From Zygnema cylindricum (lineage: Eukaryota > Streptophyta > Zygnematophyceae > Zygnematales > Zygnemataceae), in contig JBBHKE010001871.1 of the NCBI GenBank assembly GCA_037447655.1, positions 142,916-206,915 of the forward strand: a stretch of DNA of 64,000 bases, read 5' to 3'. The translations under genes were made by a program, and so were the position numbers. The notes under the pieces are model-generated. The model made no database searches. It was not told where the DNA came from and saw nothing but the letters and a program-made list of their open reading frames with translations. Below are positions 1 through 64,000 of the stretch, in pieces. Numbering within the stretch: position 1 is the first letter of the stretch; every line of letters starts with the position of its first letter.

Positions 1-304
1 TTAATCACCTCGTGGGAGAGGGAGAGGGAGAGGAAGAGAGAGAGAGGGAGAAACAGAAAGAGGGAGAGAGAGAGAGTGAGGAACAAGGAACGAAATCAAC
101 TTGAGACATACATATGTTTTTTTTACAGTAGAAAAAATATAAAAACGCAAAACACACAAAAATAATACGGACACAAAAAAAAAACAAAGACAACACAGAA
201 GCAAACAAAAGAGGAGTCCAAGAATACAAATTTCAGCAGAAAAAAAGGGGAAAAATGAGAAAAGTCTTAACAACAAAATGGGTCTTAAATCAAAAACTCG
301 TTAC

Positions 305-3300
305 CTCCTCGTCGTGCTTCTTTCTAATTTCAGAAACTCTCCTCCTCATCTCATTTAACTCCTCCGACTTCAACCTCAACTTCTCGTGAGCCCCTTTCGC
401 TTTCTCTCTGTGCTCCACTAATTCCTGTTGGGTCACATGGAGATTCAGCTCTAACACTCTCGCTTTTTCTGCATCTTGTGCCGCCCTCTCCCTCGGTATC
501 TCCACCACCTCTCTCCAATCGGCTTCCGAAACTCGAACTTTATCTTTCTCTGTAAAAGTTTTTCAAGGGAGGTTATGTGGAGGTTTATGAGTTTCGGGGA
601 AAATTTTGTGATTTTGTGAAGTTTTGAGGTTTCTGGGAAGTTTCTGTGGGTTTGTATCGTTTTCGTTGATGTCGTTTTATTTTTTTGTTTTTGCGAAAAA
701 AACAAGAGAAGGGAAAAAGAAAGAAGGAAAAGAAAGAAAGGAAAAAGGAAAGAAAGTAAGAAAGACGAAAAGAAACGGTTTTAACTTGGTTGTCGCTGAC
801 TGTCTTTACCAGTTTTATCTTTTTATTCATTTAGCAACCAATACAAAAAAAGAAGGAAAGTTGGGATTGGAAAGAAAAAGAAAGAAGAAACGAGGGCTTC
901 TTGATTTTTGGAGGTTTTACAGTTTCATTACTCAGAAAACCATTTTAAAAGAATACTGAAATTTAAAATGTTGATCAAAACCCTCCATATTCGCTTAAGT
1001 CTTCTTACTCGAGAAGCAACACTAAATGTCTACCGTTTTTACTCCAAGAACATCGAAATTTACCAATTTTCTTTCCCCAACACCACAACAAACTACTAAA
1101 ATACTAGAACCAATAATACTAAAATTGACTCACCAACCTTTTAAATGTAGATTGAAATCGTCCATAATTCCATTTTTCCTCAAAAAAAACTAAAATTTAC
1201 GATTTTTTTTCCAGAACCCACAACAGGACATTTAAATCCGAAAACTGATACTGAAAAATTGACAAATAACCCACCATCAAAATCCAATTTTACTCAAAAA
1301 AACACCATAAGCTCCTGTGTTTCTCCTCCAAAACTCACACCAAAACCCTTAAATATTAGAATACTAAAACCAATACTAAACACCAATACTAAAAGCCCTT
1401 AAAAATTGACCAAAGACCCACCTCGTAAAATGTCAATTAACATTCTCTATATCCTCTAGTAGTTGCAAAAATCCATGCAAAAGACGGTTCCCATCCAGTC
1501 TGATAACTTTTCCTGCTAAATAAACACCAAATTTAACCGTTTTTTCCCGCGAAACGTACTCTAAAACACTATTATCCTCCACCAAATCTCACAATCGATT
1601 CACCCACCTTTAGTATGTCGATTAAAATTTTCCATATCCTCTAAAGTAGCCAACCATCCGTGCAAAAGCCTTTTCCCATCTGGTCCAATTTTAAGTCCAG
1701 GAGCTTTTCGTTGCCAAGCATTTCGACCTCGGTTTTCGTCTCGAAACAAATTATTAAGTCGCATCGCCTCGTCGTACCCCTCGTGTCTCGTTTCAAAAAT
1801 TAAAATCGACATCCCTCGATGTCCCTGGTTTGTTAAAGTCCAAAAAACCATACCCTCTTTCAGGGTCGCATTTAATGTTTTATTGAGTTTTTGATGTTTG
1901 ATAAAGTTTTTAATGTTTCATCAAGTTTTTAATGTTTTATCATGTTTTTAATGTTTTATCACGTTATCATGTTTTACCATGTTTTATCATGTTTTTAATG
2001 TTTTATCATGTTTTTAATGTTTTATCATGTTTTTAATGTTTTATCGTGTTTTTAATGTTTTATCATGTTTTTAATGTTTTATCATGTTTTTAATGTTTTA
2101 TCGTGTTTTTAATGTTTTATCAAGTTTTCGGATCAGATAGACGGATTAGGTCAGTTCGGGTTTTTCGGCGGCATGGGAGACGGGAATAGGAGGAGAGGAG
2201 AGGGAGAGGTCGCGGGAGAGGGAGAGGGAGAGGGAGAGGGGTATAAGATGTATACCATATGCAGAATCTTATATATATAAACATAAAAAGGGGTATGAAG
2301 CTTACTTCCGGTCCGGCCGTGAATATTTTGCTGAAAAATTTCTGGTGATCCTTTTGAAAGAGTTAAAAAGAGAGAGAGAGAGAGAGAGAAGTCAGTTAAA
2401 TAATTAATTGATCGGTGAAAAAAACAAAAAAACAAAAGAAGATATAACTGAAAGAAAATCTGAAAATTCAACAGAATATAAACTCCCCCTTTATTCATCT
2501 TGTCGACAAAAAAACCTCACTAGTCTCCATATAGGATCCCAAAAGAAAGAAACACCGAAAAGAAAAAAAATTGGTCGATAAATTTTGTTGTAAGAGTCAG
2601 AAATTATTAACGTGGGTTTTATATTAGAGTTACTAGTACAAAACAAAAAAAACTGATGGGGCTAGTCTTGGATAGTGTAAAGAATTAGCATCATGAAAAA
2701 AAAATCTAATTATCAATGCCAATTTGTGTTCAGAGGGAAAAAAAAAAAGGCGAACGAGTGCTAATAACACTGATAGCGATTCACAGTGAACTAATCCTTT
2801 TTTTTGGCAAAAAGAAACTAGAAACGACAAAAAACCCCACCAAAAAAAACCACGCAAAAACCCTAAAACCAAAACTTAAATGAAGGATATTAACAACAGC
2901 AAATACAGGAGGCCAAAACACCAGAAAAAAACCAGAGAACAGAAAAATCCCACCTAGAAAAACCTTGGAAAAAAAAAAACCCACAGACCCGGAAACCCCA
3001 AAACCCTAAAACTCCAAAACTCCAAAACCCAAAAACCCCAACAACAACACTAACCTTACTCCCGTTTTGATAGAGGTGGGTATTAACCACCATAACTGTC
3101 GGGGGCCAAACCACCAATCTTTTTTGGGGTTTTTGAACCGACTCCCCAAACCCACTCCAATGCCCTTGGATTTGCGAAATTAGACTTGATATTTTCACCC
3201 CTCTCTCTTCTAATCTCGCCTTTAATTCGATTGCAAACTCCCGATGCTCTCTCCCTTTCCTCTTTTTCATATTATAGGCATGGTGGGCTAATCTCCCTAA

Positions 3301-4946
3301 ACCTTTCCACCATTGGGTTTCTCCGGGCCCTCCCACACAAACTTTACATTTCCACTCTTTATTCTCCTCATCCTCTAACTCATTTCGAGTATAATCATTG
3401 AGCTCTCGAAAAAAATCTTGAACGATTTTCGAGTGTACAAAGGCGTTTTTCCCGTCTCCTCCTCCCGCGACAACACTCGAAGAATCCAAATCAAAATCGT
3501 CCTCCGAATCGTATATCAACGGATCGTCCTCCTCCCCTCCATCCACACTATTTACGGTGTCCTCAAAATCAATATCATTTTCTTCCAATTCTCGATTATT
3601 CTCGTCGAAAGAACCGTCGTCTTCCGTAGCCGAACCCTCGCGGATTCGAGTCACACTTCTCCCTCCTCTACCTCCTCTACCTCCTCTTCCCTCTCCTCCC
3701 TCTCCTTCCTCTCCTCCTAACTCCTTTGAAACTACCTCTCCCACCCATTTCTCCGTCCTTACCACCACATCCCAAACCCCGGGAGTATCTAAAGCCGATC
3801 CCTCCTCTATTATCGACTCTCCATTCAAATACTCGGTCGATTGTTGATAAGAAACCACACTTTTTTCTTCCCAACCTCCTCTCCCTCCCCACCCTCCGAC
3901 TCTCCCTCTCCCTCTACCCCCTCCCCAGGGCTTTAAAAGAGGGAAATCTCCTCCTCCTCCTCCTCCTCCTTCTGAATTTTCCGCATACTTAGGTTCCCAA
4001 TTCTTTCCTCCTCTCGGAGTCGGGAGAGAATCGTCACTCTCTTCACTGCTCTCAGAATCTCTCTCTCTCTCCCCCTCCCTCTCCTTCTCTCCCTCCTCAG
4101 ATTTCTTTCTCCAGCTTCCCTCTGAAGATCCTCTCCCTCCACTCCCTACTTTTCCACTCCCATCTTTCCCTTTCCCTTTTTTCCCCTCTGTCCAAGCTCT
4201 CCCACTCGGAGTAGAAGAAGAAGGGAGAGAAGGAGGCATTCCTCTCCCTCTCCCCCCTTTATTAGTCCCTCTCCCTCCTCCCCCATTCAAAACCCCGTCT
4301 CCAATTCCTCTCCCTCTACCCCCCCAGGCTCCCGACACTGGAGGAGCCGGAAATTTAGGAGGTATTTGTACCCCAAAATCTTGAAAATTTGAATTATACA
4401 AAGGGGGAATTCCCATCCCTGGTTGCAAATTATTAGGAGGGTTTCCAGAAAAAGACGAAACTCCGGGCGTAGAAAAATTTTGGCTGCCCGGAAAATTCGG
4501 ATTCGCCGAAAAATTTTGATTCGGGGGGAAATTATTTTGGTTTTGGGGAAAAACATTTTGGTTTGGGGGAAAATTATTTTGATTTGGGGAAAAGAATTGA
4601 GGAATGTTGGGAGAAAAATTAGAAATCTCGGGGGAAATTGAAATATTTTGATTACAAAATTGAGGATTGTTTGGGTTATTGGGGTACAAATAGGGTGGAT
4701 TTTGAGGGAGAGAAGGTACCAAAGCAGGGGGAGGAGGAGGAGGGAGAGAAGTTACTCCTAGACCTCCTCCTTCTCCTCCCCAATCGCCCGAAACTCCTCT
4801 CCCTCTCCCTCCTCTACCTCCTCGCCCTCCTCCTCCTCCTCCTCCTCCTCCTCCTCCCCATCCGTTATCTCCTCCTTCTGTTCCCCCCCATCCTCCTCCT
4901 CCTCCTCCTCTCCCTCCTCCTCCTCCTCTCCCTCCTCCTCCTCCCC

Positions 4947-4977
<31 letters not shown>

Positions 4978-6073
4978 ATCTTTCTCTCCTCCTTCTGCTC
5001 CTCCCCCTCCTCCTTCCCCTCCTCCTCCTCCTCCCCATCCATTATCTCCTCTCTCTCCCCCTGCCCACCCTCCTACCCCGGCTCTTCCCAATGCATCTTC
5101 GCCTCTCCCCCCTCTCCCTCCTCCTCCTCCTCTCTCTCTCTTTCCCACAACTGCCCACCCTGCTACCACCTCTCCTCCCCCTCCTCCTCCCCTTCTTCCC
5201 TCCTCTTCCCTCCACCCACTTATCACCCCCAATCCATTCTTTATTGGAACCTTCCCTGGGGGCCATGTCCTGGGGTCCTCCGGATCCACCCCCTCATACT
5301 CCCCTCTCTCTCTACCCCCCCCTCCCATTCCGAGACCCATCTCCTCTCCCTCCTCCTCCCCATTTTCCCCCTCCTCCTCCCCCTCCTCCTCCTCCTCCTC
5401 CTCCTCCTCTCTCTCCTCTCTCTCCCCTCCCATAATTAAAACCTCCGGAAAATGCAGGCATCACACTATTATCCCCTCTCTCCCCCCCTCCCCCTCCTCC
5501 TCCTCCCCCTCCTCCTCCTCCCCCTCCTCCTCCTCCTCCTCCTACCACTACTCTTCCCCCCCACCCAGACCCAGAACTCTCCCCTCCCCCTCCCCCTCCC
5601 CCTCCCCCTCCTCCTCCCCCTCCTCCTCCCTCTCCCCCTCCCTCTCCCTCCCCACTCTCTCCCTGAGTCAACCACTTCGGCTCGAAGTCACTCAAATCCT
5701 CCTCCTTCCCTTCCCTCCCCCCCCTCCCCTCCCTCCTCTCCACCTCTCTCTCTCCCTCCCTCTCCTCCTCCTCCTCCCCCTCCTCCGACTCCACCACACT
5801 CCCCCAGGAGGTGTACGGCCTCTTGGCCTCCATGGCCGCCTTCACACGTGTGGCGCCAAACCCGGAGGACAATCCGGGGAGAGAGGGGCGGGGGGGAGGG
5901 AGAGAGGGGCCGGAGGGGGGGAGGGAAGGGGAGGGGGAGGGGGAGGAGAGGCGGGAGCGAGAGGGTTTGGAGGAGAGGGAGGGGGGAGGAGAGGGGAAAG
6001 GGGAAGGGGAAGGGGAAGGGGAAGGGCGAGGGAGGGAGGGATTTTTTTTCTTGGGTTTGGATTTGGACGCCAT
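305..6073 (-). CDS. SGS3: SGS3-like RNA-silencing protein, 3' end outside window
   Basis: SGS3 binds dsRNA and works with RDR6 to make secondary siRNAs in cytoplasmic bodies (family knowledge). I assemble exons 3055-6073, 2306-2350, 1608-1854 and 305-549. All have GT-AG borders, and the phases agree (0, 0, 1). The ATG at 6073 opens a basic Pro/Ser-rich N-terminus. A huge Gly/Glu-rich region and an acidic stretch follow. The zf-XS finger reads WKCKVC with downstream HH and EHREF (about 3225-3350). The XS domain begins VVWPPTVMVVNT and continues after two introns with NQGHRGMSILIFE and GRNAW. Exon 4 is a charged coiled coil (ELNEMRRRVSEIRKKHDEE). A donor at 304 leads off the left edge, so the C-terminal coiled coil is missing. 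Exon 1 needs one frameshift between about 5312 and 5433, inside a GGA repeat. This may be slippage or an assembly error. Typical SGS3 proteins are near 600 residues; exon 1 alone gives about 1000. Confidence 0.85.
960..1560 (-). repeat. Degenerate copies of SGS3 exon 3 end within intron 3
   Basis: Minus-strand intron sequence between exons 3 and 4 holds decayed relatives of the end of exon 3. The clearest (1420-1540) reads DGNRLLHGFLQLLEDIENVN, against DGKRLLHGWLATLEDMENFN in the real exon, followed by a stop and a GTGGGT donor-like site. Shorter relatives lie near 1130-1170 (MDDFNLHLKG then GT), and more weakly near 1270 and 965. Spacing is about 145-190 bp. I infer tandem duplication of the exon 3/intron 3 border followed by decay. 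Confidence 0.6.
1868..2127. repeat. AT-rich minisatellite in SGS3 intron 2
   Basis: About fourteen imperfect copies of a 19-bp unit, TTTTAATGTTTTATCATGT, fill most of the 5' flank of exon 3 inside the intron between exons 2 and 3. Some units are shortened or carry CGTG in place of CATG. Confidence 0.9.
2195..2240. repeat. GGGAGA microsatellite
   Basis: A run of GGGAGA/GGAGAG units on the plus strand lies inside SGS3 intron 2. It is one of several purine-rich simple repeats of the locus and has no coding role that I can see. Confidence 0.8.
4700..5660 (-). repeat. GGA trinucleotide tracts coding poly-Gly in SGS3 exon 1
   Basis: The minus strand is dominated by GGA repeats read as Gly (or as Glu or Arg in the other frames). 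The tracts at 4790-5050, 5340-5420 and 5470-5660 are the longest. Because all three purine frames stay open, an indel here shifts frame without making a stop. This explains the overlap of two open frames at 5312-5433. Confidence 0.9.
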
Positions 6074-6430
6074 GGAGAGAGGAAGGAGAGGGAGGGAGAG
6101 AGGGGGGAGGAGAGGGGGAGGGAGGGAGGGAGAGAAATTCGGTGGAAAAGGGGAAGAGGATAAGAGAAAAAGAGTGAGACGAAGAGAGAGAGAGAGAGAA
6201 AGAAGGAGAAAGAAAAAATCAAGAAAGGACGGGAGAGAAATGAAGAGAGATAGAAAAAAGAAACAGAAAAATAGGGAGAGAGCGAGAGAGAAAAAGAGAG
6301 AGCGAGAGAGAGAGAAAGAGAAAGAGAGAGACAAAATTTAGGAAAAGGACAAAGTACAGTGACGTAAAGAGAAGCAAAAAAGGGATAAAAAAAAGAGACA
6401 GAGAGAGAGATAGAGAGATGAGTGAGAAGT
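6074..6430 (-). promoter_or_regulatory. Purine/pyrimidine-biased SGS3 5' leader
   Basis: Upstream of the SGS3 ATG the minus strand is a CT-rich stretch with long CTCTCT and TTTC runs. Plant 5' UTRs and core promoters often hold such pyrimidine patches. No TATA box can be assigned with confidence. An open minus frame continuing to 6334 is low-complexity and is not taken as coding. Confidence 0.4.
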
Positions 6431-6519
6431 GAATGAAGTGACAGTGAAGCTGAAAGGAGTAAGACTGGGATCTCTTGTACGGAACTTACATAACCGTCCG
6501 TACAAGCAGTTCTCACACT

Positions 6520-7045
6520 ATCATATCGTATTGAAAGTTTCGACTTTTGAAGAGCATACAAATAGAACAATTGAATGATAAAAAACTAACAGTTAATTAA
6601 CTTTTAATTAATTACTAAGTAACCATTGATTATTTTCTTTTTTCTTATCGATCGAAAAAATGACCATTGAGGGTCCCCTCTATCTTCCATCCTTGAGCTT
6701 CCCTCCTCGAGCTCCACTTCCTACCTCGAAAGCCCTATTCATCGTGTGGTGCACCTCCGGCCCACAATATTATATCGAAAGTTTTAATTTTAGAAGCGGA
6801 TAGGAAAATTTTAGAAGCGGAAAATAACGATAAAAAACAAATCAAACAAATTAATGAGTTTTCTATTAATTACTACATAACCATTTATTTATTATTTCTT
6901 TCTTTCTTAAATCTAGTAATTTCCCTAGTTAATCTCCCCTCCTTGTCGCCATCCTCCACTTCCTACCTCTAAGGCCTATATGCGGTGGACCTCTAGCGGA
7001 GTGCCGAACCTCTCATGTTTATGGGGCACCTTGACCTTTCACCCC
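6520..7045. repeat. Diverged tandem duplication, non-coding
   Basis: Two copies of a roughly 250-bp segment follow each other. Each has ATCG..AAAGTTT..TTTTAGAAG, then TTAATTACTA, a TAACCATT motif, a T-rich run, and CTCCACTTCCTACCTC. The copies begin near 6527 and 6768 and are heavily diverged. No gene was recognised. Confidence 0.55.
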
Positions 7046-7499
7046 TTCACCAACCACAGAGCCAATAGTTGAATCCCTTTAGTGGCATTAACAGCATAAA
7101 ACTATAAGAAGTTTGGACTTTTATTAGGTTTTATCGTCCTTTTAAAACCTTTATTTTTTATCACGAGACCATTGTTAAAGTTTTGGTTGGGTTTTCTCGT
7201 TTCTCAGCCGAGGATCCCTCGAGACTGTTGTACGAAGTTCAAGGTGATACTTTTCCTTCAAATCGTCTATCAGAGGGTTTTGATTTGTTGTTTAAGGTGG
7301 CCTTAAAATTGGATCGTGGACATGTGACGATCATAATACCAATTTTAGTAGTAACACACTTTACTTTGTTGTTTCACGCTTTGTTTTGTTATCTCATGAC
7401 TATAGAAGGTGTTTAACTAATTTTAGTGGGGGTATTATTGTATCGTCTTGTAATAACTTTTTTGCGTTTACAATGTCAATGTGTTTTTTACAATCACTT
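7046..7499. other. Unassigned region between SGS3 and the first retroelement
   Basis: The region has only short open frames without recognisable motifs. It is AT-rich and carries no clear repeat, RNA gene or promoter. Confidence 0.4.
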
Positions 7500-8517
7500 T
7501 TTTTGAAATCACTAGATTTTAGAGAATTTTCTAGGTCTGAATGGCTTAATAGAAAAAGAAAAGAAAAGCGCAGGCAGTTTGCCTCCACCTCTTTCCTCTA
7601 TCCCCCATACTTGTTCTAGTCACTGAAGGAGAGAGAGAGTGGTGGAGCCCTGGCTGCCTCAGCTCCATAGGCACGAATAAATGTTGACATAAGTCACTCT
7701 CAGCAAAAAGGTTAAGTCTGGCAAGACTCGAACCTCCGACCGGCAAAGCGCGGCGTAGCCATCAGCTCTAACCAGTCTATCGTAGGAGTTCGTTAAAGTA
7801 CATAGGGTGTGATAATTACTTAAACTGTATTATGATCTTTCATCCGACTAACAGACATATGAATGAAGCGACATAGAACTAGTTCATATTTAGTGCGAAC
7901 ATTATACCGCACAAAACAAATGAATCGGACATTTGTTTCGACGGCTAACATTTAATGTCAATTTTAATCCAACGGCACATATCGCCCCCGAGATCCCAGA
8001 ATGGTCACTTTTGGCGTTTTTTGGACGTGGCATGACCTGGCGCCACGTGGAGAGATAAATTTCAATCGCGAGAATTTCGGAGAACATACGGACGAGTAAC
8101 ATGTAGACACGCGTCCACTCTATGGCCTTGTCGTACACAGGCCGTACATAAAGGACATCGGTCGTAGTACCTTTTTGTACTTTACAGTTTTTTGATTGAA
8201 TCCTATTGTAGAAGATAGGGGTTGTGAGAGAGAAGTAGGACTTAGCATTTTTGTAGATAGTCACCTCTCTCTTTGAGAGTTTCTATAAAATTGGAATCGT
8301 TGCCACCTCATAACTTATCGGCTCGTTGGCCGTTTTCAGTGATTCTTTTTGCTACCAACTCAGGGGAGTTCAGACTACACATAGGTGTAATCAAATTGTT
8401 GATTTGTTTGCTTAGGATGCAGTGGTTGTGGCTGAAAGTGGGTTAGTTAAAAATTACCCACAGGCTTGCTGAATTCTGTAGTCTAATGGAGGGTCCAATA
8501 GAGGACACATAATTGCA
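7500..8517 (+). mobile_element. Copia LTR-A, 5' LTR of a truncated element
   Basis: The LTR starts near TTGAAATCACTAGATTTTAG and ends AATTGCA at 8517, directly before the primer-binding site. It is about 1.0 kb, like the other LTR-A copies at 9338, 16492 and 57102. Shared features are a GCAGGCAG..CCTCCACCTC leader block, an antisense tRNA-like module (about 7716-7785), GTAC-rich middle blocks, and a terminal CCAATGGAGGACACA-type end (here with an extra TCCAATAGAGGACACA). Confidence 0.85.
7716..7785 (-). other. tRNA-like module antisense in LTR-A
   Basis: On the minus strand GGTTAGAGC (A-box-like), a GC-rich middle and GGTTCGAGTCTTGCC (B-box-like) are followed by a TTTTT run (near 7705-7709). 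This is the layout of a pol III tRNA-type gene. The fold is degenerate, so I do not call a functional tRNA. Confidence 0.5.
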
Positions 8518-8532
8518 GGTTATGGGCCCACC
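8518..8532 (+). promoter_or_regulatory. Primer-binding site, initiator tRNA-Met anticodon arm
   Basis: GGTTATGGGCCCACC sits immediately after the LTR end. It is exactly complementary to GGTGGGCCCATAACC of the plant initiator tRNA-Met anticodon arm (tRNA sequence from memory). Drosophila copia uses the same internal half-tRNA priming. The usual plant copia site, complementary to the tRNA 3' end (TGGTATCAGAGC), is absent. Confidence 0.85.
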
Positions 8533-9262
8533 CTCTAGAGTGACAACCTTGAATGGATCTGGGTTCATCTATTGGGAAGCCATAATGACAGGGGCTTTGT
8601 GGGAAAAACGATATTGGGGTATTGCCATTGGACAAGTGAAACGTCCACCTCAGGGAACTCCACGAGGGTTTGGTGGAATAAGGTTTTCTGCAGTAGCATC
8701 TGCTGCGGCAGAGGAGGCAAATGATGGGGACAACAGTGTGTCCGAAAAGTGGAAAGAGAAAGAGACGCCTTTTACTCCTATTGCTGCTATTACCACGACA
8801 CCCGGAGCGGCGGCCGTGAAGACCGCGGAGAACGATACCCAAACATGGGAAGACATCAACATGGCTGCCAAAAACTTCATTCTAAGACACCTCACTCAGG
8901 CTTTGGCAACCCCCCATCTTCACATTTACAAGGCCGAGGAGTTGTGGGTGAGTTTGGTGGAAATCTATAGAGCTAGTAGTATTCAAGAGCTCCAGTTGGC
9001 CGAACAAAAGTTAGGGAATTATACTTACAAACGGGAAAAGATGTTACACTATTATAATGATCTCTCTTGTTTGTATATGCTGATTGAGAGTGCTGGTGGA
9101 CAGGTACAATGAAGATGAAAGTTAACACTCTCATCATGAAGTTACCCGACGAGTATGAAAACATAGTGTACCGAGTATAGGAAATGATTGACAATTCATG
9201 GAAGTGGAACACAATGGTGTGGATGATACTTGTGCAGGAGAACACAATGAATATCAAGAGTG
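8522..9262 (+). pseudogene. gag: Copia gag, frameshifted and truncated
   Basis: The ATG at 8522 lies inside the primer-binding site and opens MGPPSRVTTLNGSGFIYWE, a copia-type gag N-terminus. Further motifs are WEDINMAAKNFILRHL, ELWVSLVEIY and LGNYTYKREKM. A frameshift near 9098 ends the long frame at 9112. The reading resumes as MKMKVNTLIMKLPDEYENI and then hits a stop. At about 9262 the gag joins an inverted LTR-A fragment, so the zinc knuckle and all of pol are lost. Confidence 0.85.
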
Positions 9263-9337
9263 TGCGATTGTGTGTCCTCCATTGGACTACAAAATTCAAA
9301 AAGCCTCTAAAAAGTTTTTAACTAACCCACTCCAAGC
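9263..9337 (-). mobile_element. LTR-A terminal fragment
   Basis: TGTGTCCTCCATTGGACTAC and the following bases match the 3' end of LTR-A in inverse orientation. At 9338 a second LTR-A begins, so this fragment is a broken copy interrupted by the next one. Confidence 0.75.
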
Positions 9338-10333
9338 TGCAATTCTGTGTCCCCCAGTGGATCACTGAATTCAAGAAGCCTCTAGATAACTTTTGGCTAG
9401 CCCTCTTTCAACTTGGATCACTATCACCCACGCACACAAATAGTTAATCTAACTGCACCCTTGTGCAGTTTGGACTCCCGTGAGTCCACAGCAAAAAGAA
9501 TCACTGAAAATGCCCAACCAGACAATTAATTATCAAGTGGCGAAGATGCCAATATTTATATAAGCTTGTTGGGAGAGTTGCGGCAACTCCTCAATCCTTT
9601 AAGTCCTAAACCCTTCTCATAACCCCTATATACAGATGTATGAACCAATCAGGAGACTATACAGTACAGAAAGGTATTAGGGCCGATGTACTTTTTGTAC
9701 GGCCTTTGTACGACAAGGCCATGGAGTGGACGTCTGTCTCCTCCAGATTTGTCTTCGCGCTCCCCATGATTCCCGCTTCCCAATAATATCTTGCCATGTG
9801 TCAACAGGTCATGTCACGTCCGAAAACCGCCAAGGCGGCTATTCCAGGATCCCGGAGATGATATGGATCGTCGGATCCAAACTGACTTTTAATGTTCGCT
9901 GTCCAAAATAACAAATGTCCGGTACATTTGTTTTGTACGCACTTAAACTCAACTAGTTTTTATGTCCTTAATTTATTATTCCGTTGAACGAATTAATGAT
10001 CTCGCGTATATTTAAATAGCTATCAAACACTATGTATGCTAACGACTACTACGACAGACCGATAAGTGCAGGCGGCTACACCTCGCTCTGCCGGTCGGAG
10101 GTTCGAGTCTTGCCAGACTTAACCTTTTTGTTGAGAGTGACTTAGGCCACTCTTTAGTCCTGCCTATGGAGATGAGGCAGCTATGGCTCCACCGCCCTCT
10201 CTCTCCTTGAGTGACTACAACAAGTATGGGGGCTAGAGAGTGAAGGTGGAGGCAGGTTGTTTGTGCTTTTTCTTTTTTTATTTTACCTAATTAAGACCTA
10301 GAAAATACCTCCCCTAAATCAGTGATTTCAACA
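9338..10333 (-). mobile_element. Copia LTR-A, 3' LTR of minus-strand element
   Basis: In minus orientation the LTR starts TGTTGAAATCACTGATTT at 10333 and ends AGAATTGCA at 9338 (996 bp). The purine tract AAAGAAGGGGA immediately upstream, and the RNase H before it, mark it as the 3' LTR. An antisense tRNA-like module lies at about 10054-10130 on the plus strand, with GGTTCGAGTCTTGCC followed by TTTTT. Confidence 0.85.
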
Positions 10334-11615
10334 GTCCCCTTCTTTCCTAGTCTTATTTCAGTTTCTCTTTTAAACCACACTTTTCTCTACAGTATTTTAA
10401 CTTGGGAGATGGCACAGGTTTTGTCATCATATCACCCACCATTTCCCTATCACCTCTTTACACCAGATTCACAATTTTGTTTTCAACTTTTTCCCTCACA
10501 AAACTCTGTTTTATATCCATATTCTTAGCCTTGAAATGATGTTTTTGGATTGGCTACAATTGGAATTGCAGCCTTATTATCACAAAACACTTCATGCACT
10601 CCCTTCTTCATATACCCTAGTTCTTGCAATAAAGACTTGACCCACATCAGCTCTTTCACAGCAGAAAAAAAGGCCATGTACTCAGCCTCCATAGTGGATT
10701 GAGCAACCACCTTTTGTTGTTTGCTACTCCAGTAGCAAGCACCTTCCCTCATATACGACACATACCCAAAAGTGCATCTTTTCATAGATGCATCCCCATA
10801 ACTGGCATCAATCCAAGTAGTGATGTCAGTATGCTCCCCTCCTAAGTGCAACCATGAATCTCTGGTTCCCACCAAGTATCTTATGAATCTCTTGGATGCC
10901 TCCTAGTCTCTCTTCCTAGGATCATTAAGACTCCTACTGAGGACTCCAACAGCTGTTGCTATGTCCGGTCTAAAAAAAATCAAGCTTCCTACAACCTGTC
11001 TGTAAAGAATAGACTTCATAAATTGTCTATCTTCTGGACTCATCTGATCATCTACTATCATCACTCCTCCTTTTTCACTCCTATCACTTTCTTTCTTGAA
11101 TTCCATAGGAGTGGTACAATTGTTTGCCTTTTCCATGTGAAATTTCTTAAGCATATTTGTGATAGCTTGTTTTTGAGTAAGTTTGATTATCCTCTTCCCC
11201 CTATCTCTTTCCACTTGAATTTCCAAAATATATTTAGCCTCCCCTAAATCATTCATGTCAAATCTGCTCCTAAGATCTTTCTTTAGCTTATTGATTTTTT
11301 CTATAGACTTACTTAATACCAGCAAATTATCCAGATAAATTGCAATAAAAATCACACCATTCTCATCTTGAAACATATAAATAAAATGGTCAAAATTGAT
11401 CCTAATATATCACAGACCGGTGAGAAACTCATCTAGTTTCTTGTTCCATTGTTTGGGAGCCAGTTTCAGTCCCTATAAAGACTTTATGAGCCTACAGACT
11501 TTTCTCTCCTCTCCTTCCTCTATAAAACCCTCAGGCTGCCGCATGAAGATTTCTTCCTCTAGTTCACCGTTGAGGAAAGCAGTCTTGATATCCATCTTGT
11601 GAATTTCCATGTCTT
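10334..11615 (-). pseudogene. pol: Copia pol remnant: reverse transcriptase and RNase H
   Basis: The minus-strand frames give a reverse transcriptase part (MDIKTAFLNGELEEEIFM, an FIAIYLDNLLVLS variant of the YVDD box, and YILEIQVERDRGKRII). They continue to RNase H (TTWIDASYGDAS, YWSSKQQKVVAQSTMEAEY, EVFCDNKAAI). The YVDD box reads YLDN, so the catalytic Asp pair is damaged. The coding part starts abruptly beside an LTR-B end at 11616. Gag, protease, integrase and the RT N-terminus are missing. Confidence 0.85.
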
Positions 11616-12671
11616 TGAAACTCTGAGACCTCCATAAGTCCTCAGAGTGGACAGCTTCCAAAAAGCCTCTAGGATAACCCTGACCCTTTTGTGTTTCAGC
11701 AAAAACAACTGCCACCCTGGCAGACATTAACTCTGACCACCTTCACCCCCGTAAATGCAAGATTCCCCTGCAACGTTAGCAAAAAGAATCTCTGAATTTG
11801 CTCCCCTGAGCAGTAAGTTATGGAGGGTCAAAGTTGACCTTATGTACAAAAGCTCTTTGGGAGAGAGGGTCCTATCTCCTAATTTTTCTAAGTCCTATCT
11901 CTTTCACAAAATCTATCTACTGATGTACGGAGCCAATCAGATCACAGTTCCGTACACAAAAGTACAGCTAACGGTGTACTTTATGTACGGACACTGTACA
12001 ACATGGCCTAAATATCGACACGTGGTATGTCCGGATTCGCTCCCTTAATCCTCGGAGATGCCGCGATCCAATGTCATTCGGCCACATGTCATCCGATGTG
12101 GCGATGACCAAAAACCACTGAAATCCTCTTTCGCGATCTCGGCGTTAATTCCGGCCGTCCGATTAAATTCACATTTAATCGTAGCCGTAATAAATACATG
12201 CGCGGTATTCGTTTCACTAAAGAAATAAATGCGCGGTATTGGTTTCTTATCCGTACCGGAATCAGTACTCTGACATTTACTGGATATATGTATCCCGTAA
12301 GCAGTTACAGTTAAATGAACTATTCTACGTATAAATATTTAAATAATTATCAAATCCTATAATACGTAACAGTACTTCTAGACTTAACGGCTAAGGCTAA
12401 CGGCTACCGGCAGTCTGCCGACCGGTAGGTACCAAGAACAAATCTTGTCGCCGGCATATATCTTTTAGTAAATAAAACCCCTAACTAAAACATATTTTCC
12501 CGTAAACCTCTGTATAGCCTAGGTAGCCATGGCTCTAGCTCCCTCTCCAATTTCTCCGTGACTGTGACAAGTTTGAGAAGTTGGAGAGAGAAGTTAGAGG
12601 TAGACTGCCTCGGCTTCTTTCTTATTCTATTGAGAATTAGAAAATACTTTAAAAGGCCATTAATTTCTACA
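11616..12671 (-). mobile_element. Copia LTR-B, complete, fused directly to pol
   Basis: In minus orientation it runs from TGTAGAAATTAATGG at 12671 to AGAGTTTCA at 11616 (1056 bp). It matches the solo LTR-B at 36518 in length and ends. The end joins the RT sequence without a primer-binding site or gag. A tRNA-like module lies at about 12382-12466 on the plus strand. No flanking target duplication was found. Confidence 0.8.
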
Positions 12672-13476
12672 GCTGTCAAAGCCGCCGGTAGCCGGTTGCT
12701 CTATCCATTCAGTCTATAACTAGTGTTAGAGTATATTGTGTTTGATAAATACTTAAACATTACTAATCTAACAAATTCATTTAACGGAACTATTTACAGG
12801 ATACAAAGGTTCGGTTATGTAAATGTACGGATTAGGGTACGGACAAAAAAGTAGTACCGCGCATTTGTTTCGATAGCGAAACGAATACCGCGCAGATATT
12901 TATTACGGCTACGATTAAATCTGCATTTAATTGGACGACCGAGACGAATGCCGAGATCGCGGAAGAGGATTTCGGCGGTTTTTGGTCATCACCACATCGA
13001 ATGACACGTGGCTGAATGACATTGGATAGCGCCATCTACGAGGATTAAGGGAACAAATCCGGATATAACACGTGTCAACATTTAGGCCATGTCGTACAGT
13101 ATTCGTACAAAAAGTACACCGACAACTGAACTTTTTTGTAAGGAAGAGTAATATGATTGGTTCTGTACATGAGTAGATAGAGTTTGTGAGGGAGATATGA
13201 CTTAGAAAAATTGGTAGATACGACACTCTCTCCCAAAGAGCTTCTGTACAAAAGGTCAACTTTGACCCTCCATAACTTACTACTTAGGGGAGCAAATTCA
13301 GAGATTCTTTATGCTATCGACTCAGGGGAGTCTTGCGTTCACAAGGGTGAAGATGGCCAGGCTTTTGTCTGCCAAGGTGGCAATTATTCTTGGTGAAACA
13401 AAAAGTGGTTCGATATATCTTAGAGGCTTTTTGCAAGCTATCCATTCTGAGGACCTATGGAGGTCTCAAAGTTTCA
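12672..13476 (+). mobile_element. Copia LTR-B, 5'-truncated, head-to-head with previous LTR
   Basis: The sequence corresponds to the inner and 3' two thirds of LTR-B in plus orientation. It includes ACCGCGCATTTGTTTCGA, the GTAC-rich blocks and the end GGAGGTCTCAAAGTTTCA at 13476. It abuts the start of the inverted LTR-B at 12671. Confidence 0.8.
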
Positions 13477-14260
13477 CCATGGACTTGAAAAATATAAGTG
13501 ATGGGAGTGTAAGAGGAGTGATGATCTTAGATGATCAGATGAGTCCAGATGAGATAGAGTTTATAAAGTCTATCCCTTATAGACACGTTGTAGGAAGTTT
13601 AATATATTTTATGAACTGTACCAGGCCGAACATAGCGGCAGCAGTTGGAGTACTCAGTAGGAGTCTTAATGATCTTAGAAAGAGAGTTTGGGAGGCAGCT
13701 AAGAGATTCATGAGATATTTGGTGGGAACCAAAGAATTATGGTTGCATTTGGGAACGGAGCATACTGACATCACTACTTGGAGTGATGCCAGTTATGGGG
13801 ACGCACCTATGAGAAGATGCACTTCTACGTATGTGTTGTATGTTGGGGGAAGGTGCATGCTGTTGGAGCAGTAAGTAACAAAAGGTGGTTGCTCAGTCTA
13901 GTATGGAGGCTGAGTACATGGCCTCTTGTTCTGCTGTGAAAGAGTTGATGTGGGTCAAGTCCTTGCTGCAAGAACTTGGGTATATGAAGGAGGGAGTGCA
14001 TGAAGTGCTTTGTGATAATCAAGCTGCCATTGCAATTGCAGCTTATCTAAAACATCATTTTAAAGCTAAGTATATGGACATAAGATTGAGTTTTGTGAGG
14101 GAAAAAGTTGAGAATAATATTGTGAATCTTGTATATAGATCTGATGAGGAAATGGTGGCTGATATGATGACAAAACCTGTGCCCTCTCCTAAATTGAAAT
14201 ATTGTAGAGGAAAATGTGGACTAAAACTGAAGGTAAAATTAGACTAGAAAATAAGAGGAG
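13477..14260 (+). pseudogene. pol: Copia pol remnant: RT C-terminus and RNase H
   Basis: Starting directly at the LTR-B end, the frame reads the RT connection region (MSPDEIEFIKSIPYRHVVGS, TRPNIAAAVGVLSRSLN). It continues to RNase H (TTWSDASYGDAPM, then in another frame MVAQSSMEAEYMASCSAVKE, EVLCDNQAAIAIAA, VADMMTKPVPSPKL). A frameshift near 13870 splits RNase H. A purine tract AAATAAGAGGAG at about 14249-14260 precedes the LTR. Confidence 0.85.
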
Positions 14261-15252
14261 TGTTGAAATTAATAGATTTCTAGAGTATTTTCTAGGTTTA
14301 AATATGTTAGCATAAAAGGAAAAGAAAAGAACGGACAGCCTGCCTCCACCTCCTCTCTGTAGCCCCTATACTTTTTGTAGTCACTAAAGGATAGAGAGGG
14401 TGGTTGATCCATAGCTGCCTTAGTTCAACATGCAGTTATTTTTAGTAGGTTACTAAAAATATATATGACGGACCCTAGATTTTATCCCCGGTACCTGCCG
14501 TTCTTCAAGTTGGCTGATTGCGGTCAGCTTTATTTTATTAGACTACGACCAATGCTAAATGCTATAGGGTATGATAGATCTATATATATATTTAGGAGTA
14601 AACGAATTCATTTAACTAAAATAGATACAGTTTTGTAAAAGTACAAAGTACGATACTATTTTGAAACGGATACCACGCAAGTATTTATAACGGCTGAGAT
14701 TGCATTTTGGTTCATATCCGACGCTGCACATCATCAACGGGATCTCAGAACGGTCACTTTGGTGTTTAGTGACGTGGCATGACCTGGCGCCACGTGAAGA
14801 GATAACATTCGGTCGTGAGAATTCCAAGGAACGTACGGACGAGTGAAAAGTGGACATGCGTAGGCTTAATAGCCTTGTCGTACATAGGTCGTACAAAAGG
14901 TACACCGGCACTAGTAATTTTTGGTACGGTACAATATTCTTATTGGTTTGTACTGCAGTAGATAGGAGTTATTTGAGGGAATCAAGACTTAAAAAAATTG
15001 GTAGGCAGTCACCTCTCTCTTTGAGAGTTTGTACAAATCGGCATTTTTACTGCCTCGTAACTTATCTTTCGGTTGGGCGTTTTCAGAGATTCTTTTTCCT
15101 ATAGACTCAAGGGAGTCCATGCTGCTCAAGGGTGTTGTCAAATTGTTTGCTTGTCTGCTTGGGTAGCAGTGGTTTTCATTGAAAGTGGGTTGGTTAGTAA
15201 CTATCTAGAGGCTTCTCGTATTCTGTAGTCCAATGGAGGACACACAATTGTA
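14261..15252 (+). mobile_element. Copia LTR-A variant, 3' LTR
   Basis: The LTR starts TGTTGAAATTAATAG after the purine tract and ends near GGAGGACACACAATTGTA (TA replaces the usual CA). It is 992 bp. The tRNA-like module position (about 14472-14545) holds an LTR-B-like version, which suggests exchange between families. Confidence 0.8.
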
Positions 15253-16491
15253 CCACGAACAGGCAATGAGAATCGAACACGTCGTACATACAATGTGCCT
15301 TCCGCCACGTTGTATGCAGGTTGACCAAATTATCTTTGCACCCTTCTTTGAAATCCGTTGACATTAAAAGTTTGAGGCGCCTTTTTGACATTCCGTTTTG
15401 AAATGTTGATTTTCAATTTCAAAACTTAAATCTGGGCGCAAAATTTCCGTACGAGTCATTAACTACCTTCGCCCGTTCAAATATTGTTAACAAATTTTCA
15501 GCTTGAAAAATATTTATAAATCTTAAGAATCTAAAAATTAGCCTACGTGGCGTCAATCATAATTGAGAAACAATGTCTATTGGCATGACATAATGGAATG
15601 CCATCCTAGTAAACACTAGAAATAAACGTATCCGCATGTTTATTGGGACCGTCTAATGGAGAACAGGCCTTAAATGTGAGTTTCATAGTTCAAAAGTAGG
15701 TTAAAGTAGGCCCATAAAACATACAATATGACCTTAACACCCTTATTGTATGGGTGGCAAAATGAAAAAAAACAGTAGCACGGTTTAGTTGCACATCGAT
15801 CAATAGAGAATTTAACGTCATGTCAAAATTTTGAAAAGCATTCGGACAATTTTTTTTTTTCAGTGAGTTTTGAGGTGTTTTCTATCTAAACCTTCAGAGT
15901 TGGACGATTGGACGGTCGCTGGTGAAAGTAGTGATCTAAGAAGATCACATGAAAGGCCCATAACACATCCTACGATAGGACTATTTATCATATTAGCGTT
16001 TGCAATTTTGAAAGCCAATTTTTTCTCTATGGTTCATTTACGGTAGAAATTTTGTTTGGTTGTTCGTCCGCATTTTTTTTTTGCTTTGCCCTTTTTCTAA
16101 AAAGGCAAAGCATTGTAGTCGCATTCATCTTTGGGGACAACGATAATTGATCAACGATTTTTTTGTGTAAGATCTTGAGCTGTTGAGTGTCATGTTCTAA
16201 TATTGATATAATGAAAAGAGACACGTGGTACAATCCTATTTGTTGTATTTCGCGCGGTTGTAATGCATAGATGTCTCATTTGTACGGATTTGGATATTTT
16301 TATGAATTTTGTTATTTTGTATAGTTTTTCTGCCTTTCGTAAAGTTTGTATACTTTTCGTACGGAGTAAATGTCGAAAAATAATGTACAGAATTAGTCAA
16401 ATAAAAGGTTGACCGTACACCGTGAATCGCTATTAAAGCTAAACTCTATTTTAGGTCCATATTCACACGGACGAGGGTTGTGTCTCCACTT
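15253..16491. other. Unclassified repeat-containing intergenic sequence
   Basis: No coding region was recognised. Bases 15680-15980 match 35650-35905 in inverse orientation, sharing GTAGGCCCATA and the core GGACGGTCGCTG..GATCACATGAAA. The motif ACACCGTGAATCG near 16420 recurs near 24648. I infer a dispersed non-coding repeat family. Confidence 0.5.
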
Positions 16492-17489
16492 CTGTGTCCT
16501 CCATTGGACTACAGAATTCAGAAGCCTATAGATAGCTTTTAACTAACTCACTTCAAGCCAAAACCACAGCTGCCAAAGACAGCAAACTGACACTCTCAGT
16601 GCACCTCAGTGTAACCTGGACTCTCCTAAGTCCATGGCAAAAAAGAATCACTGAAAACGGCCAACGAATCGATAAGTTATGAGGTGGCAAAGATGCCAAT
16701 TTATACAAAGCTCCCAATGGAGAGGTGATTGTCTAAAAATATGCTAAGTCTTACTTCCCTCTCACAACCCCTATCTACTAGAGTACGACCCAATCACAAA
16801 ACTGTAAAGTACAGAAAGGTACTACGGTCGATGTCCTTTCTGTACGGCCTGTGTACGACAAAGCCGCTGAGTGGACGCGTGTCAATCTTTCACTCGTCCG
16901 TACACTCCCCATAATTCCTACGACCAAATGTTATCCCTCCACGTGGCGCCAGGTCATGCCCCGTCCATAAACGCCAAAGTGACCATTCCGCGATCCCAGC
17001 AACAATGTATGCCGTAGGTTTAAATCTGACATTGAATCTTAGCCGTCGAAACAAATGTCCGATTCATTTGTTTTGTGCGAAATGACGTCTGCACTAAACA
17101 TTAACTAGTTTTATGTTCCTTCGTTCATATTTTAGTTAATGGCTTTCAAGACCGTACACAAGTGTAAATAGGTATCAAACACTATGTATCTTAACAAACT
17201 TTTACGATAGAATCGTTAGAGCTGACGGCTACGCCGCGCTCTACCGATTGGAGGTTCGAGTCTTGCCGAACTCAACCTTTTGTTGAGAGTGACTTAAGTT
17301 ACTCTTTAGTCTTGCCTATGGAGCTGAGGTAGCCATGGCTCCATCACTATTTCTCTGAGCTTCATTGACCAGAGCAAGTATGGGGGCTAAAGAGAAGGGA
17401 TGGAGGCAGGTTGCCTGCACTTTTCTTGTCATCTTCCGTTAATCTATTTAGACCCGGAAAATACCCACATAAAACTAGTTATATCAACA
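16492..17489 (-). mobile_element. LTR-A, 3' LTR of the 16.5-22.4 kb element
   Basis: It starts TGTTGATATAACTAG at 17489 on the minus strand and ends near GGAGGACACAGAAG at 16492. The antisense tRNA-like module at 17204-17282 is the best preserved of LTR-A. It holds GTTAGAGC, then GGTTCGAGTCTTGCC, then TTTT. Confidence 0.85.
17204..17282 (+). other. tRNA-like module antisense in LTR-A
   Basis: The plus strand reads AATCGTTAGAGC (A-box-like), 30 bases of GC-rich sequence, GGTTCGAGTCTTGCC (B-box-like), then a TTTT stop. The A-to-B spacing is close to that of tRNA genes. The acceptor stem is not convincing, so a working tRNA is unlikely. Confidence 0.5.
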
Positions 17490-17501
17490 CCTCGTTATTT
17501 A

Positions 17502-17870
17502 CTAGTCTAATTTCAACTTTTCTCTCAATCCACATTTTTCCCTACAACATTTTAACTTGGGAGAGGGCATTGGTTTCGTCATCATGTCACCCACCATTTC
17601 TTCATCTGATTTATGCACAAGATTTACAATTTTATTTTCAACCTTTTCCCTCGCGAAGCTCAATCTTATGTCCATATGCTTAGCTTTGAAATGATGTTTT
17701 GGATTGACTGCAATAGCAATGGCAGCTTGATTATCACAAAACACTTCATGCACTCCCTCCTTCATATACCCCAGTTCTTGCAGCAAGGACTTGACCCACA
17801 TCAACTCTTTCACAGCAAAACAAGAGGCCATGTACTCAACCTCCATAGTAGACTGAGCAACCACCTTTTG
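17502..17870 (-). pseudogene. pol: Copia RNase H fragment
   Basis: The frame reads MVAQSTMEVEYMASCFAVKE, EVFCDNQAAIAIAVNPKHHF, HMDIRLSFAREKVENKIVNL and VGDMMTKPMPSPKL, the usual RNase H C-terminal half. Its N-terminal half is missing and is replaced by the LTR-B fragment that starts near 17876. Confidence 0.85.
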
Positions 17871-17875
17871 TTGCT

Positions 17876-18217
17876 TAAATAAATATCAAACTATATGCTA
17901 CGTAACACTACGGCTAGACTTAACGGCTAAGGCTACAGGCTATTTCCTGTCTGCCGGCAGGTAGGTACAAGGATCAAATCCTGCCGCCGGCACATACCTT
18001 TTAAATAAATAAATAAACCCTAATATAAAATTCCCGTAAACCTCAGGATACCCAAGGTAGCCATGGCTCTAGCTTCCTCTCCAATTTCTCAGTGACTGCG
18101 ACAAGTTTGAGAGTTGGAGAGAGAAGTTGGAGAGAGAAGTTAGAGATAGACTGCCTCGACTTCTATATTTCTTTTCAGACCTAGAAAATACTAATAAAAC
18201 CATTAGTTTCTACAGTT
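17876..18217 (-). mobile_element. LTR-B 5' fragment inside copia pol
   Basis: It contains the first third of LTR-B in minus orientation, from TGTAGAAACTAATGG at about 18217 to the ATATGATAAT-type middle near 17880. It includes the tRNA-like module (17920-18003, plus strand, with AAGGATCAAATCCTG and TTTT). It lies exactly between the RT and RNase H remnants, replacing about 300 bp of pol. Confidence 0.8.
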
Positions 18218-19060
18218 TCTAACGGATAGACTTCATAAACCCTCTCTTGTGGACTAATTTGATCATCTAAGATTATCACTCCTCCTTCTACACTTCCATC
18301 ACTTACTTTCTTCAAGTCCATGGGAGTGGTATAACTGTTTGCCTTTTCCATCTGGAATTCTCTAGCATATTACCTATTGTTTCTTTCTAAGTAAGTCTAA
18401 TGATCCTTTTCCCCCTATCTCTCTCCATTTGGATTCCCAAAATATATCTTGCCTCCCCTAAATCCTTCATGTCAAATCTGCTTCTAAGATCTTTCTTTAA
18501 ATTATTCATCTTTTCCAAAGACTTACAGAACAACAACAAATCATATACATAAATTGCAATAAAAATAACACCATTATTGTCTTCAAACATATAAATAGAA
18601 TGGTCAGAGCTGATCCGGATATATCCCAGATCGGTGAGAAACTCATCTAATTTCTTATTCCACTGTCGGGGAGCCTTCTTCAATCCATATAATGACTTTA
18701 GACTTTGCTCTCTTCTCTTTCCTCCACGAACCCCTCTGGTTGCCGAATGAAAATTTCTTCCTCTAACTAACCATTAAGAAAGGCGGTCTTAATATCCATC
18801 TGGTGTAATTCCATGTTTTCCGCTGCCGCTAGACTGAGGAGAATCCTTGCTGATGGGAACCGAATAACTGGAGCAAAAGTCTCCTCATAGTCAATTCCCA
18901 CCATTTGAGTGAACCCCTTTGCAACAAACCGAGCCTTATGCTTTTTAATGGTATTATCTCCGTTTAGTTTTAGTTTAAACACCCATTTACATCCAATCGG
19001 TTTTCTGTCCAAAGGATAGTCCGCTAGTTCCCAAGTATTTACTTCCATGATGGAGGCCAT
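18218..19060 (-). pseudogene. pol: Copia reverse transcriptase
   Basis: On the minus strand it opens with MASIMEVNTWELADYPLDRK and runs through CKWVFKLKLNGDN, YEETFAPVIRFPSARILL and MDIKTAFLNG, then AIYVYDLLLFCKSLEKMN. The YVDD catalytic box has become YVYD. Stops occur near 18375 and 18700-18770. The 3' part continues to SPQERVYEVYP at the junction with the LTR-B fragment. Confidence 0.85.
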
Positions 19061-20420
19061 CTCATCATTTGTGGCTCTAATCCATCAGTCTTTCTCCGGA
19101 CTGTTCACCGCCTTCGAGTATGACTGAGGCTCATGAGGGTGAGATAGCTTAGTTACCATATGAGCGGCTTGTTTTTCTTGTATCCTTTTGATGCTCCTTC
19201 TCTCTCCCTCAAACTCTGAAGCTAGAATAGAGGGAAGTCTTGGATTTCTCCTTACTGTCTCATTGGCTTCCCGGTTCCGTTTCCTCCTCTCTGTCTCCTC
19301 GAAGTTCATAGGAATATTTGAGGTTTCTGGCATATCTCCTATATCATGGATCTCCCCTAAATCTGCAATCACTGTTTCACTCGTGTGCTTTTAGGGAAAA
19401 ACCGAGTTCTCCTCACATTCAGACTCAAAACGGATTCTTATCTTGTTCGTATATTTGAAGGGGTCAAATGACTTCCCTTCATCCATGACAACTAGGTGTT
19501 TGGCCAAAATGATATCTTGCTTTGCTAAGTCATAGACTCTATATCCTTTGACATCCTCATCATATCCTACAAAGTATCTAGGTTTTCCCTTATCATCTAG
19601 TTTCCAGTTTTTCCTATCCGTATCAAGACTGTAAACTTGGCTACCAATACTTTAAGGTGAAAGATATATGGTTTCCTTCCAACCCATCTCTCATAAGGTG
19701 TCATTCCATTTACGGCTGAGGCAAGGACTCTATTCTTAATGAAGTGGGCACAATTTATGGCTTCTACCCAAAATCTCTTTCCTATTTTCTTTTCGACCAA
19801 CATACTGCATTCACTATCTCTTAGTGTTCGGTTCAACCTCTCGGCTACCTCATTTTGTTCCGGATTATATGGTACATTTTTTTGGTGTCGAACTCATTCT
19901 TCTCTTAAGTTTTCCTCAAACTGGTTAGAGGTATATTCTTCCCCATTATCACTCTTTATTCTCTTAATGAGGGTTCCATGCGACTTCTCACTCAAGGCTT
20001 TATAATTTTTGAAGTAAGTTGGTGTTTCAGCCTTTGTTATTAGGAAATAGACTTTAGAGTATCAAGACCAGTCATCGGTTATTGTCAACATAAACCTCTT
20101 CCCTCCAACCGAAGGTACATTTGCAGGTCCCCAAATATCTGTGTGGACCAGATCTAGTACTTTCTCACCCCTATATGTGGCGGCTTTAGGAAAGGGAAGT
20201 CTGTGAGCCTTACCTTGAGCACAACCACTACAGTCATCCACCATTTAATTCTCCCCAAACTCAATGCCTTCTACTACACCAAGCTTCTTCATTTCCCTCA
20301 GCCTATCAAAATGCACATGCCCCAACGGCTTATGCCAAATCATCAACTTTGGAACACCAACATAGTAAGCATTCTTCTTTTCATTACTCAAGTTAAGCTT
20401 AAACATTCCTTGGCTACCCT
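19061..20420 (-). pseudogene. pol: Copia integrase and integrase-RT linker
   Basis: From 20420 downward come the pre-integrase zinc motif (DDCSGCAQGKAHRLPFP), the core LVHTDIWGPANVPSVGG and the C-terminal RTLRDSECSMLVEKKIGKRF, VLASAVNGMTPYERWVGRKP. Then comes a charged linker (19085-19372, RRNPRLPSILASEFEGERRS, QSYSKAVNSPEKD). Frame breaks occur near 20245, 20040 and 19870. Confidence 0.85.
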
Positions 20421-20780
20421 TATCTGCTGTGAATTAGACTTCATCCCCATACTTAGGTGTAAAGACTCCCTTTTTAGTGAAGGTATCAAACTCTTTGTCA
20501 TCTAAGATAGACGTAGAGAGAAGATTTTTACTCAGCTGAAGAATGTAGAGTACATCTGAGAAGGTTAGTATAGAAGTCTTACCCTCCACTAAGACTTCCT
20601 GATCTACCGACCCCACTAGAACTGTGGTAACCACTCTCCCATCCCCATACTTTATCTCTACAGTAGGGATCTTTCTTAACTTAGTAAAGAAGTGATTATC
20701 ATGACATATATGCATGGATGCACCTGAGTCTATGATCCATCTTTCGTGTGGAGCTTCCCGAATTCCTTTGAGAGCATACT
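20421..20780 (-). pseudogene. pol: Copia protease
   Basis: The stretch includes MHICHDNHFFTKLRKIPTVE, YGDGRVVTTVLVGSVDQEVL, LTFSDVLYILQLSKNLLST and FTKKGVFTPKYGDE. This is the protease and following connector. The active-site strand DSGASMH is just upstream on the minus strand (TAGACTCAGGTGCATCCATG near 20715-20735), with a stop two codons before it. Confidence 0.8.
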
Positions 20781-21859
20781 TCTATTTCCGAGGGATCTTC
20801 TTCTCCTCCTGACTGTTGTCGAGAAGAAGCTCCCCATCCTCCTCCTCAGAGGACTCGTCCTCGGTTTCTCCTTTCACTTTTGTAACCACAAGTGCCTTCT
20901 TCTTCCCTCCGAAAGCACCCCCTCCACGGTTCTCTTGAAGCCTCAACTTCGACAGCTTGACACAATCCGCTATGAAGTGTCCGATTTTTTGCAAAAATGG
21001 CAAAAACCCTTTGGGGGCCTCGATCCTACAAACTGATCTCTCTCTCCTTTGAATGGTTCTTCAGATCCTCCTCACATCGGTTTCTTCTTGCAGTTAGAGC
21101 TTGGATACTCTTTCCCCCCCTCCTAATCTCAATTGTGTTCTCCTACACAAACATCATCCGGACGATAGTGTTATACTTCCATGAACTATCAGTAATTTCT
21201 TGTACTCTGTACACTATGTTTACATACTCGTCGGGTAACTTTATGATGAGAGTGTTAACTTGCATCTTCATTGTACGTGTCCACCCGGCACTCTCCATCT
21301 CCGTATACAAAGAAGAGAGATCATTACAATAGTCTAACATCTTTCCCCTTTTGTAAGTATAATTCCACAACTTTTGTTTAGCCTACTGGAGCTCTTGAAT
21401 AGTACTTGTTTGAGAGATTTCCACCAAACTCACCCACTACTCCTCGGCCTTGTAAATGTGAAGATAGGGGGTTGCCAAAGCCTGAGTGAGGTGTCTTAAA
21501 ATGAAGTTTTTGTCAGCCATATTGATGTCTTCCCACGTGCGGGTGTTGTTCTCCGCGGTCTTCACGGTCGCCGCTCCGGGTGCTGTGGTAATAGAAGCAA
21601 TTGGAGTAAGAGGCGTCTCCTTCTCCTTCCCCTTTTTGGACACACTGATGTCCCCATCATATGCCTCCTCTGCTGCAGCAGAGATTGTTGCAACAAACCT
21701 TGTTCCACCAAACCCTGGTGGAGTTCCTTGAGGTTGACGTTTCACTTGTCCACTGACAATACCCTTGTATCGTTTTTCGCACAAAGTCCCTATCATCATG
21801 GCTTCCCAATAGATGAACCCTAATCCATTCAAGGTGGGCACCCTAGAGGGTGGGCCCAT
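20781..21859 (-). pseudogene. gag: Copia gag with CCHC zinc knuckle
   Basis: The gag ATG at 21859 lies in the primer-binding site and opens MGPPSRVPTLNGLGFIYWE. It continues to TWEDINMADKNFILRHLTQA, then with breaks to YTYKRGKMLDYCNDLSSLY and VNTLIIKLPDEYVNIVYRVQ. The CX2CX4HX4C knuckle reads CHFCKKIGHFIADC when frames are joined near 20990. An acidic tail (ETEDESSEEEDGE) follows. Confidence 0.85.
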
Positions 21860-21863
21860 AACC
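21849..21863 (-). promoter_or_regulatory. Primer-binding site, initiator tRNA-Met anticodon arm
   Basis: The minus strand reads GGTTATGGGCCCACC after an LTR end AATTGAA. It has the same 15-base complementarity to the initiator tRNA-Met anticodon arm as the copy at 8518, and again contains the gag ATG. Confidence 0.85.
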
Positions 21864-22353
21864 TTCAATTCTGTGTCCTCCATTGGACTACAAAATTCAA
21901 AAAGCCTTTAGATAACTTTTAACTAACCCACTTCAAGCCACAACCACTGCTGTTTAAGAGGGCAAACTGACACTGTAACTACACCTTGTGCAGCTTGGAC
22001 TCCCTTGAGCCCGTAGGAAAAAGAATCACTGAAAAAGGCCAACCAGCCGATAAGTTATGAGGTGGTAAAGATGCCAATTTATACAAAGCTCCCAATAGGG
22101 AGGTGATTGTCTAAAAATATGCTAAGTCCCACTTCCCTCTCACAACCCTTATCTACTACAGTACCACCCAATCACATAACTCTAAAGTACATAAAGGTAC
22201 TACGACCGATGTCCTTTCTGTATGGCCTGTGTACGACAAGGCCGCTGAGTGGACACATATCAACCTTTCACTCGTCCGTGCACTCCCCAGAATTCCTACG
22301 CCCAAATGTTATCCCTCCACGTGGCGCCACGTCATGCAACGTCTATTAACGCC
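21864..22353 (-). mobile_element. LTR-A, truncated 5' LTR
   Basis: Only the 3' half of LTR-A remains (in minus orientation), with GTCCAATGGAGGACACAGAATT at its end. It breaks at about 22353, where LTR-C-type sequence in the opposite orientation starts. Confidence 0.8.
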
Positions 22354-22881
22354 AAAATTTGATTGATTACGTACGGTTGGTATGCCTCTGTACAGTTAGT
22401 AGTAAGTTGTAGCGTATATTTGTAGGACTTAGTCATTTTTAGACTAAAGGGAACTTTTGGACAGAAACTGTTTTTCAGCTCTTTTTTGGGAATTTCATCT
22501 GGGAATTGCTCTCACTTCTATTGGCAAATTTATCTGATATTTTGCATGTGTGTTCCTCCTTGTATTGGCAATATTATGGCATATTTTCAGACCTATTGTG
22601 CGTCTGATTTGCTTGTTGCTTCATTGTGAAGTTGGTCGGTTTTATCAAAGTTATGGCAGGCTGTTTTTCCGAAACTTTGACTGGGTAATGCGGGAATTCT
22701 GGTTGGTATATTTATATGAAAATTTGTGGGAACACTAATTGGCCTAGAAAATATCTGTTTAAGAAGTTTCAGCTTGTTTTGGTAATTCTGTAGAATTCTG
22801 AGTGGAATCAAAGTAGGCTGTTTTGGGGTAGTCTGTGGTGCTTCCGAGGCTACATTCATGGCTGAAAATGCTTCAAACCAA
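22354..22881 (+). mobile_element. LTR-C fragment, 3' half
   Basis: The sequence from GATTGATTACGTACGG to ATGGCTGAAAATGCTTC matches the inverse of 28900-29390 in the nested insertion. It includes AGGACTTAGTCATTTTTAGA and the internal start codon near the LTR end (MAENASNQ). It ends at a junction with an LTR-B fragment. Confidence 0.75.
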
Positions 22882-23235
22882 CATGTACCTTTTTGTACGA
22901 CACAGTATTTTTATTGGTGCCGTACTTTAGTAGATAGAGTTTTAGAGAGAGATAGGACTTAGGAAAATTTGGTAGATTGGACCCTCTCTCCCAGAGAGCT
23001 TATGTACAAAAGGTCAACTTTGACCCTCCATAACTTACTGTTTAGGGGAGCAAATTCAGAGATTCTTTTTGCTATCGACTCAAGGGAGTCTTCCCTTCAC
23101 AAGGATTAAGGTGGTTAGAGTTTTTGTTTGCCACGGTGGCAATAATTCTTGCTGAAACACAGAGGGGTCAAGGTTATCCTAAAGGTTTCGTGTGAGCTGC
23201 TTACTCTGAGGACCTCTGGAGGTCTCAGAGTTGCA
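22882..23235 (+). mobile_element. LTR-B fragment, 3' third, 5' LTR of truncated element
   Basis: The segment runs from TGTACCTTTTTGTACGAC to GGAGGTCTCAGAGTTGCA at 23235. It matches the last third of the LTR-B copies at 31300 and 37200, and is followed by a primer-binding-site relic and gag. Confidence 0.85.
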
Positions 23236-23250
23236 GGTTACGGGGCTACC
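23236..23250 (+). promoter_or_regulatory. Mutated primer-binding site
   Basis: GGTTACGGGGCTACC aligns to the GGTTATGGGCCCACC site with three changes, one of which turns the internal ATG into ACG. The element has thus lost both full primer pairing and the shared gag start. Confidence 0.75.
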
Positions 23251-24430
23251 CTTTAGGATGTCCATCTTTAATGGAAATGGCTTCATATACCGGGAAAGTA
23301 TGATGACACGAGCTATATGTGACACAAACTATACGGTTTTGGGGAATAGTGAGTGGACGGGTGAGGCGTCCATCCAGGCTTAGGATTCCTCCAAGTTTTA
23401 AAAGAAGCAGATTCACCAGAGATGGAGATCCATCTCCAACAGAGAAGACAAAGGAAGGGGAGGTGGTGGACAAAAAAAAGGAGAAAGAGTCAGTCACACC
23501 AATAGCAACCCGTTTGGCATTTATGTCACCTTTTCCGAGGAACGAGGAGAATGATACTGATACGTGGGACTACAACAATATGGCGGCAAAGCACTTCATC
23601 CTCTACCATTTTCCTCAAGGGCTTGCATCTTCTCATTTGCAGGTAGAGAGGGCATCTGATCTTTGGGTGGCTCTCATAGAGATGTACCTAAGTGGTACGA
23701 TTCAGCAACATCTGTTGGCTGATTAGAAAATTAATGCATATGTATACAAAGGGGGGAAGATGTTAGATTTTTGTAATGAGATCGCAACACTTTTCATGAA
23801 GCTAGAGAGTGCTGGACAGGTGGAAACCGAAAAGATGAAGTTTAATTGTTTGCTGATGAAGTTACCAAATGAGTTCGAGAACATAGTGAACAGTGTGCAT
23901 GACTTGCTAGACTCAAGATGGATATGGAATTCAGTGGTAGGGATGATTCTCGTTCAGGAGAACACGATCGAGATCGAAAGGGGAGGTCAGAGTGGGAAAG
24001 CTTTGGTAGTTGGAACCGATTAGGAAGAACAATGATTCTAGGAAACCGGTCAGAAATTATGGAAAAAGGGGGCAAAAAAATCAGACCGAGGAGTTTGGAC
24101 CAAGGGCTCCCAAGGGTTTATGTCAATTTTGTAAGAAACCAAGGCAATACATGGCGGAGTGCACTAAGCTAACCGAACTTCGGTTAAAGGAGGGGCAGAT
24201 CAGTGGACCTCCAAGAGGAAAGATAAAGGCTCTTGTGACTCAGGTACACGAAGAGGAATACGAGGACGAGGACGGTGAGCTCTTGCTGGATGAGGAATTG
24301 GAGGCAAAGAATGAGGTTGAAATTCCTCGAAAGCAGAAATGTGCTTTTGGCGGGCGGCGAAGACCTTCGAGGAGGATTTTGCCCGGGCAATGTAAATCCC
24401 TCCCAGTTATTGATAAGGACAGAGAAATAT
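23240..24430 (+). pseudogene. gag: Copia gag of LTR-B element, frameshifted
   Basis: The reading begins TGLPFRMSIFNGNGFIYRES and shifts to GIVSGRVRRPSRLRIPPSF. It then reads TDTWDYNNMAAKHFILYHF, LDFCNEIATLFMKLESAGQ and LLMKLPNEFENIVNSVHDL. The knuckle reads CQFCKKPRQYMAEC, with Gln in place of the zinc-binding His. A stop lies at 23725. The element is cut near 24430 and no pol follows. Confidence 0.85.
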
Positions 24431-24837
24431 CGCGCGAAGCGCGGAATTTTTTTTTTTAGGAGTCTCCTCGGTGATTAGGTCAGATGGACAAAAAAAAAAA
24501 AAAAACAAAGTGTCCATACTTACAGCGTTCCCATATGTAAATGTTCCCAAATAGCGTCACGCGCGTCGCTTGAGAACATGTAAATCGCGTTCGTGACTCA
24601 AAATATCTACAAAATTCAACAAACGTTCATACTTTAAGCACTACACCGTGAATCGTTATTAGACTTATGTACTCTATATCGGCGCCCCAAAATTTTGACA
24701 TTGATACCTGAAATACAAGGACTGATTCTATTTTATCCGTGACGTTAATTACGGTTCTTGTGAATTAGCAGCAATGGAATTACCGTACCTATTTCATGAA
24801 TAGTGTGGTGTACGAAATGTGTTTGCTGGTACAAAAT
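24431..24837. other. Unassigned spacer with A-tract and repeat motif
   Basis: After the gag break there is a small GC hairpin (TCGCGCGAAGCGCGGA), a T-run and a run of 17 As after AGATGGAC. An ACACCGTGAATCG motif near 24648 is shared with 16420. No coding sequence was recognised. The A-tract might mark an old retroposed end. Confidence 0.4.
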
Positions 24838-25931
24838 GTTGAGATTTGAAATCTTTAGTTAGTAAATAGAGTAGACTTAGAATAGTTTCTAAAAAGTGGT
24901 ATATAAGACTTACCTTTATTAGTGTTACAGTAAGCAAAGTACAATAGAGTGTATTGTACCTCTGCAGGTTTTATGGAGTGACGTCGACACGCGTCACGCA
25001 GCAGGCAATTGGAATCGCCAGATCAGACGGACGGAATCTGATCCGGATATCTCGGAAAATATATGGTACGACTATTTTTGGAGTCATACAGATATTTTGG
25101 AATTATATGGTACGGAATATTTTTATGATCATTAAATAGAAACGTCCAGATATTTCGGAAGTGAATTATGATCATTGATTTTGAGAGACGTCGACGGACG
25201 CGATTCACCTGGGACCACAATTATGATTCACGTGGGACCGCAAGTGACGAGGCGTGATTTACGTGGGACCACAAAGTGACGAGGCGTGATTCACGTGGGA
25301 CCACAAGTGACGAAGCACTCAGGTGCTTCGTACTACACTACGACAGTCGACTGGACTTTAGCGATTACTGTGACTAAGCACCTGGAACATTTTGTACGGC
25401 TTGCTATCTGAAATATTTGAATAACAGAGTTTTGTAGTTTAGTGTATTAAAATTTAGTGTTTCATTAATTAGTTTTATAGAAAATACTAATTAGGTTTTT
25501 GGAGGTACTCTAGGCACAGTAAAGTACAGGCTGGATACTTTGTCGTTAGTCAGGATAATTCCGTAACACGGTCACCCGAATTAGTGTGACCAGTAGATAC
25601 TCACTGTGAGTATATATTCTAGGACTTAGCCAATTTTGTATAATCCAGTTTTGGGAATATGATTTTCTAAGGGCAGTTTTTAGGAAACTTCCAGACATCA
25701 TATCTTATGGTTTACTCTGTCATTTGGGCTGCAATTTTGGGAATTGTCAGCTTACTGTATTGTGTATCATTGTAACAAATTTTAAGTATATTGGCTCTCT
25801 AAGTCATATTTTGTGTCAGTTATAAGTTGGCTGTTGAGTAGTTACTTTGATAGTTTCTGCTGTTTTTCATGTCTACTTCCACTACTACTGCTGGTTCTCC
25901 GCCTGCAACGGTGGTTGTAGAACAAGAGAAT
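24838..25931 (+). mobile_element. Copia LTR-C, 5' LTR
   Basis: The LTR starts TGTTGAGATTTGAAATC and ends near GTGGTTGTAGAACAAG at 25931. Close to the end is ATGTCTACTTCCACTACTAC (MSTSTTTAG), as in the LTR-C at 62574. The family-typical gag start thus lies inside the LTR. Tandem repeats fill 25202-25316. Protease sequence follows directly, so the primer-binding site and gag are deleted. Confidence 0.75.
25202..25316 (+). repeat. G-box-bearing tandem repeat in LTR-C
   Basis: Four imperfect units of about 23-32 bp have the form GATTCACGTGGGACCACAAG followed by TGACGAGGCGT. Several contain CACGTG, the plant G-box core. The repeat sits inside the LTR upstream of its 3' part. Confidence 0.85.
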
Positions 25932-28879
25932 TGTGGATTATGGTGCCTCTATACACATGTGTAAGGAAAAACACGTGTTCACTAAGATGAGAAAGATTCC
26001 CACCGAAGAGATAGTGTATGGGGATGGAAGGGCGGTAACTACTACCTTGGTAGGATCTGTAGATCTGAAAGTCTTAGTGGAGGGAAAGACATCCATAGTG
26101 ACATTCTCTGATGTGTTGTTTTTTCCAGAGTTAAACAAAAACCTCATCTGAACGTCTGTGTTAGATGAAAAGGGTTTTGAGACTGGTAGTAACTACTACT
26201 ATGGTAGGATTGGTAGATCTGAAAGTTTTAGTGGAGGGAAAGATATCCATAGTGACATTCTCTGATGTGTTGTTTACTCCAGAGTTAAGCAAAAACCTCA
26301 TCTGAACTTATGTGTTAGATGATAAGGGTTTTGAGACTAGCACTAGGAAGGGAACCTTTACTGCTAGCTTTGAGAAGGAAGTTTATTTCACTGCTGAATA
26401 AGGTAGCCAAGGGATGTTTATGCTGACTTTAAGCAATGAAAAGAAGAAACTTTACTATGCTGGTGTTCATGATATTATGTTGTGGCATAAGAGGCTTGGA
26501 CATGTGCATTTAGATTAGTTGAAAGAAATGAAAAAGATGGGAATAGTGGAAAGAATTCAGTTTGGAAAAAGTGAAAACCTAAGTGACTGTAGTGGTTTTG
26601 CTCAAGGTAAGGCACAGAGGTTACCCTTCCCAAAGGAAGCCACTTAAAGAGGGGAAAAAGTGATAGACTTTGTACACACTGATATTTGGGGACCGGCCAA
26701 AGTGCTCTCTCTCGGTGGTAAAAGGTTTATGATGACAATCATTGACGATTAGTCTCGATACTCTACAGTGTATTTTTTGAAAAATAAATCAGAGGCCCTA
26801 CAGGTTTTTAAGGAATATAAGGCATGGAGTGAGAAACTCCATGAAACCTATATTAAGAGAGTAAAGAGCGATAACGGGGGAGAGTATACCTCCAATCAGT
26901 TTGATGATTTTCTGAAGGAAGATGGAGTGTAGCACCAAAAGACTGTTCCTGAAAATCGAGAGCAGAATGGTGTAACCGAGAGGTTAAATAGAACTCTAAG
27001 TGATACTGCCACGAGTATGCTCTCAGATAAGAAAATAGAAAGGAGATTTTGGGACGAAGCTATGAATTGTGCAAATTATCTCAAGAATAGAGTTCTTACT
27101 TCGGCAGTAAAAGGCCAAACTCCTTATGAGAGATGAACCGGCCGAAAACTAGATGTTTCACACTTAGAGATTTTAGGTAGTCAAGTATTCAGCCTAGACA
27201 TAGATTGAACAAATTGGAAGCTGGATTCGAAAGGAAAACCACGATATCTGCTAGGATATGATGGAGATGTAAAAGGATATAGAGTCTATGATCTCAAGAG
27301 AGAAGATATAATCATAGTAAAACATCTAGTGGTCATGGATGAAGGGAAATCTATAGATCCCTTTAAGTATACAAAGAATGTCAAAATCACATTTGAGTCA
27401 GAAAATTGTGATGAATTTGATCTTCTTAACTATCCAGGTTCTCGAGAAGATGATGATCTTGCAAATACAAATCAAACCGAGGAGAATTCAGCCGTGGAAC
27501 CCCTATTGCCGACTCCAACCGAAGCAGAAGACGTGGTGGAAATAAACCTGGAATCGAAGGATATGGGAGAAGTCGAAACTGTTCGAAAGAATCTACGATA
27601 GCCATCCATTTTAGTATCAAAGTTTGAGGGTGGAAGGAGAAGCAACAAAAGACTGCAAGAGAAACAAGTTAACAACAAGGTAACCAAACTGTCTCATCTC
27701 GATGAACCCTAACCTAATGGTGAGGCAATGAAATGTCCTGAGAGGAACCGGTGGAACACAACCATTAATTAGGAGATGGATTCGATTATAGCAACTAACA
27801 TGTGGGAATTGGTGGACTCTCCCCTGATGGGAAGCCAACTGGGTGTAAGTGGGTGTTCAAATTGAAACTCAACCTGGATAACACCATTGAGCGCTACAAG
27901 GCTCGGTTAGTGGCGGAGGGATTTACCCAGAAAGAGGGAAATGACTACGAGGAGATTTTTGCTTCGATCCTCAGGTTTCCCTCTGTTTGGATACTTCTCA
28001 GTATGGCGGCAGCAGAAGACATGGAAGTACATAATATGGACATCAAGACGACCTTCCTACATGGAGAGTTAAAAGAGGAGATTTTTATGTGACAGCGCGA
28101 AGGATTTGTGGAGCAAGGGGAGGAGAGCAAGGTATGCCGATTGATCACATCTTTGTATGGGCTTAAACAGGCGCCCTGGCAATAGAACAATAAGCTCGAT
28201 GAGTTTCTTACAGGTTTGGGATATATTTGGATCAGCTCAAATCACTCAATTTATTTGTTTAAAGATGAGGAAGAAATTATTTTTATTGCAATTTATGTTG
28301 ATGATTTGTTTGTTTTAAGTAAATCTAGTGATATAATCAATAAGTTGAAAAGTGATCTAAAGGGAAGATTTGAGATGAAGGATATGGGAGAAGCAAGGTA
28401 TATTTTGGGAATTCAGGTAGAGAGAGACAGAGATAGAAAGATAATAAGATAAAATCAAATAGAAGCCTTTGGAAACATGTTAGAAAGATTCCAAATGGAC
28501 AACGCTAATAGTTGTACCACTCCTATGGAACTCAAGAAGTGAAGTGAGGGGAGTGTGGAAGAGGGAGTTATAATTTTGGATGATGAATTAGGCCCGGAAG
28601 AGAAAAGATTTATGCATAACATTCTTTATAGACAAGTAGTGGGCAACCTAATATATTTCATGAATTGTACCCGTCCAGACATAGCCGCAGCAGTAGGAGT
28701 ACAAAGTAGGAGTCTGAATGCTCCCACTAAGAAAGATTGGGAGGCACCTAAGAGAGTCCTTAGATATCTTATAGGGACTAGAGATCTATGGTTGCATTTC
28801 GGTGGGAACAAAACCGTCATCAACACTTGGAGTGATGCCAGCTATGGAGATGCTCCTATGAGGAGATGCACGTCTAGGT
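25932..28879 (+). pseudogene. pol: Copia pol: protease, integrase, reverse transcriptase
   Basis: Protease reads IVDYGASIHMCKEKHVFTKM (DSG is now DYG). A 154-bp stretch is duplicated at about 26034-26340. The integrase zinc motif HKRLGHVH..CSGF has lost its last Cys. The integrase core follows with VHTDIWGPA, KSDNGGEYTS and ENREQNGVTERLNRTL. RT follows (CKWVFKLKLNLDN, MDIKTTFLHGELKEEIFM, FIAIYVDDLFVLSKSSD with an intact YVDD). The start of RNase H (TWSDASYGDAPMRRCTS) is broken by an insertion at 28880. Many stops are present. Confidence 0.9.
26034..26340 (+). repeat. 154-bp tandem duplication in protease region
   Basis: GTAACTACTAC..GGTAGGAT..GTAGATCTGAAAG through CTCATCTGAAC..GAGACT occurs twice in direct order at a period of about 154 bp. 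The two copies differ at several sites, so the duplication is not recent. It breaks the protease frame. Confidence 0.85.
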
Positions 28880-30203
28880 TGTTGTTCATAGCCCTTTTCA
28901 ACCATGAATGTACCCTCGGAAGCACCACAGACTACCCTAAAACAACCTCTTTTGATTCCACTCAGAATTCTACAGAATAACCAAACCAAGCTGAAACTAC
29001 TCAGCCAGATATTTCCTAGTCCAGTAAGTATTCTCACCAAGTTTCATATAATACCAAGCGAATAATCCACAACACTTTCGATCAAAGTTGAGAAAAACAA
29101 CTTGCGAACTTTGTATCTGACCAACTTCACCATGAAGCCCCAAGCAAATTAGATACAAAATACGTTTGCAAATTTTCCACAATATTTCCAACAGAAGGAG
29201 GAACACACATGCAAAATTTCAGAAAAATCTACCAATTAAACTGAGAGCAATTCTCAGGTGATATTCCCAAAAAAGAGCAAAAATAGTTTCTGTCCAAAAT
29301 GTTCCTAAATCTAGAAATGACTAAGTCCTACAAATATACACTACAGCTTACTACTAGCTGTACGGAGGCATACCAGCCGTACGTAATCAATCAACTACCT
29401 TATGTGAGTGTACCTGAGATCTACAGTAATAATTAATACACGGGACAAACATTGTTAAATATTTACAAGTCTTACAAATTCCGTCAAACGAATCGGGACC
29501 GTCCAAAATATATATCATGTGATGGACGCGATTTCGCGTCCCTCACAAAACTGACAGTGCCACCTTCCGTTGCTCCGGTGGAGTCCAATTCAACACATGT
29601 TTGACCGCCGCATTATGTTTCGTACGGCCGACGTACAATTTAAATCATTTCGAATATTAATCACCGGATCGCTTAGCGATCCGTCGTCCATTTCTCCAAC
29701 ACATTCCGCACTTTTGTCTATGTTTCTTCGCGTCACTTGAAGTCCAATTCCGTACGTTCCAATAAACTTAGTATCTAGTACGCAAGCTGCTAAGATTGCG
29801 ATGTGACTAGCGCAGCATGGCAACACAATATCTTTGTCACACATGCTGCTATGGTTGCGATGTAACAAACGCAGCATGGCAGCATAGCAATGTGATACAG
29901 AGAGGACTAAAGGTTTCCAAAAACCAACACTCTCCCAAACCTTTAGACTCTCTCAACCACTAAGTTTACATTTCTCCCTTCGTCATTTTTGTTCAACCGT
30001 CACTACTGCTTCGGCTAACGTTACCACTGATACAAATAATTCCGTACATCCCAAGCAATTAGTACCATTGCTCCCCCAATTTGCAAATCCATTCGAACCT
30101 CCACATTAAATCAAGATAGCATTAGAATCTTGTACTGTACCCACGAAACATTTTGTATGCACGAAACGACAAGCACTCACTAAACTTAATTTTCAAAACA
30201 ACA
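28880..30203 (-). mobile_element. LTR-C insertion inside RNase H, with target duplication
   Basis: The insert begins TGTTGTTCATAGCC (plus strand) and ends CAAAACAACA. It is flanked by TAGGT (28875-28879) and TGGGT (30204-30208). It splits the RNase H codons for TSGY. In minus orientation, 29929-28880 is a full LTR-C of 1050 bp (TGTTGGTTTTTGGAAACC to GAACAACA). The leading 274 bp contain a polypurine-like end (GTCTAAAGGTTTGGGAGAG) just before that LTR. I infer an internally deleted element. Confidence 0.8.
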
Positions 30204-30618
30204 TGGGTATGTATTGTATGTGGGTGATGGGGCTTACTGCTGGAGCAGCAAGCAACAAAAGGTCATTCCTCAGTCCATCATGGAGGGTGAGTACATAGCC
30301 TCTTGCTCTGCTGTAAAAGAATTAATGTGGGTCAAGTCCTTGCTTGGTGAACTTGGTCATCTTAAGAGTGGTGTTCAGAAAGTATTTTGTGACAATCAGG
30401 TAGCTATTGCCATTTTTGCCAATACTAAACACCATTTTAAAGCAAAACATATGGACATTAGACTTAACTTCGTTAGGGAAAAGGTAGAAGACAGAATAAT
30501 CAGTTTAGAATATAGACTAGATAGTGAAATGGTACCAGATATGATGACAAAACCTGTGCCTTCCTCTAAACTAATTTTGTACAAAGAGAAGTGTGGTTTG
30601 AAATTAAAAGGTGACTAG
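30204..30618 (+). pseudogene. pol: Copia RNase H, second part
   Basis: This continues the interrupted RNase H: YVGDGAYCWSSKQQKVIPQS, EGEYIASCSAVKELMWVKSL, KVFCDNQVAIAIFANTKHHF, MVPDMMTKPVPSSKLILY and a stop after CGLKLKGD. This half is open throughout. The purine tract AAAATAAAGGGA then leads into LTR-B. Confidence 0.9.
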
Positions 30619-30631
30619 AAAATAAAGGGAT

Positions 30632-31575
30632 TGTAGGAATTAATGGTCATTTTTAGTATTTTGTAGGTTCAAAATAAAATGTTGAAAAGAAGCCGAGGCA
30701 GTCTACCTCTAACTCCTCTCTTCAGCTCCCATACTTGTCGCAGTCATTGAAGGTTGAAAAGGGAGATAGAGCCATGGCTGCCTGTGGTATCTACAAAGAG
30801 ACAGGCTGATGTTTTAGTAGATTTACTAAAAGCGTACTTGACAGACCCAGGATTCGATCCTGGTACCGTCCGTTATTCAAGCTAGTCGATAACGGTTAGT
30901 TTTATCCTACAAGTCTAGGATCAGTGCTGAGACATGTAGGGTTTGACAAATAAATAAATTGTTAAGAGTGAACTAATTCATTTAACGGAAACTATAGATG
31001 TTGTGCATGGATACAGTTTGGTAAAGTACGGGGTCAATACGGTTCCAAAACCAATACCGCGCATTTTGTTTTGACAGCAAAACAAATATCTCGCAACGAT
31101 TTATGACGGCTACGATTAAAACCCGATTTTGATCAGACGACTGGGAAGGATGCCGACATCCCGGAATAGGATTTTAGCGGTTTTTGCTCACTGCCACATT
31201 GATTGACGCGTGGCGCGACCACATTGGATTTCGGCATCTCCGCGGATTACAGGAACGAGTTCGATATGACATGTGTCGACTGGTTAGCCATGTCCTACAA
31301 TAGCCGTATAGAAAGTACACCGATACCTGTACCTTTTTGTATGACAGAGTATTTTGATTAGTGCCGTACTTTAGTAGATAAAGTTTTAGAGAGAGATTGG
31401 ACTTAGGATAATTTGGTAGATTGGACCCTCTCTCCCAGAGAGCTTATGTACAAAAGGTCAACTTTGACCCTCCATAACTTACTGTTCAGGGGAGCAAATT
31501 CAGAGATTATTTTTGCTATCGACTCAAGGGAGTCTTCCCTTCATAGTGGTGAAGGTGGTTAGAGTTTTTGTTTGC
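30632..31575 (+). mobile_element. Copia LTR-B, 3' LTR, ends at assembly gap
   Basis: It starts TGTAGGAATTAATGG after the RNase H and purine tract, and runs to TTTTTGTTTGC at the gap. A tRNA-like module lies on the minus strand (about 30866-30930), with a perfect T-arm-like hairpin CCAGGATCGAATCCTGG and then TTTT. The last 425 bp appear identical to the solo LTR-B at 36518. Confidence 0.85.
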
Positions 31576-31585
31576 NNNNNNNNNN
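31576..31585. other. Assembly gap of ten Ns
   Basis: The ten unknown bases interrupt the end of an LTR-B. What follows is pol of another element type, so the true missing length is unknown. Confidence 1.
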
Positions 31586-33519
31586 ATAGGAGTTACCAAT
31601 GATTTCTGTTTTCTTAAGATTGTCAACCTTTGACTTGTTGGCCTCTCTTTCAGAGGAGTATCAGCTAAGGGAGGAAGACTAATATGGGGAAACGTTGTTC
31701 GGATCGGAATATAGAAAGTTATCTTAATAGACCTAAAACGACCTAGGTGAATGTTGGCTACCGGAAAGCTAGGCCGCCTTCGAGGTGTTCGAGGGTTCAA
31801 ACTCGGAGGTAATAGCTAGCGTAAAGTAGTAAACGGCGCCTCTAGGTAACTAGGAAAAAACCCCGACTTTTCGAATCCAACAGTTCCAGCATCAGATTTT
31901 CCGGGGGGAAGAAGGCAAAGCAGCAGGCTGCAAGGTGAACCGGCGGAACATGCCCTATTTTATGCCACCACAATGGAGCCAGTCACCATACAAGAAGCCT
32001 TTTCAGCCCCAAAAAAGGATCAATGGATCTCCGCGGCAAATGATGAAATGCGATCGATAATGGAGGCTCAAACTTGGGAGCTTGTGGAGCTTCCGCCGGA
32101 TCGAAAGGCCATCGGTTGTAAGTGGATCCAGCAAAATCCAGATAATTCTATTGAAAGATATAAGGCTAGGCTTGTTGCAAAGGGGTATAATCAGAAGGAG
32201 GGAATCGACTATGAGGAGACTTTCTCTCCGGTTGTTCAGTTTCCAACTGTTAGAATTCTTTTGTCTTTAGTAACCATTGAGGATATGGAACTACATCAAA
32301 TGGATGTTAAGACAAATTTCTTGCATGGAGATTTAAAGGAAGTGATTTATATGAGGCAGCCTAAAATGTATGAAGAGACCGGAAAAGAAAATCTGGTGTG
32401 TAAACTGTTGAAATCTTTGTACGGTTTGAAACAAGCTCCACGTCAGTGGAATCTGAAACTAGATGAGTTTCTAACTGGTCTCGGTTTTATGAGGATTAGT
32501 TTAGATCGCTCAGTCTATATTATGGAAGGGGAAGATGGGATTATTTACATTCTGTGTATGTAGATGATTTGCTCCTACTGAGTAAGTCATTAGATGAGAT
32601 TAACAAAATAAAGGCAGCCTTGAATTCGAGATTTGAGATGAAAGATTTAGGAGAGGCAAAGTATATTCTCGGGATTCAGGTAGAAACAGATAGAGAAAGG
32701 AGAATAATCTATCTAACACAACGGGAAGCGATTAGGAATATGCTTGAGAAGTTTGGCATGGTAGAGGCGAAGGGAAGTGCCACTCCCATGGAATTCAAGC
32801 AAAAGGTGGAAGGCATGGAGACCGAGGGAGGAGTCATTTTTGATGACACCTTGGAATCAGGGGAGGCATATTCTATGGCTGCCATTCCATATCGTCAGGT
32901 TGTTGGCAGCTTAATCTACTTCATGAACTACACACGCTCGGACATAGTAGCTGCAGTTGGTGTTTTAAGTCGGAGTTTACAAAATCCGAGGAGATCGGAT
33001 TGGAAGGCAGCAAAGAGGGTCTTTCGGTATCTTGCAGGGACAAGGAATCTACGACTTGCTCTCAGTGGAGAATAGGTCAAGATTCGGACTTGGAGCGATG
33101 CGAGATACGGAGACATTCCAAGCCGCCGCTCCACCACCAGATTCATTATGAAGATCGGAAGTGGAACATGTTGTTCGAGCAACAAGCTTCAAAAAGTCAC
33201 AGCTCAGTCTACAATGGAGGCTGAATACATGGCAACCAACTCAGCTGTCAAGGAGTTACTTTGGGTAAAGTTTCTCCTTCAAGAACTTATAGTGTGGTGT
33301 GACAACCAGGCTGCTATAAAAATTGCATCTAACCCAAGTCATCACTTCAAAAGCAAGCACATTGATATAAAGTTGCATTTTGTAAGAGAGGACGTGGTGA
33401 ACAGAATTTTAAAACTCAGTTATTTGCCGGATGAGATGATGGTAGCAGATATGATGATTAAGACTTTACCTACACCTAAGTTAAAGTTTTGTAGAGAGGC
33501 ATGTGGGCTTAGTGGTTGA
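31586..33519 (+). pseudogene. pol: Copia pol of LTR-C element: RT and RNase H
   Basis: After an unassigned start and a linker (about 31890-31970), the RT reads MEPVTIQEAFSAPKKDQWIS, YEETFSPVVQFPTVRILL, MDVKTNFLHGDLKEVIYM and YGLKQAPRQWN. A one-base shift at about 32555 leads into YVDDLLLLSKSLDEIN with an intact YVDD. The connection region ends at a TAG near 33073. RNase H follows with frame changes: KVTAQSTMEAEYMATNSAVK, VWCDNQAAIKIASNPSHHF, ADMMIKTLPTPKLKFCREAC. It is more diverged from the LTR-A and LTR-B pols than they are from each other. Confidence 0.9.
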
Positions 33520-33542
33520 GAGGGTCTAAAGGTTTAGGTTAG

Positions 33543-34365
33543 TGTTGGTTTTGGAAACCTTTAGTCCTCTCTATATCTCGTGTGGGAGAAAGAGAGTTTA
33601 GACTTAGCCGCTTTTTGTGTACTGACTGAGTTGACGTAGACAAGATGTGGTGTGGTATATAACTCCAAAGGGAGTTCATAGATTTGGTACACTCTATGTA
33701 CACGTGTCGGTCCGTGGGGAAGTCAAGCTTGGTTGAGTTGGTTGAGAAAGTACATAGTTACTTGAGAGACCAGATTTACACGTGGAGGTTCATCTTCGGT
33801 GATGAATGAATACGCGGACGGCGGACGAAGTTCGCCGTCATTTTTGGAAGAGAAATATTGACCAAGCCGTCATTTCAGCAGATTAACTTTGACTACGTAC
33901 TTTAGCAGCGGCTAGGGTTAAGGATTGATGTAAATACTTGTACGATAGATGGCGGGGTTTATTTTGATTAATGTTTAGTGTACCGACACACCACGGTAGT
34001 TTTTGTACGGTGTAGATCAGTTGTAGGTTCACTTTGTATATGTAGGACTTAGAATATTTTGGAGTTAGAAATTCTGTGAATGAAAAACTGCAAAGCAATT
34101 TTTGTGTCTTTTTGAATTGCAAGATCATTGTTATTTTTTGGCAAAACCCTATGAAATTATTCATGTGATTTCTTTGTTATACTTTTTATATTGTGGCAAT
34201 TTTTCAGACTTAGTGTGTGTCTGGTTTGCTTGGGGCTTTATTGTGAAGTCGGATATTTTTTGTGGATTCCTTGAGAGTTTCCTCTTTTGTAATCTGAATA
34301 TTATGGCAACAACTGGTGCTTCTTCTTCTTCCTCGGGGTCACCGGTTGTCTCAAATCTACACCAT
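33543..34365 (+). mobile_element. Copia LTR-C, 3' LTR, probably truncated
   Basis: The LTR starts TGTTGGTTTTGGAAACC after the tract TCTAAAGGTTTAGGTTAG. Near its end ATGGCAACAACTGGTGCTTC (MATTGASSSSSGSPVV) corresponds to the in-LTR start codon seen in other LTR-C copies. The terminal GAACAACA is missing, so the last bases are lost. Confidence 0.75.
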
Positions 34366-36512
34366 GTTCTCCGTGGTTGTTGTAATCAGTACATATATTT
34401 TCAAATTTTCGACAAAATATTGGTTTTTAAGTCACACTAATAACTCTCCGTTTAATAACGACATTTCCACATCCATCCTATGGATATGTTTTTTACGGGC
34501 AACCGCCAATGCAACTTTCATTCTCATATAGTTAAACTTCAGTATGAAATTATGCGTTCCAAATGATACACCCCCATCGTTACGTTGGAACCCTTTAAAT
34601 ACAAGCTCTACCTCGCATTATAAAATCTTATTCGAAATGCTTCGTTTTTTTTAACCTAGTTAACATTGATTCCCCTCTTACCGATTGATAAATGAACCTC
34701 GTCAAAAGTACAATTACCCAAAAGTGGTTGAAATTCAATCTTTTACACGAGCTACCACTTCATCTTTTAGTTACTTATATTTCGAGCCTTAGAATATCAC
34801 CGAGCGTCATCCAAAAGGTAAATTGCAGCACTCCCAATTACTTTAAAAGGTTATCATCCTTCCTAATTTACGAGATAAAACACAAGAACTTGTATTTTGA
34901 TCTCTTCTCCACCAAGTTGTGTAGCATGGCAACTATGGTTTGTTTTAATGGGAACCCTAAAAAAAGATTTTAAAAGCACAAAATTTAAACGACATCTTTG
35001 TACGGATGGAAAATTAAAAATGTGTAGAAAAGTACTAAATTCGAGAGTTATCTATCTGTACGTTATCGGTGTTCGAATTGCATGATTATGTTTGAAAATC
35101 AAAATATTATTATGCGAAGGTAAATAGATGTCAAACATAACGTCAGAGAGTTTTTGTCGTTTCAATGGATTTAAATCCACCCTGTACGAAGGGACATGGC
35201 CTTTGCCAATTGTTAGGTTGCCATGGCTCATCCGCTGTGACTCGTATCTTTTATTTCCAAGTTTACCAATCGTACACGTCAAGTGTGTGGCTAGTCTCCT
35301 CCATGAGAACAGTGGAGGACAATAGCCAAATAATAGATAGAATAAGCTTTTGCTTTGAAAACAACGAATAAGAAAGTACATGTTGTCACCAAAAAATTTG
35401 GAGAATTTTGACGAATCTCCAGTAAACATGTAGAAAAAAAAAACAGTACAATATTGTACGGAAATGCAATTTTTTCCATTTAACAACCTCACTTTTTGCC
35501 GATGGAGGTTTGGCCTTATTAAAAAATCGTTGAATTTAATGTATTTGACATTAATCAAACCGTTCTGGTAAAGGAAACAATTACGAGGGTTAAAACCATA
35601 GTTAAAAAGTAGGCGTTTCTATGGTAGGCCTTTGGTCGGCGCCTTTATCGTAAGTTGTGTTATGGGCTTTTCATGTGATCGTCTTAGATCGCTACTTTGA
35701 TCAGCGACCGTCCGATCGTCCGAATCTGACGGTGTAAATAAAATTTTTTGGTCTGAATGTTTTAATTGGTCTAATTTTTGGTTCGAATGTTTTAATTGGT
35801 TCGAATAGGTCCGAATATAATATGGTTCTTAATGTCATATCCTATGTTTTGCATACAATAGACATATTGTATGGGCCTACTTTCACCTATATTTGAACTT
35901 TGGTTCGAACTTGGAAACACCGAATTAATGTTAGAAACAGTAATAGTGATTCATGCGGTACCTCTCAATCACGTGCTTTATACTTGATGGTACCACGTAA
36001 GCCTATGTTCAGTCGTTGAAAATCAAAGATTAATTCATAATACCTGAATTTAGACGGACAATATCTAAGATTTGTAATAGATTATAAAATCTGTATGTGC
36101 GTCCTATGCGTTCTATTGTTTTTAGACCTAAAGTCCTTTCCAATAAAGTCAATGGATGACAAAAGGAGCGTCAAAAAATATCCTCCGTCAGATACTTTCG
36201 TAGTGGCTTTTGGTGGATTTCTATCCACCCTGTCACAAAGCACATGGCTTACCTTAATAATCCATAAGCGAAAAAATGAAAGATGTTTGATAAACGCCGT
36301 ACGATTGGGTTTATAACTCGTACCATATATTTATAAAATATGTATAATAGAATTCCATGGAGATTTAACAAGATTATATGAGTAATCAATCATCATCCAA
36401 TGTTTTGCTTTTTAACATCAATGGCGCAATCACTCAAACCATACGTTTGGTGGTATTTTAACGAGCAACAAATTGAACGCGTACACCTCAATGCGAGATA
36501 ACATTCCACGAT
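34366..36512. other. Unclassified intergenic sequence with dispersed repeat
   Basis: I see no recognisable gene. Bases 35590-35640 match 37740-37790 (ATAGTTCAAAAGTAGGCGTT, GTAGGCCTTTGGT). Bases 35650-35905 match 15680-15980 in inverse orientation. The rest is AT-rich, with short unsupported frames. Confidence 0.5.
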
Positions 36513-37575
36513 GGACGTGTAAGAATTAATGGTCATTTTTAGTATTTTCTAGGTCTAGAATTAAATACTGAAAAGAAGCAAGCCAAGGCAGTCTGCCTAT
36601 AACTCCCCTCTTCAGCTCCCACACTTGTCGCAGTCATTGGAGGTTGAAAAGGGGGATAGAGCCATGGCTGCTTGTGGTATCTAGACAGAGACATGCTGAT
36701 GTTTTAGTAGATTCACCAAAAGGGTACTTGACAGACCCAGGATTTGATCCTGGTACCTACCGTTTGTCAAGCTAGTCGGTGGCGGTTAGCTTTATCCAAC
36801 AAATCTAGGATCGGTGCTGAGACATGTAGGGTTTGACAAATATATAAATTTTTAAGAGTGAACTAATTCATTTAACGAAAATTATAGACGTTGTGCATGG
36901 ATACAGTTTGGTAAAGTACGGGGTACGGTACTGTTCCGAAACCAATACCGCGCATTTTGTTTCGACAACAAAACAAATATCTCGCAACGATTTATGACGG
37001 CTACGATTAAAACCCGATTTTGATCAGACTACCGCGAAGGATGCCGACATCCCGGAATAGGATTTTAGCGGTTTTTGCTCACTGCCACATTGATTGACGC
37101 GTGGCGCGACCACATTGGATTTCGGCATCTCCGCGGATTACAGGAACGAGTTCGATATGACATGTGTCGACTGGTTAGCCATGTCCTACAATAGCCGTAT
37201 AGAAAGTACACCGATACCTGTACCTTTTTGTATGACAGAGTATTTTGATTAGTGCCGTACTTTAGTAGATAAAGTTTTAGAGAGAGATTGGACTTAGGAT
37301 AATTTGGTAGATTGGACCCTCTCTCCCAGAGAGCTTATGTACAAAAGGTCAACTTTGACCCTCCATAACTTACTGTTCAGGGGAGCAAATTCAGAGATTA
37401 TTTTTGCTATCGACTCAAGGGAGTCTTCCCTTCATAGTGGTGAAGGTGGTTAGAGTTTTTGTTTGCCACGATGGGAGTTATTATTGCTGAAACACAAAGG
37501 GGCCAGGGTTATCTTAGAGGTTTCGTGTGAAATGCCTACTCTGAGGACCAATGGAGGTCTCAGAGTTGCAGGACG
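36513..37575 (+). mobile_element. Solo LTR-B with 5-bp target site duplication
   Basis: The LTR occupies 36518-37570 (1053 bp), from TGTAAGAATTAATGG to CAGAGTTGCA. It is flanked by GGACG at 36513-36517 and again at 37571-37575. No internal element sequence adjoins either side. It fixes the true ends of LTR-B. A minus-strand tRNA-like module lies at about 36746-36810 (CCAGGATCAAATCCTGG, then a CCCTTTTGG run). Confidence 0.95.
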
Positions 37576-38655
37576 AGCGATCAGATGATTGAAAGTGTTA
37601 TAGGCCACGTGCCTTCTGACAGGATGAATCCAAACTACCTAAATATCTTTGACGGAAAGTACACTATCGTATAACACCTTTGCCGTCTGTTAACTTGCGT
37701 GGAAGGGAGTTGTATTATTTTGTATCTCTTATATTTTAATACGCACCATAGTTCAAAAGTAGGCGTTTTTATTGTAGGCCTTTGGTAGCCACACAAAACT
37801 AGCGTAGAGTACGCATACTCTATGTGTCTGTGTTTTGCACACTCTTCAACGAATGTACGAATATGACGTATGATCATAGTGCAGCTCATGCCGCCCAACG
37901 AAATTTTTTAGCGAACTGACATGGTGTAGGATGTCATTGCGCGGGAAAGAAAACCCAAAAAAAAAATAATAGTCGCGGGCGACTTGGTGCTATGCCCTTT
38001 GGTTGCCAATGGCATTTTGATTTTGTACAATGTTATGTATAATGCCATTGTACCAGACATATTTTGTACGACCATTATATGTGAGGCCGTCATTGAAATT
38101 ATGGTGGTGACATGGTGTGACGCGATAGCACTTACCGCTCCGACATTTGTACTTGGGAGACGAAACTTCAAGCCAAAGTCAAAAGTACGGTGTTGTACCT
38201 TATATGGCCGACATTGGCATCACGACAGTTTATCGTGACGTCATCTAGCGTCGACGACACTTTTTGCAGTTTCTAAACGATACATTTTGTTAGCGGTACG
38301 ATAAAATGTATCTTTAAAAGTGTACTATGAAAGTTACACGACCGGTTTCGAAACATTACATTGTGCCACCGAGTACGGGATTTTTTTATTAACGTTCTAC
38401 TTTAGAAGTTTGTTGGCCGGTGAGGACAGTCATGTGATGGTTTGGTACTACGCACGTGTGATGATTTCGTACAATTGTTGGTTTGTGTATTGTACCTCGA
38501 TGGCGAATCGATGGTCGTTCTCGTTCATAAAGTCAATCAACGTCAAATCATCGGCTTTAGATGTTTAACGGGCGGTTGTGAACCGTTTTTCGGGGGCGAT
38601 TGTTCTTAAATTCAATCGGCGGCTGTTCGTGCCCTGGTTTTGTACCGTGAAGATT
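37576..38655. other. Unassigned sequence upstream of the OTU gene
   Basis: Apart from the 37740-37790 repeat shared with 35590, nothing was recognised. Open frames at 37984-38238 and 38320-38568 have no familiar motif. Confidence 0.4.
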
Positions 38656-38667
38656 GAAGACACATTG

Positions 38668-38682
38668 CCTATATAAAGGTGT
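38668..38682 (+). promoter_or_regulatory. Candidate TATA box upstream of OTU frame
   Basis: GCCTATATAAAGG is a good TATA match, about 500 bp before the OTU frame on the same strand. The spacing leaves room for a leader or a small intron (a TTTTTTTTAG..ATTTAAGGTAAGC pattern lies near 39150). Not proven. Confidence 0.35.
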
Positions 38683-39170
38683 CCTATAATTTATAAAGAG
38701 GGTTGCGCCATTGCAGGTGTCGCTGAAGTAGTTGACCTTTCGGGCATTTCAACGTTGTAGCTGTCGTTGAGGTTGTCGCCGTTTAGGGCACGCCATTTTG
38801 GGTGCACAGACAAACATAGTTTTGGCTTGTTTTTAGTTTTTTGCCTCGCGACCATTGGTCTATAATTTGGGTTATAGATTATCTTTTTTTGCCATTTTTT
38901 TTTTTTACTTTACGAATTGTCACTCTTTAATTCATTTGCGAATGCTTGAAATATTTAGTAAGTAGTTTTTTCATCTATTGAGTGATGTAGAGTGGTTTGT
39001 GTGAAGTTATTTTAAGTTTTTTTTATATTTGCTTTTTGTTTTAATTCTTAAATAAATGCTTTTAAAATTAAAGTGTTTTGCTGTTTTATTTGTTTATTAT
39101 TATTTTATTTTTATTATTATTCAAGTGTAAGCATTTTTTTTTTTAGAGTTCTATTTAAGGTAAGCTTATT

Positions 39171-39798
39171 ATGGCACGAATTCCTTTTTTTCGATTACAT
39201 GTTACATGGGATGGGAATTGTTTGTTTCGTGCTCTTTCCCTATTATTGTTTGGCTGTGAGTATAAATATTATTATGTAAAAAAGGTAATTATCAGTTATT
39301 TATTTTGTCAATGTGATGAACATGCTATTTTTACTAGCTGTGGACATGAAATTCAATTTGTAGACTTTAATCATTATCAAACCTATATATCTGTTGATGA
39401 AGTTTGGGGCAATTGTGGTGAAGTTGGTGTTGTTGCAGTAGTTTTTGATTTTGTTTTTAATATTTGGAATGCTAATTTTTCTAGAGCATTGTCTACTCTT
39501 AGTGAAAGATAAGTTGATGATGGTCTTTCTTTATACTTAACTGGTGTTCATTATGATGTTTTAATGGATGTTGTTCCATCTAACTTCAGTAGACAAGTTG
39601 ATCAACTATGTCTATCTGATTGTGAAAAAACAATGGATAGGGACAATATGCATATGTTGTTTAATAATGAATGTATTAAAAGGGTTCAAATTATATCTGA
39701 CAGTTTTGATTCTTTTGAGAATGATGGTAAAGATGATTATAATTTTGATTTAATAAGATTGAATGGCAATCGTTCTTTTAATGTATTATCAATATAAA
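39171..39798 (+). pseudogene. OTU-domain cysteine protease of the Helitron-like element
   Basis: The frame opens MARIPFFRLHVTWDGNCLFR. DGNC holds the catalytic Cys, and VHYDVL at about 39546-39563 holds the catalytic His. One TAA at 39510 separates the two motifs in the same frame. An acidic tail follows (NDGKDDYNFDLIRLNGNRSF). After a shift the reading continues as KQDILFHKFHPKYSPLNFL to about 39890. OTU domains cleave ubiquitin chains. In helentrons they usually lie within the main protein; here the domain is on the opposite strand. Confidence 0.7.
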
Positions 39799-40490
39799 GC
39801 AAGATATTTTATTTCATAAGTTTCACCCTAAATACTCACCACTAAATTTTTTGTTTCGTCTTGAAGAATTAAAGCAGTATAGCTTTTGACAACTCCTCTT
39901 GGATTCTCCCAAAATGTTATGTCCGTTTTCTAGGAAAGAATACATTGGATATCAAAAGGGTATTAATTGAGAAAAAAAATGGTGCAAAAATTAGAATAAA
40001 GTGTTCTGATTTGGGTTTATTAAGTAATTATTCTTATTTTTCTTAGAAATTTTATTAGTAAATACTTAAAAGATGTTGTTCAAAGTAAAATAAAAAGATA
40101 AGTGCATCACCCGTTCCATTTTCTTCATTTCACTCAAAAATGGAGGGATTCGATAACTTTCAAAATTGATTAGTTCCTCTATTAGTTCCACTTTTGTTTT
40201 AACGCCCAATTTTAAATGATGAATCGTTCCAAATTTTGTGTATTTGCAAAAAAAAAAAAAAAATACATGTTTGTTATAAAACAAACAAAAATACAAGAAA
40301 AAAAATTATATGATATATTTGAAAATAAAATTGCTCTTCATTAATAAACATATATGAAAAATAATTTTGAATTGGTGTTTTAACGCACGATTTATTTTTT
40401 CATTATGGTAAGTGTTTTTAGATTTCACCTCTGTATTTCAAATGACATGTATGTTTAAATTATCCTATTAAACTTTGAAATAAACAGTGC

Positions 40491-41294
40491 TTACTTCTTT
40501 TTATCATCACGATATTTACCAAGTAAAATGTTCATGAGTTTGTAGACTTTTGTCTCTTTGAAATTTGCACGTTTCTCTAAAACCGAATCAAAATCGCCTT
40601 GATTTGAAGCCCAACACTTTATGCTAGCATGGGCTCCACTGTCATCATACATTGTAATTTGAAGCAAAAAAGAACTTCGTCCTATTTGACGACCGAACCC
40701 AACATGATGACATTTTAATATGACATAAAAGTGACGTGGAGCTGTTGAAAAATCGTTTACTTTGATGAAAATTGGGTTGATATCCTGGATAAAAGGGAAG
40801 AATAATGAAATGAGATAATAAAATTAGGAGTAAACAGAAGCATGAAAGAAAAATCATATTTGTTAATATTTAATAAGTAACTAAAACACACCTCAACATT
40901 GGTTTTTTTTAAATACGGACTGTTGTCGTATCAATAGGTGTGTTTTTTAAGAGTTCTTGTGTACATTCAAATTTGATCCTTGTGAAAACATAGAAAAAAA
41001 AACAATAATTATACTCATGTATTACTTTAAATCAAAGAATATAGTGAAAACATTGAATAAATTATAAATGATGTAATGATATTTTACCTTTTCAAATTGA
41101 GAAGTAATCTTCAACAATGGAGTCGTTGTTGAATTTGGCAAATTAATATAGGAAGACGAACCATGAGAAGGAATTGGAATATTAGAAGGAGAATCGTTAA
41201 GGTAAGTTGAAGGACGTAGTGGTTCCATGGAAAATGAAGATGAAACCAAAAATTCATTCACTACATTTTGAACGTTTAAATCCAAGTTATCCAT
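40491..41294 (-). pseudogene. RPA-like OB-fold gene, spliced, with a likely frameshift
   Basis: I read three exons: 41088-41294 (MDNLDLNVQNVVNEF to TSQFEK, donor GTAAAA), 40892-40978 (IKFECTQELLKNTPID to FKKTNVE, donor GTGTGT) and 40491-40784 (DINPIFIKVNDFSTAPRHFY to a stop after KYRDDKKK). The last exon looks like an OB fold: FLLQITMYDDSGAHASIKCW, then FKETKVYKLMNILLGKY. The exon 2 frame shifts once in an A-run, and its acceptor phase does not fit exon 1. RPA proteins bind ssDNA, and separate RPA-like genes are common passengers of Helitrons. Confidence 0.6.
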
Positions 41295-41469
41295 CTCGTT
41301 TTCTTTTACTATTTGCAAAAAAAAAAAACAATAATTTGTAAAATCACAAAAAAATGCATATGAAATCTCCAAAAATCAAAGATTTAAATTAAATTGATGA
41401 CTATTAGTACTAAAGAAAACCGCATTAATGTAAACTAATGAATAGCGGTTTGTAATCACTCCAGTAAGC

Positions 41470-42817
41470 TTTTTACCCAAAACAAGAAATTTGATTTTTT
41501 TATTTTTTTATTTATGTTAGTCCATAAATGATCAATATTCTGTAATAAGTTGTTCAAACCGATAACTATGTAAATTTGTTGAAAAATTAGACTTTATTTT
41601 TTTTTAAATTTCATTTGTTATATCAAAGTTAAAATCCCCAATAATTACAATGTTTTCTTTAAAGAATAGCTTCAAACATCTAAGCATAATTTACAACAAA
41701 TTAGGTAATTTGAATGAATTAGGGGATCGATATACAACAAACACATATAATGATTCATCTTTATCTCCTACACAACATTTTAAAAAAACCTATTGCAAAA
41801 AAATAGATGAAAACTTATCTATAATTTCAATTAGTTTTTTAAAATAAATGACAATTTGCTTGATGAGATCTCAATTGTAAGATTGTAGAAGGAGCATTAT
41901 TAGTGTGAAATTTATAACCTAAATCATCAAAACAAGGAGCCTCAACATCATTCATCAACCAAGTTTCAACAAATACCAATAAATCACATTCTAAAAAATT
42001 TACAGAAGATTTAATTTCTTGTACATTTTTGATTAAAGATCTTACATTTTGATACATAATTTGAAAATTAGTGTTATTTTTCTTTGGTAAAGGTAATGGG
42101 TCTAAAACTAGTTGTTTACTTGAACGTAACCTTAACATTTCATCTTTTACATCATTGGACACATTTATATGATTTTCATTTAAATTATCAATAAACAAAT
42201 TAATCAAACTAGGAAAACGACTTAATCCCACATAATGAACACCATGATCCTTGTGTCCATCCAAATTAACAACACTTTCAGATAATGTTCGTCCTTGGGA
42301 TCTATGAACTGTTATAGCAGTACTAGGGCTTAAAGGAAATTGTTTTCTTTCAATTTCGATAATTTTTTCTGAAACATTAAAAGATTTACTAACTCGAGAA
42401 ATAGGGGTCCATCCTTTAGAAATAAATTCTTTGAAATTAGGATTTTTTACCAAATTACGTGTTTTATAACCAATCCGATCGTTTTCAAATTAAACCCAAA
42501 TCATTTTTACATCATTATCTATACTTGTAAAATGACAAATTTCCCGATCAGGACCGTTTGTAAGCCCATCATTAACATCAATGTTGAAACAAACTTCTAC
42601 TTTCATTCCTTTTTTCAATCTAAATTGTTTTTTTAATTGTTACTTCAGTTTTTTTTTTCTGTAAGATGCATCGGACAAAACAATTAAAGCCTCAGTTCCA
42701 TCTCTTTTTTTAGATTTATCTATAGCATCAATTATATATCCATTAGATTTAATTGAATCATAAACACATTCATTATGTTTATCAACTAAAAAATTTAATC
42801 GAAATAAATGGGCATCT
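41470..42817 (-). pseudogene. Helicase C-terminus fused to APE-like endonuclease
   Basis: From 42817 downward come helicase motifs (LFRLNFLVDKHNECVYDSI, FNIDVNDGLTNGPDREI, TAITVHRSQGRTLSESVV, HYVGLSR). A linker (LPLPKKNNT) and an endonuclease-type start follow (QIMYQNVRSLIKNVQEI, DLLVFVETWL). After a stop at 41839 it continues in pieces: SLYVFVVYRSPNSFKLPN, then NIVIIGDFNFDI near 41640. GDFN is the APE-type catalytic signature. Stops sit near 42493, 41839 and in the final part. Helicase and endonuclease thus belong to one reading direction, as in helentrons. Confidence 0.7.
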
Positions 42818-44170
42818 CTATTGAAGGTTTTTTTTTTTTTTTGATATTTCATGTTTTTTTAGTTCTTTTATATCATCTATAGTATGATTACCTTCGTTTA
42901 GTCTATTTAGTAATTCCGCAAAAAAATTCTCATCTTTTTGTCTCATTATTTTAGTTAATTCAAACAATTCAAAATTTGATTTCCATAAATTCATTTTTAA
43001 CCCTGAGTAAAGAACACGAGGATCCTCAAAAATAAAACCATCACCAACAGGTCTTAATTGAAAAAGATCACCACAAGTAATAACGTGCAACCCCCCAAAA
43101 GGAACACTATTTTTACCCGTTAGTTCCCTCAAACGAAAATCAATTGAATGAAACATCTTACAACCAACCATAGACACTTCATCAATCATAACAACTTTAA
43201 CACTCCCTAATTTAGAAATGAAGGTGTTTAATTTATCAAACGTTAGACTTAAAGTAGACATAGATTCTCGAGGCGGAATATGTAAACCACTGTGACAAGT
43301 ATTACCATTAATTTGAAAAGCAGCAGTTCCTGTAGGGGCTAATCGTAATACTGAGGGCTTATCAAAATCTTCATTATTTTTTTTTATAAAAATTCTTACA
43401 ATAGCCTCATACAGTGTGTTCAACAATAATGATTTACCAACACCAGCTCCACCAGTTAAAAACACACGTAATGGTTCACAAGATTTCAGAATTTTTCGTA
43501 TAACATGATAACAAAATAGTCTTTGCTTAGTATTCAATGAGCAAGCCATTCTTTTAAATTCATTATCAGAACGCATTTTATTGTTAGTAACAATCCGAGG
43601 AATTGAAACAGATGGATTTATTCCAAGGTGCAAACCAATATCAAATTTATCACGCAAATTTTCTTCATTGACTTGATTATCATTCAGTACTTCATCATCT
43701 CTTTTGTCAACTTTAAGATCACTTAAAACTTCTTGTTCTAAATTACTCCAATCACCTTTTTTAGCCTCAAATGCAAACTTAATGGTCTCTATGTCATCCA
43801 AATACAATTCATGCATAAGTTCAACAAAGTTTCGATCAAGCATTGTGTTTTCATCACGCCATGGTACATACAACGTAAGTTCACATCGTTTAAAATCATC
43901 TTCTGCATCTTTATTAAAACGTTTATAATATCGCACTATATATGGTTTTTTTTTTAATTTATAATATTTTTTCCCTTTAGACAAATCAGGACCAAAAGAA
44001 TTATCATTCACATATTCTATAATTTTATCCTCGACAAGTTCATCAACAATATCTTCAGCATCATATTTTTTTATCAAATTAGTCGAAAAAATTTCAACAT
44101 ACAAAGCAACAAAACGGACTAAACAAACATCTTCTAAACAATTTGGAAGTAGCACATATCGTTCTAACAA
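42818..44170 (-). CDS. PIF1-type helicase domain of the Helitron-like element
   Basis: A 450-codon open frame carries LPNCLEDVCLVRFVALY and KKPYIVRYYKRF (pre-helicase features of Helitron proteins). It then has Walker A GGAGVGKS (residues 240-247), APTGTAAFQINGNTCHSG, Walker B MIDEVSMV (about 328-335), CGDLFQLRPVG (366-376) and ELTKIMRQ. PIF1-family enzymes unwind DNA 5' to 3' with ATP. The frame is lost in a T-run (plus 42831-42842) where the protein should continue at 42852. The frame itself shows no internal stop, so decay has been uneven. Confidence 0.85.
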   Translation of the reverse strand: MLERYVLLPNCLEDVCLVRFVALYVEIFSTNLIKKYDAEDIVDELVEDKIIEYVNDNSFGPDLSKGKKYYKLKKKPYIVRYYKRFNKDAEDDFKRCELTLYVPWRDENTMLDRNFVELMHELYLDDIETIKFAFEAKKGDWSNLEQEVLSDLKVDKRDDEVLNDNQVNEENLRDKFDIGLHLGINPSVSIPRIVTNNKMRSDNEFKRMACSLNTKQRLFCYHVIRKILKSCEPLRVFLTGGAGVGKSLLLNTLYEAIVRIFIKKNNEDFDKPSVLRLAPTGTAAFQINGNTCHSGLHIPPRESMSTLSLTFDKLNTFISKLGSVKVVMIDEVSMVGCKMFHSIDFRLRELTGKNSVPFGGLHVITCGDLFQLRPVGDGFIFEDPRVLYSGLKMNLWKSNFELFELTKIMRQKDENFFAELLNRLNEGNHTIDDIKELKKHEISKKKKNLQ

Positions 44171-44229
44171 AGCATTTAGTTTAGCAACATTGGTATCATT
44201 TTTTATCCATTTGTCGTAATTCGAAAAAC

Positions 44230-46070
44230 GATTTTATCAAACACACCCTATCTTCAAGTATATTTGTATTTATGTAAACAATACCTGTTGAACTTTTTTA
44301 ACAGTAAACCTAACAAAATGTAACACGTTTCTCGTGTTGACACTTCATGTGCAGTAAACCTAACAAAATGTAACACGCATCTTGTGTTGACACTTCATGT
44401 GCATAAATAAAACTACTTCCAATTAGTTTAAATTTTTCTTTTATATTTAGATTCATATTTCGAGCTTCATTACAAGTTTTTTCCATTATGTTACTCATCC
44501 CTCGTTGCCTTTTCGTCATATAACTAACAACATACTTAGGACACGCAAAGTGGTCTTAACAAAATTGTATATCCATATTAGTTTGTCATAATGATAAAGC
44601 TTTAATACTATAAGCATTTATTTTGCATTCATCATGATTACGTTTAATAAATATAGTAGTTTTATGTATAGTACAACGAATAACATCCAAATACTCTTTC
44701 TCATTTAAATTAAATTTAATTAGCATATCGTCAAAAAATATAAACAATCAAAAGTAACACCAAAAGTCTCTAACCAATCATGGATTTTCTTCTATATCTC
44801 TTTTGCTTTACCTAAATCAATTATATCGTTTTCCTGTATAAGATGTAAGAATAATGTTCTAGACATTGGAGGAATACGGTAACCAAAACGACAAGGATAA
44901 TTTGTTTTGTTTTTTCTCAAGCAATAATATTTTGATGTTTATGCATTTGGACACTTATTAAACACTTATTAACACCATCTTTTGAACAAGTGATATTTAA
45001 ATCAATAAAAACAATAATTTTAGCTTTATCTAATACACCAAAAGAGTAAAATAAAATTTTAAATGTATTAACATAACAAATTAAATGTGCATAAAAAGAT
45101 CCTAGATTTTGGAACTCATTAATAGTAAACTAATCAGTTAGACCCCCTTTAACTTCAAAACAATATTTAATAAGCAAATTGAAAAATAATTGAATTATAT
45201 ACCAATATTAACTAGAACAAGTTACAGGATCTAAACGAACTAACCGCCATATTTTATCAAAACTTAAATTTTTAGCCTCCTGCAAAGAGATTATTCTATC
45301 ATCAATAATTTTTGACAAAATTTGATGTAATTCATACCATTTTGTATCTGCCATAGAGGATGACATAGAGAACGTAGGCCGACCAATTTTTCTAAATATT
45401 GAAGAAACATCACGTTTAGTTGTTGTCCAATATTGAGGTATTCCCCTAATTTTATTAAATTCTAAAAAAAAAAATTTTTTGAAAAAATTCTAACTTTTTT
45501 CTTCATTAAGCAAATGACCCAACATTGGTGTTATTTTCATTTAAATGTTTAATATAACTTTTTTTTAATTTTATATATATAACGTTACGAATTTGACCGA
45601 GTTGATACCTACGAAGTTTAAAAAAAAAAAATTGAAATATAAAAAGCTACACGACGATCTACATTATGTAGTTCCTTCTTGCATACATCTCTATATGTAG
45701 TATTTTTTCGAAATCTATCGTTCAATGAAATTCTAACTTCTCCACAAAAAATAGTCGGATAACTTAGCTCTTCTGAATACTTATTTTGAAAAATACTTTT
45801 TGGTGTTTGACTCTCGCCAGTTGCTACTTTTATTATAGTATTTGGGGAATAAAAATCCTCCTAACACCTACATTTAGCATATTGTTTATATCATAATTAG
45901 CATCTATATCTTTTACAATATTTCATTTATCCTCTTCATTATCCATTGTAATATCTTCAATTGAGTCATTGTTAATTTCACAATTTTTTTCCTCATCAAC
46001 TAAATCAAACTCATTATGGCGATTACGAACAAAATTCATAATATCCTCACTTATAGTTATGCTATATTTT
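44230..46070 (-). pseudogene. Rep (HUH nickase) region of the Helitron-like element
   Basis: Readable stretches in order are MNFVRNRHNEFDLVDEE; TPKSIFQNKYSEELSYPTIF and YRDVCKKELHNVDRRVAF; KLRRYQLGQIRNVIYIKL; IPQYWTTTKRDVSSIFRKIG; MADTKWYELHQIL and DRIISLQEAKNLSFDKIWRL with LDPVTCS; INEFQNLGSFYAHLICYV; and CPKYVVSYMTKRQRGMS. YAHL stands where the HUH pair (HIHM-like) is expected, so the first His is lost. YVVSYMTK fits the two-Tyr Rep motif. Several in-frame stops and a 50-bp duplication disrupt it. Confidence 0.75.
44304..44403. repeat. 50-bp tandem duplication within Rep
   Basis: GTAAACCTAACAAAATGTAA through CACTTCATGTGCA occurs at 44304-44353 and 44354-44403 with three or four differences. 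The length is not a multiple of three, so it shifts the Rep frame after AHEVSTQDACYILLGLL. Confidence 0.95.
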
Positions 46071-46100
46071 TATATGAATACCCATTTTTACACAAATACT

Positions 46101-46684
46101 CAAGCGCAATAAAAACTTTCTCTGGAAAAATGGTTAGCCTCCACATGGAACTACGAGCTGACATTCGTCATTAAAACATAACATAATTGTTTGTAGTGAA
46201 TTACAAATCTTAGGAAGACTTACCAAAGTTTTTGAAAATTCCATTGGAACATTAATGTAAAAAAGACAAAATGCCACAGTGCACATCGGAAGATACCAAG
46301 GACCTCCTCGTAGCAACAGCAAGATTCACACCACAAGGACAAGTAAAGGTTGCGCTTTATTACTCGGGAGAAGATTACAATATCCAGTGCTCGCTGCAAA
46401 GGTCAATCAAAGAGTGTCTTACAGACTAGGCATACTTCACTTTTTATACTAACTAGCTTGTAGTCAGCCTAGTACTGTACAACTCTACACGTGGACCGTC
46501 AATTTGACATGTCGCATGTCATTGTGGGACATCATAGACGTACAGCCTTGCAACCGTTGTTGTACAACATGCCTTTGCGTTTGTCTCTCCTGCCCTTCCG
46601 TCATGAATGGAAATAAAATTCATGGCGCCTTCGAGATTTTCACCTTAGCAGATTTTTCACTTGTTCATGAAACAGCACTACAGC
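46101..46684. other. Unassigned sequence between Helitron-like element and GT92 gene
   Basis: No gene motif was found. The right border of the Helitron-like element and any further GT92 exons should lie here, but neither can be fixed from the sequence. Confidence 0.35.
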
Positions 46685-47359
46685 CTAGAGACCCTTGCGA
46701 AAAAAAATGTAAAAGACGCAAGCGGACAAAAACGAACAGCCCTGTACTTCCACAAATTCGGCTTCGACAAATGGTTTCACATTTTCTCGAAAGCTTACAT
46801 ATTCGGTAGTATTCTGAAAGGAGTTATCGTAAATGTAGATTTTTGATAACCCGTGTACTAAAAAATACAACATCCATTCTTGAATGTAGGGAGAATTTCC
46901 TTGTTGTAAAGCACACATCGCTACTTTGGGTAACGAGACATTTGTCGGACATGCTTGATACAGGTCTAAACGTTCTTTGATAACTTTTGCAGATTGAATT
47001 TGGATTTTATGTTGATGGTTTTTATGATACAAGTACTTATTTTGAACGTTTAACATTTGGACTTGAAGTTTGATAAGGTCTCTTATGCCGTCCTCGATTT
47101 CCATGGATTCCATTGCATTTAAGATGGGATTTACACAATCCAATGGTTTTTCGAGTTCCACCGAATGTAGGGAACGATACGAGATATCGAGTGACTGACT
47201 TCGTGGATGTCGAAAAAATCCAACACTGTATGTGAAAACAAAAAGTAAACTCAAGAGAAGAAGAATCCCAACTATAATTCGTGGAAGCATTGAAAGTAAA
47301 AAAGACTTTCTTCCCCAAGAAAGTGGATTCACAGAATACAGTAAGTCTGGATTACGTCC
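46685..47359 (-). CDS. GT92-like glycosyltransferase, N-terminal exon
   Basis: An acceptor (TTTGTTTCAG) precedes the exon start at 47359. A type II membrane anchor (MLPRIIVGILLLLSLLFVF) follows near 47290, then a lumenal stem. The GT92 (DUF23) signature is PKVAMCALQQGNSPYIQEW, then LVHGLSKIYIYDNSFQNT. A donor-like GTACAG at 46747 would end the exon after VEAEFVE; otherwise it stops at 46685. The catalytic C-terminal half (the DxD region) is not seen in the next 600 bp. The gene may be split by the Helitron-like element or have a long intron. GT92 enzymes are Golgi galactosyltransferase-like proteins. Confidence 0.7.
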   Translation of the reverse strand, partial: GRNPDLLYSVNPLSWGRKSFLLSMLPRIIVGILLLLSLLFVFTYSVGFFRHPRSQSLDISYRSLHSVELEKPLDCVNPILNAMESMEIEDGIRDLIKLQVQMLNVQNKYLYHKNHQHKIQIQSAKVIKERLDLYQACPTNVSLPKVAMCALQQGNSPYIQEWMLYFLVHGLSKIYIYDNSFQNTTEYVSFRENVKPFVEAEFVEVQGCSFLSACVFYIFFRKGL

Positions 47360-47419
47360 CTGAAACAAAAAAAGAAAAAGAAAATGGAATTAAAAATAAG
47401 ATTTTGTAAAAACAAAAGT

Positions 47420-47432
<13 letters not shown>

Positions 47433-47460
<28 letters not shown>
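47433..47460. repeat. GA microsatellite
   Basis: A run of about 14 GA units on the plus strand lies in the upstream intron or leader of the GT92-like gene. Confidence 0.9.
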
Positions 47461-47464
<4 letters not shown>

Positions 47465-47928
47465 GAAAACTGAATCAACACCACGAATCGTTATAAACGT
47501 TAACTCTTGAGAATAAGAGCATAAAAAACTCCCTGCAGTAGACGCCCTCTTTTTCCTTCTTATTGATTATTAAGTGCTGTTTGAATTTTGATTAATTTTC
47601 ATATTAATACATAAACTATCTTGCCTAAATCGAAATATACTAGTACACCGTCTATGGTTATTAGCGCCAAGGAAGTTTATATTTGTTGTTATTAATTATA
47701 ATTCAGTGCGGAATGACCTGGTTGGTTTAAAACCGTTTAATGAATTAGAGTGAAAAAATCATTAGTGATATTGACACTATGTTAGGTTGAAGGGGTGAAA
47801 TTTAGGTTCACTAGTATAGTGGCATTCGCGCAATATTGATACACGTGTACTATCATTGAACCATGTATCTGAATTTATTATCACATTATGTTTTAATGTT
47901 TAATACATGGCCGAGTAATGTACCATCT

Positions 47929-48055
47929 GGAGGCTATGCTATCTACATGTCTGAAAACCAACTCCTTTGTTTATTAATTGAAATTTTTTTTATTTATTAA
48001 TTTTTGTTCAGGACATGACCAAGTTCAATGTGGAGGCTATGCTATCTACATGTCT
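47929..48055. repeat. 24-bp direct repeat at an exon border
   Basis: GGAGGCTATGCTATCTACAT plus GTCT occurs at 47929-47952 and again at 48032-48055, inside the first exon of the unrecognised gene. The copies are identical and 103 bp apart. Confidence 0.9.
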
Positions 48056-51000
48056 CCCTTTTCTTCCAGAAGACCTAAAAAATCAACCTTTGATTACATA
48101 CAATGAGAATTCAGCATTTGAAGGTGATGGTTTTCTTATGTCCAAAATCCAATATTCTTCTGCCACATTATTTCAAATTGGAACCGATAACAGCTTTACT
48201 CTAGATCAAGACGTACCTGGAGTGGAAGAATTTAGCAGGGAAATTCATTGGAAAAACGTTTATCTTGGTCGACGAAGTTTAGATATAGGATGGATTGCAT
48301 GTGAATGGGATGTTAAGGATTCAAATCTCTCAAAGTTACTCAAAAAAACCGGATTTTTCTTTCCAGAATATGATTTGGTAATAATTTGCGCTTTTCAACC
48401 AGCATTTTGACAATCATGTCTGTGAATATGTGGCTTTTTTCAAATATTTTACCAGTCTGTTTGGTGAAAATGTTTTCCAAGCATATTCTTGCTTGTCGAA
48501 TGCACAAGGTGTATAGGTGGATTTTTTTTTTCTTTTTTTTTTTTACATTATCAAAGTTTACCCTCGTGTTGTGGATAATACATGAATAATGACAAACGTT
48601 TGAGTAACCATATGTACTGTTACTCACAAAACTGAATGACTACCCACAAACAAGGGTAAGATCTGCTAGTGTAGTTCCCTGTGCACGCCAGACTTTCCAG
48701 AAAATTGTCAATGTGTTTGTAATATGATTGGCATGTTTTACAGTTGTACAAAGGAAAAAAGACCAATTGCAAAAGTAATGCATATGTTTCCGAAATTACA
48801 TCGTAAACTGCTGTTATCTTTAATAATAATTCGGTCCCGTGTTTCTGTGTTTTTTGCCCTCTGTACACAAAACAGTGTTAGAATATATATATATATATAT
48901 ATATGATTTTTTTCCTTGAAGCTGATTCTTCTTGCAGTTCACAATCATCACCGGAAACATAATTATCAATAATAAAACAGAGCTCATACTGCGTATTTGC
49001 AATTTCGGTGACCTATTTTAGAGCCAAAATTTTGTTCTTTGTTCTTTGATATTTTATGTTATTTGAAGGAAATTTGATGCAGTTTTTTCCAAAAAACGTC
49101 TAAATAAAATGTGTGAAGCATCTATTGGGCCTGATTCCAAAAATGTGTAATAATGATCAAAATGGATTGTCTTTAAAAGGGAAAAAGAGGTCCTCAGTCT
49201 TGGCAATTGGTAGATGTCCCGTCTTTCGAATGTAGTTTTGATTGATTTTTTTGGTGTTTTGGATTTCTGAATTATTTATCACAGACGGGGTGGAAACATA
49301 ATAATACATTGACGTCCCTTGGACTGATGTATCGGATACCGAGAGGGGATGGTTCATTTGAACCTTATTTTGAGGTTTGCCAAGTAGCATGTCGTAACTT
49401 CTCCAAAATTTGTGATTTACGGTTCAATCTACGTTATACCCCGGTAAGTTGAGTAGTCAATTGCTTGATAAAAAAGTGATGCTGCCTTGGCTCTTAAAGT
49501 CCGAGAAGTGTAGGATTTCTATAAACTGGTATTGTTTGAAAATGTACTGTTTGATAAATGGAATAAATCAAAGTGTATCAGAGTGGGGAAGGCGAATTTG
49601 AAAACCTGGACGAGGTTATGGTTCAAGTCGATTTCTTCGGAAGAAAACTAGGATTGGCATGTGTCTCTTCTCTCTTTATTTTAAAGTCATGAACTAGTGT
49701 TACTGTATGCTTTTGATGGGAAATTTGTCTTGTAAAATCTCCAAATCAAGTCCAAGTCATGGCATTTTCAGAGTCTTTTCTTGATGTTATTCTCAACTAT
49801 ATGTTTGTGGCAGTTATCCTGTTGAAAACAATCCCCCTTTTTTCCTTTTTTCCACGGTTGTGGAGTAGGAATGAAAGTTGTTGGGAGGTCTTTACATGTA
49901 TTGAAATGAGTGGGTTGTGATTTAAGTACATCTGTAAGATTTTTTTATTTTTTTTTTCTCCATAAATGAATTGCATTTTGTTTCTCTTTTTTGTGAATCT
50001 ATCCAGTTTCAAGGGAATATAAGTTCTTCCGTCCGTTCTCCTGATTGGACTGGACAACTAACTCTCCAAGACCATGGTGGAACAAACGTATCTTTCAGGT
50101 GATTTTCACAATTTTTTGTTGCGTACAGTCTTAGGACGAGTACGGTGGATGACGCTTTTCTATGTTTTGGTCGGAAATCGAAATAAACATATGCAGCTCC
50201 TAATCAATGTCAATATATTCCTAATTGGAGCTTAGAAGTGTTTGAATTATTGATTTTGTTTTTTCTTTTAACATTTGATAATGGAGTTATTGACTGCATA
50301 TTGCCACGTTTCATTTTCATTCATTTGTAGAAGGTGATTGATTCCTATCGAAGCTTGTGTTTTGTTTACATGTATCCTTGAGCGATTCTAATGCTTTTTT
50401 TTTTTTTTAAGGAGAGCCTGAATTTCGGTCTTTTTGTATTTCATTTCTTCTAATATTCTTTAGGAACACGTTTCACATGTGATTTCAAAATGAGTCCTGA
50501 AAGTTTTTTCTTTTTTTCTTTTCATAATTTTGTCTATATTTCGGGTGCTTTGGGCTTTTTTTCTTCAAAACCTTCTCTTTGACGAATTGCAGGTTTGAAA
50601 GCAAATCTCGACTATTAGAATATATTTTTACAAGGGACAAGGAAGTCCAATCTCGTAAGTTTTGGAGTTTTCTTTCAAATAACATGTAGGAAAATGTTCG
50701 AAGCACAAAAAGCCTTATCACATAGACATATTTTGTTAAATGGATACGGGAGCATATGTTGACTTCAGGATAAAGAGAGGAGAGAAAGGTTTAAAAAATA
50801 ATCCGTCAAAGCAAGGAATTTGAAAAACTTGATGAAGTTTGTTGTTTGTTTCTCTAGATGTTCATTTTTGCCATAGTAAATTTGGTAGGAGGCGTTTTTT
50901 CTTTTCAGATTGCCCTTCCCAAACAAATGGACGAAAGACAAACCAGTTCCATAAACTTTTAGGATGGCGATACCCTAAAGATGTTCCAACAGCTAGGGAT

Positions 51001-51181
51001 ATTGAACTAGAGGTGAGTTCTTCAAAAAAATACATTCGTGTATTTTTGTGTAATAGTGTTTTTGAACGTTCTTACGTTTTTCAGGGTTGACGAGCACGCT
51101 ATAATTTCACATATCTTTATTGAGTGTATATTCAAGTTTATCTTTTTGTTGTAGGCATCAAAAACCTTTCACATTTATTAG
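48012..51181 (+). CDS. Unrecognised spliced gene, C-terminal exons
   Basis: Five exons with GT-AG borders and matching phases can be joined: 48012-48377, 50007-50098, 50593-50654, 50909-51012 and 51155-51181 (stop TAG). The first gives DMTKFNVEAMLSTCLPFL, YSSATLFQIGTDNSFTLDQ and NLSKLLKKTGFFFPEYDL. Later ones give RSPDWTGQLTLQDHGGTNV, ESKSRLLEYIFTRDKEVQS, RKTNQFHKLLGWRYPKD and ASKTFHIY. Four consecutive junctions keep one frame, which is strong evidence for a real gene. Additional exons may lie between 48378 and 50006 and upstream of 48012. I do not recognise the family. Confidence 0.65.
48378..50006. other. Long intron or intergenic AT-rich stretch
   Basis: It contains a T-run (48522-48544), a TA microsatellite (48885-48904) and a minus open frame at 49157-49390 without known motifs. 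No further exon of the plus-strand gene could be placed with confidence. Confidence 0.4.
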
Positions 51182-51351
51182 TATGAACCAATTGAATTTT
51201 TTATGTCTTTCTGTCAATCGATCCCAAACCTTCCAAAGATGAGTCTTAAGGGTTTTTGTTAGTTCTTGCATAGCTTCGTCTCTTTTATTATTTTTGATTT
51301 TCAAAAGTAGCCAGACGTTTGTGATAGTTACCTAGAGCAAAAGTATGGTCC

Positions 51352-51771
51352 TTAAACTGGTTCCCACCAGGGTACCTTCCTTAGCTTGAAGGACGCATTT
51401 TCTCTGGCCGCTCGAGCTCGCTGCAGAGTGTTCTTCCGGGCCAGCTTGAGTGCCCGTACCTCAGGTGTAACCTCTGCCCGAGAGATGATATCATGGAGGC
51501 GGACATCCCACGGGTGATAATGGCGAAGCAACCCGGAAACATCCACCTTGTACTGGTAGTTAGCCTCAACTACTTCCACAAACGACAAGGCATGAGGGTT
51601 TAGCTGCACATAACCCTTGTGGTGTTTTCCGAGGTCCTTTGTCCTCATAAAATTTCAGGTCGGGTAGGACGATACGTTGGCGGGGATAAAGATAGGATCC
51701 CCAGGTTTTCCCGTACGCCACTCCTCAAGCCACTCCGCTAGATCCCAATAGAAGCGCTTCGCGAAACTCAT
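51352..51771 (-). pseudogene. Unrecognised ORF with one in-frame stop
   Basis: From ATG at 51771 it reads MSFAKRFYWDLAEWLEEWRT and PIFIPANVSSYPT, then one TGA. It continues in the same frame as MRTKDLGKHHKGYVQLN, DVSGLLRHYHPWDVRLHDII and RAARENASFKLRKVPWWEPV to a stop at 51352. The base composition is higher in GC than its neighbours. The function is unknown. It may belong to a retroelement given the chromovirus remnant nearby. Confidence 0.45.
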
Positions 51772-52450
51772 GGTGAGATCCGGATGCTGTGTGTCGACAG
51801 GGAGTGGAAAGAGGTAATTATGAATTTCCTCTCACTGTTCACTCTCCTCGGCCGTCTCCGTTTGACTTTCTCGAAGGGGAAACACATCGTCTCCACTGGG
51901 GTATTATGCTTCCGCTTTCTTTTTTGCGCTTTCAGAGGACTGCTCGTTTGCGGTATTCTTCTATTCGGGTCCGTTATCACCTCCAGATCCGTGGCGCGCT
52001 CCTCAATTGGTGGAGGCGTTGGTTCTTGTTCTGGTTCCTCCGCCTCCGAGAGCTCATGATCTTCCTTATATTCCTGATCCCCTTCCCGGGTTGGGTTGTA
52101 TTCGGGGTCTTGTGAGTTTTCCGACCCCTCCCCTCCACTGGTTTAAGCTGGCCCTGCCTCGCTGCTGGCGGTTTCTTCTGGTTGCGGCTCCGCTTCTACC
52201 TCTCTCCTTTGGTCTGCCTCTACCATGGCCTCCGCTGCCACTAACAATCTATGAGGACGGGGCACATCCCCTTTCCCCACTAGTACCATTTTCCTTTTTT
52301 TTGGTAGTGGGGACGATGACGATGCTATTGATACCGTCGTGTATGACAATTCAGGCAATTATAGAAGCGATGGTAAGCTGGCTGTGCGGAGGGAAACACT
52401 CTCTAAACTGCTTATATTGGGTTAGTCGCGAGGGCGGATAGCGACTTTAT
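51768..52450 (-). pseudogene. Unrecognised acidic reading frame with basic motifs
   Basis: Along one minus frame, with a TAA at about 52144, it reads SSSSPLPKKRKMVLVGKGD, VEADQRREVEAEPQPEE, DQEYKEDHELSEAEEPEQE and LKAQKRKRKHNTPVE, then KVKRRRPRR. The composition suggests a nuclear, disordered protein part. No family was recognised. It shares its frame with the chromodomain segment upstream. Confidence 0.4.
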
Positions 52451-52514
52451 CAAAAAGGGTTGAGGGTTTCACATTTGGACTCTGCAAAGCGTCGCAGCCT
52501 ACGAGGGTATCGCA

Positions 52515-53245
52515 TCATCCAATATTTGTAAAACTGCGGTGCTGTGGCGAACTCGAGGGTTCGTTGTCACCAACGTGGTGGAACACAATTGCGCCATTGC
52601 ACTTTCTTGTCAACGCAGCAGTGGCGATGCGCTCCTCTGGCGGTATCGTGACCGTGCTGCGATGTAATGGCTGCGCAGTTGTAGCACTGCGGTGCGGTGA
52701 CATCGCCGCTGCGTTTCTTAGCCTCGTCCCCAATATTATTGCAATGGTTCCGACGCTGCGATTCGATCGTTTACCACGGCCGCTGCGAGTGCCCCTCTGG
52801 TGAAGCCGAGTGTCCGCACTCTGCTGAAATCGGCTCAGCAACTTAGGCGAATGTAGATCCTCCTCGTCCACCCAAGAGTCGTCCTCAACTCTGTATCATT
52901 TCCAATGCACCAAATATTGGGTGGAGGGGGAATCCCGAGAGCGACACGACCGAAGGATCTCTTCCACCTCATATTCATCCGAAGTACCTTTAACGAGCGG
53001 TAAAGGAGTAGTCTCTCGTCGACCAAAAAACATCGAATTCGGGTCGCAAAATGGTTTGAGAAGGGAAACATGGAACACATTGTGAATATGCCAGTCGTCC
53101 GGTAAATCTAGCTTATATGCCACTTCTCCCACCCGCGAAAGAAAGGTGAACGAGCGCGTGAAATTCGGTGCCAACTTCTTCGACAGGGCACGCGGCAAGG
53201 AGAAGTTTGCCATATTAAGGCAGACCTTATCACCCACGTGGAAAA
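52515..53245 (-). pseudogene. pol: Ty3/gypsy chromovirus pol C-terminus with chromodomain
   Basis: The frame reads the integrase C-terminal module (FHVGDKVCLNMANFSLPRAL, VGEVAYKLDLPDDWHIHNVF, HVSLLKPF). A chromodomain follows (DEYEVEEILRSCRSR, QYLVHWK, then a TGA where Gly is expected, then YRVEDDSWVDEEDLH). Chromodomains steer chromovirus integration to marked chromatin (family knowledge). The upstream integrase core is cut off by LTR-B at 53246. Confidence 0.85.
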
Positions 53246-54282
53246 TGCAACTCTGAGACCTCCATAAGTCCTCAGAGTAGACTGCTTCTAAGAAGCCTCT
53301 AGGATAATCCTGACCCCTTTGTGTTTCAGCAAAAATAACTGCCACCCTGGCAAACAAAAACCCTTACCACCTGCACCCCTGTGAAGGCAAGACTCCCCTG
53401 AGTCGATAGCAAAAAGAATCTCTGAATTTGCTCCCATGAGCAGTAAGTTATGGAGGGTCAAAGTTGACCTTTTATACAGAAGCTCTCTGGGAGAGAAGGT
53501 CCTATCTTCTAAATTTTTCTAAGTCCTATCTCTCTCACAGACTCTATCTACTGATGTACAGACCAATCAGAATTGAGTTCCGTACTCAAAAATATAGGTG
53601 CCGGTGTACTTTAGGTACGGACATTGTACGACATGCCCTAAATGTCGACATATGTCATATCCGGATTCGGTGCCATAATCTCCGGAGATTCCACGACCCA
53701 ATGTAATTTCTCCACGCGTCATCAGATGTGGCGATGGCCACAAACCGCCGAAATCTTCCTCCGCGATCTCGGCGCTAATTGCGGCGGTCCGATTAGAATG
53801 TAATTTAATCGTAGCCGTAATAAATACATGCGCGGTATTTGTTTCACTTACGAAACAAATGCGCGGTATTGATTCGTAATCCGTACCGTAATCCGTACCG
53901 GATCTATGTATCACGTAATCAATTATAGTTAAATGAATTATCGTACGTATACATATTTAATTAATTATCAAACTATATACTACGTAACACTAATCCTAGA
54001 CTTAACGGCTAAGGCTACCGGCTATTTCCTGTCTGCCGGCCGGTAGGTACAAGGATCAATTCCTGTCGCCGGCACATACCTTTTAAATAAATAAACCCTA
54101 ACTAATATAAATTTCCCGTAAACCTCAGGATAGCCTAGGTAGCCATGGCTCTAGCTTCCTCTTCAATTTCTCAGTGACTGCAACAAGTTTGAGAGTTGGA
54201 GAGAGAAGTTAGAGATAGAGTGCCTTGGCTTCTTTATTTCTTTTCAGACCTAGAAAATACTTTTAAACCATTAGTTTCTACT
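53246..54282 (-). mobile_element. Copia LTR-B, solo or truncated-element LTR
   Basis: In minus orientation it runs from GTAGAAACTAATGG at 54282 to CAGAGTTGCA at 53246 (about 1037 bp). A tRNA-like module on the plus strand (53998-54085) has CGGCTAAGGCTACCGGC, GGATCAATTCC and TTTT. No internal element sequence adjoins, and no clear target duplication was found. It interrupts the chromovirus remnant. Confidence 0.85.
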
Positions 54283-55873
54283 GTTTACAGAAATCCGCGA
54301 CTATCCTTACCAAACCGTACCACTTATTTTGTTTTTATACAAAAAACAACATTACAAAGAATCTTGCCAATACTCTCCGAAGGTCTAGGAGGTAATACTG
54401 ATCGTCAAATGTTCATCCGCGAGGCATTCGCTTCATTTTTCTTTGTAACTGTCAACCTACCTCTAGGATGAGGCTGGTTGGCAGATACAAAAAAAAAATC
54501 GCCTCACGCTGGACCATTAAGCTACGACGGAAAACCAACTAAAAATCAAAAAAATTGCTTATGGTATGTACCTTTCAAAACATAACTGAAAATTAAAAAA
54601 AAAAGTAATCGCGAAGTTTTTTTTCGTCGCGCTATTTCAGGCAACGCTTTTTCGTCACACTATTTTCGGAAAATGGTTTTCATCATGTTCGAAAACATGA
54701 ACCTTAAAAAATGAGCAGGAGTAAAAGATTGGCGTTTTCAAAAAGTACAATAGTTATGTCGTATTATGACTTGGTACATAGGTACATGGTACACAAGTGA
54801 AGATTTGAAGTGAAATTTGTCGATGTGAAGATTTTTAAAAGATTCTGAATATCCGGTCAAAACCCACCTGGTGCCACTCAATATATAGCACATGGTTTAA
54901 AGACTCTTCATGATGGAACATTCGACTCAATTAACCCGGCCCGTAGAGTTGACCGTACGATTACAGAAACGATTGATGGAACTTGACCCTAATTTCACAC
55001 TAACTATAGGTAAATCCTTAACGTTGATAGAGGGCAGTGTGGTGACTCGTGTCGCTATAAAACATGCGGAATTATCAACTCTTGGTGGGAGGTTTAAGCG
55101 TATGTTCAGATGTAGCCAAAGCTTACGGTGTAGTTACACCAGACGAAAAGTGAGGTATACTACATAATTTTGTACCTAACCGTATTATGTCATACTATTT
55201 TTTCGCAAGCTTTTTTTAAACAACATTATAGAAGATACGATATTGATTCTCCAAGGGTCCGAGAAAAAACATGGACCGTTCGATTACACTTTGGTCTTCA
55301 TCCGCAAAGCAACCTTCCCATCCGCCTCTGTAATGGTGGACCCACCTCACGGAGGTGAGTTTACCATCACAGAACCCATATAATCGCTACACTTGGAGGA
55401 TAGACACGTGCGATGATGAACTACTATTAAAATTTATCACGTCGCCAAAGTCACGTGCCTTCGGCCAAGGTAACCGGATATTTTTTACGAAATGGGAGTA
55501 GTACAATTTTTTACCTTCTTGCCAAAAGACGTACGGTTTTTGCCTTCCTCCCAATTTTTGTTTTCCTTCCGATTTTTGCTTTCTTTCAAGCTTCATGGTT
55601 TCGAGGGCTATTTTTATCGTTTTTGTTTTGAAATACAAATTCAAATTGCGAAAGTACACGTACTTAATACTCAAGTACAAATTTTGAAACAAAATTGGTC
55701 GGTTTCCAAATCTTTGACGATTTTAAAGATTGGATCCTCATCTTACGTGGGACCTGTAAAAAAAACACGTGTATAAATTTTTTTATAAATGTTACACGAT
55801 GTAACCGAGGCCTTTGTATGACATAAATGTTGTTGTCTGTACAATTAGAGAGACCTCCCAATGTAGCCTCACC
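54283..55873. other. Unassigned sequence
   Basis: No domain was recognised. A short frame at 54910-55167 (MEHSTQLTRPVELTVRLQ, IGKSLTLIEGSVVTRVAI) looks protein-like but has no known motif. Direct repeats with TTTTTCGTC occur near 54617-54665. Confidence 0.4.
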
Positions 55874-57026
55874 CTTAGGGTACGGCCCCATGTACTTGTA
55901 AATTTAGCTAACCTACTTTGTTTTTTAGCGCAGATCCGGCGGACCCGGATTTCAGGTGTCCCTATGTTAGCCTGTTCCCACCGGAAAAAAAATCACTTCC
56001 GTAACAGACGGGCGTTCGAATAATAAACGGATTTCCGAGCGCCGACTTTTTTGTTTTTCGGAAATTTTTTCGGAAAACCGTACAAACTAACTTCCTCAAA
56101 ATATTGGGGGATATTGAAGTCGGGTTAAAGTAGCGTATTTCTTTGAAACAGACCAACGGTAACCCGAAAAGATGACGTAGCAAAAATAAAATCCGAACGG
56201 CAATTTCGTTGTTTTCGCGCGTATTAGTGAGTAATTAGTAAAGGTGCGTCTCTAAGTGCCAAAGTAAGGGTTTTTTCCTGTCGTTTTCCTGTAAAAGTTA
56301 GAGCCGTACTGAGTAAGTTTCAACCGTAAAAAAAAAAAGAAAAAAGGAGAAATAAATTTTACGTCATCATCGAATTTAAGATGTACTACATATTGTCGTC
56401 TTGTGTACTTCGACCCACGGCCACCCCAAAAAACGTCATCTTCAAACTTCTCTTTGAAACACAAAGACGATGTGTTTTATAACAAAATATTTTCGGAAAA
56501 TGAATAGGAACACGAATTCGCACGTGTAATTTTCTTTAAAAAAAATTAAAACGAATTCAAGCGACGGCGAAAGGTACAATATTTCGTTATGTTTTTTCTG
56601 TTCGCGTTCAAAAATAGCGAGGCAGAGTATACAATTTGTTTGGTTTCTTGTCCGTTTGCGCTTGGTACGGATTTTTTTCGCCATGGGTCTCAAGATTCCG
56701 ATGCCATTTCACGTCGAACGGATAAGCGACGCAAAAGCAAAGTGCATCTTCTTCAACCGTGAAAGGGCAGGGGTTGGGAGGCGGTACGTCTACAGTGTCA
56801 CGAAAACTCATGCGACGTCATAAGCACTTAGAAAAAATAACGTCTGTCATCACACATTGTAGACGTTGACAGTCGTCACGGGCATTATCAGGCTATACAA
56901 TCGTCACACCCTAAGTAAATATTTCGTTGTTACACATAGGGACACTTGAAATCCGGGTCCGCCGGATCTGCGCTAAAAAACATAGTAAATTCTCTTAGTT
57001 TGAAGTACATAGAGACGCACCCTAAG
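55874..57026. mobile_element. Non-autonomous element with long terminal inverted repeats
   Basis: Bases 55874-55967 and 56934-57026 are inverted repeats of about 93 bp beginning CTTAGGGT. Their inner 45 bp (TTTTTTAGCGCAGATCCGGC, GGACCCGGATTTCA.GTGTCC) are almost identical. The 1153-bp unit has no transposase frame. I infer a MITE-like or deleted DNA transposon. No target duplication could be fixed, so the superfamily is open. Confidence 0.7.
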
Positions 57027-57101
57027 TTTAAAAAATTGCAGGTTTTTTTTCGCGCCTATGTTTGATGACATCGTTTGTCACCTTCAATCGGAGTTACGTG
57101 A
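57027..57101. other. Short spacer before copia element
   Basis: No feature was recognised. The last five bases, CGTGA, would be the left target site of the element that starts at 57102. Confidence 0.4.
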
Positions 57102-58102
57102 TGTTGAAATTACTAGATTTATAGGGTATTTTGAAGGTCTAAATAGATCGATAAAATAGGAAAAAGAAAAGGGCGGACAACCTGCATCCACCTCCTCTCT
57201 CTAGCCACCATACTTGTTCTAGTCACTGAAGGATTGAGAGGGTGGTTAAGCCATGGCTATCTTAAGTTCAACAGAAAGGACTAAAGAGTGACTTATGTCA
57301 CTCTTAACAAAGTTGAGTTCGGCAGGACTCAAGCCTCCGACCGGCAGAGCGAGGCGTAGCCGTCAACTCTAACCGCTTAGAAGTCCGTTACAAAACATGA
57401 GGTGTGATATTTATTTAAATGTTGTTTCGAGGATCTAATTCGATTAACTGAATAATGGATAGAGTACATAAAGATTCCTAAAAATACGGTATGACACGAC
57501 ATACACGAAACAAATGAACAGGACATTTGTTTCAACGACTAATACTCAAAGCCAGTTTTGATCCGACGACGCGTGTCATCGCTGAGATCCTAGAATGGCC
57601 GCTTTGGCCGTTTTCGGGCGTGATGTGGCTTGGCACCACGTGGTGAGAAAACATTAAAGAGCATGAATCTCGGGGAGCATAAAGACTATTGAGACAAAAA
57701 CACGCGTCCATCTAATGGCCTTGTTGTACACTTGCGGTACAAAAAGTACACTGGCCGTAGTACCTTTTTGTACTCTACTGTCGTGTGATTGGTTCGTACG
57801 TCAGTCGATAGGGGTTGTGAGAGGGGTTTGGGAATTCGAGAATTTGGTAGGTACGGACCTCTCTCCTTGAGAAAGTTTAGTATAAACTTGACATCTTTGC
57901 CACTTCATAACTTATCGGTTGGTTGGCCGTTTTCAGTGAATTTTTTTGCTACAGAATCAGGGGAGTCCAAATTGCACAGGGTTGCAGTCAGACTGTCAAT
58001 TTGTCTGCTTGGGTAGCAGTGGTTGTGGCTGAAAGTGGGTTAGTTGAAAATTATCTAGAGTCTTCCTGAATTTTGTAGTCCAATGGAGGACACAAAATTG
58101 CA
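57102..58102 (+). mobile_element. LTR-A, 5' LTR of the 57.1 kb element
   Basis: It starts TGTTGAAATTACTAG and ends GGAGGACACAAAATTGCA (1001 bp). The antisense tRNA-like module (57313-57395, minus) keeps GGTTAGAG and GGAGGCTTGAGTCCTGCC, but the T-run is reduced to TTT. Confidence 0.9.
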
Positions 58103-58117
58103 GGTTATGGGCCTACC
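58103..58117 (+). promoter_or_regulatory. Primer-binding site, initiator tRNA-Met anticodon arm
   Basis: GGTTATGGGCCTACC, one base different from the full 15-base complement of the tRNA anticodon arm, follows the LTR end TTGCA directly. Confidence 0.85.
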
Positions 58118-59160
58118 CTCTAGGGTGCCCACCTTCAATGGATCTGGGTAGATCGATTCGGAAGCCATAATGATGGGGGCTTTGTGCAAAAAGTGATACT
58201 GGAGTGTTGTCAGTGGACAAGTGAACGTCCACCTCAGGGAACTCCACCAAGGTTTGGTGGAATAAGGTTTTTTGCAGCAGCACGTGTTGCGGTAGAGGAG
58301 GCAAATGATGGGGACAACAGTGCGTCCGAAAAGGCGAAAGAGAAGGAGACGCCTCTTGCTCCTATTACCATGGCACCCGGAACAGCGGTCATGAAGACCG
58401 CGGAGAACAATACCCAAACGTAGGAAGACATCAACATGGCTGCCAAAAACTTCATTCTAAGAAACCTCACTCAGGCCTTGGCAACCCCCCCATCTTCACA
58501 TTTACAAGGCCGAGGAGTTGTGGGTGAGTTTGGTGGAAATCTATAAAGCTGATACTATTCAGAAGCTCCAGTTGGATGAACCAAAGTTAGGGAATTATAC
58601 TTACAAATGGGGAAAGATGTTAGACTATTGTAATGATCTCTCTTGTTTGTATATGGAGATGGAGAGTGCCGCCTGGACAGGTATAATGAAGATGAAAGTT
58701 AACACTCTAATCATGAAGCTACCCGACGAGTATGAAAACATAGTGTACCGAGTACAAGACATGACTGCCAGATCATGGAAGTGGAACACATGGGTCTAGA
58801 TGATACTTGTGCAGGAGAACAAAATTGAGATTAGGAGAGGGGGGAAGAGCATCTAAGCTCTAGCTGCAGGAGGAAACCGATAGGGGGAGGATCCAAAGAA
58901 ACCATTCAAATGAGAGAGAGATCAGTCTGGAGGACCGAGGCCCCCAAAGTGTCTTTGTCACTTTTGCAAAAAATCGGGACACTTCATAGAGGATTGTGTC
59001 AAGCTGTCGGAGTTGAGGCTCTAACAGAACCGTGGAGGGGGTTCTTCCGGAGGGAAGAAAAAGGCACTTGTGGTCACAAAAGTGAGAGGAGAGACCGAGG
59101 ACGAGTCCTCTGAGGAGGAGGATAGGGAGCTTTTTCTTGGCAAGAGTCTGGAAGAGAAAG
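58107..59160 (+). pseudogene. gag: Copia gag with CCHC zinc knuckle
   Basis: The ATG at 58107 within the primer site opens MGLPSRVPTFNGSG and meets a TAG at once. Further motifs are EDINMAAKNFILRNLTQ, LWVSLVEIYKADTIQKLQ, YKWGKMLDYCNDLSCLYME and VNTLIMKLPDEYENIVYRVQ. The knuckle is CHFCKKSGHFIEDC near 58948-58990. An acidic tail follows (GETEDESSEEEDRE). The frame changes several times. Confidence 0.9.
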
Positions 59161-60720
59161 AGATCCATCGGCAACAAAAGTGTGCTCTCGGAGCAATTTG
59201 GGAACCTCCACGGGAAGGATGGATTATTGACTCAGGTGCATCCATGCATATGTGTCGTGATAAGCACCTCTTTACTAAGCTAAGAAAAATCCCTACTGTA
59301 GAGATAGAGTATGGGGATGGGAGAGTGGTTACAACAAATCTAGAGGGGTCGGTAGATCTGGAAGTCTTAGTGGAGGGAAAGACTTCTATACTCACCTTCT
59401 CAGATGTACTCTACATTCCTCAGTTGAGTAAAAACATTGTCTCTACGTTTGTGTTAGATGACAAAGATTTTGATACCTTCACTAGAAAGGGAGTCTTTAC
59501 AGCTAAGCATGGGGATGAAATCTGCTTCACGGCAGATAAGGGTAGCCAAGGAATGTTTAAGCTTTATCTGAGTAATGAAAAGAAGAATGCTTACTATGTT
59601 GGTGTTCCTGAGTTGATGATTTGGTATAAGCGGCTGGGGCATGTGCATTTTGATAGGTTGAGGGAAATGAAAAAGCTTGGGATAGTAGAAAGCATTCAGT
59701 TTGGGGATAATGAAATGATGGATGATTGTAGTGGTTGTGCTCAAGGTAAGGCTTACAGACTTCCCTTTCCCAAAGCCGCCACATATAAAGGTGAGAAAGT
59801 GATGGATCTGGTCCACACAAATATCTCGGGACCTGCAAAAGTACCTTCTGTTGGAGGAAAGAAGTTTATGTTGACAAATATCCGATGACTGGTCTAGATA
59901 CTCTAGAGTCTACTTGCTAAATACAAAGTCTGAAACACCAACTTACTTCAAAGAATATAAAGCCTAGAGTGAGAAGTTGCATGGAACCCCCATTAAGAGA
60001 ATAAGGAGTGATAATGGGGGGGAATATACCTCTAACGAGTTTGAGGGATACTTGAGAGATGAGGGAGTTAAACACCAAAAAACCGTACCATATAACTAGG
60101 AAAAAATTGGGGTAGCTGAGAGGTGAACCGAACACTAAGAGATAGTGCATGCACTAATTTGGCCGATAAGAAAATAGGAAAGAGATTTTGGGCAGAAGCC
60201 ATGAATTGTGCCAACTACATTAAAAAACATTAAGAATAGAGTCTTTACCTCAGCTGTAAAGGGATTGACACCTTATGAGAGATGGGTTGGAAGGAAACCA
60301 GATATCTCTCACGTTCAAGTATTCGGTAGCCAAGTTTACAGTCTTGACACGGATAGGAAAAAATGGAAAGTAGATGCTAAGGGGAAACCTGGATACTTTG
60401 TACGATATAATGAGGATGTCAAGAGATATAGAGTCTATGACTTAGCAAAGAGAGATATCATTTTGGTCAAGCACCTAGTTGTCATGGATGAAGGGAAGTC
60501 ATATGACCCCTTTAAATATACGAAGAAGATAAGAATCAGATTTGAGTCCGAAGGTGAGGAGGACTCCATCTTTCCCGAAAGGGACATGAGTGAAACAAGG
60601 ATTGCAGATTCAGGGGAGATCCTAGATACACAAGATCTCACATATTTCTATCGACTTCGAGGAGACAGAAGAGGAGGAACCAAAACCAACTTCCATGGAT
60701 AGGGGAGCCGATGAGACAGT
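59161..60720 (+). pseudogene. pol: Copia protease and integrase
   Basis: Protease has an intact GWIIDSGASMHMC and LTFSDVLYIPQLSKN. The pre-integrase motif reads WYKRLGHVHFD..DDCSGCAQGKA (the first His is now Tyr). The core starts LVHTNISGPA, where the first catalytic Asp (HTD) is Asn. It has a frameshift near 59886, then RSDNGGEYTS, ANYIKKH, KGLTPYERWVGRKPDISHVQ and the C-terminal VYDLAKRDIILVKHLVVMDE. Confidence 0.9.
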
Positions 60721-62399
60721 AAGGAGAAATCTAAGACTTCCATCCATCCCTGCTTCAGAGTTTGAGGGAGGGAGAAGGAGTAGCAAAAGGATACAAGAAA
60801 AACAGGCCACTCACAAGGTAACTAAGCTATCTCACCCAGATGAGCCTCAGTCATACTCGGAGGAGCCTTAGTCATACCCGGAGGCTGTGAACATTCCGGA
60901 GAAAGACAGATGGATTAGAGCCATAAATGATGAGATGGCTTCCATCATGGAAGCAAATACTTGGGAACTAGCGGACTGTCAAAACCAAACCAAAATAATA
61001 CCATGGAGAGATACAAGGCTTGACTGGTAGCAAAGGGGTTCACTTAAAAGGAGGGGATTGACTATGTGGAGACTTTTGCTCCAGTTGTTTGGTTCCCATC
61101 AGTAAGGATTCTCCTTTGTCTGGCAGCAGCGAAAGACATGGAAATACACCAGATGGATATTAAGAATGCCTTTCTCAATGGTGAGTTAGAGGAAGAATCT
61201 TTTATGCGGCAACCAGAAGGGTTTGTGGAGGTAGGAGAAGAGAGCAAAGTCTGCACTCTCATAAAGTCCTTATATGGACTGAAGCAGGCTTCCCGACAGT
61301 GGAATAAGAAACTAGATGAGTTTCTCACTGGTCTGGGATATATTCGGACCAACTCTGACCATTCAACCTCTTTGTTTGAAGATAGGAATGGTGTCATTTT
61401 TTTTGCAATTTATGTGGATGATCTACTTGTGTTAAGTAAGTCTTTGGAAAAGATCAATAAGTTAAAGAAAGAACTTGGAAGCAGATGTGACATGAAGGAT
61501 TTGGGGGAGGGAAGATATACTTTGGGAATCCAAATGGAGAGAGATATGGAAAAAAGGATAATTAGACTTACCCAGCAAAAAGCAATAGGTAATATGCTTG
61601 AGAAATTCTAGATGGAAAAGGCAAATAGTTATACCACTCCTATCGACTTGAAAAACGTAAGTGAGGGGGAGTGTAGAGGAGCAGTGATAATCTTAGATGA
61701 TCAGATGAGTCCAGAGGAGAGAGAATTTATGAAGCCTATTCCTTATAAACAAGTCGTAGGAATTTTGATCTAATTTATGAACTCCACAAGGCCGGACTTA
61801 ACGCCAGCAGTAGGTGTCCTCAGTAGGAGTCTTAACTATCCTAGGAAGAGAGATTGGGAGGCAGCCAAGAGTGTCATGAGATATCTGTTAGGAACCAGAG
61901 AGTTAAGGTTGCATTTGAGAGGGGAGAACACTGATATCACTACTTGGAGTGATCCCGGTTATGGGGATGCACCTATGACAAGATGCACTTCTGGGTATTT
62001 GTTGTATGTGGTGGAAGGTGCTTGTTGTTGGAGCAGCAAGAATCAAAAGGTGGTTGCTCAGTCTTTTATGGATGCTGAGTACATGGCCTCTTGTTCTGCT
62101 GTGAAAGAGTTGATGTGGGTCAATTTTTTATTGCAAGAACTGGGGTATATGAAAGAGGGAGTACATGAAGTGTTTTGTGATAATCAAGCTGCAATCGAAA
62201 TTGCAGCTAATCCAAAACATCATTTCAAGGCTAAGCATATGGACATAAGATTGAGCTTTGTGAGAGAAAAAGTTGAGAATAAGATTGTGAATCTTGTATA
62301 TAGATCGGATGAGGAAATGGTGGCTGATATGATGACATAACCAGTGACTTCTCCCAAGTTATAATATTGCATAGAAAAGTGTGGACTAAAATTGAAGTT
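60721..62399 (+). pseudogene. pol: Copia reverse transcriptase and RNase H
   Basis: After a linker (RRNLRLPSIPASEFEGGRRS, WIRAINDEMASIMEANTWEL) and a small deletion near 60980, RT runs in one frame. It has METFAPVVWFPSVRILL, MDIKNAFLNGELEEESFM, AIYVDDLLVLSKSLEKIN (YVDD intact) and GDAPMTRCTSGYLLYVVEG, then RNase H AQSFMDAEYMASCSAVKE, VFCDNQAAIEIAANPKHHF and VADMMT. Stops lie at 61609, 61771 and 62338. The purine tract AAAATAATGGGAG precedes the 3' LTR. Confidence 0.9.
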
Positions 62400-62425
62400 A
62401 AAGTTAGACTAGAAAATAATGGGAG

Positions 62426-62573
62426 TGTTGAAATTACTAGCTTTATAGGGTATTTTGAAGGTCTAAGTAGATCAATAAAATAGGAAAAAGAAAAGGGCGG
62501 ACAGCCTGCCTCCACCTCCTTTATCTAGCCACCATACTTGATTTAGTCACTGAAGGATAGAGAGAGTGATCGA
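62426..62573 (+). mobile_element. LTR-A 3' LTR, interrupted after 148 bp
   Basis: TGTTGAAATTACTAGCTTTA and the following bases match the 5' LTR start at 57102. At 62574 a new LTR-C begins, so the rest of this LTR should reappear beyond the right edge of the window. Confidence 0.9.
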
Positions 62574-63572
62574 TGTTGTTTTTGGAAAGCTTTCAGCCTC
62601 AGTAAATTCGTAAGACAGTAGAAAAGTAGTAATTTGTAGTTTAAGTTTCACAAGAACATGCGTCATCACTTGAGTGCAGTACACTACAACGCAACTGCGA
62701 CGCAGACAGGACAACGCAACAGCGCAATAGCTATGCAGACAGAGCAGCGCAGGTGCTATGCACACAGAGCAGCGCAGCAGCCAAGCTGCTATACAGACAG
62801 AGCAGCGCAGCAGTGAAGTTGTGACGCAAACAGGACAACGCAGCAGCGCAACTGCTATGCAGACAGAGCAGCGCAGGTGCTATGCAGACAAAGCAGCGAA
62901 GCTGCTATACAAACAGAGCAGCGCAGCAGTGAAGTTGTGACACAGACAGGACAACGCACAGCGCAGCAGTGAAGCTGTGACACAAACAGGACAACGCAAC
63001 TGCGATTACTTTGGATATGATCCGTATAGACAACGCAACTGCTGTTATCTTGGATATGATTCAGTATAGGACAACGCAGCTGCGATTGATATGAATCAAG
63101 TCAACGGACCTCAACTTAGTGGGTAGCTGAGTGGTAGCTTAGTGGTAGCTTAGTGGCACCTTGACTGATTAGTATTAGCTTGGTAGCTTGACGTACCTCT
63201 CAGGTACAGTGGTTTTGCCGGTAGAACATAAGTATAAGACTTAGGACTCAGTACACATTATGTATCCAGACTTCCAAGTAGTAAAATTGCAAACAGTTTT
63301 TGGGAAAATTTTGAGTATTATATCTTGAGTGTTGTAGGGTCAATTGTACCGAAAATTTGGGAGTTGTCGTTGTTTATGATGTTCTATACTTTGATAGAGC
63401 TTTCTGAAGTTTGGATGCGTGTATAAGATTTGGTGAGCACTTGTAAACAGTTTTTTGGTAGTATTATTGATAGCTTTTTAGAGCGTATCATGTCTACTTC
63501 TACTACTACTGCTGTTCCTCCACTGCACTGGTGATTGTGTTCCTCCACTGCACCGGTGGTTATAGAACAACA
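62574..63572 (+). mobile_element. Copia LTR-C, 5' LTR of nested element
   Basis: It starts TGTTGTTTTTGGAAAGC and ends TATAGAACAACA at 63572 (999 bp), directly before the primer-binding site. It contains a GC-rich minisatellite (62690-63085). Near its end is ATGTCTACTTCTACTACTAC, the in-LTR start codon of this family. Here that frame meets TGA after 14 codons, next to a small duplication of TGTTCCTCCACTGCAC. Confidence 0.9.
62690..63085 (+). repeat. Minisatellite in LTR-C
   Basis: Repeated blocks of CAGACAGAGCAGCGCAG, CAGTGAAGTTGTGAC and ACAGGACAACGCAACTGC alternate irregularly, with a higher-order period of roughly 115 bp. Related GCAGCATGGCA motifs occur in the LTR-C at 29755-29885. Confidence 0.85.
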
Positions 63573-63587
63573 GGTTATGGGCCTGTC
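63573..63587 (+). promoter_or_regulatory. Primer-binding site of nested LTR-C element
   Basis: GGTTATGGGCCTGTC keeps the first 11 bases of the half-tRNA primer site found in LTR-A elements. The two element types thus share the priming mode despite unrelated LTRs. Confidence 0.75.
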
Positions 63588-64000
63588 ATCAAGAATTCCT
63601 ATTATTTCCGAGGAAAAGTATGTTTGCTGGGCGGATATGGTGGAGAAACATTTTGAGAATGTCAATCTTTTGGATATATTAGATGGTTAGCTGGATGAAT
63701 CTGATCCGTCATGGTCTAAGAAAATTACGCAGGTTCGTTCTATTTTGAAATTTTGTATATCTGAGGACTTAGCTATGTCTCTGATAAAATGAAAAAAACA
63801 ATTGTTATCTGGAAATCTCTTAAAAATGATTATGAAAATGCTAATGTCCAGGAAGAGCTCCTATTGGCTAGAAAAATATAGGACTATAAGTACACAAGCG
63901 GTATAATCGCTAAATATTCTAACAAATTTCGCATCCTTGTTAGCACAAACTCAAATTTGTGTTAAAAACATGGTTAAGGATTTTTTTTAACTATTTTTGT
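63577..64000 (+). pseudogene. gag: Copia gag of nested LTR-C element, runs off window
   Basis: It reads MGLSSRIPIISEEKYVCWAD and MVEKHFENVNLLDILDG, then a stop, then DPSWSKKITQVRSILKF. It shifts to KKTIVIWKSLKNDYENANV, EELLLARKI and YKYTSGIIAKYSNKFRIL. This is a copia gag with the usual Trp and Tyr pattern. Three or more stops are visible before the edge. Confidence 0.8.

What the first reader, a model, noticed from the sequence alone, without database searches (positions are those of the whole stretch)
38660..46100. Helentron-type Rep-helicase-endonuclease element in a plant genome
One block carries a Rep two-Tyr motif, a PIF1-type helicase, an APE-like endonuclease with GDFN, a spliced RPA-like OB-fold gene and an OTU protease. 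Canonical plant Helitrons have RepHel plus RPA but no endonuclease. Rep-Hel-EN is known mainly from animals and some other lineages. In this copia-rich plant-type window it may be a poorly described plant lineage or a horizontal arrival.
Basis: partly seen in the sequence, partly recalled or inferred. Interest (0 to 1): 0.8.

Follow-up and report, generated by a model that had tools for sequence, protein, structure and literature searches.

The report
Dead helentron transposon in streptophyte alga
This is a broken copy of a rolling-circle jumping gene of a type known mainly from animals, here part of a small, old family living in the genome of a green plant relative, most likely a streptophyte alga.

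Summary
The block is a real, decayed helentron (Rep-helicase-endonuclease rolling-circle transposon). On the minus strand lie Rep (45489-44217; two-Tyr kept, HUH mutated), a PIF1 helicase (ORF 44233-42821) and a fused AP-like endonuclease (GDFN 41645-41619). An RPA-like exon follows (weak support). An OTU block sits on the plus strand, inverted relative to the best-preserved copy; the break is at 46255, not 46100. It is not a lone contaminant: six loci on six contigs carry the family, 84-90% alike outside mosaic tracts (one pair 93%), all six broken, and two of these contigs share a copia family with an LHC-bearing contig. Copy C395 has OTU-DUF6570-Rep-Hel-EN pieces in order on one strand, as in known helentrons. 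The host is green-lineage; Zygnema cf. cylindricum fits by inference. The helicase tree puts it inside helentrons, away from host PIF1 and host Helitrons, on a long branch. So: a new member of a known kind in a host group where helentrons were doubted. Recent horizontal arrival is unsupported, not excluded. Termini and target site were not found. Runs of 531-807 bp without mismatch between copies suggest gene conversion or assembly mixing.

The parts
38669..38679 (+). TATA-like site before the OTU leader; roughly the left limit of homology to other copies
   Evidence: read directly; homology to C395 begins about here
38688..39170 (+). 5' leader of the OTU gene, with a probable intron (GTAAGT ... 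TTTTAG)
   Evidence: aligned with C395 and C1701; splice sites by eye
39171..39512 (+). OTU-like cysteine protease ORF (DGNC kept), displaced and inverted relative to Rep
   Evidence: PF02338 1.3e-5; sequence; orientation by comparison with C395
39513..39797 (+). continuation of the OTU region, after a stop codon
   Evidence: its first part aligns within the C395 frame 118666-118187
39744..39823 (.). short piece of the element's downstream region; about 1 kb is missing between it and the RPA region
   Evidence: matches C1701 63127-63048, whereas 39830 matches 62068; C1208 shows the same gap
40491..40823 (-). RPA-like OB-fold exon (DBD-A-like), weak support
   Evidence: ORF; conserved in C1780, C1208, C1701, C202; REPA_OB_2 E 0.022 for the C1780 exon, below cut-off
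41088..41294 (-). first exon of the RPA-like gene (MDNLDLNV...), approximate limits
   Evidence: conserved frame in other copies; start and splice site by eye
41440..42070 (-). AP-like endonuclease domain: FVETWL 41973-41956, VYRSPN 41735-41718, GDFN 41645-41619; frameshifted; limits approximate
   Evidence: C395 equivalent matches Exo_endo_phos_2 8.5e-5, below cut-off; SDH motif seen in C1208, C202 and C1701 frames
42071..42822 (-). C-terminal part of the PIF1 helicase fused to the endonuclease, with two in-frame stops
   Evidence: HRSQGRTL 42306-42283, YVGLSR 42234-42217
42821..44233 (-). PIF1 helicase ORF, 471 aa; 42953-43484 is identical to C395 and 43454-44178 to C1701
   Evidence: PF05970 6.1e-28; tracts
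44217..45489 (-). Rep (Helitron_like_N) remnant in several frames; HUH 45117-45082 mutated; two-Tyr motif 44534-44511 kept
   Evidence: PF14214 0.0021 on 45208-45489, below cut-off, and 1.9e-6 for 45079-45459
45490..46255 (-). N-terminal part of Rep with the end of the DUF6570 region; element broken off at 46255
   Evidence: three copies match to 46255 and then continue with shared sequence absent here; DUF6570 in C395

Best explanation
The block is a dead, rearranged copy of a helentron family resident in the nuclear genome of a streptophyte (probably Zygnema or a close relative). Inferred from the order of pieces in copy C395: intact ancestors encoded OTU-Rep-Hel-EN in one long gene, plus an RPA-like protein. 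Inferred from known helentrons: Rep nicks one strand through HUH and tyrosine, the helicase peels that strand off, RPA coats it, and the endonuclease may open a T-rich target. The role of OTU is unknown. Shown here: domain order, family membership by sequence, several genomic copies, decay. Not shown: termini, target site, activity.
For: Domains. C395 has nine open pieces in order on one strand: OTU 119058-118603, N-terminal region 118183-117365, DUF6570, Rep, PIF1, helicase end plus EN 113679-112558. Homology to Rep-Hel-EN proteins over 97-100% of the query in the better rows; an Oculina protein (P0184) has OTU, Helitron_like_N and PIF1 in one chain. Six loci with helicase DNA: C1404, C395, C202, C1701, C1208, C1780; DUF6570 matches also on C1299 and C1766. 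Starred helentron clade (97/92) apart from host PIF1 and host Helitrons. Host: 88 LHC matches, LHCII 94% identical to a EukProt protein. The window's copia recurs on C395 and on C286, there about 9 kb from an LHC exon.
Against: No terminal hairpins, subterminal repeats, T-T site or empty site found. No intact copy among the six. The window EN has no Pfam match; C395 EN and OTU are below cut-off. RPA weak. Identical tracts show that local sequence may be mixed between copies. The tree tool flags long branches and odd residue make-up of the window and C395 rows. The host species is inferred.
Confidence: 0.88

Rival explanations
1. Recent horizontal arrival from an aquatic animal or its parasite.
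Against: Identity is at most 37% where 90% or more of the query aligns, up to 40% over about 60%, up to 49% over part of the helicase. In the 1323-column tree window and C395 form a branch of length 1.23 outside a 72-row clade, and P0136 is not beside them; the tool had already warned that the P0136 join may be a long-branch effect. The six copies are all broken and mostly 84-90% alike.
Confidence: 0.12
2. Contaminant or misassembly joined to a plant contig.
For: GC 0.28 against 0.41; runs of 531-807 bp without mismatch between diverged copies show that something mixed sequences.
Against: Six loci on separate contigs with different flanks and breaks; C1404 and C395 share a copia family with the LHC contig C286; the copies are decayed.
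Confidence: 0.04
3. Host PIF1 gene or canonical Helitron next to an unrelated LINE endonuclease.
For: The host has canonical Helitrons with open RepHel frames and a PIF1 exon on C2406.
Against: The helicase's C-terminal part and EN are one frame in C395, as in animal helentrons; the tree separates the window from host PIF1 and host Helitrons.
Confidence: 0.01

Closest known systems
Helentrons (EN-bearing Helitrons, mainly of animals; Thomas et al. 2014, PMC4067079, passages and section 10 read)
   Same: Rep-Hel-EN fusion, OTU, RPA-like gene; DUF6570 (PF20209) N-terminus as in Oculina and Saccostrea proteins
   Different: Host is a streptophyte; at most 37% identity to the listed relatives where 90% or more of the query aligns; termini not found
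Helitron2, e.g. of the green alga Chlamydomonas (PMC3627910, passages read; its Helitron-5_SMo is Selaginella by my recollection of the code)
   Same: green-lineage hosts; helentrons group with Helitron2 (PMC5148889, passages)
   Different: Helitron2 is described as encoding Rep/Helicase with no endonuclease domain (PMC4067079, passage); here EN is fused
Canonical Helitron (Helitron1), also present in this genome (C1485, C1216)
   Same: Rep plus PIF1-type helicase
   Different: Rep motif FQKRGLPHAHLL and YLYKYVYKG, separate in the tree; no EN seen in the stretches fetched, which do not reach the element's ends

Membership tests
Helentron | Rep (HUH and two Tyr) fused to PIF1-type helicase | tested here: met
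   family level: C395 and C1701 keep SPHTH, PF14214 8.8e-20 in C1701, 3.3e-18 in C395; fusion inferred from consecutive pieces on one strand; in the window the HUH is mutated and the frames are broken
Helentron | AP-like endonuclease fused C-terminal to the helicase | tested here: met
   374-aa frame in C395 running from the helicase end to GDFN, Pfam matches below cut-off; SDH in other copies
Helentron | phylogenetic grouping with helentrons, not Helitron1 or PIF1 | tested here: met
   (97/92, 61 rows, long-branch warnings); one search has no Helitron1 or PIF1 rows
Helentron | accessory OTU | tested here: met
   PF02338 1.3e-5 in the window, above cut-off; 1.6e-4 in C395, just below cut-off
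Helentron | accessory RPA-like protein | tested here: inconclusive
   REPA_OB_2 0.022 and 0.0045, below cut-off; PDB searches negative; model failed
Helentron | subterminal inverted repeats, 3' hairpin, insertion in TT without duplication | tested here: inconclusive
   ends could not be fixed from the copies
Canonical Helitron (Helitron1) | no endonuclease; Helitron1-type Rep | tested here: not met
   EN fused to the helicase end in C395; tree
Host PIF1 gene | groups with eukaryotic PIF1 | tested here: not met
   the C2406 exon is short and long-branched

The most novel reading that the evidence does not exclude
EN-bearing helentrons were already in the green lineage long ago, so that the endonuclease fusion is not an animal-side invention, and this family is the decayed relict of a streptophyte lineage of its own.
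Probability: 0.25. Interest if true: 0.55.

Novelty: new member of a known kind. Interest (0 to 1): 0.4.

Why it matters
Thomas et al. 2014 (PMC4067079, section 10 read) did not identify helentrons in most plant genomes and could not rule out contamination for the few short hits. Here a family sits at six loci on separate contigs of a streptophyte genome, and two of these contigs share a copia family with a contig that carries an LHC gene. That makes the question of helentrons in the plant lineage testable across charophyte genomes, and lets old residence be told from recent transfer.

Tried and rejected
Structure prediction of the RPA-like exon (3-row alignment) gave pLDDT 42.8 and was not used for fold searches. 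PDB searches with the OB exon, the zinc-ribbon-like piece and a joined piece found no RPA (the best row, E 0.37, is a chance match). Pfam found nothing in two DBD-B-like pieces. Terminal structure: breakpoint alignments gave no common ends. Rfam and tRNA scans of the window were empty. A host marker search with PF00016 did not complete, nor the DNA search with the RPA region; the protein search with the EN piece was not sent again. Literature: helentron+plant (38 papers), Helitron2+endonuclease+plant (6), HELIANO+HLE2 (0), two of Helitron-like/helentron/bryophyte (8), HELIANO alone (17, 10 listed, most of them about other words), helentron with charophyte terms (536, 10 listed, helentron in none of the 10), RepHel with green-lineage terms (1,034, 15 listed), Helitron+OTU+endonuclease+plants+horizontal transfer+helicase (3). 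I saw no report of an EN-bearing helentron in a streptophyte in these listings or in the passages read; the library holds open-licence papers only, and supplementary files were not read.
Full report
What is there. Window 38660-46255 is an AT-rich block (GC 0.279 against 0.411). On the minus strand it carries remnants of Rep, an open 471-aa PIF1 helicase frame (PF05970 6.1e-28), the helicase end fused to an AP-like endonuclease, and, downstream, an RPA-like OB exon. On the plus strand at 39171-39512 there is an OTU protease (PF02338 1.3e-5). Motifs were placed by script: GGAGVGKS 43453-43430, DEVSMVG 43183-43163, HRSQGRTL 42306-42283, YVGLSR 42234-42217, FVETWL 41973-41956, GDFN 41645-41619, two-Tyr YVVSYMTK 44534-44511. 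The HUH motif (45117-45082) reads SFYAH, where C395 and C1701 read SPHTH. Stops and frameshifts interrupt Rep and the Hel-EN fusion, so this copy should be dead.

Other copies. The genome (352.8 Mb, 2689 contigs) holds matches to the helicase DNA at six loci: C1404 (window), C395, C202, C1701 (several pieces), C1208 and C1780; of 14 matches, one of 52-53 bases on C302 was not counted. One search gives the same six by protein, plus four weak rows on C2406, C1216, C1221 and C1485 that belong to host PIF1 or canonical Helitrons. The five other contigs are 60 to 495 kb long. One search finds DUF6570, an N-terminal helentron region, at 4 places: C395, C1701, C1299 and C1766; the last two were not examined. 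The tool warns that counts are lower bounds. None of the six loci has a whole open frame. C395 is best preserved: nine open pieces in order on one strand, OTU 119058-118603 (1.6e-4, just below cut-off), N-terminal region 118183-117365, DUF6570 (4.5e-10), Rep (3.3e-18), PIF1 (7.4e-30) and helicase end plus EN 113679-112558 (Exo_endo_phos_2 8.5e-5, below cut-off). In the window the OTU block lies inverted behind the RPA region, about 1 kb is missing at 39821, and the Rep side breaks off at 46255, where C395, C1701 and C1780 continue alike. I take the OTU displacement as a rearrangement of this copy. C1780 and C1701 are rearranged as well.

Kinship. A search with the joined window pieces found 289 proteins (only the 7988 candidates sharing most words were scored). 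Among the 120 listed, most cover 90% or more of the query at 30-37% identity; shorter alignments reach 40%. Every eukaryote named is an animal (Holothuria, Oculina, Nematostella, several bivalves, Rotaria, Lucilia, Diaphorina), and one row is a bacterial MAG. The helicase tree (61 of 61 rows, 246 of 247 columns) puts the window in a starred helentron clade (97/92), apart from host PIF1 (C2406 exon) and host canonical Helitrons; its nearest neighbour is the unnamed P0136 at 82/79, and the tool warns that this join and the place of the host PIF1 exon may be long-branch effects. The larger tree (88 rows assembled, 82 kept at 55% filled; 1323 of 1557 columns; quick method, no mixture model) puts window and C395 on a branch of length 1.23 outside a 72-row clade (SH-aLRT 99). 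There the chosen outgroup was not one side of any branch, and the window and C395 rows have odd residue make-up. I read this as a distinct, old lineage. The trees do not settle vertical or horizontal origin.

Host. The assembly has 88 LHC matches (150 of 160 candidates scored) with tandem arrays on C519, C2590 and C1116, and arrays of weaker matches on C610 and C1077 that I take for ELIPs (the ELIP label is mine). An LHCII frame (L054) is 94% identical to the unnamed EukProt protein P0252, 88% to Marchantia and Sphagnum rows, 79% to a Gonium row, and shares AILGTQ with P0252, while Mesotaenium P0306 has AILGSQ (that the Mesen1 label means Mesotaenium is recalled). The best single-stretch solved-structure matches are 8htu and 7xqp (that these are moss chains is recalled). 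The Zygnema preprint (PMC9915684, section 5 and passages read) reports for Z. cf. cylindricum SAG 698-1a a 360 Mb assembly, 73.3% repeats, 29.8% copia, and ELIP expansion in the Zygnema ancestor. That fits size, copia load (6061 first-look candidates, 40 scored) and ELIP-like arrays, but it is an inference; no 18S or rbcL was compared. The window's copia occurs at 89-90% identity on C395 and on C286, about 9 kb from an LHC exon there, which ties helentron-bearing contigs to the photosynthetic genome.

Mosaic tracts. Outside the tracts the copies are 84-90% identical for all pairs compared over more than 300 columns but one, C1701-C1780 at 93%. Yet window and C395 share runs of 633 and 531 bases without mismatch, window and C1701 724, C1701 and C1780 807, and two arms within C1701 270 and 777. 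The window's open helicase frame is largely made of two such tracts. Gene conversion, or mixing during hybrid assembly (described for SAG 698-1a as SPAdes, WENGAN and Platanus-allee, PMC9915684 passages), could both explain it. Reads would decide.

RPA. The exon is conserved in several copies, and further OB-like and zinc-ribbon-like pieces lie downstream in C1208, C1701 and C395 (by eye). Pfam gives only 0.022 and 0.0045 for REPA_OB_2, both below cut-off, and nothing for the window exon or the DBD-B-like pieces; PDB searches and the structure model gave nothing usable. I keep RPA as likely, not shown.

Mechanism. From established knowledge of HUH transposons: nicking by Rep, unwinding by the helicase, RPA on the single strand, and possible target nicking by the endonuclease. 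None of these steps was tested. Helentron OTU and RPA genes are described by Thomas et al. [quoted passage not shown] PMC5148889 (passages) places EN-bearing helentrons, often with OTU, in a distinct group.

Verdict. A new member of a known kind in an unexpected host lineage, old and apparently inactive. The finding is real; 'land plant' and 'horizontal arrival' are not shown.

Noticed in passing
window 41859-42492, 42953-43484, 43454-44178; C1701/C1780 equivalents of 44348-45171: Long runs without mismatch between helentron copies that are otherwise mostly 84-90% alike: gene conversion or assembly mixing.
   Followed up: partly
C202:14552-16831 and 22489-24757 (L038, L039): Direct repeats of about 2.28 kb, 92% alike, flank the C202 helentron fragment; no LTR-like ends were evident.
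   Followed up: partly
C1701:46000-75999 (L035-L037): Helentron pieces form a large inverted repeat beside a tandem array of about 6 kb.
   Followed up: no
C1485:451625-452248, C1216:58712-59332: Canonical Helitrons lying in open frames of 1471 and 1308 aa, possibly recently active.
   Followed up: no
C519, C2590, C1116; C610, C1077, C889: Large tandem arrays of LHC genes and of weaker, ELIP-like LHC-family genes.
   Followed up: partly
C1299:57064-57435, C1766:91432-91695: DUF6570 matches outside the six helentron loci, possibly more helentron fragments.
   Followed up: no
window 46688-48410: Open frames of a possible host gene, one with a weak glycosyltransferase match (PF13704 0.068), next to the break at 46255.
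   Followed up: no
window 2893-6585: Long low-complexity stretch with overlapping poly-Pro/Gly/Ser frames.
   Followed up: no
protein P0162: A helentron protein sits in a MAG named Sedimenticola sp., probably eukaryotic sequence in a bacterial bin.
   Followed up: no
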